A stretch of DNA of 64,000 nt. Origin: Eutreptiella sp. 'Long Island Sound 2002' (lineage: Eukaryota; Euglenozoa; Euglenophyceae; Eutreptiales; Eutreptiaceae). Position 1 is the first letter of the stretch. Each line of letters opens with the position of its first letter. Below the pieces are notes generated by a model that saw nothing but the letters and a program-made list of their open reading frames with translations, had not been told where the DNA came from and searched no databases. Below are positions 1 through 64,000 of the stretch, one piece after another. Position numbers and translations under genes: made by a program. The stretch is taken from positions 145,588,961 through 145,652,960 of the forward strand of contig OZ038382.1 in the NCBI GenBank assembly GCA_964036045.1, given 5' to 3'.

Positions 1-1999
1 CCTTCCCATGTCTGCTTTTTTACTTCTCGCTGACCTAGATGTGAGTCCCCATCTCCAAGCACATCTTTCTTTTGGTTGTTGCACACTTAGACTTACATCC
101 CAACCAACAAATCTTGATTTTAAAAAAAAGAAGTTTACTAACCGCTTTGTACATAGTAGTTGGGCGAGATATGCAAACGAAGCTGGTGACCTACATGTTA
201 TGGTGTTAGGCTTTCAAACCAAAGTCCCTGGTTCAATGGCCCTTTGGGGCATATCTAGCAACTGTCCAAATGCAGTCACCTTCGTAGAAAAGTTATTCTT
301 CGTTGGCAAATTAATCCCATCAAAGCGGGAAACAAGACGTCTACACACAGCAATGCAATGTGCTGAATTATGTTGCCCGATTGGGAATATGTTAGTTGAC
401 ATCACCGGGGTTCCAAAATGTGACACTTAAAATTGTGACCCCTAAGCACGGCACTTAAAGTGTCATGTCACAATCAAGACATACCATGACTACACGCCAC
501 ACTGCAATTGTAACTAGAGCTAGAGCTAGAACTGGCGGCGACTGTGTCCTCTGGAACAATGAGCTAGCTGCATGGCACATGTGGCTTTGCTACTTGCTGA
601 CTATGTACTGTGTACTCAATATCGTTGGTGGTGTTATGATTGCAATTTATTCATCTATCAAGTAGAAAAAGCGAGTGAAAGCTTCTATGGAGAAGCACAA
701 GTCTAATAAATAAGTACTTTTCAAAATTTGGAGAGAAGTTGCCTAATTTGCGGGGCAATGCACGATGGTGAATTCATTTTTTTACCTTTTTTTTTTGCTA
801 TTGGCACCTTTACAATTGAAACTCATTCTACAATAACCGACTAGGACCAAATTTGATGGCTTCGTGGGTATACTATTGGTGCAATTTCATTATGATTTCA
901 ATGAATTTTAGCGGTGGATTGATTTCCGCGAATCAATCCGGGGTCAGCGACCCTGCAGTTGATGCGCTGACAGCCAAAGTAGGCTCAAATCCCAAAATGG
1001 ATGTTCCCGGAAAAACCTCAGGGTTTGGTATCTTTTTTTTGTTGTAACTGCTATGGGCCTCTTGGAAATGCCCTTCTTACCCGTAGCACCCATCGCACCC
1101 ATGGTGGGCGAAGCACATTATCACCCTACCCTCGTCATATAGACGCTAAAAGACCACTATTTTTGCCTACATATTGGACTATGAAGTGTATGCAACCCAT
1201 ATGTTTGTTAGGATATTGGCACAAAAGATCCATAAAGTGAGATGAGATATCATGAGTCCTATATGTACGTACTTGTGCATGCAAAGTGCAATTATTTTTG
1301 TTGGGCACAACGTGCACATCCGCATTTCCTAGGATGGTGTGAGTTGCAAATGGAGTGCGGGTTGGATTCATTTCATGCGCCAATTTGCGCTTTCGGGCAA
1401 TTTGGAATAGTGATGGCAATCTGTGGGGCAATTCCCACGCGAAATGATTTCTTAAGTACAAATTGCAAATCTTCCGTCTACTTAGGGCGAAAAAAAAGAT
1501 ATTTGGCTCTTTGTACGAACATCGTTTGGTCACCTTTGGCAATGTTGATTTGCTGCTACTGAAGGTTGGCTACTGTGTGTTTGGAGGCCTCAGGACACAA
1601 TCATCAATGGCAATTGGTAATAATAAACATTGACACATGTGTTGTGTTTGGCATTGCGAAATGTGGCACATGATGGCCCATGCTATGACCTAATTCGGTA
1701 TATGTGTGTAAACACATACAATATTGCTGCAAACAGAACCCTTTTTGACCAATTATATTTTGCATGTACCCGTGCACCATTTTCGCAAAAAACAAAAAAT
1801 TTTGAATTGTCGTACAAAACCTACCATGTTCTACATTCAGAAAAAAGAATTACAATGGGAAAATAAATAGGGGATGAGGTCAAGCTAACTAAACGACACT
1901 CCAATGCTTTAGTTACCTAATTTATTCCTTTTTGCAACTACAGCTTGACATAACATAACATACCGGCCGCAGGTGTGCAGCCAGCGCAATCTTTGACCT
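1..1999. other. AT-rich stretch, no recognised gene
   Basis: Open frames up to 140 codons exist (for example 8-430 on the plus strand and 1135-1542 on the minus strand). None shows a family motif, a long uniform codon pattern, or splice borders that join to another frame. The sequence is AT-rich with short homopolymers. I see no RNA gene, satellite or transposon terminus here. Confidence 0.4.
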
Positions 2000-2400
2000 G
2001 TTTATTTCACATGGTCCCCGCCGCTAGCAGGGGAGCGAGCTCTCGACCATTGGTTCCCTTGAGGTTCCACTTCACGGGTAGAAACTTCACCTAGATTCCC
2101 CCGGGGCCCAACCGGTGGTAGGTTTCGTCGGGTACAGCCCTCACGGGATACGGATGGACGATAGCTAAATGCATCCGGGGGCCAAGTGGGTACGCCATCC
2201 TGCGGGGGATGGAGAGTGGTGGAATGTGGTTGAGACAAATGCTTCATTGTCGGCGAAATTATCCACAGGATACCCGTCTACAGGTGCCCAAAAATATGGT
2301 CGGGGGTTGTGGTGGCTAGAGAACGAGGGCTACCAAGACAAAAACACGGCCAAGACAAAAGAACAAGCTTGCGGGCAGTATACCCATTGAAGCGGGGACC
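2000..2400. repeat. Diverged dispersed repeat, partner near 36.1 kb
   Basis: The block around 2,185-2,255 (GTGGGTACGCCATCCTGCGG, then a purine-rich stretch, then AAATGCTT) matches in order and spacing the block at about 36,125-36,180 (GTGGGTACGCCGCCCTGTGG, purine-rich, AAATGCTT). The two are clearly related but diverged. Nothing in them identifies the element they come from. Confidence 0.35.
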
Positions 2401-5400
2401 AAAGAGAGAGCGGAGAAGAAGTGCACACAATGCCAAAGCAAAACGGAGGCAACGGAGAAGCAGGCTCTGCCAAAGCGGATAGGAATCGTCCACTGAGGCC
2501 CGAAAAAGCCACAGCCCGGACATCCTGGCTGCAAAGCAGGGAAAGAAAAAAACAAATCCCAACAGCAACAGAACACTAACACAAGCGGAGAAAGAGCAGG
2601 CAACTAGAAAAACGAGACATCACACAAAAAGAAAATATGAAAAAGTAATGGGAACGGGCAAAATTGGGAAATGGCGAAACAAAGTGTGGCAAGGCACAAT
2701 GTATGGCAGCGGAAAAGGCCGACCGCAGGAACAACAAGATCATCTCCATGGGAGTGGTATGGGGACCATGGGCTAGCCACGGAGAATCTGGCGACAAGAA
2801 AGTGCAAAAATACCCTGCGCTGAGCAGCCATGAGGCGTGAGCAGAGGAAAGTTGACCCCAAGGCACCTCGGTCAATGGGTACAAGTACGTGCGAGTCAAG
2901 CGTGAGCCGTTCCACGGAGCGTCGAAAGAGGATGAAGGAGTCCCAAACAATGCTCATTATCATGCACTGTACAATGTGTTGGCTGGTGGATATAATTGGT
3001 TTTGTGTAAAATTTCTGCTGCGGATCCTGTAGCATCAACACCCACGAGCGAAGTGCGCCAGCCATGTGCCATATTTGCAGGTAAAAAAACAAAAACCCAC
3101 CAGTTGTTAGCCATGGCATTGACAGTGGGCATAGACGGCGTGGTCAGGGATACAGGAATCTCAATGTGACATGGTTTTCCCATCTCATATGAAACGAAAA
3201 TCCTGGCTATTTGGACCATATCTTTGTGCAAGGTGCGACCCATCTATTGAATTGTACTATGTTTGTGATTCCAAACCATGTTGCTGCCACTACCACTGCC
3301 AGCTTTGCGATGGACCTCCCAATCAAATTTCAACGCCCTGAGTTATCAGGATCCAAAGCTGCAAGGGAGGATGATATTGGAAGCGTTGCAAATAATCAGG
3401 CAATATTTGGTTGTCAAAGTGCACAGGGATGCAAACTGTCAAATGATATCCACAAAGATCTGTCGCATGGACAACAAAATTACTGGCCAATACAAAGAGA
3501 TGGCCCTATGGACATAACAGGGGCTGGCATCTAATTCATAGAAATTGGGTGAAATCTTCGCACGGACGATCAACTTGGGTAAAATGGCAGACTCAAAAAG
3601 TGCACGGTGAAAGCTATTGGAGACAAACAACAAAATTCAACAGTGCACAGGGGAATGATGAGCCTTTGAGAGAGTGTTACTCCCCCCTTTTCTTAATGGG
3701 TTGCATCCTGCACCTCCTCCAAAACAACTCTCCTTCTGCCCCCAGGAAAAAATCAAGACGAAGGGAAATCACGACAGCCAACGCACTTGATGCGATTAGC
3801 ATGTGCCAACAGGATGGCAATGAACTGATTTCAGCCATGCGACGCATACTTCCCACCCCAAAAGGTACTTGATCGATCTCCAAAACTGACCCAGGAAGTC
3901 GCATGTTTTTCGACCCGTCGAATAAAGTCACCATCAGAATATCAACTTTGCAAAGCTGCACAAGAGCCCCGCACGTAGGCAGGTGTGTGGGGATGAAAAA
4001 CGGTGCGTTGTGGTCATCAAAATTGGTGTGTAATTAATGGTATGGACGTGACAACTGCATCCTGGTCTATTTCAAAAGGTTCCTGAAAATCCCAGACCCT
4101 GTGCTGTGTCTATGGGTCAGAAAAAAAACTGCAACAATTCCATGCATATGAAAAAAACCAGACACGGCAGAGAAAAACCTCCAAACCTTTAAACTATGCA
4201 ACACTGCTTAATTTGCCCTTCCAAACATCGGTTGCAGACATGCGCATTGCCTGTCAACAAGGAAACTGGAAAAAAATACGGCACGTACTTTTTGCACGGC
4301 GTACTTCTGACATTGTCCGGTCTCCTGTCACCTCAACATCCTCAAAACAAAATGATACCATTCAAATTCACACATCCACGGTTCCAGCAAGCACTGCAAG
4401 CATCAGGAGATCTTGTATGACTTGAGAAACTCCATGAGCTATGGTGGTGCAGTCGTGCTGGCAAAAAATTTTTGCATCCAGAAAAGCCCCTCTGACGAGC
4501 AAATATGCACTAATTCATTGGGCTCATAATGCTCAGGATGAAGCAACAGGCTGGATGAAAACAGTGTGTCGTGGCCAGACCTTCCCGACAAAACGAACTC
4601 ACAAGTGGCCCCGATTGATGTAAAAGAAAGGTTTGAGGTCAAAAAGCTCAAATATGCAGGGCCGCATATGCATCTGAAACACTGCAGTTGGCGTCTATGG
4701 CACGAAATAGCATACACCATAGCAAATATGGGAAGGGTTCTGCTGTGGGTCGGGAAGATTGTTGTATGAATATGGTGATTTGGTTGCAGTTTATCGCGTT
4801 TGGGGAGCCGCCTACTTTGCTTGCAGAAATTGGCTCCGATGTTGCAGCCCAGTGTAAAGCCAAATTCGATGCGCTCTATTGGCCTGATTCCCTCAAAATG
4901 CTGGGGAACGGGGGACAGTGTTGGCAGAAAGGAAGAATCGAACCACAAAAGAGCAACAATTCCGTCTTTCAGAAATTGAAACCCCATCGCCACAATCGGG
5001 ATGGGGGGGCAGGTCAGCAGGGCTGTCACAAATGTGTGGTGCGGGGAGGGGGGATGCCGAATGCGTCATAGTAAAACCACAACATATCGCCGGACCACTA
5101 GATTGCTGTCGGTTGATCACCAACGGCTCACAATCAGTCACTGGAAACCAACCACTGTCGATTGATCGCACCACCGTCAGTGAAGCGCCAAACGCCGTCG
5201 ATGCACAGGTGGCCACCGTCGGTTAACTGCAACTCTGCGACCTGAAATTGTAGGCCGTCCAGAGCGGAGAAGGGAAGGAAGAGAATTCACACGGGGGAAT
5301 CTAAATTTGGGACAGCCCTGGGATCCGAGAGGTCAACTCGGGTGTACAACTAAGAGCAATGAAGAAATCACTGGCCAGCCAATGAGAATTACGCGTCCCG

Positions 5401-5679
5401 TAGATAAACAGTCTGCGCACCCGAGGGGAAGGATCGCGGTGCTATAATTGCTCAAGCTGTGGCCCAACAGCGCACAAACGGGATCAGCTGTTGCGGAAAA
5501 TTTTCTAATACGATTACGCGGGCCTCCGTGTTGCTGGCCATATTCAGAAACGCAGGAAAGCGACATTGCCTTCTTGTCCACGTACTAATACACTCGGGAC
5601 GAGACAAACCTCGGCTCTCTTCCATCAGATTTTGTCCTTTTGCACAGGAATCTGCCCGGTCTGCCACTCTACACTGCGA
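2401..5679. other. Unassigned stretch with several medium ORFs
   Basis: Longer open frames lie at 3,677-3,961 (minus, 94 codons), 4,439-5,029 (minus, 196 codons) and 4,688-5,071 (plus, 127 codons). They overlap one another and none carries a motif I recognise. The stretch 2,400-2,700 on the plus strand is purine-rich and Lys/Glu/Gln-coding in all frames, which explains its long open frames. I make no gene call. Confidence 0.35.
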
Positions 5680-5951
5680 TTAGTACCCCAGGTATGACGA
5701 CCCAAATCCCGAGGACATCCCTGAGGAACCGTATCCAGGCATGCCGAACCCTTGGGGAGTCGCACCCCCGCCGTAGAACGGAGTGTGCATTGGGACGCCA
5801 TACTGGCCAGCGGGAGTAGACTGTTGGCGCACGAACTGACCTGCAGCAAGGGGGGGAAATGGCATGGCCAAGCTGGGATGCCCATAGCACATGGGCGACT
5901 TGATTTCACGCATTACACCACAGTGCAGTGCACTGAATATCAGCAGTGGGG
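5680..5951 (-). CDS. Terminal exon of a Gly/Ser/Tyr-rich protein (partial gene)
   Basis: On the minus strand CCCTGCAG marks a 3' splice site at 5,952. The exon then runs 272 nt to a stop at 5,680. After about 25 residues the product becomes low complexity, rich in Gly, Pro, Phe, Met and Tyr, with GYGSSGMSSGFGSSYLGY at its very end. Such tails are common in RNA-binding or coat-associated proteins, but there is no domain to assign. The exon needs two bases to complete its first codon. The upstream minus-strand exon at 8,068-8,236 ends with exactly one spare base, so the two may belong to one transcript, with the hAT fragment and minisatellites at 6.2-7.1 kb inside the intron. Further exons would have to lie above 8.2 kb. 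Confidence 0.45.
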
Positions 5952-6239
5952 CTGCAGGGATCACGTAACCAATGTGTCATCAACGTCAATGGCCCGACCT
6001 TGGTCTGTACTATGTATTATGTCGGCCACAATGCATGCCCACCGAACACACGCATTTTCCTCTGCCATTGAGGCCCAGCACCCGCACATTGCTTGTCCAC
6101 CTTGGGCCCTCGCCTCCAGCAACACCAATCCAAATATCCCACAACATCACTTTCTGCAGTGGCAATCGCATCCGTTTGCAAGCTGGAGATAATGATAAAC
6201 ACCAAGAACACCAGGGATTCTACTATTTCCGTGATTGGC

Positions 6240-6345
6240 ATGAAAAAACCCTTCCGTGATTTTCCGTGGTTTTCCGTGATTTTCCGTGATTTTCCGTGAT
6301 TTTCCGTGATTTTCCGTGGCATTTCCGTGATTTTCTGTGGTGTTT
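6240..6345. repeat. TTTTCCGTGAT minisatellite
   Basis: About eight near-perfect tandem copies of an 11-bp unit TTTTCCGTGAT (variants with GG for GA). The same unit reappears at 6,985-7,140 on the other side of the hAT fragment. Confidence 0.85.
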
Positions 6346-6436
6346 CAGTGGTACAAAAATGTTCCTTACGCATCCGCTTTGCCTCACCTGGACACCCACA
6401 AGAGACGAAACAAAGCACAAGACATTTGGGGGTGGT

Positions 6437-6660
6437 CTACTGCCATTTGGTGAACCGTTCTTCAACATCTCCATAGCAAAACATGGTGACACAGGCCTCA
6501 CGTAGGTCCTTGCCCATGCGCTGCCTATTTTTAACATCAATCAGTCCAGCCAGACTAAATGACCGCTCTATTGCCGCGCCTGTGACAGGGTACCACAAAT
6601 ATGGAGCCACGGCCTCCCGCAAAACCGGAGGTCTTGACTGCCAAAATTTGATAACATCCT
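6437..6660 (-). pseudogene. hAT-family transposase C-terminal fragment
   Basis: The minus-strand translation reads DVIKFWQSRPPVLREAVAPY, then LWYPVTGAAIERSFSLAGLI, then an Arg/Lys-rich helix. This is the hAT dimerisation domain pattern: F/LxFWxxxxxxxPxLxxxAxxxLxxPxTxxxxERxFSxxG. Only this last part of a roughly 600-residue transposase remains. A stop codon (TAA) lies immediately upstream of the preserved frame near 6,682, and no upstream catalytic blocks are found nearby. It is a truncated, presumably dead copy. The TTTTCCGTGA arrays on both sides could be subterminal repeats of the parent element, which is inference. Confidence 0.8.
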
Positions 6661-6867
6661 TAGCATTGTGAATATTTGGTTAGTCACCCAAACGGTAGCA
6701 TCTCCTCACCCCGGGCTTCCATAATACCGGGAAATTGCTGTGCCCGAAAGCGTGCTGACATCTTTGACCCCCGCTGCCAAACCTTTCGTTTCTTTGCAGC
6801 ACCAGTGCCATTGTCATGAGAAGAAGACATGATGTCACAACTGAAAACACACAAAGAAATACACACT

Positions 6868-7140
6868 CCAACACTTAGCAACTAGCAACAACACTAGCAA
6901 ACAATAGGAACTTTCATTTGCGTTTCCGTGATCACTCCAACACTTAGCAACTAGCAACAACACTAGCAAACAATAGGAACTTTCATTTCCGTTTCCGTGA
7001 TTTCCCGTGATTTCCGTGCAACAACAATAGCGAACAATAGGAACTTTCGTTTCCGTTTCCGTGATTTTCCGTGATTTTCCGTGATTTCCGTGATTTTCAG
7101 CGTTGGCCGATTTCCGTGATTTTCCGTGATTTTCGTGCCA
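6868..7140. repeat. Tandem duplication plus TTTTCCGTGA array
   Basis: A ~68-bp unit starting CACTCCAACACTTAGCAACT and ending in TTTCCGTGAT is repeated in tandem at 6,868-7,000. It is followed by a shorter copy (CAACAACAATAGCGAACAAT) and by six or more TTTTCCGTGAT units to about 7,140. It belongs with the minisatellite at 6,240. Confidence 0.8.
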
Positions 7141-7599
7141 CGGAAATACCAGAATCCCTGAGAACACCCAGCGCCCCATGCAGCATTGGATCAATATAAC
7201 CACCCAGCCACTTTAAAGGTCTCCCATTTGTTGCTACAAATGGGAGGATTTGTTTGTTTGGGGTTGGTGGTGGACTTTCCTGCGACATGAGGCTTTCCTT
7301 CGTGCCAAAAACATTACAATGCACTGGTAAATTCTATTTTGCTTTGCGCTGTGCATATCACCAGCTACCCTTGTTCACATGTGGGGCACAACAGCACCTA
7401 GTGGCCAAATGGGCGTGAAACACATAAAAAGGGTGCAGAACAAAACCGTTTACAAAGAGGTTTTGTTGCCCATGGAGGACGCTTTTCCCCTACCCGGGCT
7501 CATAAGCACTGAGCACGGCACTGTGTGGCGGGCACGGGAGGGTTCACGGTAGGGGCCTATCACACATACATACATACGCCTCTTATTCCCCCCTGTCCC

Positions 7600-7760
7600 A
7601 ACACCCCATGGCCAAATGGGGTCAAAAACATGTATAGCGGGTCTAAAACATGCTTGACATGTGGTATTTGGTCACAATAGAGAAAAAATTGGTTTGGGTG
7701 TTTCGATTTTCCAGTTGTTGAGGCTGAAAACTGGTCCAGCAGGCCAGGCATAGGGCGGAG
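7600..7760. repeat. Relic of the ~195-bp dispersed tandem-repeat family
   Basis: The landmarks TAAAACATGCTT, TTGGTCACAAT, AAAAAATTGGTTT, TTTCGATTTTCC and GAGGCTGAAAACTGG occur in the same order and spacing as in units of the array at 32.8-36.0 kb. Identity is low. This is a single isolated unit. Confidence 0.5.
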
Positions 7761-8067
7761 GCCCATGGACAAGGTGCAATACACAGATGCCTTCTACCAT
7801 TAAAGGCGATCATCATTCATCACCACAAGGTCAACAAACACAGAGTACTTGGTGTGCAAAGAGGTCAATCATATCCTGTGTCCAGCTGGAGTTAGATCTG
7901 TTTGTGCATCTGCCCCCAGTTCAAACAGATCCGAACGAAAAATATGGGTCCCTTACAACCGCCTGCTGAGACAAACCTCTTCTGGGAGAAACCAACGGTT
8001 TGAAGGCTGAGCAAGAGCAGGGAAAGAGCAGGCACACTCGGCTGACCTGTTATTAAGCACCTCACAC

Positions 8068-8236
8068 CTGTCATATCCATCCTTGGCTGCAGACTTTGAG
8101 GCGTCTGAAGGGGGGCCTGCCCAGGGGTTTGGCCAACCCCAGCGGGCAGCTGCTGAGGCGCTGGCTGCTGCTGAGGTGCTGGCTGCTGCTGGAGCACAGG
8201 TGCAGCTGCAGGCGCCGGCGCCAGCTGCCACGGTGA
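8068..8236 (-). CDS. Internal exon of a Pro/Gln/Ala-rich protein (partial gene)
   Basis: The minus strand has TGTTTTCTGCAG before 8,236 (a good 3' splice site) and GACAG|GTGTGAGG after 8,068 (a good 5' splice site). The 169-nt exon reads in phase 0 as SPWQLAPAPAAAPVLQQQPA, two further PAPQQQ-like repeats, and a PGQAPLQTPQSLQP segment. It is low complexity with no catalytic or binding motif. It ends in phase 1, which suits the exon at 5,680-5,951. An overlapping frame is Ser/Arg-rich, so the frame choice rests on splice borders and composition. Function unknown. Confidence 0.45.
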
Positions 8237-9224
8237 CTGCAGAAAACACCAAACAATGAGCAGTGGGTTCCGCAGGCCAGGGCACTCATTGAGGCACAAC
8301 CTAACGCATCCTTACGCAAACACCTGTACTCGCGTCCCAAATTGACATCCGTCATACTTTCAGGTGCAATGCCTTCCGCAATGGGCCCACGGAGACGACA
8401 ATGCACTGGAACAGTGTTAGCAAACTGGGCTCCCCCCCAGATTGCATGACGGCAGGGCATAGGAGGGGTGCACCAGGGGAACACGGTAACGCGTCGGGCC
8501 CACGGTGAGGGGGAGATGAGGCCGAGATTTGACAGAGAAATTGGATGGTGAATGACGAGACAGACATGTGCAGAATAGAGACGTTGAGGTAATGCACTCC
8601 ACAATGGCCGGACCACGGGGTCATTTACATGAAGAGCCCCCCCCCCCCCCCTCCCAGGGCATCCGTTGTGCCGGAACGTTGACGGGTAATGGCAAAATTC
8701 CTCGTAATTGCCTTCTAGCCTACCCGAAGATGCATATTTGTAAGGCAAGGAAGGGAACTTATACCCCCAAATTGTGAGTGTCCAAATTGCTTAGACTGAA
8801 ACAAGGATTTCAAAAATGCCCCAAACACCAGTAAAAAATTCCCCCGCCCCTGGACCACTGCCCACGCTACAGCCGGAACTGAACTGTCTGTCTTCAGGGT
8901 TTCTGACGTTCAACCAGGTCAATTGAAGAAGAAAACTGTACTCAATTCATGGGAGACGCTGAGCAAGCCCCCCGAATAAAAGGCCAAGACATAGCCAAAT
9001 GTACCAACAGTATCGAGCTTACTCATCGAAGGCAACCACACCACATCGACGGAGCGATGCTCGTGGTTCCGGATGGGACACCTTGTTTTGGATGTGACAC
9101 AACACGCCAATGCGCCAACGCATGATCAAAATGCGAAACTTGGTGGGGGGGCCTTTCATGAGGGTTGTCGAGGGTTCTCGAGGGTCAAGGGGACTATTGT
9201 TGAGGGCTATTGGGGGTGTTGAAC
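8237..9224. other. Unassigned; includes a short repeat shared with 28.8 kb
   Basis: GAGGTAATGCACTCCACA at about 8,584 recurs at 28,813 with the same GC-rich, homopolymer-bearing downstream context (C14 at 8,638). No reading frame is convincing. Further upstream exons of the minus-strand gene at 8,068 may be hidden here, but I could not find a pair of borders with matching phase. Confidence 0.3.
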
Positions 9225-9500
9225 GGTGTTGAACTTTGTTGCCGCTGGGCCGTAAGGCCCGCTGTATGCTGTCCGGCCGCGGGGGAGGGGCCACGCGGCC
9301 GCCGGCGCCGTTCAGCTGTAAAGCTGAATACTGGTGATCATCCCGCCGGATTGTCACTCTCATACTGTTGGCAACGGACAGAGTTTCGGACAAACCGAAG
9401 CAGATTTATGGATGGTAGGTCGGCCCCTACGAGGTTGTATGAGGGACTTTTTTTTACTGGCCAGAATCTCGATTTCTGGTTGAAAATTGGTGCGCACGCG
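9225..9500 (+). repeat. Structured dispersed repeat, copy 1 (GTAA-loop hairpins)
   Basis: This ~270-bp segment is homologous to 22,262-22,535. It contains GGGCC-GTAA-GGCCC (perfect stem, GNRA-type loop), then GGCCGCG ... CGCGGCC (7-bp stem), then TTCAGCT-GTAA-AGCTGAA (7-bp stem, again a GTAA loop). The similarity continues for about 150 bp with the block GGCCAGAATCT near the end. It could be a mobile element end or a structured RNA. No protein frame is conserved between the copies. Confidence 0.55.
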
Positions 9501-10639
9501 TGACCAGTGGCAGTCGCCGACATCGCCGATCTTTGTTTGGGCCTGTCCAACTCAGCCCCTAGCTAGAGTGGACGAAAATTAGATTTGAGACCACCAATGT
9601 GAATGGTTTCAAAATCCAAATACTGCTGTCAAATCGCCTTTTCGCAAAATTGCACGATTCACTGTTCTGCAACACCGATCGTCGATTTGCGTGATCGGAG
9701 TGTTGAACGCCGAGGTTTTGACTAAATATTCGTGTTCAGCATCAAAAACTACCCAGATTTAGCTTTCGGTTTATCAAAATTCAAGCCGGTAGGCCAAAGA
9801 TATGACTTTTTCAAGTTTTGATACAGCCGGCTGAGTTTGGCCATTTTGGCCTGTTTTGTAGCGTAACCACGGGGCTCTAGCAACGAACCAAGTGACATTC
9901 CAACTCCATTTGGACCCAATTGATGTGAAAAGCATTAAGGTTGACCCCTCTAGCCTCTTCTTGATGCTTAGAACGAGGGTACAAAAGTTGGAAAAGGTGG
10001 TACTAGAGTGAGTTCATATGTCTCTGCTTCCTACTCGACTACGTGCCGACAGGGACACATTTTAATGTGGCAGGGTATGCAAAACATACATCTAATTTTA
10101 CCTAAAAATGACCACCAAAGACGCCATTTTTGCAAGAAATGAGTGTGAGACGGCCTGTGACACGTCCTATTATCCTTTTAGGACTGGTCCTCAGCTTTCA
10201 AACGAGCCCAACAACCTCCGACGAATGGACCCGCGAACCCAAAATGGCCATTTTTGACCAAAATGCCAAACCCCCACCCGAGATATCTAAGGGCCATTGG
10301 GGTTACACTTGGCCAACAAGTGGCTATTCCTATCCTTCTAGGTCCAAACTACTCAAGTATACTTGGTTGAAGTCCAATGGAAGCATAGGGATGCAACCGG
10401 AACACCAAGGGGGAGGCCCATGATTTTGGCAGGCCGGTGTTGTGACGACACCTAAAAACACAGCTTAAAAAGATTCTATCTTTGAGTTTTCGCCCCGATG
10501 TGCTCTCCATAGAGGCCATAGGGACGTACCATTGCTTATCCCCGTCCCATGGGACCCATCCAGGACTAGCGCACACAAAGGTTCAATCCCTAGGCCGGGA
10601 TATAGCGCGTTGACAAAGCTGTACCATGGATTGATAGCC
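9501..10639. other. Unassigned; contains one half of a diverged repeat pair
   Basis: The part from about 10,128 to 10,400 matches 11,370-11,650: both carry TCCT..TATCCTTTTAGGA, CAGCTTTCAAACGAGCC, CACCTCCGACRAATGGA and ACTTGGTTGA in order. The rest (9,501-10,127 and 10,401-10,639) shows nothing I recognise. Confidence 0.4.
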
Positions 10640-10925
10640 TTTGGGCGAACTCAAGGCAACATTCAGTACTGCTCTGAAAGTGCTGCAGTGCAGCAAAACA
10701 ATCATGAGCTATGACCGGTCACAGTGCGTCTTGTTAGCTTTGTCTATTTGCGCGCTTGGAGGTGCCTAACGGAAAAGGTGTTGGGTTTGGGTCAACGAGG
10801 GGGGGTGCCCCCCCCCCCTTCGGAGGGAGGTGCCCCCCCCCCCCCCCCTACAGCCCCCCAAACTGTCACACACCCCTCGGGGTCACACATTGGCTGGAGG
10901 CGGCCCCCGTGCTCGTTCATGAGGT
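10640..10925 (+). repeat. Dispersed repeat R, copy 1 (with C-run hairpin)
   Basis: This sequence is present in inverted orientation at 18,725-19,015. Shared blocks include GGCGAACTCAAGGCAACATT, GAAAGTGCTGCAGTGCAGCA, TTTGGGTCAAC, the C-run/TTCGGAGG/C-run segment, and CCCCTCGGGGTCACACATTG. The homology covers about 290 bp. The internal poly-C runs differ in length between copies. Confidence 0.75.
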
Positions 10926-11787
10926 GTACCTAATGCTATCAAATGACACTTTGCTGCATGAATGAATTTCAGCGCACATCACATTCTATTATCACAACAA
11001 CAATATTGTGCCGTACAAACAACATCAATACATGCTACTATAGCTACTCACAATGTCTCCTTTTACCTCTTTGCGATCCACGAAAAAAAACAAAGTACAG
11101 CAGAAAAACATATCAAACAAGATTAGTTCATCCATCTTACATAAACAAGAGCAAAGACAATAAAAAAAAAGAGAAGAAAATAAAGCATAACCCAATTGAT
11201 GCCATTAGCTTTGTGACGAGGCTTGGGAAGGACTCGCTACGCTCCCCAAGCCTAGAAACGCCGAAAGTGTCAGAAGTGCCAACAGGTACACGTTTGAATA
11301 CGCCATGTTCTGAATTCAGCATGTCTAACTTTAGCTAAAAATGATGGCTAAAAACTTGATTTTCACGGAAAATGGGTGCAAGCTCGCCTATGACGGGTCC
11401 TCATATCCTTTTAGGATATGTCTCCAGCTTTCAAACGAGCCAAACGGTTCGTTCCAACTCAACGGTATGTTGGAGAACCACCTCCGACAAATGGAAGCAT
11501 GAACTCAAAATTGCCACTTTTGACAAAATTGCAAAACTCCCAACGCTTATAACTTAGGGCCAACGGGGCTTCAACGGGCAAACAACTGACCTTTTGCGTT
11601 CTTCTAAGTCCGAAGAACTCCAATATGCTTGGTTGAGGGCTATCAAATGTCTCTTAGGCTGCCTTGGGTCAGCTCTCTCTCCCCCCATGTGGAACCCGAT
11701 TACCGACGAATGGTCGGTGCAGTGCTCTTCGTAACCGTGCATGCAAAACGGGTTATGCCGGTATCCATTGGCCCATGAATAGTGTCC
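10926..11787. repeat. Dispersed repeats sharing homology with 24.6-24.9 kb and 10.1 kb
   Basis: From about 10,985 to 11,265 the sequence matches the reverse complement of 24,620-24,910. Shared landmarks are CGTACAAACAACATCAATAC, ATACATGCTACTA, ATGCCATTAG and GCTTGGGAAGGACTCGCTA followed by the inverted CCAAGC. The last of these forms a hairpin. From 11,370 to 11,650 it matches 10,128-10,400. No gene is visible. Confidence 0.5.
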
Positions 11788-11849
11788 CTTCCCCGTGTCA
11801 CAAACCACAGACATATATATAGAGAAGCAAAGGGAGGGGAGGGGCCTCA

Positions 11850-11997
11850 AGCATCGGAATCATCCTCCCACTCGTGCCCTCTTGCTGGTACTCTTGGGGC
11901 GAGCACGCTTCTTTGGCCGGGCTGCTTGCGATCTTGCTGCCGGCCCAGGAGACATGGATTCCGATGGCACATAGTCACTAGTGCCTAACAGGGCACT
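11850..11997 (-). pseudogene. 3' half of a gene-B copy, cut by the TIR element
   Basis: The minus strand here encodes the C-terminal part of the protein found whole at 19,132-19,737: GTSDYVPSESMS, then a Pro/Ala stretch, then RPKKRARPKST. The homology begins exactly at the outer edge of the left terminal inverted repeat (11,998), in the codons after the Ser tract. A 5-nt deletion near the end (GGCACGAGTGG here, GGCACGCGACGAGTGG in the whole copy) shifts the frame. The 3' flank from 11,788 (TCACAAACCACAGACATATA) also matches the flank of the whole copy at 19,035. Its missing 5' half lies at 20,712-21,137. Confidence 0.8.
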
Positions 11998-12485
11998 CCC
12001 TTGGTACGCGTTTGAAACCCAATGTTGTTCCCGACTAGAATATTCCCAATGGGAACAATTCCCGCCGGAACAATCTCGTTGGGAACACCACTGGAACAAG
12101 TGTCGCAGGCCAGATAACCAGATCCATCACCATGAGTTTCCAAGTTCGTAAATGATGTTTTTTGTCTCTTTCTTGCATGTATAACGCGTCCAAGGCTTGT
12201 CTTTCCCATCGGGGCCATGTTGACATATTGTGAGCCGTTGGTGCCACCTTCCACTAGGTGTACACATTTCGAACTTTTCGTATCCATTTGCAAGCCTGCT
12301 ATTTCTTGTAGTTCAGACGCAGCGTTGTATGACTTTTCAACGTTGGCGTCCCCATTCTCCCGTTTGATTTGTGCATTGTGGCCATGCCCAGGGTCCCATT
12401 TTGGTATTTGTTCCTTGCCTGAATGCTCGGTGGGTCTATAGGCATCTTCCCCTAGAGGTATGCATTGCCAAATTTCGTAGTTCAT
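11985..12485 (-). CDS. Unknown ORF at the left end of the TIR element
   Basis: An ATG at 12,485 opens 166 codons on the minus strand beginning MNYEIWQCIPLGEDAYRPTE, with mixed, soluble-protein-like composition for about 130 residues (KWDPGHGHNAQIKREN, MAPMGKTSLGRVIHARKRQ). The last ~30 codons run through the GGAACA-rich subterminal repeats and out through the inverted repeat into flanking DNA, so the true 3' end, or an intron, must lie earlier. It is divergent from, and nearly overlaps, the start of the plus-strand transposase-like gene. In the related left end at 58.9 kb the frame is not preserved because of a 1-nt indel, so it may not be coding. I recognise no family. Confidence 0.3.
   Translation of the reverse strand: MNYEIWQCIPLGEDAYRPTEHSGKEQIPKWDPGHGHNAQIKRENGDANVEKSYNAASELQEIAGLQMDTKSSKCVHLVEGGTNGSQYVNMAPMGKTSLGRVIHARKRQKTSFTNLETHGDGSGYLACDTCSSGVPNEIVPAGIVPIGNILVGNNIGFQTRTKGVPC
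11998..12110 (+). repeat. Left terminal inverted repeat and GGAACA-rich subterminal region
   Basis: The TIR (11,998-12,031) is followed by alternating TTCCC and GGGAAC motifs: AATGGGAACAATTCCCGCCG, GGAACAATCTCG, GGGAACACCACTGGAACAAG. Homology with 58,833-59,030 continues through this block and beyond. Repeated subterminal motifs of this type often serve as transposase-binding sites; for this element that is inference. Confidence 0.7.
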
Positions 12486-14370
12486 TGTTGTAGCTTCATC
12501 AAGCCTAGATCGCAAACCCGCGTTGCGCAACTAACCACCCACCTCGTCCATTTGGCTAGTGCTGTTAGCCTCCGGGACGGGGATCTTGTTGGGGAGCTCA
12601 TAGCGGAATGGGCCATCTCCTCTCCACACGCCCGCCGCCAATTTGCGGTGGCCGTGCGCTTGGCCCAACCAAGCTGTGTACGAGAGATACAGCAGGGGGC
12701 AATCGCCAAGTACCCCTCCGAGGTGCTCCCCCCGGATGAGTGTTGCGAGCTCATCCTCAACCTGCGTGCGCCCAAATCCGCTTGGCGCACGCTCTCGGAA
12801 GTGTACACCCTCCGGGGGCTGAAGGACACCGCGACCACGGGCCTTCCATTCGCCCGTCCGATTTGCCCTGAGAGGGCTTTCCAGCAGCGCTGGCAAGATC
12901 CACTGGCCCCCTTGGAGCTGGCCCCCGCGGTGAGCACTTCGGATCCCAAGGCCACGGGCATCAGTTGGCCGTGGGCATCATGGCTGCGCTACATTGCTAG
13001 CCAACCCCCGTTGTGCCGCATGATCGATTGGTCGTTCCCCCCGACTTTCATTGTCAGGGGGGATGGCTACCCCTGCGCAGGCGGGGAGTGGTCCCAATTG
13101 TCTGTGTCCATCGCCAACATGGGCCTTTGGGGACGAATTCCCGCCTGCGTGTGGGTCATCGGCCTCGCAATCTGCGGGGACAAAGCGATGGCGACCCTAG
13201 CAACCCTTTGGGAAGACAATATTAAGGTGTGCCGCGCACACACCGTGTTGTTCCGGCGACGTTCCGATCACTTGTTCCGGCGACGTTCCGGCGACGTTCA
13301 AGTGTTTCGTTGGAACCGCCACCGGAACAATCTGGTTCCAACAAAATTGATGTTTTCTTCTTAGGCCATCCAGGAGGTCGTGGACACCCACCGGGTGGTC
13401 TTCAATTCCCATGAGGAAGCGGCCGATGCCTGGCTCGGTGGTGATTCCCCGTGGGTGCGCCGCATTATCGGGATCACACCGGCCCCACAAGTGGGGTCAC
13501 TATACAACGAGGGGATTTGGGACTCCGACGCCGCTGTGTGGCGGGGCAAGGACGTGGTCCGGACCACCGAGTCGGACCACGCACAGCGGACGTCCTTCTT
13601 AATGGGAACACCATCGCTGAAGGCCGCAGGTTGTTCCGTGGAACCAGTGGTGGTCATTGCCCGGTGCCGCGTTGTCATGTGCATTCTGCACTGTTGCATG
13701 GCGATGGGCCGGTTGCAAATGACCAACATTGAGCGGTTGGCGGCAGAGCGGCTAGCCGGGGGCGATGAGGTGTCCCGTGCGGCGATTCAGGCGGTATTGC
13801 ATGAGCATCGCACTGGGTGCCGCCTAGGCAAGGATTGTTCCCCGGATGGTGAGGAGACGTCGCGCCTGTTTGCGGCTTGGCCCGATGTTGCATTGTTGCT
13901 GTCGGTTGGGCCGGAGGAGCCCCTCTATAGGGCTGTGATGGGGATGGCGAAGCTTTTGAAGGACCTGTACCACACCTATCAGGTGGGTACGCGTCCCCAA
14001 TGCCGGGCAGCGGCAGCTGCCTTCCGGGAGCATTGTGCTCCTAGGTCCGCATCCCATTACCTCCTGTTCCTGGAGGAGGATGCGGATCGCGTATTGGACG
14101 ACATTTGGCCGTTTGGATTGGCAATGTTCTCCAATGACATTGTCGAAAGCCTTAACCGCTTCCTGAAGCAGGCTTTCAACGAACACAGTGGCCGGGGTGG
14201 TGGCCGGCAAACGGCTACTGGGACCGCCAGCTGCGGTCGCTCGCAGGCATCCATTGATTCGGACGCCGACGCCCTGCGGCAAGTGTTGCAATGGGTTTTC
14301 TTGTACTTTCACATTCATCTCCACCAACATGATGCTGTTCGACATGTGCCTTGTGTTCCCAGGGCTGCAC
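12465..14370 (+). CDS. Transposase-like protein gene of the TIR element (two exons)
   Basis: Exon 1 is 12,465-13,226. The 138-bp intron 13,227-13,364 (AAG|GTGTGC ... TTCTTCTTAG|GCC) is phase 0. Exon 2 continues AIQEVVDTHRVVFNSHEEAA. Features visible: IVRGDGYPCAGGEWSQLSVS followed by IPACVWVIGLAICGDKAMA around residues 200-245, and near the end SNDIVESLNRFLKQAFNEHS with GRGGG and a Trp/Phe-rich helix (VLQWVFLYFHIHL). An Asp in a strand followed by an SLAN-type strand, and a late ND.VE.LNRFLK helix, are how several DDE transposases are laid out, so I read it as a divergent transposase. That is inference; no named family is recognised. The start may lie on an upstream exon, since TTCATTGTTGTAG at 12,493 looks like a 3' splice site. 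The 3' end is uncertain because the frame stays open into a G-rich repeat. Confidence 0.5.
13227..13364 (+). other. Hairpin-bearing intron (introner-like) in the transposase-like gene
   Basis: This is a 138-bp GT-AG intron with a pyrimidine-rich end (TTTTCTTCTTAG). It carries TTGTTCCGGCGACGTTCC twice plus a further GGCGACGTTC copy, then a partial inverted copy (GGAACCGCCACCGGAACAAT). Its length is a multiple of three and its only stop is the TAG of the splice site, so the frame reads through it. Removing it joins NIK to AIQEVV in phase 0. Confidence 0.7.
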
Positions 14371-14433
14371 TAGAGACCACCCCCTCTGCACCACCCCCGT
14401 TCCTCAGCTCTCTTCTTTCTTCTGCTCCTATCC

Positions 14434-17400
14434 ATGGCCGCGCCCGTCAGCGCAGATATGATGCAAATGATGTTGGCGCTTCTGAAGGCCACCAAGAATA
14501 TTCAGGTTTGCGGGTTTGGGCTTGGGTGGGGGTTTGGGCTTGGGTTTGGGCTTGGGCCTGGGTGTGGGTTTGGGCTTGGGCCTGGGTGTGGGTTTGGGCT
14601 TGGGTGTGGGTTTGGGCTTGGGTTTGGGCTAGGGGTTGGGTGTGGGTTCGGGTGCGGGTTTTGGTTTGGGCCTAGGTTTGGGTTTGGGTTTGGGTGTATG
14701 CTTTGGCGCGCTTTGCACGCAGTGGAAATCAGTGCGTTGGGTTTGTGTGTCCCTGCTTGCCCTGCTCCCCCCGCTCCCCCCTGTGTCCCTTTTGCTCTTT
14801 GCTCTTTAGGAGTTTGATGATTTGTTGTTGAGGGGAAGGGGAAAACCCAAGAACCCCCAGTGATTATTTGTGCCCCATGCCCATAAAGGGGCTAGGAATC
14901 TTTGTTGTTGAGGGGAAGGGGAAAACCCAAGAACCCCCAGCGATTATTCGTGCCCCATGCCCATAAAGGGGCTAGGAATCTTTGTTGTTCACGGGAAGGG
15001 GAAAACCCAAGAACCCCCAGTGATTATTCGTGCCCCATGCCCATAAAGGGGCTAGGAATCTTTGTTGTTCAGGGGAAGGGGAAAACCCAAGAACCCCCAG
15101 TGATTGTTCGTGCCCCATGCCCATAAAGGGGCTAGGAATCTTTGTTGTTGAGGGGAAGGGGAAAACCCAAGAACCCCCAGTGATTGTTCGTGCCCCATGC
15201 CCATAAAGGGGCTAGGATTCTTTGTAGTGGATGCCCCCCCCCCCCCACGGGGCCGTAGTGCACGCAGTGCGCTCTGTGCGCGCGCGGAACTGTGCCTATT
15301 TTCCACTGTTCCGGCGACGTTCCAACAACCTGTTCCGGCGACGTTCTGGCGACGTTCCAGCGGCCACTGGAACGTCGCCAGAACGTCGCCGGAACAGGTT
15401 GTTGGAACGTCGCCGGAACAAGGTGTCTGGGTAGGGTTGGCCTCTCTCTGGCATCCTTGTCTGCAGAACGGGATGACCGAGACCGAGGCCCTGGGGGCAG
15501 CACTGGCTGCACCACCCCCGCCAGCCCCACTGGGGGCACAGGGGGCCACGCGCTCCGAGCCACGCAGTAGCTCTGCGCTGGCTTCGCCAGCCCCGCCCAC
15601 CTCAGGGCGCTCCCAAACATCCTCCGTGGGCAACCCCCGCTCACCGGCCACTGGAGCCGCCACGGCCTGCCCCACAAGGGGCCGCGCCAGTCGCGCCTCT
15701 CCAAGCGCATCGCCCCCAGTTGCCCGAGCCCTCGATTGGGAGCTCAATGATTAACGTGGGGGGGGGGGGGGTTCGGGAGCACGCCGTGGTTCTGGGGGAG
15801 CTGCAAGAGGCGAGGGGCAATGTTGAAAGCTTCCGCCGCCGGGTGAAAAAATGGTCTGCGAAATTGGCGGAGTGCCGGCGGCGTGGGGACATCACCGGGG
15901 GGGGGCACGCGGGCGAGAGGGTTCTCGAGGGGAACCGGCGGGTAAGGGAGGCGCAGAAGGCGGTGGAGGTGCTTGAAAAGGAGTTGCAGGGCATGGGTGG
16001 GGGGGCGCAGGTGAAAAAGGAAGGGGGTGTCAACGACGATGACATTGTGGAGCTGGGTGAGGTGGTGGTGGATGAGAAGGATGAAGAGCGGAGGGCTAAC
16101 CCGGGGGTTAAGAGAGAGGAAGAAGAGGGGGGGGGGGAGGGGGATGGGGATGGGGAGGGGGATGGGGATGGGGAGCGGGAGGGGGATGACGCCGGCGGCG
16201 TCTTGCGCATTACGGATTGGATGCGCAACCGACTTGGCTCATCCATGGCAGCAAAAGCTGCCAATTTTCCCTGGACAAGGGAGATGGTAGGCCCCAACCC
16301 CCCCCCCCCCCCTGGACGCCTGTGTCCTACGAGCCCCCCACCCCACCATTTACACGCTCCGTTGGCTACTGCAGCGCATCCTGCACAAGCAACTGCACTG
16401 CAAGGAGCAGCGTGATTGCCGCTGGCGCCGGGAGGAGGGGTCCGCGCCAGGGGGGGTCCCGGTGTCTTGGGTGACCGGGCCGGGGACAGGGCGCACGGCA
16501 CCCCTCCCCAACGACTGGCTCCCCAGCAAGGCGCAGGGGGGCAAATTTCTAACCGCGGGCTCTGTCAGTGCGGGGAGTTGCAATTGGCACCTCATTTTTG
16601 AGCGTTGGGCCGACCACAGCCTTGGCGAGGTGAGGGCGACTCCCCGCAAGGACACCGTCCTCTTTCGGGCCAATTGGACCCGAATCCTCCGCGACGGCAT
16701 CTATGTGGTCGAGGACGAAGGCAAATACCATGGCTTCGTCGTTGGCCAAACGCTGTCGCGGCCTGGCGCCCTACGCGTCAAGTGCGAGGACGACGCGCAG
16801 CGGCACCAACAATCTGCCGTTCGGGCAGTGCTAGCGGAACGTGAGCGCACGCCGACCTCGCAATTGCGGCAAGCGTTGGCGGCGATCAAGGAGAACGTGG
16901 ACACGCGCGTGCGGGTATGCCCCCCCGCAAGCATGTCCACATGGCCAATAGGGCCCAAAAATGCACATGGTTGGCGTGCCGGTGCATTGTTCCGGCGACG
17001 TTCCAAACAGTTTGTTCTGGCGACGTTCCAATCTGTCACCAAAAAACGTTTGAAAAGTCTTTTGAACGTCGCCGGAACAGCTTATTGGAACGTCGCTGAA
17101 ACACTCATCCTGGCTATCCTCCATGTAGGTGGAGGACATCCAGGTCAACCCTTCGGACCCGCGCGCCGTTCGGGTGATCCTTCGTTGGCCAGGAAGCGAT
17201 CCCCGGCCCATCTATTTGGGTACGTTGCTTCAGCAGTTGCACTTGCAGCCCGTCGCCGTGCTAGAGTTCCTCACGGCCATGATGGACTACGTGGCGGCCC
17301 GCGGCAGCGTTCTCGCGACGCGCATCGAGGGGTGGGGTAGCATTGGCGACATGTCCCCAGCGCCGCCGCACTGCCAACAAGTGACCGCAGAGGCCCCCCC

Positions 17401-18391
17401 CCCGCCCGCGTGTGCACCGCATGTGCAACCCCAACCCCCGAACCCCCCCCCAGCCCCCCAAACAGCACCCAAACCCAAACCCAAACCCCAACGCCCCCCC
17501 AAGCGGGAACCCAAGAGCGCCCCCAAACCAGCCCCCCAAAAAAGGAAGAGGCTCCCGGGGGAGTCCTCCAGCGAGGAGTCGTCCAGCGACTCCTCAACGG
17601 ACTCCTCCTCGGGGTCCACCTCCGACTCCTCGGCGTTCAAGGAGCCCCAGCCCCGCCCCCCGGCCAAGGAGCCCACTAAACCCCCTCGCAAGGCTCCCAA
17701 GAGAGCCGCGCCCCCCCAACCCAAGGCCCAGCCCCCCCAACCCCAACCCAAGGCCAAGCCAAAGGCAAGAGGGGGGGGGGGGTGCAAATACAAAGCGGGG
17801 GAGCAAGTGTATGTAGTTTTTCGGGACAATGGGCAGTGGGGGATCGAGCAGGGCAAAGAGGCCCTTGCCGCGGGTGGCCCCCCCGGGGTTGGGGAGACGT
17901 GGATCGCCTTCCGCAAAGACCCCGAACTCTTCGCCATCCCGAGAGCGTCGGTTTGGAAAACCAAGACGCAGGCGAAGAAGTTCCTCGCCAAGATGATGGC
18001 GGCCGAGGAGGAGGACAAGGAGGACGACGCGGACGCGGACGAGGAGGGGGACGAGAGCAACGACGGGGACGGGGACGGGGGAGACGAAGGGGATGGACCG
18101 GGGGCAGGTTTGGGTGCTACCGGGGCTAACCGGGATGGGGGCGTCGGGGAAGAGGTCGAAGGGGTGGAGGGGGAAAGGATGGAGGTCGAAGGGGTGGAGG
18201 GTGAAGGGGTGGTGGGAGAAGGGGTGGTGGGAGAAGGGGTGGAGGGTGAAGGGGTGGTGGGTGAAGGGGTGGAGGGTGAAGGGGTGGTGGGTGAAGGGGT
18301 GGTGGTCGGTGAGGGAGATGGGGGGGATAGTGGGGCGGGTGACAAGAGTTCGGGGGCGCCGGCCGGGCCCCCGACCACGCAGGACTTTTAG
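14434..18391 (+). CDS. Large Pro/Lys-rich protein with acidic repeat tail (multi-exon, TIR element)
   Basis: Proposed exons: 14,434-14,505 (MAAPVSADMMQMMLALLKAT KNIQ), 15,467-about 15,625, about 15,720-16,286, 16,375-16,914 and 17,129-18,391; every junction I can test is phase 0. The order along the protein is a Pro/Ala-rich N-part, a coiled coil (VLGELQEARGNVESFRRRVK), an acidic Gly/Asp/Glu stretch, a globular part with WHLIFERWADHSLGEV and IYVVEDEGKYHGFVVGQTL, a Pro/Lys-rich linker with a Ser/Asp tract, a second globular part (YKAGEQVYVVFRDNGQWGIE), and an acidic tail ending in about ten EGVEGEGVVGEG-type repeats. The 15.6-15.7 kb junction is the weakest. The role is unknown. Its position just after the transposase-like gene and inside the TIRs suggests an accessory function. 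Confidence 0.5.
14508..14700 (+). repeat. GGGTTTGGGCTTGGG G-rich minisatellite
   Basis: About 190 bp consisting almost only of TTTGGG, CTTGGG and GTGGG units on the plus strand, a potential G-quadruplex former in the transcript. It resembles telomere repeats in composition but is irregular and internal. Confidence 0.85.
14821..15220 (+). repeat. Five tandem 80-bp units
   Basis: The unit begins TTTGTTGTTGAGGGGAAGGG and contains CCCATGCCCATAAAGGGGCT. Successive units start at 14,821, 14,901, 14,981, 15,061 and 15,141 and differ at only a few bases, so the amplification is recent. Confidence 0.95.
15307..15420. repeat. Perfect 54-bp inverted repeat with 6-nt loop
   Basis: The left arm 15,307-15,360 (TGTTCCGGCGACGTTCCAAC ... 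GACGTTCCAG) and right arm 15,367-15,420 are exact reverse complements; the loop is CGGCCA. Each arm contains GTTCCGGCGACGTTCC or close variants three times. This is the clearest copy of the hairpin unit found also in the introns at 13,227 and 16,915 and, partially, at 18,493. Confidence 0.95.
16287..16374 (+). other. Probable 88-bp intron in the large TIR-element gene
   Basis: GAGATG|GTAGGC opens it and GGCTACTGCAG|CGCATC closes it; both borders are phase 0 and together they correct the frame change between 15,720-16,286 and 16,375-16,914. An alternative is that the C14 run at about 16,299 is miscounted and the exon is continuous. Confidence 0.45.
16915..17128 (+). other. Hairpin-bearing intron (introner-like), 214 bp
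   Basis: CGCGTGCGG|GTATGC opens the intron and CTCCATGTAG|GTGGAGGAC closes it, phase 0. From 16,984 to 17,105 it contains TTGTTCCGGCGACGTTCC and TTCTGGCGACGTTCC, then the inverted GAACGTCGCCGGAACA and GGAACGTCGCTGAAACA: an imperfect version of the 15,307 hairpin. Confidence 0.7.
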
Positions 18392-18724
18392 GTGAGAACA
18401 AGAGACTAACCCGATGGGCCCCCGGGGGCACCCTACACAACAATGTATGTTACCATTTTACCCTTCCTTGTGCTTTGCTCTTGTTGTAGAGTGCTTGTTC
18501 CGGCGACGTTCAAATAACTTGTTCCAGCGGTGTTCCAATGGTGTTCTAACAAAAACTGTTTTTGAAAACAAGTTTTTTTCACGTGGCAACGCGCCGGGCA
18601 ACAAATATGAGCATACCAGCGGGGACCCCCAAGGCTAGCAAACAACATATTTTGCCACCATGTACGGGTAGGCTTGGTTGGGGGGTAAATAAATTTTGAA
18701 CTTTTTTTGTTCCGGCCAGATAGC
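18392..18724. other. 3' region of the large gene with a partial hairpin unit
   Basis: GTGAGAACAAG right after the stop and TTGCTCTTGTTGTAG at 18,489 could mark an intron in the 3' UTR. It is followed by a decayed hairpin unit (TTGTTCCGGCGACGTTC, TTGTTCCAGCGGTGTTCC). No coding sequence seen. Confidence 0.35.
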
Positions 18725-19015
18725 CTAGAACACTGGAACAATCACGGGGGCGGCCGCCAGCCAATGTGTGACCCCGAGGGGTGTTCGACAGTTTGGGGGG
18801 CTGTAGGGGGGGGGGGGGGACCCCCACCCCCCTCCGAAGGGGGGGGGGGGGGACCCCTCCCCCCCCCTTGGTTGACCCAAACCAAGCACCTTTTCCGGCA
18901 GGCCCCGTCCAAGCGCGCAAACACACAAAGCTAACAAGATGCACTGTGAATGGTCATTGTTTTGCTGCACTGCAGCACTTTCAGAGTAGTATTGAATGTT
19001 GCCTTGAGTTCGCCC
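18725..19015 (-). repeat. Dispersed repeat R, copy 2 (inverted relative to 10.6 kb)
   Basis: Read on the minus strand it follows 10,640-10,925 block by block, including the C-run/TTCGGAGG/C-run core. It ends directly against the conserved 3' flank of gene B (TCACAAACCACAGACATATA at 19,036). Confidence 0.75.
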
Positions 19016-19090
19016 AAAGGCCTTTCCTTCCCCTTGTCACAAACCACAGACATATATGTAGAGAAGCGAAGGGAGCCACAGACATATAGA

Positions 19091-19112
19091 GAGAGAGAGA
19101 GAGAGAGAGAAG
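19091..19112. repeat. (GA)n microsatellite
   Basis: About eleven uninterrupted GA units in the 3' flank of gene B; absent from the flank of the 11.8-kb copy. Confidence 0.9.
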
Positions 19113-19131
19113 CGAAGGGAGGGGAGGGGCC

Positions 19132-19737
19132 TCAAGCTTCGGAATCATCCTCCCACTCGTCGCGTGCCCTCTTGCCGGTACTCTTGGGGCGAGCACGCTT
19201 CTTTGGCCGGGCTCCTTGTGCTCTTGTGACCCGGCAGGCCGCCGGCCCATCAGACATGGATTCCGATGGCACATAATCACTAGTGCCTGACGGGGCACTA
19301 CTGCTGGAGGATGCACTCGTACCGGAGGAGGCATTGGTGGACGAGCTGCTGCTACTACTACTGCTACTGCTACTACTACCTTGGTTTGGCCCAGAGAGAA
19401 GAGCAGGGAGAACAGTGGGCAGAGCCGGCGGCGCAGCAGGCTTCGCCTTCGGTGGCAATGGGGCCCGGAAATTGTCAAAGGCTTGCAACACCTTTGTTTT
19501 CTCCTCTTCGCTGCACCCGGCATAGTCATGGGACACACCAGGGTGCGCTTGTGCCATGTGGTGTGGCATGGCGTAGGTGCAATGCCATTTTCGGCAATCA
19601 AGCACCTTGCAGCGAACTGGCAAGTTGGTGCTAGGGTTCATCGCTGTTGGGGTTGCCGCGCTGTGTAGCCGTAGCCGATGGTACGCAAGACTGCAATTGC
19701 TGTCAATTTTCTTGCCGTGCACACTTGCAGTTAACAT
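19132..19737 (-). CDS. Gene B: Ser-rich protein with a Cys/His finger, whole copy
   Basis: The minus-strand frame from the ATG at 19,737 gives 201 residues. The N-part holds VRCKVLDCRKWHCTYAMPHH followed by MAQAHPG, i.e. C-x4-C-x4-C ... HH-x4-H, a possible zinc site. Then come an acidic helix (GCSEEEKTKVLQAF), a Pro/Ala linker, a long Ser tract encoded by TCC/AGC/AGT triplets, the segment GTSDYVPSESMS, and a basic Lys/Arg tail (ARPKKRARPKST) with an acidic end. A nuclear DNA-binding role is plausible from the basic tail and finger, but this is inference. Two further copies at 20,712-21,137 and 11,850-11,997 are defective. A 105-bp tandem array begins within the first codons, so the true 5' end may be lost or replaced. 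Confidence 0.55.
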   Translation of the reverse strand: MLTASVHGKKIDSNCSLAYHRLRLHSAATPTAMNPSTNLPVRCKVLDCRKWHCTYAMPHHMAQAHPGVSHDYAGCSEEEKTKVLQAFDNFRAPLPPKAKPAAPPALPTVLPALLSGPNQGSSSSSSSSSSSSSTNASSGTSASSSSSAPSGTSDYVPSESMSDGPAACRVTRAQGARPKKRARPKSTGKRARDEWEDDSEA

Positions 19738-20200
19738 GTCTGGGTCAAACAAACAAGTGGAACACCCCACATTTCACATTGTGGGTGGCAGCATCCCGCG
19801 CCAGGGGCCCCTTGTCCGCGGGCTGACGTTTGCAGTTAACATGTCTGGGTCAAACAAACAAGTGGAACACCCCACATTTCACATTGTGGGTGGCAGCATC
19901 CCGCGCCAGGGGCCCCTTGTCCGCGGGCTGACGTTTGCAGTTAACATGTCTGGGTCAAACAAACAAGTGGAACACCCCACATTTCACATTGTGGGTGGCA
20001 GCATCCCGCGCCAGGGGCCCCTTGTCCGCGGGCTGACGTTTGCAGTTAACATGTCTGGGTCAAACAAACAAGTGGAACACCCCACATTTCACATTGTGGG
20101 TGGCAGCATCCCGCGCCAGGGGCCCCTTGTCCGCGGGCTGACGTTTGCAGTTAACATGTCTGGGTCAAACAAACAAGTGGAACACCCCACATTTCACACG
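19731..20200 (+). repeat. 105-bp tandem repeat, about 4.5 copies
   Basis: TTAACATGTCTGGGTCAAAC recurs at 19,731, 19,836, 19,941, 20,046 and 20,151 with the copies essentially identical. The unit is 35 codons long and has no stop in one plus-strand frame, which makes a long but probably meaningless open frame. Confidence 0.95.
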
Positions 20201-20423
20201 GGGGGCAAAATCAGAAGTGGCCCACAAAGTGGGCAAATTGGCTACCTCACCCCTGCCGTATCGGGGAGCCCCACCGCTGCAGAGCGGGGGGCAAAATCAG
20301 AAGTGGCCCACAAAGTGGGCAAATTGGCTACCTCACCCCTGCCGTATCGGGGAGCCCCTCCGCTTCAAAGCGGGGGACTAAATCAGAAGTGGCCCACAAA
20401 GTGGGCAAGGTGGCTACATAACC
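20197..20423 (+). repeat. 85-bp satellite, short array (variant units)
   Basis: There are about 2.7 units with GGGGACTAAATCAGAAGTGG, CCCACAAAGTGGGCAA and GGCTACCTCA/GGCTACATAA. The same family forms the larger array at 21,127. Confidence 0.85.
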
Positions 20424-20711
20424 TTTTTTGTGCTTTTCAGCCATTTTTGAATTCTCCACAAAATTCTGAGTATTTTGAGGATAGACACATAGGGTGGAAC
20501 AAGAAAAATTCCCCCTGCCGTATGCCTAAAACAAAATCTCCGGCGCCTCCGGCGCCGACAAAGCACCTTGTTCCGTGCGACAATTTTGGGGTCCGTAGAG
20601 GGGGGGGGGGGTCCCCCCCCCCCCCCCTTTGGGGTCGGGTCCTGACCAGGGGCGGCCCCCGTGGGAACAATTTGGCTGGAACAACATTGGGTTTCAAACG
20701 CGCACCAAGGG
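20424..20711. repeat. Right end of the TIR element
   Basis: Unassigned AT-rich DNA (20,424-20,560) leads into CCGGCGCCTCCGGCGCC, a G12/C14 hairpin (20,598-20,627), GGGAACAATTTGGCTGGAAC and the right TIR ending at 20,711 (GCGCACCAAGGG). The outer boundary is placed where gene-B homology begins. Confidence 0.65.
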
Positions 20712-21137
20712 CTACTGCTGGAGGATGCACTCGTACTGGAGGAGGCATTGGTGGAGCTACTGCTACTACTACCACTACTACTACTACTACCCTGGTTTGG
20801 CCCAGAGAGAAGAGCAGGGAGAACAGCTCGGTGGCAATGGGCCGGGGAAATTGTCAAAGGCTTGCAACACCTTTGTTTTCTCCTCTTCGCTGCACCCGGC
20901 TTAGTCATGGGACACACTAGGGTGCGCTTATACCATGTGGTGTGGCATGGTGTAGGTGCAATGCCATTTTCGGCAATCAAGCACCTTGCAGCGAACCGGC
21001 AAGTTGGTGCTAGGGTTCATCGCTGTTGGGGTTGCCGCGCTGTTTAGCCGTAGCCGATGGTACGTGAGACTGCAATTGCTGCAATTGCTGTCAATTTTCT
21101 TGCCGTGCACACTTGTGCTGCACTTGCCATCTGCCAC
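20712..21137 (-). pseudogene. 5' half of a gene-B copy, cut by the TIR element
   Basis: This encodes the N-terminal part of gene B (SVHGKKIDSNC, RCKVLDCRKWHCTYTMPHH) and ends in the Ser tract, exactly where the right TIR starts. In the aligned frame two codons have become stops (the Gln after HHM/V and the Tyr of HDY), and a segment between the acidic helix and the Ser tract is deleted. It is in the same orientation as the 3' half at 11,850-11,997 and correctly placed upstream of it, so both look like one gene interrupted by the 8.7-kb insertion. Confidence 0.8.
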
Positions 21138-21921
21138 CTAGGGGGTCCCCACCGCTTCAGAACGGGGGACAAAATCAGAAGTGGCCCACAAGTGGGCAAG
21201 GTGCCTACATAACCCCCGCCGCCTGGGGGATCCCCACTGCTTCAGAGTGGGGGACAAAATCAGAAGTGGCCCACAAGTGGGCAAGGTGGCTACATAACCC
21301 CTACCGCCAGGGGGGGTCCCCACTGCTTCAGAGTGGGGGACAAAATCACAGGTGGCCCACTTGTGGGCAAGGCGGCTACATAACCCCTGCCGCCTGGGGG
21401 ATCCTCACCGCTTCACAGCAAGGGACAAAATCACACGTGGCCCACTTGTGGGCAAGGTGGCGACATAACCCTTGCCGCCTGGGGGATCCCCACTGCTTCA
21501 GAGTAGGGGACAAAATTAGAAGTGGCCCACAAGTGGGCAAGGTGGCTACATAACCCCCGCCGCCTGGGGGAGCCTGACGGCTTCAAAGTGGGGGACAAAA
21601 TCACACGTGGCCCACAAGTGGGCAAGGTGGCTACATAACCCCTGCCGCTTGCGGGGTCCCCAGTGCTTTAGAGCAGGGGACAAAATTAGAAGTGGCCCAC
21701 TTTTGGGCAAGGTGGCTACATAACCCCTGCCGCCTGCGGGGTCCCCAGTGCTTCAGAGCAGGGGACAAAATTAGAAGTGGCCCACTTTTGGGCAAGGTGG
21801 CTACATAACCCCTGCCGCCTCGGGGATCCCCACTGCTTCAGAGTGGGGGACAAAATCAGAAGTGGCCCACAAGTGGGCAAGGTGGCTACATAACCCTTGC
21901 CGCCTAGGGGATCCCCACTGC
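21127..21921 (+). repeat. 85-bp satellite, main array (about nine units)
   Basis: Units start near GGGGGATCCCCACTGCTTCA and contain GTGGGGGACAAAATCAGAAG, GGCCCACAAGTGGGC and GGTGGCTACATAACC. GGCCCAC recurs at 21,183, 21,268, 21,353, 21,439 and 21,523, a period of 84-86. Each unit has two potential hairpins (CCCCACTGCTTCAGAGTGGGG and GCCCACAAGTGGGC). Confidence 0.95.
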
Positions 21922-22165
21922 TGAGGCGGCAGGGGTTATGTAGCCACCTTGCCCACTTGTGGGCCACTTCTGATTTTGTCCCCCACTCTGAAGCAGTGGG
22001 GACCCCCCTGGCGGTAGGGGTTATGTAGCAACCTTGTCCACAAGTGGGCCACTTCTGATTTTGTCCCTTGCTCTGAAGCGGTGAGGATCCCCCAGGCGGC
22101 AGGGGTTATGCAGGCACCTTGCCCACTTGTGGGCCACGTGTGATTTTGTCCCCCACTCTGTATTG
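21922..22165 (-). repeat. 85-bp satellite in inverted orientation
   Basis: At about 21,921 the array switches strand: TGAGGCGGCAGGGGTTATGT is the reverse complement of the unit above. Nearly three units follow to 22,165. The head-to-head junction is abrupt. Confidence 0.9.
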
Positions 22166-22261
22166 CCACCACTACTACCACTTACCACCACCACTACTGC
22201 TATAACTACCTACCGCCACCAGTACCAGTCCGCCGGGTCTTGTCGCGGGTGGGTAGGCTAG

Positions 22262-22535
22262 GCTTCTTGGACACTGCTTCTTGCCGTGGGGCCGTAAGGC
22301 CCGCCGTCACTGTCCGGCCGCGGGGGAGGGGCCACGCAGCCGCCAGCGGCATCCAACTATAAAGCTGACTCCGGTGATTATAGTTGCGGATTTGACGTCT
22401 CGTACAGCTGACAATGCACGCAGTTAGAAACGAACCGAAGGCACATTTGTGAATGGCAGGTTGGTCCGTACATCGCTGTATATTGCAAAAAAAAATTCGT
22501 GGCCAGAATCTGGAGATCCGGTTAAAAATTGCCAC
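22262..22535 (+). repeat. Structured dispersed repeat, copy 2
   Basis: This is homologous to 9,225-9,500. GGGCC-GTAA-GGCCC and the GGCCGCGGGGGAGGGGCCAC block are preserved exactly, the third hairpin is weakened (CAACT-ATAA-AGCTG), and the GGCCAGAATCT block closes the element. See 9,225. Confidence 0.55.
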
Positions 22536-24320
22536 AAATCAAACTTCACAAAATCCAATTTCGACTGTATTTTTGTGAACGGCATCGAAAAATGATCCAC
22601 ATGGCATTTGGAATTTCGAAAAACCGATCCGGTTTCGCAGTTTGGCGAAGGGTTCAAGTTGGGGGAAAATGTAAATTTTCGAAACACGGGTCATCTGGCG
22701 GCAGGAATAGTGCCGCACTTGTGGCTTATCTGGCCCATATGCAAGGGCCATCACCTCCGGACAGGTGCCACGGTAGCGGAATTTTTTTTTTTAGCTCAAA
22801 CGACCCGGTGGCGCCGAGATAAGGCCGTTTGAGTGAGACCGATTTGCGCGAAAAAGTGCATTTTTTTCAATCATGGACGTTACGGAATTCGGCGCTGCGC
22901 GAATACAACCTTGAGGTACAAGGCCACCCCCAGACCAAATTGAAGCCCTACGGTCTCTTCAATCTGTACTATGCGGTTTTGTACGTGCCTCCGTGTGGTC
23001 ATAGCTGTGAAGTGGAGGGTTTTGGACCATGCTGTCAGCAGCGGAAACAGGCTGCGTTTTTTGGCCAGCATCGGTCTCTCCCCGAGTGGTACTGCGAGGA
23101 GCCCCGGATCCACCTGCCTTCAAACCTTTTTCATGAAGGTCCTTCGCAGTGTGTAGCACGCGTTGGGTTGGTATTTGGGCCCGCGAGGTTATAAAATGCA
23201 GTTGTTTTATGTGTCGGAGGTTTGACATTCGCCAGTTTTTTCAAGTTGCGTGGTTGTGTATTTTGGGCGGCATTTGGACATGCCGTGGAGTTAGGCCTCG
23301 AAACGTAGCTCATCACAATCCTTGAGAGATGTAGAAGAGAGTGCCTGGGGGGTAGTATTTGGCAGCTCCGAATATTCGTCGCAAAAATTACACCAAAAGG
23401 TACTTTTTTGGCGTCAAAGACGGCGACCGTTTTGGGACTTTTTGGAGTGATTGTTCAACGAAGCATTCCTGTGATCAAGTATGATCTGATCACGAATGAA
23501 AACGGACGGATATGGTTGTGTGGAATAGACTGACAGACTTCAAAATGGGTGGAGGGTTGCTTGGTCAATTGCTATAATAAGGTTGTTTCGTGAGTTGGGG
23601 GTTTTGCACCCGTGTTAGTAGCGGTTGCTCACCAAAAACCATGGGATGCGGAACGAGCCACGGCCCAACCAACTAGTGGTTCCGTTAGGCAGGAAAATAA
23701 AACCAATACAAGCAATGGACTAAGGGCTTCAACAATTGTTAGAGACAAGAAACAACGAGCGCTTGCTGTTCTTGGAGAAAAATCAGTTTGGGGTTGAAAA
23801 TTTTAGTTGTCAATTTTCGACAAAAATGTGCCTAGAAAATGTGCATTTTTGTACAAGGAGCAAGCTTGCATCACCACGGTTGAAGCAATGGTACATACAT
23901 GATTTGTGCTTTCTCTAGATATGCATTGCAGCCCACACTTGCTCTTTGGCTGCTTAGGCAAAAGAAAGGTACAATTTTTTTCGGTTTTTCCAAAGCTACA
24001 GGGGGGGAAAAATTTTAAGAGGTTTTTTTTTCGGATGACCAAAATTAAGGGGGTAAAAAATTGGTATTGCTCCTTAGAAATGAAGGAAAAATTTGGTATG
24101 CGGCCCCTTGCTGCTACTTCCTAGTGGATGTTCATTGTGGATTCCGGGTGGGCTCTGGATGGTTGCTGTTATTTCCTGGTGGGCTCTGGATGGTTACTGA
24201 TATTTCCTGGTGGGCTCTGGATGGTGGCAGGCAGGGGGGCATAAATACGACGTTCAGGTGACGTTCAGATGACATGCAGATGTGCAGACATAAAAAAGGC
24301 CAAAAAAAGCGAAGCAAAAA
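22536..24320. other. Unassigned
   Basis: Open frames of 120 and 97 codons (22,829-23,194 and 22,529-22,822, plus) have no motif and overlap minus-strand frames of similar length. A short triplication of TTTCCTGGTGGGCTCTGGAT lies at 24,155-24,225. Nothing else is recognised. Confidence 0.4.
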
Positions 24321-24324
24321 ATAT

Positions 24325-24402
24325 ACCCTAAGCTGGGTTTGAACCCGCGACCCTTAGACCCAGAACCTAGCGCAACTACCAACTAAGCTACATCACGATC
24401 TG
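24325..24402 (-). pseudogene. tRNA-like Pol III unit (pseudo-tRNA or SINE head)
   Basis: On the minus strand TAGCTTAGTTGG is a perfect A box and GGGTTCAAACCC a good B box, 40 nt apart as in tRNA genes. T-runs (TTTTTT and TTTTTTT) follow. The T stem has one mismatch, the anticodon loop would be 8 nt, and the acceptor ends do not pair, so it is not a working tRNA. The tail GCTTTTTTTGGCC is shared with the unit at 25,945-26,050. Confidence 0.5.
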
Positions 24403-25503
24403 GCAGAACTGTAACATCAGAGTGTGCATGTCATAGTGAAGAAAAAAAAGGTGTCGTTATGGCACCCCCTGACACAATATGGCACAAAGAATCCTTAAAA
24501 TTGAAGGAAATATTTGGTACGAGGGAGGGCTTCGAAATTTGTCCAAACAACTTTTCCCCGCGCCCAAATTTTTCCCCCCCCTGTACCTAGAAAATTTTAG
24601 TGGCGAAATTTTTGAGATTTTTTTGCGTTTCCAGGCTTGGGAAGGAGGAGCATAGCGAGTCCTTCCCAAGCTTGGTCATAAAACTAATGCCATGGATTGG
24701 TTTTTTTTTATTTTCTTATCTTCTTCCAGTTCCCTTTGTTTTTTTTTGTGCAAAATGGGGGAACATTTGCTCCCATTTCCATTGTGCTTTTTTAGGTTGT
24801 ATTTCTTTTCTAATCATGGATCCAAGAAAGGTCCAAGGGTTTGTTGTGGGCAGGTGTAGTAGCATGTAGTGATGTTCTTTGTATCGTACATTATGGTTAT
24901 GGCAGCAGAAGAATATGGTGTGCACTGAAATCGTTCTATGCAAGAAAACTATTATCTGACGACATAAACATGACCAATCAAGAGGAATTATGACTTGTGC
25001 GTCCCTTTTTGCCCATTGTATTGATTACTCTCTCCAACAGACTAAGACATAGTGAACTGAACTCTACTCAGACTGAGACATAGTGAACTGAACTGTACTC
25101 ATAGTTCACAAAGCGAAGAAGCCGAATGGTGCACTTGTATAAATGTCTCTGGGCATGTGACATGGAAGATGAACACCACTACCACTCCCGCCGCATCTTG
25201 TCGCGGGTGGGCGGGCCGGGCTTCCTGGACAGGGCTTGTTGAAAACTGTGGAGGTTATCGAGTGTTTTGGAGGGTGGTCAACGGCTGTCGAGGAGTTGGC
25301 GGAGCGCAGGCTTTGGCACATCAGAGCCCATGGCACAGGGGATAGAGCATCACATGAGGATTGGGGCATGGCACAAGGGAGGGCACGGGGATTGGGGCAT
25401 GGCGCACGGGTAGTGGGGCATAGCTGAGAGAGGCATGCGGGCTTGGGTCACAGTCCCAACACTCAGGCCTCCAATGTGCACGGCACTCACACACAAAACA
25501 GAC
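24403..25503. repeat. Mostly unassigned; 24,620-24,910 is a dispersed repeat
   Basis: 24,620-24,910 is the inverted partner of 10,985-11,265 (hairpin GCTTGGGAAGGA ... TCCTTCCCAAGC at 24,632-24,672; TACATGCTACTA on the minus strand). A 30-bp direct repeat of ACATAGTGAACTGAACT lies near 25,047-25,100. No gene seen. Confidence 0.4.
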
Positions 25504-25550
25504 CTTTGCTGCCGATGGCGCAGTGGTCGCGGCCGCAGGCTTAGGCTTGG
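25504..25550 (-). CDS. Short Pro/Ala/Lys exon (partial gene)
   Basis: The minus strand reads TCTTGTTTTCCCCACAG| before 25,550 and GCAAAG|GTCTGTTTTG after 25,504, both strong borders. The 47-nt exon encodes AKPKPAAATTAPSAAK. No other exon of the gene could be tied to it with confidence. Confidence 0.35.
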
Positions 25551-25944
25551 CTGTGGGGAAAACAAGATGGGGTCAAACAGGCCCGATGCCTCTCTGCACA
25601 TGCCTTGCACGATGCCGCAGTGTCACGAGAACTCTATCATTGTGTCCCATCATGACATTCAAAACCCCATTGTACGTCCGCAAAAAAGGCAGTCCTGAGG
25701 GCTAGCGGTGACTTGAAAATGTGCTGCACAGTGGGCAGAGGAGCATTTTTGGAAAGCTGTCTTCCCCATGATTTGCACGACCAGTGTATCATTTTGAGCG
25801 ATTGCCCCCCCTCCCCCCACAACGGCCACGGCAGGGGTGGATATAGTGGGGGGGGGGGGGGTCCCCCCCCGATGACGATTACGATTACGATTTACCGGTG
25901 TGACTGAACGGCAGTTTTGCCAGCAGTTTGACAACAGGACTGAT

Positions 25945-26050
25945 GGCCAAAAAAAGCACCAGAGTGTTGAGCCCAACTGGACTGGAACTCAGGACCCATA
26001 AATCTCAAGATTGCGCATATACCACTGTACTACTGCACCAATCTGCCGTG
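25945..26050 (-). pseudogene. Second tRNA-like Pol III unit
   Basis: On the minus strand TAGTACAGTGG is a perfect A box. GAGTTCCAGTCC is a near B box, and GCTTTTTTTGGCC follows as in the unit at 24.3 kb. Stems are degenerate. Confidence 0.35.
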
Positions 26051-26289
26051 TTTGACACAAAACACTACAGTGCACAGTGCTTTATGGTGGTAGCGCAGCT
26101 GCAGATTCATCCAACTCTGCGAACAAACATAGCTGTAAAGCGAAAAAGGAGCAAATCGTAATCGTCGTTCCGTCATCACTGCCTCCCGGCTCAACCCCCC
26201 CCCCCCACCCCCACCCTGGTAATGTCGTCACTATTATATCCACCCCTGGGCCACGGTGGCATCATGAGGGGGCTCCCGGCTGTCGCAAT

Positions 26290-26775
26290 TTGTGAACCCG
26301 CCCCCTTCACCCCCAACCCAATAAAAGAAAACCAACCCGCTCATCCACGAGTGCAGGATTCCATCCTCAAAAAGTGAACACGTATGCACACCCCAGCATT
26401 ACCAACCGACATCCTCACTCAGCCTCTATGGCAACCCCCCCCCAAAAAAAAAACGACTTTCTTCTCTTGGGAGAGACTTTGTGTGGAGCATGCCGGCGCC
26501 AGCATGGGAGGGATGCCAAGGGGCAGCAGCAGCACTTGTGAGTACTGGAAAGACTGTCCACTCTCACCCAGTAAAAACGATTTCCCCCTGCTGTCAGGCT
26601 GATTACCTCTTGCAGTTTTCTGAACCCACCCTCTTCACCCCCAACCCAAAGGGTGGACAACCAACCCACCCACGACTGCAGGATCCCCTCCTCAAAAGGC
26701 GAACAAGTACGTACACCCGGAAATAGCAACCGGCATCCTCACTCAGCCTTTATGGCCACCCCCTCCCCAAATACG
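26290..26775 (+). repeat. Diverged direct duplication, period about 325 bp
   Basis: 26,293-26,440 and 26,620-26,765 share GAACCC.CCC..TTCACCCC, CAACCCAA, CTGCAGGAT, CATCCTCACTCAGCCT and TATGGC.ACCCCC in order. Confidence 0.7.
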
Positions 26776-27486
26776 ACTGCCGGTGGTGGGAAACGGGGTG
26801 GTCTTGAGAGCCCTGTTTCGGAGGAGGGTGCCTGGAAAGGGAGGCCCAACGATCCCCCATCGGTTTTGGGATGGAATAAACGGCGTAACTTCTTTTCTGG
26901 CAGATTTCCTGCCCAAAGTTTGGGATCTCTGCTGCTGCATGGCATTTGCTGTTGTTTTTGCCTCCTATTTTGGGAAGGCACGGGGTGGCAACACGAAATG
27001 TTTCACAGGGGAGAGTGGGGTGCACTCTAGGGTGCAATGCTGGCATGGGGATGGCTGTCACTGTCACTCCTCCGTGCCTACCCCCCCCCCCCCGGCCCGC
27101 GCAATGATGACTCGCCACACATGCCTGCAGCGTGGCCACCCTTGATCCTCTGGGCCTGCTGGCTGACAATCAGACCGAGCAATTGCGCACCACCCAGTCC
27201 TGATCCCCCAATCATGCACACCTTCGGGCTGTGGCGCCGGTGCCTCCTGTGGCAAACTGCAGCAGAAGAGGACATGAAAGTGAGAGTCTGGATGCATGAG
27301 GCACTTTGCACAACCATAGCACTTGCCCAGGCCTTGAGATACCTGACAGCTGGAGTAGCACACGTGCCCAAAACGGGGCTATTGATTTGTTTGTGCATCT
27401 TTTGGATGTGTTCGTTTCATTGATTGTTACTTATTCAATTCATAATCTGTGTTTTTTGGCTTGTGTACTCATTTTTTTGACACCAG
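26776..27486. other. Unassigned
   Basis: Overlapping open frames on both strands (for example 26,783-27,145 plus and 26,750-27,169 minus) lack recognisable motifs. A C13 run lies at 27,080. I see no RNA gene. Confidence 0.35.
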
Positions 27487-27621
27487 CATGACCCGTACCC
27501 GCAGTCCGTGGGTGGCACCCAGCCCTCGGCGCCCGCTCTTAGTGGCTACATCAGTGCGCTGGGCACACCATATCGGCTGGCACCGCTGCATTCGGCTCCA
27601 CGACCCTATGCCTCGAGATGA
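27487..27621 (+). CDS. Possible terminal exon, Pro/Ser/Ala-rich
   Basis: A strong 3' splice site (TTTTTTTGACACCAG at 27,486) precedes HDPYPQSVGGTQPSAPALSG, YISALGTPYRLAPLHSAP and a TGA at 27,619-27,621. The composition resembles disordered tails. A second frame ends at a possible 5' splice site (GGCGAG|GTGTGC), so the frame is not certain. Confidence 0.3.
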   Translation, partial: HDPYPQSVGGTQPSAPALSGYISALGTPYRLAPLHSAPRPYASR

Positions 27622-27946
27622 GGGGCGAGGTGTGCACTGTGTGTGCCGCACATGCCAGTGAAACAGTGAGATTGCGCATGACAATTGCGCACAGCTACAG
27701 CTGCAAATCTTTTTCCTTTTCGGCGGGCTCTCCCTCTGCGGCCAGAAAAAAACGATACTTAAGGGACGACGAAACAATGCATGCAGCTGCAAAAGGGCAA
27801 GCACATTAGACGTGTGGGCAGTGAGCTGCTGTTGGGGCCTGCGGCACGTCCTCCTTTCAGTTGACGAGGGTTGGATGTGCATGCGTGGTGTTTTTCGGTG
27901 TCTGTGCTATCCCTCCCCATTCCTCTTGCTACCCCTGTTGCTTTAG

Positions 27947-28148
27947 GCCACGGCAGCGTGGGTGGTGGCGGTGGGGGGGGGGGGGATGCATTAGAAGGGA
28001 AGACACCCGAGGAGCGCTTAAATCAGCGGTTGGAGGAGGTCGCCAAAGCGGTTGGGGGCGGTTACTGTCGGTTACAATTGCCATTGAAGCTGGCACTTGC
28101 CGTCAGGGGGACAGTGGCTGGGCATAGGCTGGGCGCCCTGGAGGGGGG
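27947..28148 (+). CDS. Probable internal exon of an unknown gene
   Basis: CTACCCCTGTTGCTTTAG precedes the exon and GGGG|GTACCCC follows it. After a poly-Gly stretch encoded by the G12 run it reads KTPEERLNQRLEEVAKAVGG, then GYCRLQLPLKLALAVRGTVA, then GHRLGALEGG: an amphipathic helix and a Leu/Val/Arg-rich segment that look like real protein. The exon needs one base from downstream (phase 2). I do not recognise the family. Confidence 0.4.
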
Positions 28149-28354
28149 GTACCCCCCACCCTTCAAATGCATCCCTGGGGGGGGGGGGGGGGCGAACCAA
28201 AATGATCGCCTTGTCGCGCTGATGGCGATGAGCGGTTGCCCTACAAACAGCGGACAGAAGCAAGAAAAGATATCACATCATATACCATCGGACCCCGTCA
28301 CATACAGGGGGGGGCAGGGGGTGGCATGACGCCTGGTTGTATTGTTGTCTGCAG

Positions 28355-28420
28355 CTGGCGGCACCTATTGGCCTCTCGCCACTTGCCCTTGCCCTTTCCT
28401 TGAACCCTTTCGCTCCATAG
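28355..28420 (+). CDS. Possible terminal exon, duplicated at 58.65 kb
   Basis: TTGTTGTCTGCAG precedes LAAPIGLSPLALALSLNPFA P and a TAG at 28,418. The copy at 58,648-58,710 has the same border (GGTCTGCAG), the related LTVPIGQWPLTALPLDPFPP, and the same stop. The two differ at about a third of the positions yet keep frame and stop, which favours a coding origin. Confidence 0.3.
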   Translation: MAAPIGLSPLALALSLNPFAP

Positions 28421-28429
28421 ACGGCCTCT

Positions 28430-29800
28430 CACCACCTTGTGCCCTCCCTCTCCCTGCCTGGTGATGGGGCGGGGGGGGGGGGGGGGTGAGACTTAATTAG
28501 GAGATTGGATTGAAATTTGAAAGACAGACAGACAGTGCAGGCAAAAAATTGCAACTGAGGCAATGCACTGCTAAGTCCGGCATAAGTGCATCTTTATTCT
28601 CTATGCCGTACCTGGTTGAACCTTGAAAAAGCTTGTATCTGAAGCAGGGAACAGAATATCATGCCTAAACAGAAACAGTCACACAGTCACAGTCAGTACC
28701 TGGTTGTCAGAATCAGTAAATTAGTAGCGAAGTGTGCAGTAGTGTGTGTGAAATACAAATGGCAATTGGGAGGGGGTTGCGACCTAGTTAAAAAACAGAC
28801 AAATGCAAACCAGAGGTAATGCACTCCACAGGCGATTGGGGGGCGGGGGGCTGGTCTTTGTACGCGAACCCCCCTTCCTCCGTGGGGTTCGGAGTTTGCC
28901 AGTTTGTGGAGGAGGCCCGCCGAATGTGTTCCCTACATCTAGACTAGGAGGGGGGGACAGAGGGGGGGGAGGGAGTGGGAAGGGACAACGATGAACCAAA
29001 ATGGAAGGTGGCTGGGAGGGGGGAAAATCCGCGAGCAAGGGCCGGGGCAGGAAGAGGATTTGAAATGATGACGGAGGCACGAAACAGGCTCGGGCAGGAA
29101 AAGAACCGGCCGAAGGCAGATAGGGCAAAAGGGGACGGAGGTTGCGGACCTTTCCATGATGCGCTTGCGCCCGGCTGCCACCTTTGCCTCCAGGGAGGCA
29201 AAGCTCTCTGGCTTCTGTTTGTTTAGGCGGTCTGCAATGCACACAAACCATGTCACAAGGAACAGACAGGATGCTGAATCCTCACAAGTGGGGGACAGGG
29301 GGTACTTGGATATGGGACCCGGGAGCCTTATCAAGGGGTAGGGCGTCCCATTCCAAAAGAAGAGCAGCGGCTCGGTTGGATCGATAGTTGACTGCAATGG
29401 AAGAGGGGAAGGGGGGTCGAGCCCCCTTGACCAGGAACGGTTTGGAGCGGAGAGGGGGGTTCTGAGACCCAAGGCTTTGTGTCCCAATAACATCCCAAAA
29501 TGTTTTCCAGGGTATCGGCAAATCCACCTCGCCGAAAAATGCTGTTACCAACGTCACAAAAAGCTATGTCCGCATCTTGTCGAATGGGCTGTTCTTTATT
29601 CCATCCCACTGCTCACGCCCCCGTCCAATAAAGCTGCCTACTATGACTATGACTACCATGCTCACTACTGTGCTGACCACTATAACCGATAGCTAAGCCC
29701 AGAATATAAGACAGCATAGTAATCAAGATAGCATTCGGCATGGTAATCGGCAGAGTAGTCAGCGTAGTGTTTGCTTTTTGGAATGTGCAGGTTGTCCTTT
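28430..29800. other. Unassigned, homopolymer-rich
   Basis: G-runs occur at 28,470 and 28,950-28,975, and a 28.8-kb motif is shared with 8.58 kb. GCGAACCCCCCTTCC..CGTGGGGTTCGG at 28,863-28,893 is a short inverted repeat. Long frames on both strands arise from the GC-rich low-complexity sequence. No gene is supported. Confidence 0.35.
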
Positions 29801-30135
29801 TTCTCGTCTGCATTACGCGATACCTGCAATGTGCTCTTCCACGACCATAGCAGGAGTACATGAATGTTCTTGTTGCAGCAACATGTAGAGGTGGGCCAGC
29901 ATCGGGTTTTTCATTAGGGGCCATTTTTTTCGAGGAAGGGAAGTTCTGGAAAAGCTGTACACCGGCTTCGCAGTTGTCGCTCAACCACCGGAGGTGTGTT
30001 TCCCAAGTAGAAAAGAATCTGTTTTTTCCCTCACAGTGTGTCACAGTTATGGGAACCCCCGGCGGGATTGCCGTGCATTGCTTTTTTTGCCAACGAGCTT
30101 AGACCCCCCCGGGTACATGCATGCAAAAAACACAC

Positions 30136-33100
30136 CCAAATGCTTCTGCCGTTGTGCTGCAGTATCAGCATTTACCACCTCAATCCAGCGTTTGAAGTCA
30201 TCCTGTGTCATAGACAATGCCTTGATCGTGGCTTGCAATCCACCCGAAAGATCCTTGATGATTGCTTTCGTATCAGCACCCTGTGTCCTGCACAAAAATT
30301 GTGAATCAATTGGCGAGGAGATGTGCTGATGGCATTGTGTCGTACTCCGCAGGCATCCGATTGTGTGGACCTCTTTTTTTTTTTAAGTGCCCAGACATGG
30401 TAAGAACCCCTCAATGTACGTAAGCCCTGTGCCTAGAATTAGGGATTGTCTCTTGAACCATAGACTGCATGCCGGCGAGGCATGTCTCGCTATCAATGAG
30501 CCGAGATGTCCCAGGGGGCACAGACTCGATAAAGCAGTGTGCACACTGTGCAGGGGTGTGTAGTCCTGCTACGACCAGAGGTCCACACCAACATAATGTA
30601 GTATGGCCGACAATGTCCGACAAGAAAACAAAATTCCAACAGGATTGTCGGGACATTTTCATCAGATATCAGAGGCAGGGGACAGCAATTCTGCCACCAA
30701 AAGATGCAGCACCACCAGGCGATTCAGACACTGTGCATACTTGATGCCTGACTGCAGCTGAGCCCTGAGATTCTTTTCACTGTGCTCTAATCGGTTGACG
30801 TGCGCTTGCAGCTGTTCAATGAGTTCACTTTGGTTTTTGAGCTGCGTCGCCTGTTGTGAACAGGGGGAGGTCAAGCAGTGGGTGACAGAACCCAATGCAA
30901 GTGCGCATCTTGGGTCGGTCCTCCGTGGCAGTTGCACTTTGATAATGCAGAAGGTTAAGCCCCTAGCACTGTCTCTTTTTGGAAGATCCATTGCCACAAA
31001 AACCCACAGCCGAGAGAGGTCGTGGTTCTGGGATCTGATGCATGGGAGTGCAGCGCAGGCGCTGGTGGGCGATTTTGCAGGTATCACTGGAGACCAGTGT
31101 GTTGGGGTCGGCCTGGGTGAATCCAAGCGGTCCCGGCCAGTACTATCGCCCAGACAGGCGACACAGAAAGCGTGCTTGTACCTCAGGGGACCTGGTTTCC
31201 TGCTTGTGAGGCTTCCATGTATGCGATCTTCTTTTACTTTTGCTTCGGCGTGGCAGCTCTTACATGCGACTGTGGAACCGCCTTTGCTGGGTGCACCGCC
31301 ACACCTGCACAAATCCATGCTGCGACAAAATCGTGTTTACAGACGGCTCTTCCAGGACGTGGGACCAGGCGGAGTTTGGGGGTCTTTGCGATGAAGGCTC
31401 TGTCCAAAACTTGCTCCCCCGGTACCAGCACACGAATGGCAATCAAATAACAGGGCAGAGCTTAGGGTGGTTGTACTGGCAGTTGAAGGCGGGCATTCCT
31501 TTGGCAGCAGTCACGGATACGAAAATTGTGCAAACAGCGGCCATTGAGTTGGGAAAAGAAAATATTGCGGGGTCATCAGGAACCAGTGGCACATTCAGAT
31601 TCGTGGAGGCGCAAATTATTGAAGCAGATGCGCCTGCACGCTAACCGTTGCACGGACACAACGTCGCATTCAGTTTGCGGGAGCTACATGAGATAGAATG
31701 CACCAACTTTCTACTACCCGCCATGTGCCCGTTTTCCCTTCAGGGGTGAGTGGACGCTCAGCATGAGCATTATCATGCCGCCAGCGCCCAGTAGACTGGG
31801 GCCGCCATGTTCAGCCGGCGGGAGTGGGTGCTATTTTGGGACCCGACAGCGGCTGGACGATCCCGAGTGTACCTTTGAGAGAACACAGCCGTGGCGATGG
31901 GGGAGATAAAGAAGCAGATTAGTGCCAATTGGGTGCTGGATGGTTGGTTCTGATGGTGCTGGTTCTGGTCGTGGTTTGAATCTGCAATCGTCGCCATGCC
32001 CACAATCCGCAGCAAGTCGCTGTCGGAGCCATCGTAATGCCTGCTTGCTGCTACCTGATGACCATGCCCATGCATCCCAGCATCCACTCTGGAAGCCCTG
32101 TGCGTCCGCCTGCCCGGCAAAGTTGCCTTAATGCTGTTCGGTGACTGACCCGTGGTGACGGGGGTCAAACAAAGCGCCTTTTTTTTCCCCCATGAACAAA
32201 GCCTGCTTATCAGATTGCAACGAGGAGCGGGCACCTGAATTTCACATTTGTTGTCGAGACGGTCCACTTCTGCGTTGAGGCCCTGAATCGTCTGCTCTTG
32301 GTTGCCAACCTTTGAGCGAAGCTGTGAACCCTTCTCCGTGGGGTTCAGGAGCATCTCAGACAAATGATGCAGCAAACCCTGAAAAGCAGGGGTCGGCGTC
32401 TGGAGGTCGCAATCCCAGGAACAACAGCGAAGCAGGCAGGAGCAAGGCACGGCAGACGGTACAGTTCACCCGTGCCGGGCTCCCAACCATTCCACACCAA
32501 TCCTCACATCAAAGGCATACAAATCCCTCCCACGCTGTCACTGGTGCTTCCACCTCACCATATCCATCTACTGCCTTCGGTTCCCAATGCGCCGAGGACC
32601 CCTCCTCTGAATGCTCCCATGCAGAGTGTTCCTCCTCACAGCACCAATGACCGGAAGAGCCCGCTGGCTCCTGAGCAGCTCCCCGTGGGTTTGCGTGCAA
32701 CTGCAACAAGAATCTTCCTCCAGTTGACGCTCTGTTTCAGAAATTTCCGAGGAATAACTTCGGAAAATTCTATTGCCTGTGGCAAGTCCACCTCGCTGAG
32801 AATCTACCCCAGGCAACACACACCCAAAATAGGGGAAAAACTATATAAATACGGGCGAAAAACATTCTTTAGATACCTTGGATGGTCATTTTAGGTGATC
32901 ACAATAGCAAAAAAATATGTTTCGAAAACTTCGATTTTTGAGCTATCCAAGGTGAAAAACTACATTAGCAGGTTGTGTACCAATCCCTTGGGAGGACCCC
33001 CCCCTCCAGTACCAAAATACCCAAATAAGATGAAAAACACGTAAATACTGCCTAAAACATGCTTTACATACCTTGGATGGTCATTTTAGGAGATCACAGT

Positions 33101-36100
33101 AGCAAAAAAAAATAAGTTTCGAAAACTTCGATTTTTGAGTTGTCCACGGTGAAAACTTGGATTAGCAAGTTGTGTACCAATCCTTTGGGATACCCCCCCC
33201 CCCCCCGCAACAAATACCCACATAAGGTGAAAAACACGTAAATACTCCCTAAAACATGCTTTACATACCTTGGATGGTCATTTTAGGTGATCACAATATC
33301 AAAAAAATAAGTTTCAAAAACTTTGATTTTGGAGCTGTCTATGGTGAAAAACTGCATTAGCAGGTTGTGTACGAGCTGTCTAGTGTGAAAAACTGCATTA
33401 GCAGGTTGTGTACCAATCCCTTGGGAGCCCCCCCCCCCCCCCCCGCGCAACCAATTGCATAATGGAGTGGAAAACACGTAAATACTGCCTAAAACACGCT
33501 TCACATACCCTGGATAGTCACATGATCACATGATCACAATATCAAAAAAATAAGTTTCAAAGGCTTCGATTTTTGAGCTGTCCAAGGTGAAAAACTGGAT
33601 CACCAAGTTGTGTACCAATCCCTTCAGCCCTTGGGAGAACCCCCCTCCCCCCGCGTGCGACCAATCCCGAACGAAGGTGAAAAACACGTAAATACTGCCT
33701 AAAACATGCTTCACATACCCTGGATAGTCCTTTTAGGTGATCACAATATCAAAAATATAAGTTTCGAAAACTTCGATTTTTGAGCTGTCCAAGGTGAAAA
33801 ACTGGATCAGCAAGTTGTGTACCAATCCTTTGGGAGACCCCCCCCCTTGCCTCTGCGCGCAACCAATACCGAAATAAGGTGAAAAACACGTAAATACTCC
33901 CTAAAACATGCTTTACATACCTTGGATGGTCTTTTTAGGTGATCACAATATCAAAACAATAAGTTTCGAAAACTTTGATTTTGGAGCTGTCTATGGTGAA
34001 AAACTGCACTAGCAGGTGGTGTACCAATCCCTTGGGAGACCCCCCCGCTATGGGATACAAATGCGTGTGCATGACCGGCACTGTTCAGAACAAAGCAGGA
34101 GTGCAAAGCAAAAGTCGAAGAAAGAAGCTCTTCACTGACATGTCACACACGCCTTTTGCTGCATTAGAAATGAGCATGGAGATTGTGAAACAAGTCCACT
34201 GCACCTAAGTCCTATGAACTGATTCTAGTTGAATAACCCCCCCCACACCCCCCCGCACCAAATACCCACATAAGGTGAAAAACACGGAAATACTGCGTAA
34301 AACATGCTTCACAGTATCAAAAAAATAAGTTTCCAAAAACTTCAATTTTTGAGCTATCCAAGGTGAAAAACTACATTAGCAGGTTGTGTACCAATCCCTT
34401 GGGAGACCCCCCCCCCCCGGCACCAAATTCCCACATAAGGTGAAAAACACGTAAATATTGCCTAAAACATGCTTTACATAAACCCCCGCCCCAAAAATAG
34501 GAACCGGTTCTTATTTTTGACCCAGTTGGTGGCGGTAGCAGGGGGGGTTCTTATTTTTGGGGGCGGTTCCTACTGCGTTTGACACCTCCTCCTGACTTCA
34601 GAAAAAATGGACATTTTTGATGGCTTTGATGGCTTTGATACACTTTTGTTCCAATGTCTGAGGTGGAGCAGCATGTTCAGCAAATGGTAGCTGCAAGGGC
34701 TCAGGCAGTGCCTGAACCTGATCCTGCCTGCAACCTGCCACCAGCAAAGCGCCAAGCTACCATCACTTCGTATTTCCGCAAGTAACTGATGCACAAAAAA
34801 CTCTTCAGTGTTCCCCGCTTTTGTCTTGCTTGTGTCCAAGGTGGTTCTTATTTTCGACCCGCTCGGTGGAAAGCCCCAGGCGGTTCTTATTTTTGGGGCG
34901 GTTCTTAGTTTGGGGCCAGTTCTTATTTTTGGGGCAGGGGTTTACTTTGGATGGTTATTTTAGGCGATCACAATATCAAAAACATAAGTTTGGACAACTT
35001 CGATTTTTGAGGTGTCTAGGGTGAAAAGCTGCATCAGCAGGTTGTGTACCAATCCCTTGGGAGACACCCCCCCCTCCCCCCCGCACCAAATACCCACATA
35101 AGGTGAAAAACACGTAAATGCTGCCGAAAACATGCTTTACATATCTTAGATGGTGCTTTTAGGTGATCAGACTAGCAAAAAAATAAGTTTCAAAAACTTC
35201 AATTTTTGAGGTGTCCAGGGTGAAAACTGCAGTAGCAGGTTGTGTACCAATCCCTTGGGAGACCCCCCCCCCCCCCTCCCCGACACCAAATACCCACATA
35301 AGGAGAAAAACACATAAATATTGCCTAAAACCTGCTTTGTATACCTTGGATGGTCATCTTAGGTGATCACAATATCAAAAAAAAAGTTTCCAAAACTTTG
35401 ATTTTTGAGTTGTCCACGGTGAAAAACTGCATTAGCAGCTGTGTACCAATCCCTTGGGAGCCCCCCCCCCCCCCCCCTCCCCGACACCAAATACCCACAT
35501 AAGGTGAAAAACACATAAATACTGCCTAAAACATGCTTTACATACCTTGGATGGTCATTTTAGGTGATCACAATATAAAAAAATAAGTTTCGAAAACTTC
35601 AATTTTGGGCTGTCCGAGGTGAAAAACTGCATCAGCAGGTTGTGTACCAATCCCTTGGGAACCCCCCCCCCCCCCCCGCACCAAATACCCAAATAAGGTG
35701 AAAAACACATAAATACTGCCTAAAACATGCTTTACATACCTTGGATGGTTAATTTAGGAGATCACAATAGCAAAAAAATATGTTTCGAAGGCTTCGATTT
35801 TTGAGGTGTCCAAGGTGAAAAACTGCATTAGCAGGTTGTGTACCAATCCCTTGGGAGAACCCCCCCTCCACCGCGCCACCAATGCAGAAATAAGGTGAAA
35901 ACCACATAAATGCTGCCTAAAACATGCTTTACATACCTTGGATGGTCATTTTAGGTGATCACAATATCAAAAAAATAAGTTTCGATAACTTCAACTTTCG
36001 ACCTGTCCAAGGTGAAAAACTGCCCCCCCCCCTCCCCAAAAAAGTGATATCCAGTTTCAGGGGATAGAGGCCGCAGAATCAAAAATCCATTGGTGTATTG

Positions 36101-37014
36101 AACCCCAAACACATTGGTAAGCCATGTGGGTACGCCGCCCTGTGGGTGTAGGCAGAGGGGCAGAAAGGGGTAAATGCTTGTGGATCGAGTGGCAGAGTGG
36201 ATGCAGATTCATGGTCCACATCATCTCGAGGCGGCATGTGATGTCTTCTGTTTGCGTGGGCTGGAGGCGGGATTGGACATGGTGAGGGTATACGACGCCC
36301 GTGCCTGCGCTTGATCTAATAACCTGTCTTCGAGGTGATTCCCAGACGAATTGCTCACATGCCTCCAATTCGTCGCCAATTTTAGCGCCTTTCTGAAGGC
36401 TAATGGAGATAAAATACCGGCTGAGGAATCTAACACGCCTCAATGAATCTCAGACCACGCGGCCCTGGTGAGGTTTTAATTTGTGGGACCCAGCCCGAAC
36501 CTCCCTGGCCCTCTTACCTGGCCGTTCGCAGGTGGCCAGTAGGTGGTTCACTGGTTTACCGGTGGTTCAACACAGCAGTTAGTGGTCAGCCCCAGTCCGT
36601 CCAAGCTGCGTAAAGACGGCCAGGTAGCAGACAGGAGTAGGGGTGTTGCCGGCGGTGTTCACTCTCTTTTGCTGCCAGCGGCTGACGGCTGTCCTGCACT
36701 TTATCGAAACTTGCCACTCGTTTTTGTTTTTCTTCTCTTTTCTCACTCCCCACTCCACCCCCTCATGCTGCGGTGTGCAGCCTGTGTCATCCCTGGTGCA
36801 GGTTCCCTGTGAAGGTCGAGGCAGCAAGTGTCCACAGAAATGGTACCTCGCGCTGGATCTGCTCTGTCTTCCAAACCTGCCGGAAGACCCCCAGAGCAGC
36901 TTGTTCCTGCCGCCACTTGTCATCCTCCTCCCCCTCGGGGGCTCCCTTGGGTTCCTGCAGGCTGGGATCACTGGTGGACGCAGGTGGCGGGGCCATTTCT
37001 GCAGCATGTGACAC
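30136..37014 (-). CDS. Coiled-coil protein gene, four phase-matched exons (partial)
   Basis: Minus-strand exons with good borders are 37,014-36,847 (phase 0/0: VSHAAEMAPPPASTSDPSLQ then EEDDKWRQEQAALGVFRQVW), 32,378-32,235 (0/0: GLLHHLSEMLLNPTEKGSQL then EQTIQGLNAEVDRLDNKCEI), 30,850-30,741 (0/2: ATQLKNQSELIEQLQAHVNR then LEHSEKNLRAQLQ) and 30,287-30,136 (2/1: KAIIKDLSGGLQATIKALSM then TQDDFKRWIEVVNADTAAQR). All phases fit in this order. The product is mainly coiled coil, so a structural or scaffold role is likely, but I cannot name it. The first intron (32,379-36,846) holds the ~195-bp array and a pogo MITE. The 3' exon(s) near 29.8-30.05 kb and the 5' end are unresolved; the TPR gene upstream on the same strand could conceivably be its beginning. 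Confidence 0.5.
31100..31760. other. Unresolved possible coding, both strands
   Basis: Plus-strand frame 31,440-31,644 (GIPLAAVTDTKIVQTAAIEL) and minus-strand frame 31,279-31,446 (VLDRAFIAKTPKLRLVPRPG, followed by TGTGCAG|GTGTGG) both look protein-like. They overlap only slightly. I could not join either to a neighbour in phase. Confidence 0.25.
32740..32855 (-). repeat. Conserved terminal module of the ~195-bp array family
   Basis: The reverse complement (GCCCGTATTTATATAGTTTT, then TGGGGTAGATTCTCAGCGAG GTGGACTTGCC ... GGCAATAGAATTTTC) matches 59,695-59,790 and 61,310-61,400. In all three places it sits at the same edge of a ~195-bp unit. Confidence 0.7.
34481..34943. mobile_element. 463-bp pogo-type MITE with TA target duplication
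   Basis: The left end is AACCCCCGCCCCAAAAATAG. The right end, reverse-complemented, is AACCCCTGCCCCAAAAATAA, and the match runs about 26 bp with three mismatches. TA flanks both sides (34,479-34,480 and 34,944-34,945). Removing one TA plus the element restores the array sequence TTTACATACTTTGGATGG, matching neighbouring units. GGTTCTTATTTTTG repeats several times near both ends. A 43-codon ORF inside ends in a PCNA-binding motif. TA duplication is the mark of the Tc1/mariner/pogo superfamily. Confidence 0.85.
34654..34785 (+). pseudogene. Remnant ORF with C-terminal PIP box in the MITE
   Basis: ATG at 34,654, 43 codons, TAA at 34,783. It begins MSEVEQHVQQMVAARAQAV and ends AKRQATITSYFRK. QATITSYF fits the PCNA-interacting consensus Qxx[ILM]xx[FY][FY] exactly and sits at the very C-terminus with basic residues on both sides, the usual place. 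PCNA binding is established for the Drosophila pogo transposase, so this is probably the surviving tail of the parent transposase. No DDE domain remains. Confidence 0.6.
36057..36443 (-). other. Open frame next to the array; repeat related to 2.2 kb
   Basis: A 128-codon minus-strand frame (RFLSRYFISISLQKGAKIGD, LEACEQFVWESPRRQVIRSS) overlaps the repeat partner of 2,185-2,255. It may be an old transposon fragment. No motif is recognised. Confidence 0.25.
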
Positions 37015-37189
37015 CTGGAGCAGTGCAGCGCAAGAAATGCAGTCATATGCTCAGCTCCACATGACAGGGGTGGTGGTGGTGGTGGTGGTTGTGCCGGAGG
37101 GGGGACACTGTCATCGGGAAGCCAGTGTGTTCAAAGCAGGACTCTTCAGAAAAAGCCCATTGAGTGGTTGATAGTTCTGTGAAGTAATG

Positions 37190-37900
37190 ATATGATTTGA
37201 TGCACAACACAACACTGCACAACACAACATTGGTTGCTGTTTCTTTACTGGGCCCTGGACAGTTGCTGCGTCGCGTCTGCGTTCGTGGAGCCCAGTAGTT
37301 GGTGTACTGGGGTTGTGCTGGATTGTGCGGGGGTTGTTTCTCGGTTTTTGCCGCCTACTCCCCTTCGCATTCCGGTCGTCCACCACCTGCCTCGCTGTGT
37401 TTCCGTGGGCATGTGGTCTGTTTCTTCACGGGGCCCTGGACAGTCACCTGTTCTTCCCTTTGCGTGCTGCATCGGTCGCTGTGGTCTGACGGCCGCTGTG
37501 GCCCGTGTTCCTGCTGGTGTCGCTTCCGTTAGCGGAGCTCAGTAGTTGGCACACTGGGGTTGTGCTGGTTGGTGCTGGTCGTTTTACGGTTTTTGCTGCC
37601 TGCTCCGCTCCGCACTCAGGTCGTTCACCACATGCCTCGCCGCGTTTCCGTGTGCGTGCGGCCTAACACTTCCACTCCTCCATCTGGCGTCCTGGTGGTC
37701 CACCATGTGCCTCCCCGCCACGTTGGCCTGTGCGTGGGGCAACCACCCCACCACTCTGTGGGTCACGCGTGTGCATGGCGCGCTCCTTGATGATTGCGGG
37801 TGGCGTGCGCTCCTTCGTGGTTGACGCGGGTGGCGTATGCACCTGTGTGGTGTCCTGGGTGGTTTACGCTGGGCAGTGGCCGTCATTGTCCTTGGTCCAG
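37190..37900 (+). repeat. ~300-bp tandem repeat family, inverted copy at 60.6 kb
   Basis: GTTTCTTTACTGGGCCCTGG (37,238) and GTTTCTTCACGGGGCCCTGG (37,419), GGAGCCCAGTAGTTGGTGTA (37,288) and CGGAGCTCAGTAGTTGGCAC (37,534), and two copies of GTCGTCCACCAC/GTCGTTCACCAC mark a diverged tandem structure. Its reverse complement occupies 60,600-60,965. Confidence 0.7.
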
Positions 37901-38095
37901 CCCACCCCGGTTTTGTCAAGGGTTCCTCACCTTTCCTCCACCATCCTGACGGTCCAAACTGGGTCCCTCCCGCCCTCAGCAGTCCCCAGAATGAAAAGAA
38001 AAGCAACGCCCTGCCCCCAGCCCCCCTCAAAATGATCCCAGACTGGGAAATGCCCTCGGCCCACTCGCAGCGAGAGCTGCTACTAAGAGCACCTA

Positions 38096-39784
38096 CTAAA
38101 ACCTTGCAGCTTCTCTGAGACCCCGCGTTGCACCGCCGCAACCCCTGCAGACCTTTGTTGGTGGCTTCGGCCCCTCTGCTTGAGGCTTCGGCTTCGGTGC
38201 AGGCGCTGTGGCACTGGAGGTGGGAGCGTCTGCTGGTGCTGGCTGGGACGGCGCCGCGGGTGCCGTACCAGCCGCAACGACGTGGAGCATCTTTGACGCA
38301 GGGGGCGCTGGGCGTGGCTCGTCGAAACTCATTGCGGCAACAGTGGAATCTGACGGCGGGCAGCTGACGATCACGTTCGCGATACCCCCGTGCGTCTGCA
38401 CCTTGCAGCTGCTGATGGCCTTAGAGGGATCATTGGGCGGGACGAAAAGGGGCTGTGCAGTTGTATGTTTTACGACAAGGGCCACCGCACGCAGCACAGC
38501 CTCCCACCAGATCAGCGTGCTCAGGGGCGGCCGTTCGATGTCGCCTGGCACGTCCTCGCACCGCAAGATAGGGAAAGGATATCTGCCCTCTGTGTTCAAC
38601 CAGCCATAGCGCTCGAAATCGTCCGCGTCGTCGAATGGGATGTTGCTGAGCTCTTGGAAGACGAGCGAGTGGATCACATTCTGCGCCCCCTCCTCACCTG
38701 GGCGGAACACGGCGAGACCGAACACGCCGCGTTCGTTCCGGGTCACACGGATGACGTTCAACTGGTCGCTCAAGCCGACGACTCTGACTCCGATGGGCAA
38801 CGGAATGTAAAGATGTGTCCGGTTGGAATAGAAAAGATCAGCGGCGTCCATGAAATACTTCAGGAAATCAGGGGTCACGTTCTTGATGCCAAGCAATCCA
38901 ACCTGCTTCCGTTGCTTGAGGACACCGGCAAACTTGTTGTTGTTTTTCCATTGCTCCCTCTCCTTCTCGTCGAACTTGCTCACTGTGTCACGGAGGAGCT
39001 TCTGTTTGTCTGCGGTGAACGGCACGGCACGTGTTTCGATTTCCAACTTCAGGAGGTGTGGCTGCAGCATCGTATAGAGCCTTGCGTCCGAAACCTCGAG
39101 CACACTGGGGCGTATGCTATGATTGGAACAGGTCTTGGCCAGGAAATCCAGGACTTCATCAACCACAATGGAAGTGCGGGTAGAGTGAGGCGCCATTCCC
39201 AGCATCTGCAGCCTCGTCGAGTCAAAAATGAACAAGGAGCGGGGCCGGAAGGGGGCAAAGGGCGGGTCAGCCAACCAGATGCGGTCGTGCAACACCTCAA
39301 GGTGCCATCGCACGTCGGGAAGCTTCGGCAGCTCACCCGCCTGCATACTTCCTTGGATCGCAGTGGCGTTTGCGATTTGTGAATCATAGGGCTCAGAATC
39401 GCTGTGCTTCTGGGCCGCAATGACGTCCTCCAGACCTTTTTGCATCAGGTCGCTCGCTGGCTCCAGCGCGAGACCCCGTTGATAGGCCTCGATTGCATCG
39501 CCATATTGCCTCAGGTTATGCAGTGCCAGGGCTTTTCGCGAATACCCTTTGGGCCAGTTGGGCTTCAATTTCACGACGGTCTCGGCATCCTCCAAAGCTC
39601 GGGTATAATCCTCCAGCATACAGTATGAAGCGGACCGGTTCGAGTACAAGACATGTGCCCCTTCCGCATCCTTGTTCAACGACAGCGCTGTGCTGAAGAA
39701 AAATATAGCGTGTCGGAAGTCACCGGCTTGGTGAGCGGCGTTGCCCCGTTGCTTGAATTCCACGACCTGGGCCGCTTCTGCCAT
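38096..39784 (-). CDS. TPR-repeat protein with a large unassigned C-terminal domain
   Basis: Single open frame of 562 codons on the minus strand. I chose ATG at 39,784 (MAEAAQVVEFKQRGNAAHQA); the frame extends four codons further but only to a GTG. Three TPR motifs lie at about residues 5-110: GNAAHQAGDFRHAIFFFSTA, YSNRSASYCMLEDYTRALED and YSRKALALHNLRQYGDAIEA. This is the Hop/TTC-type set, which usually binds a C-terminal peptide of a partner such as Hsp70/Hsp90. Residues about 150-500 form a globular region (DRIWLADPPFAPFRPRSLF, KQVGLLGIKNVTPDFLKYFM, VFGLAVFRPGEEGAQNVI) that I cannot name. A Pro/Ala/Lys linker and CRGCGG follow. AAAG|GTCTGC near 38,140 could be a 5' splice site, so the last ~15 residues may be intron. 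Confidence 0.8.
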   Translation of the reverse strand: MAEAAQVVEFKQRGNAAHQAGDFRHAIFFFSTALSLNKDAEGAHVLYSNRSASYCMLEDYTRALEDAETVVKLKPNWPKGYSRKALALHNLRQYGDAIEAYQRGLALEPASDLMQKGLEDVIAAQKHSDSEPYDSQIANATAIQGSMQAGELPKLPDVRWHLEVLHDRIWLADPPFAPFRPRSLFIFDSTRLQMLGMAPHSTRTSIVVDEVLDFLAKTCSNHSIRPSVLEVSDARLYTMLQPHLLKLEIETRAVPFTADKQKLLRDTVSKFDEKEREQWKNNNKFAGVLKQRKQVGLLGIKNVTPDFLKYFMDAADLFYSNRTHLYIPLPIGVRVVGLSDQLNVIRVTRNERGVFGLAVFRPGEEGAQNVIHSLVFQELSNIPFDDADDFERYGWLNTEGRYPFPILRCEDVPGDIERPPLSTLIWWEAVLRAVALVVKHTTAQPLFVPPNDPSKAISSCKVQTHGGIANVIVSCPPSDSTVAAMSFDEPRPAPPASKMLHVVAAGTAPAAPSQPAPADAPTSSATAPAPKPKPQAEGPKPPTKVCRGCGGATRGLREAARF

Positions 39785-39799
39785 GAGTGCACGCACCTG

Positions 39800-42220
39800 T
39801 CAAGCAGGAAGAAGAAACAGCACTCCACCTGGCAGTCAGATAACAGTGGGGCCTGCGAGCCCAGGCCATCTCGTCGACTCATGACTCACCAGAGTGTCCA
39901 CATTGGCGCGCGCGCCAACAATCCTGCCGCACGGGGGTGGGGGGGGAGCGGAGTAGGTTTGCCGGTTGGTACTTCCAATTGCACGCACTTGGTTGTATTT
40001 TTTCTCCGGGGGTCGGAAGGGGTTCAAACAAACCGCAAGAGTCTCTATTGCTGTTAATTGGTTACCGCATACCTGTCTACTGGACCATAGAAATCGTTAT
40101 GTAGCCGGCTCGGAACAAGGCTTGTTAGCCTTGGTTCTGCAGTTTCGCACAGTTCATGTCGAAGTGGATAGCCTGCGGTCGGTCGGTTCCTCCCCGCTGC
40201 GAGCGTTTCCACTTGCATGTACCTGCGCCGGTGTGTAATTTGGAAACCACACCCGCATGCTCCTTCCTACCATTAGCCCCGTCGTTGCGCCTGCGTCTGG
40301 AACTTACCCATTCAATACCACGATATGAAACAGTGGGTTTGAAAATCCATTCGCAGACTTATGTCCGGTGCCGTATGCAAATGCAAGTTGCCTCCCCGTC
40401 GCACCGAAATTCGACAACGACACTGATGTTATGTTGGTGTGCGAAACCGTTCAGTGACGGGTGCGCCTGGATCAATTGGTTTTAATGTCCGAGAGAATGG
40501 ACCTCCCGTTGCAGCACCGACCAGAAGATCGTCACTGGTGTCAGGTAACGTTGCATACACAAACACAAACATGAACACATGGCGCGTTCATGTCGACTGA
40601 GTGTTGACTTTCTTTTTGGGACACCGATCTATCTTGAGAACCTTGTTCGCAGTATACAAAGGTTAGTATCAGCCCCGAGTTTGATGGAACAACTCAGTCG
40701 ACAGGCACGTGACAGATGTTCACGCAGCAAGCATCAACTGAACAAGCACGCCCAGCCTCCATCCCCTCTGAGCAGGTGTGACACGAGCCCCCCCCAAAAA
40801 ATAGGCGCAGCATACCACATATGATTTTGGCACAAGACTGGTTGCGCCGCAACTTTAAACCCACGACAAAGTGTTGCCCGCACTGCACTTTCTCTTGAAA
40901 CAGGGACGCCTGTCGTTATTGATGCTACCTTGTCAACTAAACTTAAGACCATCGGGGAGGCATTATTCATTTTCCGACCACAATAAGTCTTGAGTCACTC
41001 CACTGCCTGAGTCGGCAAAAGCAGCTGATTTGCTTGCTCTTATTGAGGCAATTGGGTGCGACAGAAATGAAATACCAACAAATTCGAACTGAAAAGCTGA
41101 TTTTGTGAACCCACTCTGAGCTTGGAGGATTGCGAGGCTTGAGTTCCAGCTTTCCCCTAACACTGAAAAAAACAGACCGCAGTGTTTTTCTAAGCCTGCG
41201 ACTGACAGAGCTGAAAGCTGGACACTTTTATTAGGGAAGTCAGCATCAGAAATGTGCGACTGTAGGAGTGGTCCAGCATGGACTAATTACAGTCCAAATT
41301 TGAAAATATTCCAAATTTGAGCTACAGTTTTTTTCTGGAACACGCGACTGTGCACGTGCCTTTCGCTCGCGCGCAAGTGTTATCTGGAGAATTCCGAACG
41401 CAAGAGCAAGCCGATAAGCGCTTATCCGTAGAATTGCAAACACTTGCGAATTCCGAGGCTCTGAATGTCTCGCGGCAATTTGAATTTGGACCTGCCAGTT
41501 CTGCCCTATGAAACCTGCAGTCGGCAGTCGCCAACGTTGGAAATTGCAGGCGTTAGTCAGCACGACGTGCGAAAATTTCACCTCCCAAGCAGAACACAGA
41601 ATAGTCGGACCTATTTCCGAACAGGATCAGACGGTCTATCTGACAAACGTCGAAAGCTGCTCTAGTCCTAGGCGAATGCACCGCCGAGGAACTTTGAGAA
41701 GGATGGGCAGCGATGAGCATGTTTGGCCGCCTGCACAGCACAGTGGACGCAAATACAGTACACACACTGTAACATAAATACGGGCTGAATGAGGTTACCA
41801 GTCACAAAGATGTTTAATTCTTCTGTGGCGGCTGAGCCTCGCCTGGGCATCGTGATGCACCGTGTTAGGCGAAGAACACAGATCTCGACGGTCGAAGAAG
41901 TCGTTCAGTGTTCGCAATCGCGTCCACCTGTCACTCGTGAAACGTTGACTGAAACTACCTATCGAGTGCAGATGGGAAGATTACCCAGTACAAAGTCATC
42001 AAGGGAGTGGTTCGTTACACAACAAGGGAGTGGATAGGACGTAAAGTCTGGGAGCAAGCGTTGTCGCTCTCTTGCTGCCGCCGCAGGAGTTTTATCTGGT
42101 ATCTTGTCCTGCTGAGGCTGAGCAGTGCAGCTAGTGGGCTCGGGCGGGGTGGGGTGGGAGCAATCGAGCTTGGTTTATTTAGTAAAATGAATCCTGTACG
42201 GAAGTCTTTTACAGATGTCA
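39800..42220. other. Unassigned region between the TPR gene and tRNA-Leu
   Basis: Frames here are short, the longest being 134 codons. Base composition is even and there are no long homopolymers, unlike the rest of the window. Possible promoter sequence of the TPR gene would lie just above 39,784, but no TATA-like or other site is convincing. Confidence 0.4.
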
Positions 42221-42224
42221 CAAA

Positions 42225-42307
42225 GGCAGGATGGTCGAGCGGTCTAAGACGGCAGCTTCAGGTGCTGTTCTCCTCTGGGGGCGTGGGTTCGAATCCCACT
42301 CCTGTCA
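42225..42307 (+). tRNA. tRNA-Leu (anticodon CAG)
   Basis: Acceptor GGCAGGA pairs with TCCTGTC (one G-U). The D arm is GTC-GAGCGGTCTAA-GAC. The anticodon stem is GCAGC/GCTGT with loop TTCAGGT, anticodon CAG at 42,259-42,261. There is a long class II variable arm (TCTCCTCTGGGGGC), and the T arm is GTGGG-TTCGAAT-CCCAC. Discriminator A at 42,307. No intron and no encoded CCA. ACATTTTAG about 20 nt downstream gives a TTTT Pol III stop. This is an intact, ordinary eukaryotic tRNA gene. Confidence 0.95.
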
Positions 42308-42805
42308 AACTTCATCTACGCGTCACATTTTAGGTTGCACCATTACGTATCAACTTATTTTCTGGTCCCCATCAGCTTGCACGGGCATGGTAGGAAAACC
42401 TATTTTGCAGGGCTGAAGTCAATCCCAGCTGCTGTGTGCTCCGTGGTCGCACACAGCGTTGAGAAGGAGATGAGGCCTTCACGGAAGTGCGCAGAAAAGA
42501 AAATCGATGCAGCGCTTTAACATGGAAAAAAATTACCTCTGACTTGGCGCGGTCGGGCAGTGGTAGCTAAAGCCCTTGGCGGCAGCTGATTTTGTGCTTG
42601 CGACCGTACGCAGTCCCCCCCACCAATCCTCACATCCTCACATTGCCGCTCTACAGGGGGCCTGCATTGCAGAACCCGCAGCAGCCAGGGTGAAGGAGGA
42701 GCATTAAGGCCACCACCCTCTTGGAGTCTCAATTGCCCATGCAGATATCACTGGGCTGACAAAGATGGGATGGGTGCCTTTCACCGCCTGTTTCAGGTCC
42801 ACAAC

Positions 42806-43438
42806 ATGTGTAAATTGCTATTTTTTTTGTTTTGCCTCCTGTGTTTTAGGAGAATTGAGGCGTGGCCCCAGCCAATATCCATCAACCTCATCAAATACTC
42901 CGGCTTTTGGTACGAACTTGCCGCCTCGTACATACCAAAATACACATTCGAGAGAGGGTTGGACTGCAACACTGCCAACTACACCGTCGCACAGGACGCA
43001 TCCCAAAACTCCTACATCATTGTTACTAACACTGGGGTGGCCAGGAAGACTGGGGAGCTATCAAGCGTGCATGGCAGTGCTGTGCCTTTGGAGTCTGTGA
43101 GTCCATCTGCAGACACCATTGGCAAATTATCTGTCGGATTTGGTCCAACTGCTCCCACACCCATGCGCCCTGGATTTGCCAACTATGTTGTGGTCTATTT
43201 GGGTGGAGACTACGAGACAGCAGTGGTAACAGACCCCTTCGGCGCAACCGCGTTTTTCTTGTCACGCACCCCGACGATTTCGGTGCAGGAGTGGGATCGC
43301 ATGAAGATGGCTGCCAATAGGAATGGTGTTCTGCTGTGGTTGATTGGACTTCTGCCGACTGTCCAGGACCCTGAAGTTTGCAAGCACCATAAGACATCTC
43401 CAGGCCACCAGGTTATATCCATATCTGCTTCAGCTTAG
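42806..43438 (+). CDS. Lipocalin (apolipoprotein D/Blc-like)
   Basis: Small secreted or membrane-attached beta-barrel that binds hydrophobic ligands; 210 codons from the ATG at 42,806. The family motifs are present in order: YSGFWYELAASYIPKYTFER (SCR1, GxW) at about residue 30, NYVVVYLGGDYETAVVTDP (SCR2) at about 125, and FFLSRTPTISVQEWDRM (SCR3) at about 150, ending with the usual GV motif. The N-terminus from this ATG is a hydrophobic, signal-like MCKLLFFLFCLLCF. However, TTTTTTTTGTTTTGCCTCCTGTGTTTTAG at 42,821-42,849 is also a textbook 3' splice site, so the real signal peptide may be on an upstream exon and this exon may start at 42,850. About 25 extra residues follow the barrel, ending VISISASA. 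Confidence 0.85.
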   Translation: MCKLLFFLFCLLCFRRIEAWPQPISINLIKYSGFWYELAASYIPKYTFERGLDCNTANYTVAQDASQNSYIIVTNTGVARKTGELSSVHGSAVPLESVSPSADTIGKLSVGFGPTAPTPMRPGFANYVVVYLGGDYETAVVTDPFGATAFFLSRTPTISVQEWDRMKMAANRNGVLLWLIGLLPTVQDPEVCKHHKTSPGHQVISISASA

Positions 43439-43439
43439 G

Positions 43440-44186
43440 AGCGTGGACTTCCTGAACCAATACGGTAGGGCTGGTCGAGAAGTCATGGAGTGCTGGGATA
43501 CGCGGTGCAGTGTGGACAAAATTGTAAATGAAGATATGCGGGAACAGTGCAGGGTTTGGGTCTCCCAGTCGTCATTCTGGCAACCTTGCGGAACCAATCA
43601 GCCCTGAACCACATATGACAGGGCTGGTGCAGAAGTGCATGGGGTGGGATACAAAGTCAGGATGGTACCGTGAGTCAAGATAGAATTGGTGATTGAACAT
43701 TGCAGTCCATCACCTCAACTCAAGGGGCCACCATCACCCCAACTCAAGGGGCGAGACGGAGGTGCGGGAGTCCATCACCCCAGCTTGAAAAAATGTGGGA
43801 AGAGTGCAGCGGTTGGGCCACACAGAAGCAATGGAATCATTCCGCAAACATTGTGGAGTTGCTCTGGATTCTGAATCTTTCAGATCATGCTGTCTGAATG
43901 TACGTGGGCCACCCTGCAGGAGAGAATTCTGTGTGCACTCTGGGTCAGCTGGTCCCAGAATAGCCCATGTGAAGAGCACACTCAAGCAGCTCTGGGACAT
44001 TACTCATCTTCTGTGACACATGCTTTACTATCATCAATCCATTCCTGTCATTACCCCTGTCACACACGAAGGTCAGCATGTAAGGCTTTCATTGGTCCTC
44101 AGAAAATGAAGCAGTGCACATACGTTCAGCAGTTGAGTCACCAGTGAGAAGAGGATGAGTTTCATGATGAAGTGCTTGAGAAATAT
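43440..44186. other. 3' flank of the lipocalin gene, no further gene seen
   Basis: Short frames only. CACCCCAACTCAAGGGGC-type motifs are repeated twice at 43,710-43,755. No poly(A) signal is evident. Confidence 0.35.
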
Positions 44187-44436
44187 GGCAATTTAAGAGC
44201 AGTCCATACTCTTACATACCGAACATAACCTATGGTTGGGCGTCCAGTTGTAATTTTAAGCAGTGTGTTGCCTTTGTCCTTTGGACAGCGGACTGCATCA
44301 AACTATGACTGTGGCAATTTAAGAGCAATCCATACTCTTACATACCGAACATAACCTATGGTTGGGCGTCCAGTTGTAATTTTAAGCAGTGTGTTGCCTT
44401 TGTCCTTTGGACAGCGGACTGCATGAAACTATGACT
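44187..44436 (+). repeat. 126-bp tandem duplication
   Basis: GGCAATTTAAGAGCARTCCA starts at 44,187 and 44,313. The two copies differ at only two or three positions, so the duplication is recent. Confidence 0.95.
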
Positions 44437-44689
44437 GGACTGAATCAATGTGTACAATGCGTGGTGGGAATTGGTATTTTGAAGAATCACAATCGCGGCT
44501 GTTAACTTGAAACGTGCAGTCTGACGAATGGTGTCCTGGGCTGCATGCCAACACTCAAGGTCAGGTTTCTACCCTTTGGCTGACTCTTGATCCACCACTC
44601 CATCATGGGACTCCCCCGAACCGTCGCTTGCCGTAACAATCCATGGAGCCTTGGGTGCTGGAGAAAAATCACCTCGAAGAGAGGTTGTT

Positions 44690-45440
44690 AGATCAAGCGC
44701 AGGCGCGGGCGTTGTATACCCCCCTTTTTGGGGGTCGTTCGCGTAGCATACCCCAACGTATGGTTTCTAACATCTAACCCCTTGTAAAATCATCATTTTA
44801 GGACCAAAAATGATCCCCCAATGAATTTTTGGATTTTGACCCCCGTACCCCCCCAACCCTGGGTACCCCTTTTTGGGGGGTGGGGGGCAAAACTTCTTTG
44901 TGTATTGTGACCGCCGTGTGTGTATTTGGACCTAGGTCCTGAAGAACTTTTTTCTTGTATATGGACCTCCTAACCCATGGCGGGGGTCCCGGGTCCCAAC
45001 TCCAGGTACCCCCAGTCGCCCCCCCCCCCCCACCCATATGGCCCCTTGCCAGTGAGGACTTAGCCGTTTTCAGGCTGGATAGGCTGTTTAGTGGCACGTG
45101 AAAGTTTTTTGAAATTCCATTTTTCATGAAACCTTTCCGTTGCCCCGAGGATGGGTTTGTGTGATCATTTGGTGACAATACGGGTAGTTGAGCACCCATG
45201 AGGACCCACGTAGTGGCCGGTAGGCCTATGTAGCCCGTGCCATGGGCCCTGCGAAAGCCCCAAAATTGCTGTTGCATAGGCTGTTTAGTTTTTCACATTT
45301 CCACTTTTTCCAAAACCCTTCTGTTGCCCCTAGGATGGGTTTGGGTGATCATTTGGTGACAATACGGATAGTTGAGCACCCATGGGGACCCACGTAGTGG
45401 CCACTGGGCCCGTAAAGCCCGAGCCATGGCCCTTCCAAAA
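44690..45440 (+). repeat. ~182-bp tandem duplication within unassigned DNA
   Basis: GGATGGGTTTGTGTGATCAT (about 45,149) and GGATGGGTTTGGGTGATCAT (about 45,332) head two copies that share TTTGGTGACAATACGG, GTTGAGCACCCATG and GACCCACGTAGTGGCC. The stretch 44,700-45,020 before them carries several CCCCCTTTTTGGGGG hairpins. No gene seen. Confidence 0.75.
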
Positions 45441-46379
45441 GTTTCAAAATTGTCGTCTGTAGGTGGTTAAATGGCATTTGGTGTGTGCATGCACTGCTTA
45501 AGTAGCATTCCACCCTCTAGAGGTCAGCATTGGAAAATTTTGCGAAACATTTTTTTTGATATTGTGACTTTTTACAATCATGAAATATGCAATGGGGGAG
45601 CGTGAGCGTGCCGGTATTTTTTCTTTTACCCCCACCCCACCGGTGACCGTTTAGGGGGTGCACTAAGCGCAATGCATGCGCAGCGCAACTGTTTGGACGG
45701 CTAGCCCTCCTAGAACCCCATATTTTGTGATACTATGGGCATTATTATTTTTTGACAAGGGGTATTTTGATGTTTTTTTCACAAACGGGAAATGGTATAT
45801 TTGGATTCTCACCCAGTTTCACCAATTTGTTTCCATTTTTTGCTCATTTCCACCACATGCACTCGTTATTAGCTTGATTTCTCCCCACCATGGGGACCCA
45901 AAGAAAGCAGGTGTAATGTAGCCATATTGATTTCTCCCCACTATGGGCACTCCGAGAAGGCAAGGGTGATGTAGCGAATACTGAGTTTGCGTTTCGTTCT
46001 TGTGATGTGAAGCAGAAACACCGTCCAAACTGCTTGTGGCTTGGGGACTCATTAGCACAGTGAAATCTATGCGAAAGGTTAGGCAAAGTACCCTTTGTTA
46101 CGTACAATACAAATAACATTTGGAGTTGTTGAATTCACAGCTATTGTCTAATTATGAAACGTGCTTTGTAGGGAAGGTGCCTAGTCCATCATGGTCTATT
46201 TGGGGGTATTTCTCCACCAGAGGGTAAATCTCGGGCTAAAGTCGGGATAGTTAATAGAAAGGCGGCGCGCCGGGCAAACATTCCTCCTATGTAAAACATG
46301 TTTTTCACACTACATGGGTGTTGTGGGGGCGGGGGGGGTGGCTCCCAAGGGGTTGAGGGCACAATTTGTCTATGCAACT

Positions 46380-47185
46380 TTCCAGCCCCAGCAGTTTAAA
46401 AATAGAAATTTCCGAAACTGTGTTTTTTTGATATGTTGACCATAAAAAATGATCAACTATCCTGTATAAAGCATATATTGGCCCTTTTCATGTGTTTGAC
46501 ACCATACTTGGGTGTTGGGGGGGGGGGGAGGGGGATTGCTCCCAAGGGGTTCTGGGCACAATTCGATTATGTAGTTTTCCAGCCTCGGCAGCTCAAGAAT
46601 CGAAATTTCCGAAACCAATTTTTTTTTGATGTTTCGAACATCCAAAATGATCAAGTATCCTACGTAAAGCATGTTTTAGCCCCCTTTGCTTTATTTTCCC
46701 CTATATTTGGTGTGTTTGTGTGTGCGGGGGGGGGGGGTGGCTCCCAAGGAGGTTGGGGCACACTTTGCAGCTGTCAAGCTTCAACAGCTCGTAACATAGA
46801 ATTTTCCGAAAGCAATTTTTTTGACACCTTGACCATCCAACATGAGCAAATATGGTATGTAAAACATGTTTTAGCCCTTTTTCATATTTTCTTCACACTA
46901 TTTTGGTTTTTTTTTGGGGGGTGGTCCCAAGGGGTTAAGGGCACAATTTGCTTATGCAGCTTTCAAGCCTCACCAATTCAAAAATATAAATTTTGAAAAC
47001 TAATTTTTTGAATATGTTGACCATCCAAAATGATCAAATATCCTATTCAAAGCATATTTTAGCCCCTTTTCATCTGTTTTTCAAACTATTTATGGTTTGT
47101 TTCGGGGCTGGACGGGGGTGGCTCCCAAGGGGTTTAGGGCATAACCTGCTTATGCAATTCACCAGCCTCAAGAGCTCAAAAAATG
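46380..47185 (+). repeat. Diverged subfamily of the ~195-bp array (about four units)
   Basis: Units have GATCAA/GAGCAA at 46,451, 46,649, 46,844 and 47,032 (periods 188-198). They share the layout of the 32.8-kb array: TTTTTTTGAT, CATCCAAAATGATCAA, TAAAGCATGTTTTAGCCC, a G-run of 8-13, GGCTCCCAAGGGGTT, GCAGCTCAAGAATCGAAATT. One frame stays open across three units. Confidence 0.85.
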
Positions 47186-48384
47186 GAGACTTGGTCAGAG
47201 TCGGAGTTTTCTCTTTTGACCTTTCCAATTTCTGTGACTTTCTCTGTGGGTGGGCGGCCGTCCATGTTGATGATATTTCGATCGCTGGGTCTGATTCTCT
47301 TACTTCATCCGTTCTACAAGCGTTGCGCAGTGTCTTCTCTGTTGGTTCTGAAAACAGAGAGGAGTATCTCTTTTGTGGAGTGCATTTGGAATGCAAGCGT
47401 GATGATGACGGCAATCTAATCGAGATAACATTGGACCAACAGAAGTATATTGATGAGATCACGGAGATATCGTTGGAGGAGTCTACATATCGTGGAAGAT
47501 TATTGAACGCGAAAGAGACCACGCTGCATCGTGGTTTGATTGGTGCTTTGTCTTGGTGTACCGGACAAACAAGACCTGATTTCTCTTATAGCGTGTGCCG
47601 CCTTTCACAACGATCAAGCAAACCTACAGTCTCACATGCACTTCAAGCGAACAAGACTTTGCAGCACATGACAAAGAGATCTTTATTCATCAGATTTCCC
47701 AAGTTGAATGGACGTGTTCGCCTTATTGGAAACCATGACTCGTCATGGGGCAATGGGGAAGAAGGGAAAACTGTTGGTGGCTGGCTGTGGACTATCGCCA
47801 GTATCGGTGAAGACAATGAAAGAGCGATTTTGTATCATCAACTGGAAAAGCCGTACCTTGCGCATAGTCGTCAAGTCCTCCTTTGTGTAATGGCTATGCC
47901 ATTTTTACCTTTGCTCTGAGCCACATTGCATTCTTTTCAAACCCAACATAAAGATGACACTCAGAAAACCTTTTCCGTAAACTCTCCAACGCTTGATTTT
48001 GAACTCGTTGGTGACGGACTCCCATAATTTTGATATTGTCATTCCGTTTCCTTTGTCCACTCCTGACCACCTTGGAGCACAGCACCAACTCGTCAACTCG
48101 CCGTACGGTTCATGTTGGCGGTCTGAAAGACGGCCACTCACTCAGTTTGTCTTGCGATGCTGAATGGCACGCCACTGGCGTGCTTATTGCATCCTTCACA
48201 AACCCTGTGGAGGATGCAAACACTATTGACAACGTGATTTTATAATAAAAATAAATGACAGCGAATGCGAAATCAAATCACGTTAACTACTTCGCCTGAA
48301 CTACATCGTATTTTACAGTGCTTCTGCACGCGCGCTCTGTGGCAGGTCTCTGCTGGTAGCTACTCAGATCCCGTGCCCATTGCA

Positions 48385-48969
48385 CTCCCCTCCCAAAATG
48401 GAAACATGGGAGGGCATGGCTCCATAGAGGCACTGCCCTCACTTGTTGACATTTGATAATTTACCTGATGGGCATGGATCTGTTAGTGCTACATGTCCCC
48501 GTGTGCTCACCTTCCCAAACCTCTGCCACTGCACTCCCACACACCCTACTCACCGCGAGCACTCCTCTCAGTGCCGTGCACTCGAGCACTCGGTTGCTTC
48601 CACCCACTCACAGTGCCACCCCAGCACTTATGGCGCTGTCACCTATACTTGAGTGCCACCCACAGCACTCGTACAAAGTATGGCGTCAGTCAGCGTGACT
48701 CCCTGTGCCAACCACAGCAACACGACACTGACTGTTGCATAACATACTGTCTCCTTGCACTCTCAGGTGCCACACACAGTGTTCATTGGTGTGGGTGCCT
48801 CGCATCGCCCACGGCAATGCACAGCACTCACGGGTGCATAACACCGTAAACTGAGGCCTCAAGAACAGTGGGCCACTAAATAGGTGTATAACCACAAGGT
48901 CATGTGGAAAATGATTTAGATGCAAATTTTTGAAAATGGATGGAAGCTTCATTCAGGCCTTACGTGGCC
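48385..48969. other. Non-coding internal part of the LTR element
   Basis: Between the 3' LTR and the ORF end. It holds the polypurine tract and a stretch of CAGTGCCACCC/GCACTC repeats (48,530-48,680) but no conserved open frame. Confidence 0.5.
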
Positions 48970-49593
48970 TCAGTTAGACTTTACAACTGCAGTAAACCTT
49001 GACTCTTGTCGTCGTTTCCCCATCCTCACTGCATATCCTCGGTTCCCACCGCGTCGTGTGGGTCTTTTGGACGTCGTCACTTGTTGAAGGCTGTACGCAC
49101 CATAGGCCGCTGCTTGTTGTCGTAGCTCTGCCTCCAGTGCTTCGAGTTTTTTCTGCTTTTCCTCAAGCCGGGTCTGGAGGTCGTGAATCTTCTCGTCTCG
49201 TCGCTGTATGGTGGCATCTCGACGAAGCACGCGCGCTCGCTTTGCCTCCAAGAGTTCAGACATACTTGATTCGTCGTAGACGTCGTACGCAAGTCCAGAA
49301 CGCTCGCCGATTCTCGAAGTCTCCTTGTAGCGTTGAGTGGTAGTCCTGTAGCTCTCCTCTTCACCAGCAACTCGATAATCAAGCTCCTTGTCTTCGGCTT
49401 CAGGCCATCCGTAATCCCAGTATTCATCGCTGTCCGTGCATTCGTCACTGTAGTCGTCGCTGCTGCTGCGCGTAGATCTTCGTTTCTTCTTTGGCTTGGC
49501 GTCCTTCGCTGGCTTCTCACGCTGGATCTTGGATTCCTTGGCACGCTTCTCACGCTTGCTCTTGGATTCCTCGCAAGGCATTTCACGTGGCAT
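48970..49593 (-). CDS. Single ORF of the non-autonomous LTR element (coiled-coil, basic)
   Basis: 207 codons from the ATG at 49,593, which lies about 70 nt inside the 5' LTR. The N-part is Lys/Glu/Arg-rich (SKSKREKRAKESKIQREKPA), then come an acidic Ser/Asp/Tyr segment (SSSDDYSDECTDSDEYWDYG), a coiled coil at about residues 110-170 (RRDATIQRRDEKIHDLQTRL, EEKQKKLEALEAELRQQA) and a basic tail (KRPTRRGGNRGYAVRMGKRR). There is no zinc knuckle, protease, RT or integrase. By position it takes the place of Gag. It could be a reduced nucleocapsid-like protein, a captured host gene, or a regulatory product. No family recognised. Confidence 0.7.
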   Translation of the reverse strand: MPREMPCEESKSKREKRAKESKIQREKPAKDAKPKKKRRSTRSSSDDYSDECTDSDEYWDYGWPEAEDKELDYRVAGEEESYRTTTQRYKETSRIGERSGLAYDVYDESSMSELLEAKRARVLRRDATIQRRDEKIHDLQTRLEEKQKKLEALEAELRQQAAAYGAYSLQQVTTSKRPTRRGGNRGYAVRMGKRRQESRFTAVVKSN

Positions 49594-50684
49594 GTGGCTG
49601 CAAAGCGCGCATCGCTTTTATTCCGGGTTTGGAGGTCTTGGACCAAAGGTGCAATAAGCATGTAATGGCTATGCCATTTTTACCTTTGCTCTGAGCCACA
49701 TTGCATTCTTTTCAAACCCAACATAAAGATGACACTCAGAAAACCTTTTCCGTAAACTCTCCAACGCTTGATTTTGAACTCGTTGGTGACGGACTCCCAT
49801 AATTTTGATATTGTCATTCCGTTTCCTTTGTCCACTCCTGACCACCCTGGAGCACAGCACCAACCCGTCAACTCGCCGTACGGTTCATGTTGGCGGTCTG
49901 AAAGACGGCCACTCACTCAGTTTGTCTTGCGATGCTGAATGGCATGCCACTGGCGTGCTTATTGCATCCTTCACAAACCCTGTGGAGGATGCAAACACTA
50001 TTGACAACGTGATTTTATAATAAAAATAAATGACAGCGAATGCGAAATCAAATCACGCTAACTACTTCGCCTGAACTACATCGTATTTTACAGTGCTTCT
50101 GCACGCGCGCTCTGTGGCAGGTCTCTGCTGGTAGCTACTCAGATCCCGTGCCCATTGCACTTTGCTGGTGAAACCCTTGCATGTTCAGCCTGCTTGGATG
50201 ACCTGTTCGTGACCCTGAACGTCGTGACTGAGATTACGAAGATGCGAGTTCCTGTCACGCTACGCCCTGACTGTGCATCACTATTTGATCACGTCTATTT
50301 GCACAAGGCTGTCTCAGAGAAACGACTGCTCATCGAGCTAGCTGTGATTCCAGACGCTATAACGTCTGGAGAAGTCACCAATCTCGAATGGGTGGCTACG
50401 CAAGCTCAACTCGCAGATGCGGTGGCGAAGTCTGGGTACAGTTCTATATTCTATAATTCCTTCTGCATGCCGTTCTCCCATGAGCATGAGAGTACCTGTT
50501 TATCGTCCCCTGTCAACAGACTTCGTAACGACTTTATCGTAATCCCTGATCGATCTGTCATGCATGATCGCTGTTGCTCTGTCCATTGTTGTGCTAAGGC
50601 AGAAAAAGAAAAGACGGATGTTTTCTGAGCTCAGTTCATTATATCTGTTGATCTATAATTAATTGAGGTGACAATTCATCAGCC

Positions 50685-50765
50685 GAATGTGATATCATAA
50701 TTGGCGGAACATAGGATTTCCATTGCGTCCTAGGTTCGATTCCTGGTTGCCATCCATGCAATTTG
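50685..50765 (+). pseudogene. tRNA-like fragment with intact T arm
   Basis: CTAGG-TTCGATT-CCTGG is a good T arm with TTGCCATCCA as a possible acceptor end, and TTTCCATTG resembles a CCA anticodon loop. The 5' half does not fold. A second isolated TTAGG-TTCGATT-CCTAG arm is found at 63,513-63,529. Confidence 0.35.
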
Positions 50766-51296
50766 CCTAAAAGCGGTAAATCCATTTCAGCATGGGATGC
50801 TCCTAATCTATGACATTGATATACAATGAGCTTTTGCATGGTCTACAAGTGTTTTTATATCAATTTGTAAGATCCAAACAAGGCATTTGTACCATCCTTC
50901 TTGCAACCTTTTAGGTTGGTGTTTTGTTGATGCACTGGATTGTCACTATACACGTGAGAGATCATTCCTTAAATTTATTGCATTGCTTACTATTGAAAAG
51001 AGTCAAGGGAAATTTTAACAACCATAATTAAATTAAAGACCACGGTCTGCATGCTCCCCAATAGGAGTGGGATTTGTTTTCAGATCCAGGAGGCCTCCAT
51101 GGAGTAGGCCAGAACGGATGCCCCATAGAGAATGTTCCCAGGTATGGCCAACAAAAATAAGTAAATTGAGAGGTCCTGCCAAAAGACAGTGCAGTGTGCA
51201 CAGATGCGTCCGGTGTGCACAGTGCGCATGTTCACAGTGTGTGTGTGAAGTGTGCGGAATGCGTGCATGTGCACAGTGCAAACGTTCGCGTGTAGG

Positions 51297-51660
51297 GTCA
51301 CATATGGTGTCTTGCCAAGGCCAAACTAATCTTAAGAACAAGGTCGAGCAATTTGAAATCTCATGATACCTCCCCTAAATCTACTTATACTACAATTAGA
51401 CATCAAACAGGGCAAATATGGCTGTTTTGAGGCAATTTTGCCACCCACTGTTGATATATCTTGATGCAAGAGCATTTAGGGTCACATATGGTGGTTTGCT
51501 AAGGCCAAACTAACCTTAGGGAGAAGCTTGACCAATTTGAAATCTCATGAAACCTCCCTGAAATCTACTTATTATTACTTGAAAAAGTGCCAAAAATGGC
51601 CCAAAAAGGCGGTATTTTGGGAATTTTTCCCGAACCATTGATCTGATCGCGGTCATTTGA
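51297..51660 (+). repeat. 183-bp diverged tandem duplication
   Basis: GGTCACATATGGTGTCTTGC (51,297) and GGTCACATATGGTGGTTTGC (51,480) head two copies sharing AAGGCCAAACTAA, ACCAATTTGAAATCTCATGA and CTCCCTGAAATCTACTTAT. The surrounding 50,880-51,890 has no gene. Confidence 0.8.
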
Positions 51661-51894
51661 ATGAAGGAGCAAGATATAGATTTGCCTGACGGATTGCGCT
51701 TCCTAAAACGTCTTAACTGCGCACAGCATTGGCACAAATCTCACAAAATTGGTCAAAAATGGTTGCGGCGGCCCGGAAAATCGCGACCGCGGCGGTTTGT
51801 GCGATAGTGCGCCAAATGAGTTTTGGGATCTGGTTACATCGTAAAATCATATGTGAAACAACGCACCTTCGCGGCACCTCTCAAATACACTTGT

Positions 51895-53785
51895 CCAGAT
51901 CTTAACCTTTGCATCGCACTGAATATTTGCGATCCATCATTTCTCTGGTCTTACGTATACCAGGAATGCTGAATGCATGTGTCGCTCTGACCACTTGGTC
52001 TAACACGCCAGTTGGTACACATATCTTCCCTTGACTCCTCACCTTTCCTAAATGGAAAGTATACTCCTTCCCTTCTATTTCAATAACCTTGTCACTGACC
52101 ATTTTGTCCTAGTGAGGACTAAAGAAATTGTCTTGTGCGTATTCTGGGGACCAATCCTTGGTCGGTACTGCAACTGCAAGGGGGTATCTTGATGATCTTG
52201 ATCTTCCTGACTCCCATCACCGAATCCTGTTGCACCAGATTGTACATCCCTGGTAAGTGCCAAGACATATGCTGAAATGCATCATACATCTGTGAAACAG
52301 TCATAGACCTGTGTGAAGCTGGTTTGGACTGCATGAGACGAATCCGACGCCTTTCTGTTGTTCAAAACTTTCTGGGAATTGCTTGTGCAATAACTGCCTG
52401 ATTCGGTCGCTCTCTGCCCTCTCTGCAGCTTGCCAACCCTCCAAGTCACAATCACTGCAATGAAAATTGGTATCCTGCGCTTCTCCCGCAGGATATGCCC
52501 ACCGGTAGAGGACATCCGCCGCTTCGTTGTCTTTTTCTGGCCGGTATTGAATAAAAAGATTGAACCGGCTCAGGAACTCATGCCAACGCCCACGGCGGCT
52601 GAAGGGACCTGAAATTGTGGTCAACTCCTCTTTGTACCATTTTACTATGGCATTGTGATCTGTTTGGACCGTAACTTCCTGGCCCCCGATCCAGGTCGAA
52701 AATTTGAGCAAACAGGTCACAATGGCATAGGTTTCGCTTTCACGGGGTGTGCAGGCAATTTGTCCCAAATTTTTATGAAAATTTACCCCGTCAGCCCTTT
52801 GACCCTACAATTTTCGGCTGTAAAATGCAACAGGCCTCCAAGATTGTTCATCTTGAGGGTTCTGCTGTTGCTCCAGCACACCTCCCACTGCATAATCGCT
52901 GGTATCACAAACAATTGTCCACTTACCGTGTGGGTTGGGAAGCCAGAGACCGTCCCCATCAACAAACTTGACAAGTTTGTCCTTGAGAATTTGAAAACTC
53001 TCCACCATCTCTAGCGTCCATTCAATTTTCGCTTCCTTCCCTGTCAATTTCACCTTGCGACGTTTTTTTGGCAATGATGTGGCGTCCCTGGCAATAGGTG
53101 CACCGGGATCCTGGGCCTCGTACTTGTATTTGCCCTTGAGAGCCTCCATAAAGGGTTGTGCATCCTTGGCAAAATTTTCAAGATATATTTAGTACCACCC
53201 CACAAGGCCCAAGAACCCTTTGACACGCTTGGGTGTGGTAATGGTACGATGGTCCCAGTTTGCGACAGCCTCAACCCTGGACGGACGGGGAAAGCGGCGT
53301 CCATCCTTAAGGATGTGTCCGACATACTTCACTGTCTTGCGGAAGAAATGACATTTTTGCGGTTTGACAGTTAGCATGGCCCGTTCCAACGACTCAAACA
53401 AAGAAAATAGATCTTCGTAATGCTTTTGAAAATACTTTTCAAGTACCTGAGGCTCATGTTTCGGACTGACTGTCACTTTCCTTGGCACTAACTGCTCCTT
53501 CCCATTTGCCGAAAGAATATCGTCTATGTATGGGCGGAAGGAGGGGCATTTCTTGGTGATGTGCTGTACCATTTCTTGGTACGCTGCCCATCCCTCTTTA
53601 ACCCCCATTGGCAGGACGTTCCACTCAAATACACCAAAAGGAGTGCAAAACGCCGTGAGGTGTTTGCTGCTCTCCTCCAGGTGCAGCTGGTGGAAACCAT
53701 CCTCCATGTCAATCAGAGTGAACAAAAAATTTCCGCTCTGATTGGCCAATTGGTCTTGGTCCTGGGTTTCAACCCCACTACCCCA
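51895..53785 (-). pseudogene. Ty3/gypsy pol fragment (RT, RNase H, integrase start)
   Basis: Minus strand, one main frame. RT has FTLIDMEDGFHQLHLEESSK, FCTPFGVFEWNVLPMGVKEG and the active site RPYIDDILSA. Then come VGHILKDGRRFPRPSRVEAV, FLGLVGWY and, after an in-frame TAA at about 53,190, YLENFAKDAQPFMEALKGKY. RNase H has WTIVCDTSDYAVGGVLEQQQ, WRPVAFYSRKL, an in-frame TAG at about 52,805, ESETYAIVTCLLKFSTWIGG and VQTDHNAIVKWYKEE. Further on, after a frame change, comes an integrase HHCC-like start (KICVPTGVLDQVVRATHAFS). Gag, protease, the start of RT, the integrase core and LTRs are missing. Dead element. Confidence 0.92.
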
Positions 53786-54160
53786 TAATTTTTACCAAAA
53801 AATTTCGCTCGATAACACTTTTTTGACCACTTCTAAAATTTGCGGCATTTGCGCTAAAAAAAAATGTTGCGCGCAGAAAAAAAAAAGTCTAAAAATGTTT
53901 TTTTTAGCGCAGAATATCTTTTTTAGTGCGGATCATTTTTTAGCCAAAAAAAATGCAACCTCTAAAAAAATAATCCGCATCTAAAAAAAACTACAAAACC
54001 ATGAAACCACCCCTTTGCGGGGGGGATAAAACCACCCCTATGAGGGGATAAACCAACACCCCCAAAAGGTGGCATTAAACCACCCCACGGGTCTAAAATG
54101 GCCAAAACGGAGGTTGGGGGTGGTTTTATCCCCCATTTGGGGGTGGTTTTATACCCACGA
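53786..54160. repeat. A-rich inverted repeats and CCACCCC/GGGGTGG repeats
   Basis: TTGCGCTAAAAAAAAATG (53,849) pairs with TTTTTTTTAGCGCAGAA (53,903). From 54,000 to 54,150 the block AAACCACCCC...GGGGATAAA is repeated about four times with inverted GGTGGTT copies. Origin unknown; it abuts the truncated 5' side of the gypsy fragment. Confidence 0.6.
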
Positions 54161-56850
54161 CCAACCATAGGACAAACCTCCCACAACGCAACCACCACCA
54201 AACCCCCCACAAGCCCCCAGTGCCCCGGGGGTAACGCGGGGACACACAGTGCAAAAAAAAAACCCCCCCACAACACAACCACCACCAGAACAGCACAACC
54301 AACACTGAAGCACCACCGCCACCATCCAAAAGGAAAAAAGCGCCAAGGCTCGCGGCACCAGGGGCCAGAAATATGAGAAAGCAAGAGCCAAGGGGGGCGT
54401 GCAAGGGCATGCAGAAAACAGGGCCTGACAGGGACACCCTTATGCGTTTCCCTGCCAGGGCTTGGAGTTTGGATTGTGCTGAACGCGTGCGCCACGTATA
54501 CGCCAGATTAAAGCACCACACGTAGATTACCCCGTTCTGCGCATTGCCTCAGTCTTTCAAGTGGCATTTGGTACCCTTTTTCGATGGTGCCAGTCAATGT
54601 TCAAAATGATATGGGAAAAAATTAGCTGAAAAGGTGGGTGCACTTTCTCAATTGTGCCAATCAAGGAAAACCACACACTCAAGAAATTTTAATTTCAATT
54701 CATCCCATTGCCAGATTTTGTGATGCCACCCCAGCACTGTCGCCCTGTTTGAACCTGCAACATGTCCTATTTGACGGCACTGCTCATTAGTACATAGAAT
54801 CTGATGCAATGCATTTGGTGGCACTCCTTATCATTACATGGAACCTGATGCAAGGCAAAAGCACCTCACCAAAACACAAACACAAAATGTGCAACACTGC
54901 CACAAGCCAATATATGTAATGTAATACATATGGAGAATACCACCAATTCAATATCCATGTGTTCCACCATCCTTCTCAATCATTGGCATCAACTGTTACA
55001 ATAGACTTGGAAAATGCCACGTTTGTTTTATCCTTGATAATTTGGCGTATGACGCTACTCAGCACGCCCTCAAAGTGGTCCCATATTGCAATTTAACGCA
55101 ATGCACCCATGAAATTCCCAAAATGCACAAATGGGGAGTCCCAAAGCTTTGTTGAAGTAAGGAAGGGGGGAACTGTTGATGCTGTTCCCACCCAAACCCT
55201 ACAAAGCGCTACGGAAAACAAAGATGGAATGGAAACAAATTTGAACAATTCCATGAATTTCTGCGTTTGCAAAGCTGAGAGACTTTGGTTCTTAACCGCT
55301 ACCTGTTATGCCCTCCATATTTGAGCTTCGTTGCCTCTTTTGGGGTTATAGGGTCAGACCAGTCCGAATCAGTCCACAGGATGTTTCAGTAGCCCTGTTT
55401 TCAGGGTCCCAAGGGGTGTTGTCAGCAGGAACACCCTCAGGAGTTTTTGGAATTCGCACCAACCATTGAAACTCGTCACCTCACTTGGCCACCTCGAACT
55501 TCTCCAACAACCAGCATGCCTCCTACTCCAAACGACTTGAAGCAAACCCCTGGCACTAATACATTGGATGCAAAACCAACTATTGATCCCGAAAAAACAT
55601 GCCAACTGAAGAAGCGACATGACACAGAGACTCACGTATACCAGCTAAATGCTTGCACCCTGCATGGCACCCCACACAACATGTGTACAAGCATGCCTAC
55701 ACTTATACAGGACACACACTGGCACACACACACACACACACACACACACGTACGGACATATCAGCATAAAAACACACATCACATCACGGCAAAACTCCCC
55801 AGCACACGTGAAAAAAAAAAGCACAAGGGCTGGAAAGAGTGCAGAGAGGGCAGCTCTTCACATTATACCCACACTGGAGGGACACCACACGATGAGGCCC
55901 AGGAAGCCCTGTCATGAGTACAAACCGAGAAATAACAACAACATCTAACATCTACCATGCGTGGCCCTGCAGTGGCTGTATGATTTCTCAATTCATGCTC
56001 TCTCAATTGCAGTCTGTATCCCACCCAGCTGCATCTTTGAAGAGCAAAAAACATTGCGTGCCAACACCACCACCACCACCGTTGACAGACAGCTCAGATT
56101 GGACCACGTTGTCTTGAGAGGTCAAAAAGGACAATTGTTCCAATTCCACAACTCTCCTAGTGCCTCTCGTATTCCAGCTCACGGCAGCACATTTGAGAAC
56201 ATACGCACGCGTGCATGCGCGAGTGCACAGGGTGGGAAAGGGTGGGACTGTAGCAGACCATGAGCAAAAACAAAAAGCGGTCATGTAGGATTGATGCAGC
56301 CTCATTATGGTCGGTTTGCATGGTACTGGCACATTGGCACTGGCAATGAATGACGTTCTGCAAAAAATGCTTCATTCATACAGGCGGCACCTGAGACAAG
56401 GAGAGCAATGCAAACACGTCTTTTACTGGCTTTGTTCCTGGGAACGACGACTTATACCTTCACAAAGTCTTCTTATACCTTCACAAAGTCTTGTCCTTGC
56501 CTCTGTCCATGCACCACTAATAATTCCCATAACTCCACAACATCCTCCTGTCTGCCTGCCTGCACACCTCATCGCCATTCCGCATCCACATGAAATGCCT
56601 GTATCTACAAACAAACTTTCCCTGTGCCATCCTCGTGCTGGGCTGCTGCTACAGACCGATGGGACAGGCGCAAATACCACACGAAGACCATAGGAAATAC
56701 CCCTACCCGCAGCCACAACCCAGACACTACATGCAAGAAAAGCGCCAGCTGCCAAAGCGTAAAATTGTGTGACTTTAAGAGACATCCGCCCAAACCGGTG
56801 ACCATGACCCTCAAGCATACCATTTTCTTGCTGCACTGCACCATCCCGGT
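54161..56850. other. Unassigned, includes a (CA)n microsatellite
   Basis: Frames on both strands at 54,100-54,520 and 55,447-55,917 are low complexity. A pure CA tract lies at 55,724-55,749. GTG/CAC trinucleotides at 56,068-56,085 give poly-Gly on the minus strand, where a frame ELEQLSFLTSQDNVVQSEL looks faintly protein-like. No gene could be assembled. Confidence 0.35.
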
Positions 56851-56853
56851 CCA

Positions 56854-57754
56854 TTACTGCGATTTCTTGTTCCCTGTTTGAACAAAAGCGGACGTCAAAG
56901 CACGTTGTGCCATCGGCACCAGCTTGAGGGCTTGAGACTACGAGGAATGATGTCCTCAAAACGGGATGAATGAGCTGAACATGGTCATGCGTACGGGTTG
57001 AGGCCAGTGCATGCAGCCTGCCCTGAAGATGAGCAAATGCCATCATGTAAAGTATAAAAGCCACACAAAAGCCGTACATTGAGGTTCCACAAGGATGCCA
57101 TACAAGTCCCTGAGATACGCCATGCAAAGCTTACACAGAGCCGCACAAAGCAGAGAAAAGGCTCATGCATTCAAAGCCTATGCGAAACCCTGCATGCACT
57201 GCCAGCCCAGAAATCCGCCTGCAAGCCAACATACTCTGATTTCCGGCCTGCCTGGCACGCTCCTCCTCCATCTTCTTCATCTGCTCTTCCATGTTGGGGG
57301 AGTTGAGCATCATGAATCCCACCCCACCCAACAAGATGTACAGCCACTGCGCAAATGAACGAAACCGGGCTCTCTCTCGTGCTCTTGCACGCAAAGAGCA
57401 CAGCAACTTCCCACAGGTCTGTGAGGACACACCTGCAGGGCGTTACTCCCGCAGGCGAACCAAGGGAAAGGCACGTTATGACTAGGCAGCCACTGTGCTC
57501 CCTTGGACACCACGCCTGAGTTGTCAAACACGTGCACGACCAAACCATGTCCCAAACCGCTCGACACACCAAAACACAGAACATACGTATTTCTGCATGA
57601 ACGACTTCTCCTCTGGCTTTTGCTCCTGCTTCCCTCTCATGCGTTCCCCATTGGGCCCACCTTGATCCTTGAGTGCCCCCGGTCCCCCGTGATCGAAGCC
57701 CCGGGCGCCCCCGTACGTGTCCTCTGCAATGACTCTGTAAGACGGCGGGTATCC
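56854..57754 (-). CDS. 3' exons of an EMC10-like ER membrane protein
   Basis: Three minus-strand exons with matching phases: 57,754-57,587 (ends KPEEKSFMQKY|GTATGT, phase 0), 57,346-57,235 (GCGCAG|WLYILLGGVGFMMLNSPNME, ends CAGA|GTATGT, phase 1) and 56,873-56,854 (TTTTGTTCAAACAG|, 20 nt encoding RNKKSQ and a TAA). The SFxxKYWxYI junction leading straight into a membrane helix is the signature I associate with EMC10, a subunit of the ER membrane protein insertase complex. The short Lys/Arg/Glu-rich tail would face the cytosol. Upstream is a Gly/Pro/Glu-rich linker. 5' exons, including the luminal beta domain and signal peptide, should lie above 57.76 kb; 58,190-58,276 has a possible exon but I could not fix its frame. 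Assignment from motif memory only. Confidence 0.55.
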
Positions 57755-58640
57755 CTGAACTATCGCCTTGTTTCCCTTGACCCGTGGTGTGCAACATCTA
57801 AATGGCTCGGAAGTTCACCAGTTCCATAGCGAGTCATACAGACAAGCAGCAGAGGAAATGACCCAACCAGGGAGCAGACTTGGAGGTTGCGCTGGGGCGG
57901 ACAAGCAGGAACACACGTCACCCTTTTTCAGGACAAGCGGGGACAAGCGGGAACAAGGGGCAATGCACAGACACAGACACACACACAACCAGAACAACAC
58001 CCAAACTACGGAAAATAACCTACAGATCATTATTGTTTGGGACAAGCGGGGACAAGCGTCATTGTGTTTTGGGACCAACCCTCGCTGCTCTGGTCGGGAG
58101 GGTGAGAGGGGCAGGGATGGAAACAAGGGAGTGGGCATACGGAGGGCGGGAAGGACTGGCCAACCCAAACACTGCGGTATGTTTGACAGGTGGATTGAAG
58201 GCAGAGTAGCTGGCAACTGCATCATGGCAGTAATTGGGTCTGAAATGCTTGTTCTGCACTGCCAAGTTCTGGATCCCTGCACACGGAATAAAATGGCACC
58301 AGGAAGCAAGGGATGGCACTTGAAGCTTGTCCTTAGCCATGGGACGGGGAGGGGGAAGGTGTTGAGGTCATGGACCTGCACAGAGTTCTGACACACCTGC
58401 TGACCCACTATATCTTCCTGCATATGTGTGTGTGGCGATGTGTGTAGCAGTAGTGGGGTGGGGTGGGGCGGGGGATTATTCAATACCACGGGGTGGCCAA
58501 GCCCCGGCGCGGGACCCCCCCCACTAAATTGTTGGCCAAAGGCCCCCTTGGGAGGGGGGTAAGACCTACTTAAAGAGTGTGGATTGGGATATATGTGGGA
58601 GGGGGGGGGGGGGTTAGCATGATGCCATGGTGTGTTTTGG
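57755..58640. other. Upstream region of the EMC10-like gene
   Basis: GACAAGCGGG/AACAAGGGG motifs repeat at 57,930-57,960 and 58,040-58,055. A possible minus-strand exon starts at 58,276 (TATTCCGTGTGCAG|GGATCC) and ends near 58,190 (TTTGG|GTTGG). The rest, with G-runs at 58,460 and 58,597, shows nothing. Confidence 0.3.
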
Positions 58641-58647
58641 TCTGCAG

Positions 58648-58710
58648 CTGACGGTGCCAATTGGCCAATGGCCACTTACTGCCCTTCCCTTGGACCCTTT
58701 CCCTCCATAG
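58648..58710 (+). CDS. Possible terminal exon, paralogue of 28,355-28,420
   Basis: GTTTTGGTCTGCAG precedes LTVPIGQWPLTALPLDPFPP and TAG at 58,708. See 28,355. The downstream CGGCCTCTCACCA.CTTGTG is also shared between the two places, so the duplicated block is larger than the exon and may simply be a dispersed repeat. Confidence 0.3.
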   Translation: MTVPIGQWPLTALPLDPFPP

Positions 58711-58832
58711 GAAGGTGGTGCCCATCGGCCTCTCACCATCCTGTGTCCTTCCTCTCCCTCCTTGGCCTATCTTTCCCTCTCTACTTCCCTTTCCTTTCCC
58801 TTGGTAGGTTGTGCCGACAGAGACCCGGACTT

Positions 58833-59030
58833 TCCCCTTGGTACACGTTTGAACATAAAGGTTGTTCCGGCGAGAACATTCCAAATGGGAACAGTTTTGG
58901 TCCAGAACATTTCCTACCGGAACACCACCGGAACAACTTGCAGGGACCAGACAACCAGGTCCGTTGCCATGAGTTCCGAAGTTTGCAAATGATGGTATTG
59001 GTCCTTTCTTGCTTGTTGAGTGTGTCTAGG
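58833..59030 (+). mobile_element. Second left end of the TIR-element family
   Basis: CCCTTGGTACACGTTTGAA at 58,835 is followed by GTTGTTCC, ATTCCAAATGGGAACA, GGAACACCACCGGAACAA, CATGAGTT and GCAAATGATG. This follows the left end at 11,998 for about 190 bp at roughly 70% identity by eye. No right end is found in the remaining 5 kb, so this is a truncated or very long copy. Confidence 0.7.
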
Positions 59031-59058
59031 GCCTACGTTTGTACGGTTTCTACGGTCG

Positions 59059-59298
59059 AAAATCATGAATCTTTTGGTTTTTTTTATTTTGAGCCGAAAA
59101 AGTGTTTCCAGGTCCCGACTCCATGGGGTTTGTATGGGGCGGAGTGGGACAAGCGCTGTGCAGTTTATGCAATTTTCAGCCTTTTTTGCTATGTTGGCAA
59201 TTTTGGCGACCTTGGTGACCCAGTGCTACCCACTCTGAGGGGTGTGAGTAGGGATGTTGTGACAGTATGCCAACTAGGATACGAAGGGGCGTTTTTTT
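59059..59298 (+). repeat. Segmental duplication, copy 1
   Basis: Starts AAAATCATGAATCTTTTGGT and contains GAAAAAGTGTTTCCAGGTCC and GGGGCGGAGTGGGACAAGCG. It is nearly identical to 60,131-60,376, with about a dozen differences and one 2-bp indel. Confidence 0.95.
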
Positions 59299-59389
59299 AC
59301 AGTCTGTAGCCTTGCCGAGGGATGGTCAAAACCCGTGCCAAAGACGCGAAATGACTGCTTCCACCAATAATGGCTTACATGAGTGAATG

Positions 59390-59790
59390 GGCTGGTGCAC
59401 AACCTAAAATTTTTGACCTTGGGCAGCTCAAAAATTGAAGTTTTCGAAGCTATTTTTTTATGTTGTGATCACCTAAAATGACCATCCAGGCATCTAAAGC
59501 ATGTTTTAGGCCGTATTTATGTGTTTTTCACCTTTTTAAGGTATTGGGGGGGGGGGGGGGCAAACGGGTCGGTACACAACTTGCTTATGCAGTTTTTCGG
59601 CCTATACAGCTCAAAAATCGAAGTTTTCGAAACTTATTTTTTGATATTGTAACCACCTAAAATGACCATCCAACATATGTGAAGCACATTTCAGCCCGTA
59701 TTTATGTAGTTTTTACCCTATTTTGGGTGTACGCCGCTTGGGGTAGATTCTCTGCGAGGTGGAGTTGCCGAAGGCAATAGAATTTTTTTA
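59390..59790 (+). repeat. ~195-bp family, two units plus terminal module
   Basis: Two units in plus orientation (TGATCACCTAAAATGACCAT, G14 run at 59,547, TTCGAAACTTATTTTTTGAT) run into the module CTTGGGGTAGATTCTCTGCG AGGTGGAGTTGCC at 59,738-59,790. Confidence 0.9.
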
Positions 59791-60130
59791 TATTGCACCT
59801 GGAAATGGAGACTGCAACAAACGGGTAAACCCCCCCCCTCAGAATACCAGAAATGTACCACCCCCACAGGAGGGGCGGCGGGGTGGTGTTCGGACACCCT
59901 CCCACCCAAAATCACCGCGCACCAGTTGTTAGATCAAAGCCAAGCAAGCGTATATAGGGGAAAACGCCACATACCCCCGCCCCCCATTATTTTGTCCAAT
60001 AAACGTATGCCCCGATGAGTTTTTGGTCCGGACCCCCCCCCAGACCCCCCCCCACTTGAAACCCACTTTTTTGGAGCTTTTGAGGGAGGTGGGGGGGGTG
60101 TCGAAAAAATGACCCCCCCTTTTTTGGGTC
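59791..60130. other. Unassigned, G/C-run rich
   Basis: Several C-runs (C10 at 60,037) and CCCCCCCACTTGAAACCCAC with the inverse GGTGGGGGGG nearby. No gene. Confidence 0.35.
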
Positions 60131-60376
60131 AAAAATCATGAATCTTTTGGTTTTTTTTATTTTGAGCCGAAAAAGTGTTTCCAGGTCCCGACTCCATGGG
60201 GTTTGTATGGGGCGGAGTGGGACAAGCGCTGTGCAGTTTATGCACTTTTCAGCCATTTTTGGTATGTTGGCAGTTTTGGCGACCTCGTTGACCCCGTGCT
60301 ACCCACTCTGAGGGGTGTGAGTGGGGATATTGTGACAGTATATGCCAACTAGGATACGAAAGGACATTTTTTGTAG
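60131..60376 (+). repeat. Segmental duplication, copy 2
   Basis: See 59,059-59,298. Both copies are followed within 100 bp by units of the ~195-bp family, so the duplicated segment may include part of that array. Confidence 0.95.
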
Positions 60377-61400
60377 GGCGCGGGGGGGGGGGGGGGTCTC
60401 CCAAGGGATTGGTACACAACCTGCTAATGCAGTTTTTCACCCTGGGCAGCTCAAAAATTGAAGGTTTCGAAACTTATGTTTTTGATACCGTGATCACCTT
60501 AAATGACCATCCAAGGTATGTAAAAAATGTTTTGGGCCGTATTTATGTGTTTTTCACTTTATTTGAATATTGGACGCGGGGGGGGGGGGGGGGCATATGG
60601 TGGACGGCCGGGACAACGCGTGGAGGAACAGGGCACCTGGGCCTCACGCACACAGAACCACAGCGAGGCAGGCTATGGACGGCCTGTGGACAGAGGCGTG
60701 TGGACAGCAAAAACAGTCAAAAGACCCCGGCAACAACTAGTGCATCCTCAGTACGCCAACTATTGGGCGCCGCTGACGCGCAAACGGCACACCATGCCAC
60801 ATTCAGCACAGCCCCAACACACCAACTACTGGGCTCCGCGAACGCGGAAACGACACCAGCAAGAGCACCGGCCGCAGCGGCCGACAGAAAGCAGCAACCC
60901 GACACAACATGCGAAGGGAAGAATGGGTGACTGTCCAAGGCCCCGTAAATGAACAACAACCAGACAGAATGTCACACAGGGGGGGTCTCCCAAAGGATTG
61001 GTACACAACCTGCTTATGCAGTTTTTCACCCTGGGCAGCTCAAAAATCGAAGTTTTCGAAACTCATTTTTTTGATACCGTGATCACCTAAAATGACCATC
61101 CAAGGTATGTAAAGCATGTTTCAGGCCGTATTTATGTGTTTTTCACCCAATTTGCGATTGGGTCGGTGTGGGGGGGGTGGTCAAACGGGATTGGTATGCA
61201 ACCTACTTGTGCAGTTTTTCAGCCTGGACAGCTCAAAAATCGAATTTTCCGAAATTTATTTTTTTGATATTGTGATCACCTAAAATGACCATCCAAGATA
61301 AGTGTTTTTAGCCCGTATTTATGCAGCTTTTACCCTTTGGGTGTGTGTTACTTGGGGTAGATTCTCTGGGAGGTGGACTTGCTGAAGGCAAAAGAATTTC
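60377..61400 (+). repeat. ~195-bp family, three to four units plus terminal module
   Basis: Units at 60,377-60,590, 60,975-61,185 and 61,186-61,330, each with GATACCGTGATCACC or GATATTGTGATCACC and a G-run. The module at 61,345-61,400 (ACTTGGGGTAGATTCTCTGG) closes it. The array is split at 60,590 by a copy of the 37-kb repeat. Confidence 0.9.
60600..60965 (-). repeat. Inverted copy of the 37.2-kb repeat inserted in the array
   Basis: On the minus strand it reads GGGCCTTGGACAGTCACCCA, GGAGCCCAGTAGTTGGTGTG and GGTTGTGCTG, as at 37,240-37,560. It interrupts one ~195-bp unit between the G15 run and GGTCTCCCAA. Confidence 0.8.
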
Positions 61401-61414
61401 CAAGACACACACAC

Positions 61415-61647
61415 CCGGTCCCTTTGGCGGACCACTGAGCACATCCCTGGGCTGGATGCGGATGTCCAGCTTGAACATTCGGTGCTGCATCTCTGACGGT
61501 TTGCTGTTGGTCCCTCCTGCCACTCATGCCTGGTGATCGCCCCCGAGCGCCAACACTGAACACACCGACAACAGAAGAAATCACTCCACCGGATGTGGAA
61601 ACATAGAAATTGAATCCCTCCTTGAACTTGTTGTTGAACATCACGCA
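61415..61647 (-). CDS. Two exons of an unknown gene (partial)
   Basis: Exon 61,647-61,566 (CCTTGCAG|TGCGTG ... GTCG|GTGTGTTC) encodes CVMFNNKFKEGFNFYVSTSG GVISSVV and ends in phase 1. After a 49-bp intron, exon 61,516-61,415 (GTGGCAG|GAGGGACC ... CCGG|GTGTGTG) continues GTNSKPSEMQHRMFKLDIRI QPRDVLSGPP; the phases match. The chain looks like a real folded protein but I do not recognise it. The next intron would begin right at the terminal module of the ~195-bp array. Confidence 0.4.
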
Positions 61648-61729
61648 CTGCAAGGGAGGACACAGCAGATACAAAGCTGCAGCTGTGAAGGCATGAGTAT
61701 ACCCGTCTACAGGTCCGCCAGCACAACCA

Positions 61730-61935
61730 CCATAGCAACTGCCACAGCGCTTGTGAACGCATTTGCCAAAGCGCATGCTATAGAGCGCCTTTGCCACAAA
61801 GCCTTGTCCACAGCCTTTGCCGTGGCCTTTGTCAGGGCCGTTGCACAAGCCTTTGCCAAAGCCCTTGCCACAGCAATCATCACAGCCCCAGCCTAAGTCT
61901 AACCACAGCCCTTGCCATGGCCCAACCCTTGTCCC
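61730..61935. repeat. Imperfect GCCTTTGCC/AAAGC minisatellite
   Basis: CACAGC, GCCTTTGCC and AAAGCCTTGTCC-type motifs recur every 12-18 bp. They create a long Ala/Leu/Thr frame on plus and a Gly/Lys/Cys frame on minus. Confidence 0.5.
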
Positions 61936-64000
61936 GTCAGCGCCACAGCACAGCGGTATACCGGGGCGATAGAGATCATCACATGGTCATCAACAACTGT
62001 GTCCTCTTCGCTGAGATATCGCGGAGCCCGTATTTGATATCGGCCGCCAGTTTTGCTGAGCTCCTGAAAACAGAGGACTAACAACTGCGGACTGGCGATG
62101 GCAGTATGACTGACCGCTACACCCGGTGTCCAAAGCAGCACTTAAGGCTCTCTCCAAACGGGACAAATGAGAAGCCCCACTAGTTGACGCTCTGACGCAC
62201 ACTGGGCACGGCGCACATCAGAGAATAGGCTTCATAAATCAAAAGAGGCAACCAGATGGGGTGTGCAAAATGGCAGCCATGACCAGAGACCAAAATCCAC
62301 ATTTGGATGTTTGTAAACACCAATTAACATTCCTTGTTAGGTGAAATAGGATTCTGAAGCACTGCAACTGGCATCTGGGCTAATCATCTGTATGATGGAC
62401 AGGGTTGTGCATCGCCCAAAAGCATCCAGAAATCAGATGGCAGATATTGCGTAGATCAAGCAATCTGTAGTGCCCAAAGGCAGGGAATCATGATACAGAA
62501 CTGCGGCGAATGGCAAATCTTTGGCCATTGGCTCTGACAATGCACTTCTGAAAAAGATGACTCTTTAATCTGTGCTGGGCATGGCTGCACATGGCTGCAC
62601 ATGGCCACATGGCCGAGGTATGCCAGCCTCAGAAATGCAGCAGTGCTCCTGTGGAATTGTGGGAGGGAGCTCCTCACAGTTTTGCTGGCGGTCATGCAAA
62701 TTGGGTGCCAGAGCCCAGACTGATATGACCGATACTGTGATTCTGGTGCTGCTGAGAAATGCAACAATGAATTGGGCCTCCGTGACATGCCCCGGGTGTA
62801 TACTGTTTGGAATGCCACCCCCCAACCCCCCCCAAAACTCGATGGTCTGGGAGTGACTGAAAGAGCAGCGTGCAGTGGACGCCATGGTGGCAGAATAGGG
62901 CTGACAGATGCTGCTGCTTTTGTTGGAAATATGCGAGGTGGGCAGCCATGTGTTCACCCAACGCAGCACTGGGGCTAGTCCTACGTGGATGGGGGCTGCC
63001 AGCCCAGCACAATACTTGTAACTAGCCCCAAGAGTCACCCACTGCCACCTTTCATCTACGGAGCAAATTTGAGATTGGCCTTTGTAAGCAACTACCCTTG
63101 GAGCATGGCGAGGCCTTAGGCGTGGGGAAAGCGCTTGTCCCTCTACTAGCTGAGTGTGGCAGAGAAAATGCTAGCACCCATGATTTAGCCCATGATTTAG
63201 CCAAAATGGCTGCCATGATGTACCCTAGAGGGAGTCACCCGGACTTGCCTCTCAGACCCCCACACCCTCAACACCCACTCATTGTCCCCCCAAAATACCA
63301 AGAATACTACCCCTAGATGCTTCAGGTGGGCTACCTGCATTATTGCTAGCTACATATCCCCTCTAGAGGTCCTCTCTGCCATGGCCATTTGCCATGTCCT
63401 ACATAGCATCTTTGCCCACTCTGTGTTCTCATAGGCCTGCCGGTCCTGCTGTGCAGCAGTACCCAGGGCCCTCCTGGCTAGGGGCTAATTGTTGTTCCGC
63501 ATCCCAGTTTTTAGGTTCGATTCCTAGTATGTTGGGGGGGTTGAGGGTCATCTTGGGCTGTTTGTGAACCCTAAGGGGCGCCACCGCAAGGGGAAGAGGT
63601 GTCAGAGCCACGGCCTCCATGGGCATGGAGGGGTGTCAAGGGCAATTTGGGGGGTTCCTGGCACTACGCCAATTCGAGGTCATTTCCCCCCGTCTTCAGG
63701 GGGTATTTATCTTGTCGTGTGCATTCCAACTTTTAGGGTGGTGCTCTAGGCTGTTTGAGGCTCACAGCACATCCCTTCTTGAGGGTGGTCATCAATTCAC
63801 CTAGACTTGGAGGGGTTGGCGAACGTGGACAGCAGGATGGGATTCAGGACAGTCAAACGTGCGGATGGTTGCCCTATGCGCATCCAGGAGACTAACTGCA
63901 GACCCATTGGCTCAGGCCCGCAGGGCCACTGCAATGCGGATGCCCTTGGGGCTGGGGGCATAAAGCCACAGGCTGGGCATGCAGGCACCACGAACTCTGC
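61936..64000. other. Unassigned right end of the window
   Basis: Frames up to 157 codons (62,565-63,038 minus) lack motifs. A lone tRNA-like T arm (TTAGG-TTCGATT-CCTAG) lies at 63,513-63,529. GATTTAGCCCAT is duplicated at 63,182-63,200. No gene is supported. Confidence 0.35.

Follow-up and report, generated by a model that had tools for sequence, protein, structure and literature searches.

The 8.7-kb segment spanning positions 11998-20711 of the window (the whole 64,000-nucleotide stretch of Eutreptiella sp. DNA analyzed) is best explained as a whole, with a probability of about 0.8, as a cut-and-paste element with a predicted RAG1-like transposase fold, which sits in the old remnant of a second transposon and was itself hit by another copy of the latter.

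Ends, target duplication and extent of the host element

The edges of the host DNA transposon are 34-bp inverted repeats located at 11998-12031 (CCCTTGGTACGCGTTTGAAACCCAATGTTGTTCC, plus strand) and 20678-20711 (minus strand), as the original prediction had it; with up to 3 mismatches, the 34-mer has two matches in the window, none being predicted by shuffles. The ends read CCCTTGG...CCAAGGG. TTGTTCC/GGAACAA motifs are clustered in the left subterminal DNA (12025-12099, plus strand), and a motif cluster (18495-18536) lies in the right subterminal region (18392-18742). Insertion of the element interrupted a Ser-rich reading frame at the place indicated beforehand, creating a 2-bp target duplication that reads CT, or AG on the opposite strand. 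The left flank ends with GGGCACT, the right flank starts with CTACTGCTGG and reads ACTGCTGGAGG beyond CT, and the unbroken copy of the frame is GGGCACTACTGCTGG. Since the flanks, once joined, fit this unbroken copy at 19292, the target duplication is 2 bp long, CT, with copies at 11996-11997 and 20712-20713 as placed by flank comparison.

The extent of the element has to be revised. The 8.7-kb segment had been taken as a single element, with the Ser-rich gene in its machinery, and both parts do lie within the outer inverted repeats. Such a composite transposon is hardly credible, and was rejected. In the 20 other copies fetched, alignment with the window continues as far as 18740-18742, where the right end follows directly (20/20 by alignment, the right ends being also read base by base in 18 of them), and the piece found at 18743-20663 is missing at that site in all 20. 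This piece, 1921 bp in length and outside the host element proper, has inverted repeats of its own (CACGGGGGCSGCC, 18743-18755 and 20651-20663) and is flanked by an 8-bp target duplication (GGAACAAT, 18735-18742 and 20664-20671). It is an internal-deletion derivative of a different transposon, a full copy of which (5855 bp, with the 8-bp duplication GGGGAGAG) resides elsewhere (locus L043, 2852-8706); identity to the full copy is 99.5% and 99.7% over the two end parts, the middle being absent. The protein of the second transposon has at least 150 matches in the genome (150 scored among 36375 first-look candidates). Without the nested piece, the host element measures about 6.8 kb.

An assembly artefact could be invoked for the split gene and the repeats, the region being repeat-rich, and is very improbable: the correct junctions carry two target duplications of differing lengths, and 28 other loci show these ends in facing pairs.

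Mutual nesting of two transposon families

The unbroken inner copy of the Ser-rich gene (gene B, 19132-19737, minus strand) and the upstream satellites, with units of 105 and 86 bp (19725-20417), the latter predicted as 85 bp, are present as described. The second transposon has a 666-aa frame, whose tail is the Ser-rich frame; gene B is thus C-terminal in this protein, and corresponds to the 3' part of the nested transposon rather than to a component of the host element. No Pfam match was found for gene B, nor for the reading frames of the second transposon below E 0.1; three further pieces, belonging neither to the transposase nor to gene B, gave only weak matches below the cut-off.

The outer gene halves are parts of a broken copy of the same second transposon, made up by the 3' half, which was the insertion target (11787-11997, minus strand), and the 5' part (20712-21133, minus strand), with satellites continuing to 22160. 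The terminal 275 bp of this old copy are found in inverted order at 10637-10911 (plus strand; inverted repeat at 10899-10911, minus strand). The two halves are collinear and on the same strand, as predicted, but do not make up a working gene; an in-frame stop is read by eye. The outer copy is rearranged and 84-86% identical to the full copy over gene and end pieces, gaps included (86% in the 5' part); in a comparison with the inner copy, 254 gap-free bases show 95% identity. A host gene as insertion target was rejected, since protein matches and the alignment to the full copy identify the target as a second-transposon remnant. Because the inner Ser-rich gene belongs to the nested second transposon, and the outer gene is an older remnant of the same, the arrangement is a mutual nesting of two unrelated transposon families, and not the insertion of one element into the gene of another copy of itself, as had been proposed.

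The remnant was there first, and the host element inserted into it; a short, almost fresh copy of the second transposon sits 40 bp inside the right end of the host element. Being near-identical to a full copy, this nested piece probably arrived last, although it may have resided in the host element already before the latter moved to this site.

The host family in the genome

A 27-base end pattern, searched in the 2.28-Gb genome with up to 3 mismatches, matched at 641 sites (317 forward, 324 reverse), while the reversed pattern, used as control over the same 2.28 Gb, gave no forward and no reverse match. Among 98 of the 100 matches listed of the 641, neighbours at a distance of up to 15 kb formed 28 facing (+/-) pairs and 2 pairs in the -/+ order, in line with the paired ends anticipated by the original prediction. 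Twenty facing pairs were fetched whole, 8 by their ends only, and addition of the window copy gave a set of 29 elements. An exact 2-bp duplication was found in 25/29, the length suggested by the window; mismatched flank pairs, taken as control, agree at 2 bp in 103/812 cases. Longer flank matches are rare (3 bp in 1/29, 4 bp in 0/29, 5 bp in 1/29). No dinucleotide is fixed: TG is the commonest (8/25), and TA was duplicated in 1/25 only, which sets the family apart from Tc1/mariner and other TA-duplicating groups. Two of the four elements lacking a duplication (L015 and L016) have common flanks, like a single duplicated site. One element scored as having a duplication (L013) has an altered right end. 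The host element belongs to a real, sizeable, recently amplified family, whose members would integrate through a cut with a 2-bp stagger, at targets that are not strictly defined.

Coding capacity and motif arrays

Full-length copies contain two genes. The transposase gene comprises an open stretch reaching a splice donor (12456-13226, plus strand, boundaries predicted), a predicted GT-AG intron (13227-13364, plus strand), which hosts the motif array GTTCCGGCGACGTTCC at 13248-13330, and a second exon, the conserved part of which spans 13365-14372 (plus strand). The predicted catalytic triad includes Asp codons at 13062-13064 (RGDGYP) and 13443-13445 (GGDSPW), and a Glu codon at 14145-14147 (DIVESLN), all on the plus strand. 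Purifying selection acts on exon 2 (dN/dS 0.33, 15 copies), while exon 1 is less constrained (0.80, 20 copies). The selection on exon 2 and the catalytic fold predicted for relatives support the view that the gene at 12.4-14.4 kb behaves as a transposase gene.

The second gene (15467-18391, plus strand) has about three exons, with uncertain boundaries and frame of the first, and encodes an acidic protein rich in repeats. Its presence in full-length copies assigns it to the element, in agreement with the original prediction. The dN/dS is 0.61 and 0.56 in the later exons, and 1.25 at 15747-16286. The host element would be a DNA transposon of the cut-and-paste type, about 6.8 kb long, encoding a DDE transposase and a second, acidic protein.

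Intergenic repeats (14512-15225), made up by GGGTTT-like units (14512-14695) and five 80-bp tandem units (14821-15225), are part of the host element. A near-perfect palindrome of 57+57 nt (15307-15421) is built of the same GGAACAA-type motif found at the ends and in the introns. The predicted intron of the second gene (16915-17128) also carries an array (16987-17103). In the window family, 33/45 GGAAC occurrences fall outside the drawn exons, which cover 4444 of 6745 bp.

These motifs, found at the ends, in introns and between genes, are probable binding sites for proteins encoded by the element, and the arrays may perhaps also be regulatory. Introners are near-identical insertions which in large number serve as introns of host genes, and the intron arrays might be introner-like insertions that created the introns, rather than binding sites. 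The arrays of both predicted introns fold into motif hairpins, and the transposase of the relative P0016 is one unbroken 506-aa frame, so the transposase intron can be missing. Such an origin is unlikely, as arrays are also found at the ends and in intergenic DNA, and the motif differs between two families, each having its own (GGAACAA, 16 in the window family vs. 2 in the relative; GTTCAAC, 0 vs. 35). Binding of element proteins is the preferred reading.

A relative family with the same plan

The transposase of the relative family is about 34% identical to that of the window family. P0016 is 100% identical to one place in the genome, which points to the same or a closely allied organism as the public source of this protein, and has 87 matches from 86 scored candidates, 94-100% identical and mostly in one 506-aa frame. 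The corresponding element (C1:47901689-47909095) is 7407 bp long, ends with CCCTAGTGACCCC...GGGGTCACTAGGG (in short form CCCTAGTG...CACTAGGG), and carries, besides the transposase frame, four more long frames, all of the same orientation and one of them for an acidic protein. TG is duplicated in both copies (2/2) in which the two ends were read. The element contains 35 occurrences of its end motif, GTTCAAC; the five long frames, all on the minus strand, span 5067 of 7407 bp but hold only 5 of these, the other 30 lying outside them. The two families have in common CCCT...AGGG ends, the 2-bp duplication, and repeats, in the spaces between coding frames, of the end motif proper to each. Shared ends, duplication length and own-motif arrays at about one-third identity are expected of a lineage of superfamily rank.

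Predicted fold and putative metal site

Pfam searches with the two transposase pieces of the window matched no family at E <= 1, DDE families included, a result consistent with the unfamiliarity claimed by the original prediction; a hint to the superfamily came from the fold. Among 37 alignment members searched at E <= 5, at most 5 were matched, all weakly (best E 0.033), by four families, each seen in 1-2 of the members; these include an IS4 N-terminal model (0.098), and no CACTA family. Sequence searches of PDB returned nothing usable for the transposase, and none of 21 pattern matches in viral contigs was confirmed. Protein searches, each scoring only the candidates with most words in common, returned overlapping sets of 19, 100 and 235 relatives. 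Neither Pfam domains nor informative names are attached to any of the relatives listed, which comprise 120 of the 235 in the largest set, so that such genes are likely to end up as "hypothetical proteins" in automatic annotation. No description of the family was found in the openly accessible literature searched.

RAG1 is the best structural match of AlphaFold models of two relatives, P0016 and P0001, one of them matching strongly, and both models show a DDE fold of the RAG1/Transib type; RAG1 heads the structure lists, in which the lack of other families may carry no meaning. A viral structure library gave no match at E <= 0.001. These models predict a RAG1/Transib-like fold of the catalytic core, with a long helical insertion between the second Asp and the Glu as a further modelled likeness.

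Ligand-type residues are conserved in the 43-row alignment (Cys in 40, Cys in 40, His in 42, Cys in 41 rows). In a filtered set of 60/213 proteins, Cys90 is found in 53/59, Cys106 in 59/60, His109 in 60/60, and Cys213 in 48/60 (numbering of window exon 2); the filters required a [CYF]..H, a DG-acidic and an acidic-Ser motif, and conservation of His109 and of the Glu position is in part selected for. The Cys-Cys-His-Cys set would bind zinc.

Placement among known transposons

CACTA is grouped in one clade with Transib/RAG1, and CMCT lineages, which include Mirage, Chapaev, Plavaka, ESTA and Lanisha, carry C(2)C and H(3-4)H between the second Asp and the last Glu, according to PMC12730594. The host family resembles these lineages, as presented there, in having a duplication within the 2-5 bp range and a DDE transposase, of RAG1/Transib-type fold in the models of relatives. 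It differs from them in lacking conserved C(2)C and H(3-4)H, as well as the 5'-CA..TG-3' ends usual in the clade. Within the 17 of 43 alignment rows whose second-Asp-to-Glu segment could be excised, C(2)C is present in 4, at differing positions, and H(3-4)H in 1.

Transib elements feature a 5-bp target duplication and CACWATG-type ends. The host family duplicates 2 bp, its ends are CCCTTGG, or CCCTAGTG in the relative, its zinc ligand pattern is unlike that of Transib/RAG1, and its transposases have no detectable sequence similarity to these enzymes.

Clustered subterminal motifs are known in CACTA elements. The host element could be a very diverged CACTA/EnSpm element, drift concealing the kinship, a possibility regarded as doubtful. 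The length of several kb, the two genes, the second of them a possible counterpart of CACTA ORF2, the clustered subterminal motifs and the short duplication are likenesses, the start of the relative family, CCCTA, resembles a C-M-C-W-R end motif, and the shared clade with Transib/RAG1 fits as well. Both the 2-bp duplication and the two-gene plan appear in CACTA descriptions (PMC6004678, PMC4158355). Against CACTA kinship, the ends are CCC...GGG instead of CAC...GTG, none of the few weak Pfam matches is convincing, motif arrays reside also within introns, and the clade motifs are not conserved.

The preferred reading is a new lineage, probably separate from CACTA. The claim that the ends fit no superfamily holds for ends and zinc motifs; it does not for the fold, which points toward RAG1/Transib, nor for the 2-bp duplication, reported for CACTA elements in PMC6004678. 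The new lineage, plausibly of superfamily rank, would stand beside CACTA and Transib, and in any case within or beside the CACTA-Transib-RAG1 group. There is about an even chance that it is a new superfamily, sister to the CACTA-Transib-RAG1 enzymes, in which the C2-H2 zinc set was swapped for Cys-Cys-His-Cys, with a 2-bp stagger, CCCT...AGGG ends and own-motif arrays in introns and spacers, so that binding of the transposase could sense or control how its own transcript is expressed and processed.

RAG1 derived from a transposon, and views on how its fold spread through the transposases rest on few lineages. This group would be widened by a family of some size and recent amplification that combines a predicted RAG1-like fold with no detectable sequence kinship, different ends and a likely different metal site. 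The host family could also serve as a natural experiment on what determines the stagger (2 vs. 5 bp).

Second transposon

The second transposon, unrelated to the DNA transposon hosting it (11998-20711), resides in the latter as a nested copy (18743-20663) and elsewhere in the genome as a full copy of 5855 bp (L043:2852-8706). It has the TIR CACGGGGGCCGCC, is flanked by an 8-bp target duplication, and features internal satellites of 105-bp and 86-bp units. Two frames (652 and 666 aa) gave no usable match in a Pfam search; Cys/His clusters and poly-Ser mark the tail of the protein, which found at least 150 matches in the genome (150 scored; 36375 first-look candidates). In the old, broken copy, into which the host element inserted, one end (10637-10911) is inverted relative to the gene piece (11787-11997) and lies about 0.9 kb from it, as after a small inversion.

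Other repeats and genes

Related units of a ~200-bp satellite, many with poly-C or poly-G tracts, form three separate blocks in the window (32798-36059, 46325-47209, 59410-61373), both orientations being present. A 300-bp direct repeat (47886-48185 and 49661-49960; 99% identity) is spaced by 1.8 kb. A 562-aa frame with tetratricopeptide repeats (38099-39784) has a near-threshold DUF6930 match, and a tRNA-Leu(CAG) gene (42225-42307) is close to a lipocalin-like frame (42770-43435).

P0016 family

The family of P0016, a relative of the host-element transposase, has been amplified recently, as dozens of 506-aa transposase frames, at C1:47901689-47909095 and other places, share 96-100% identity.
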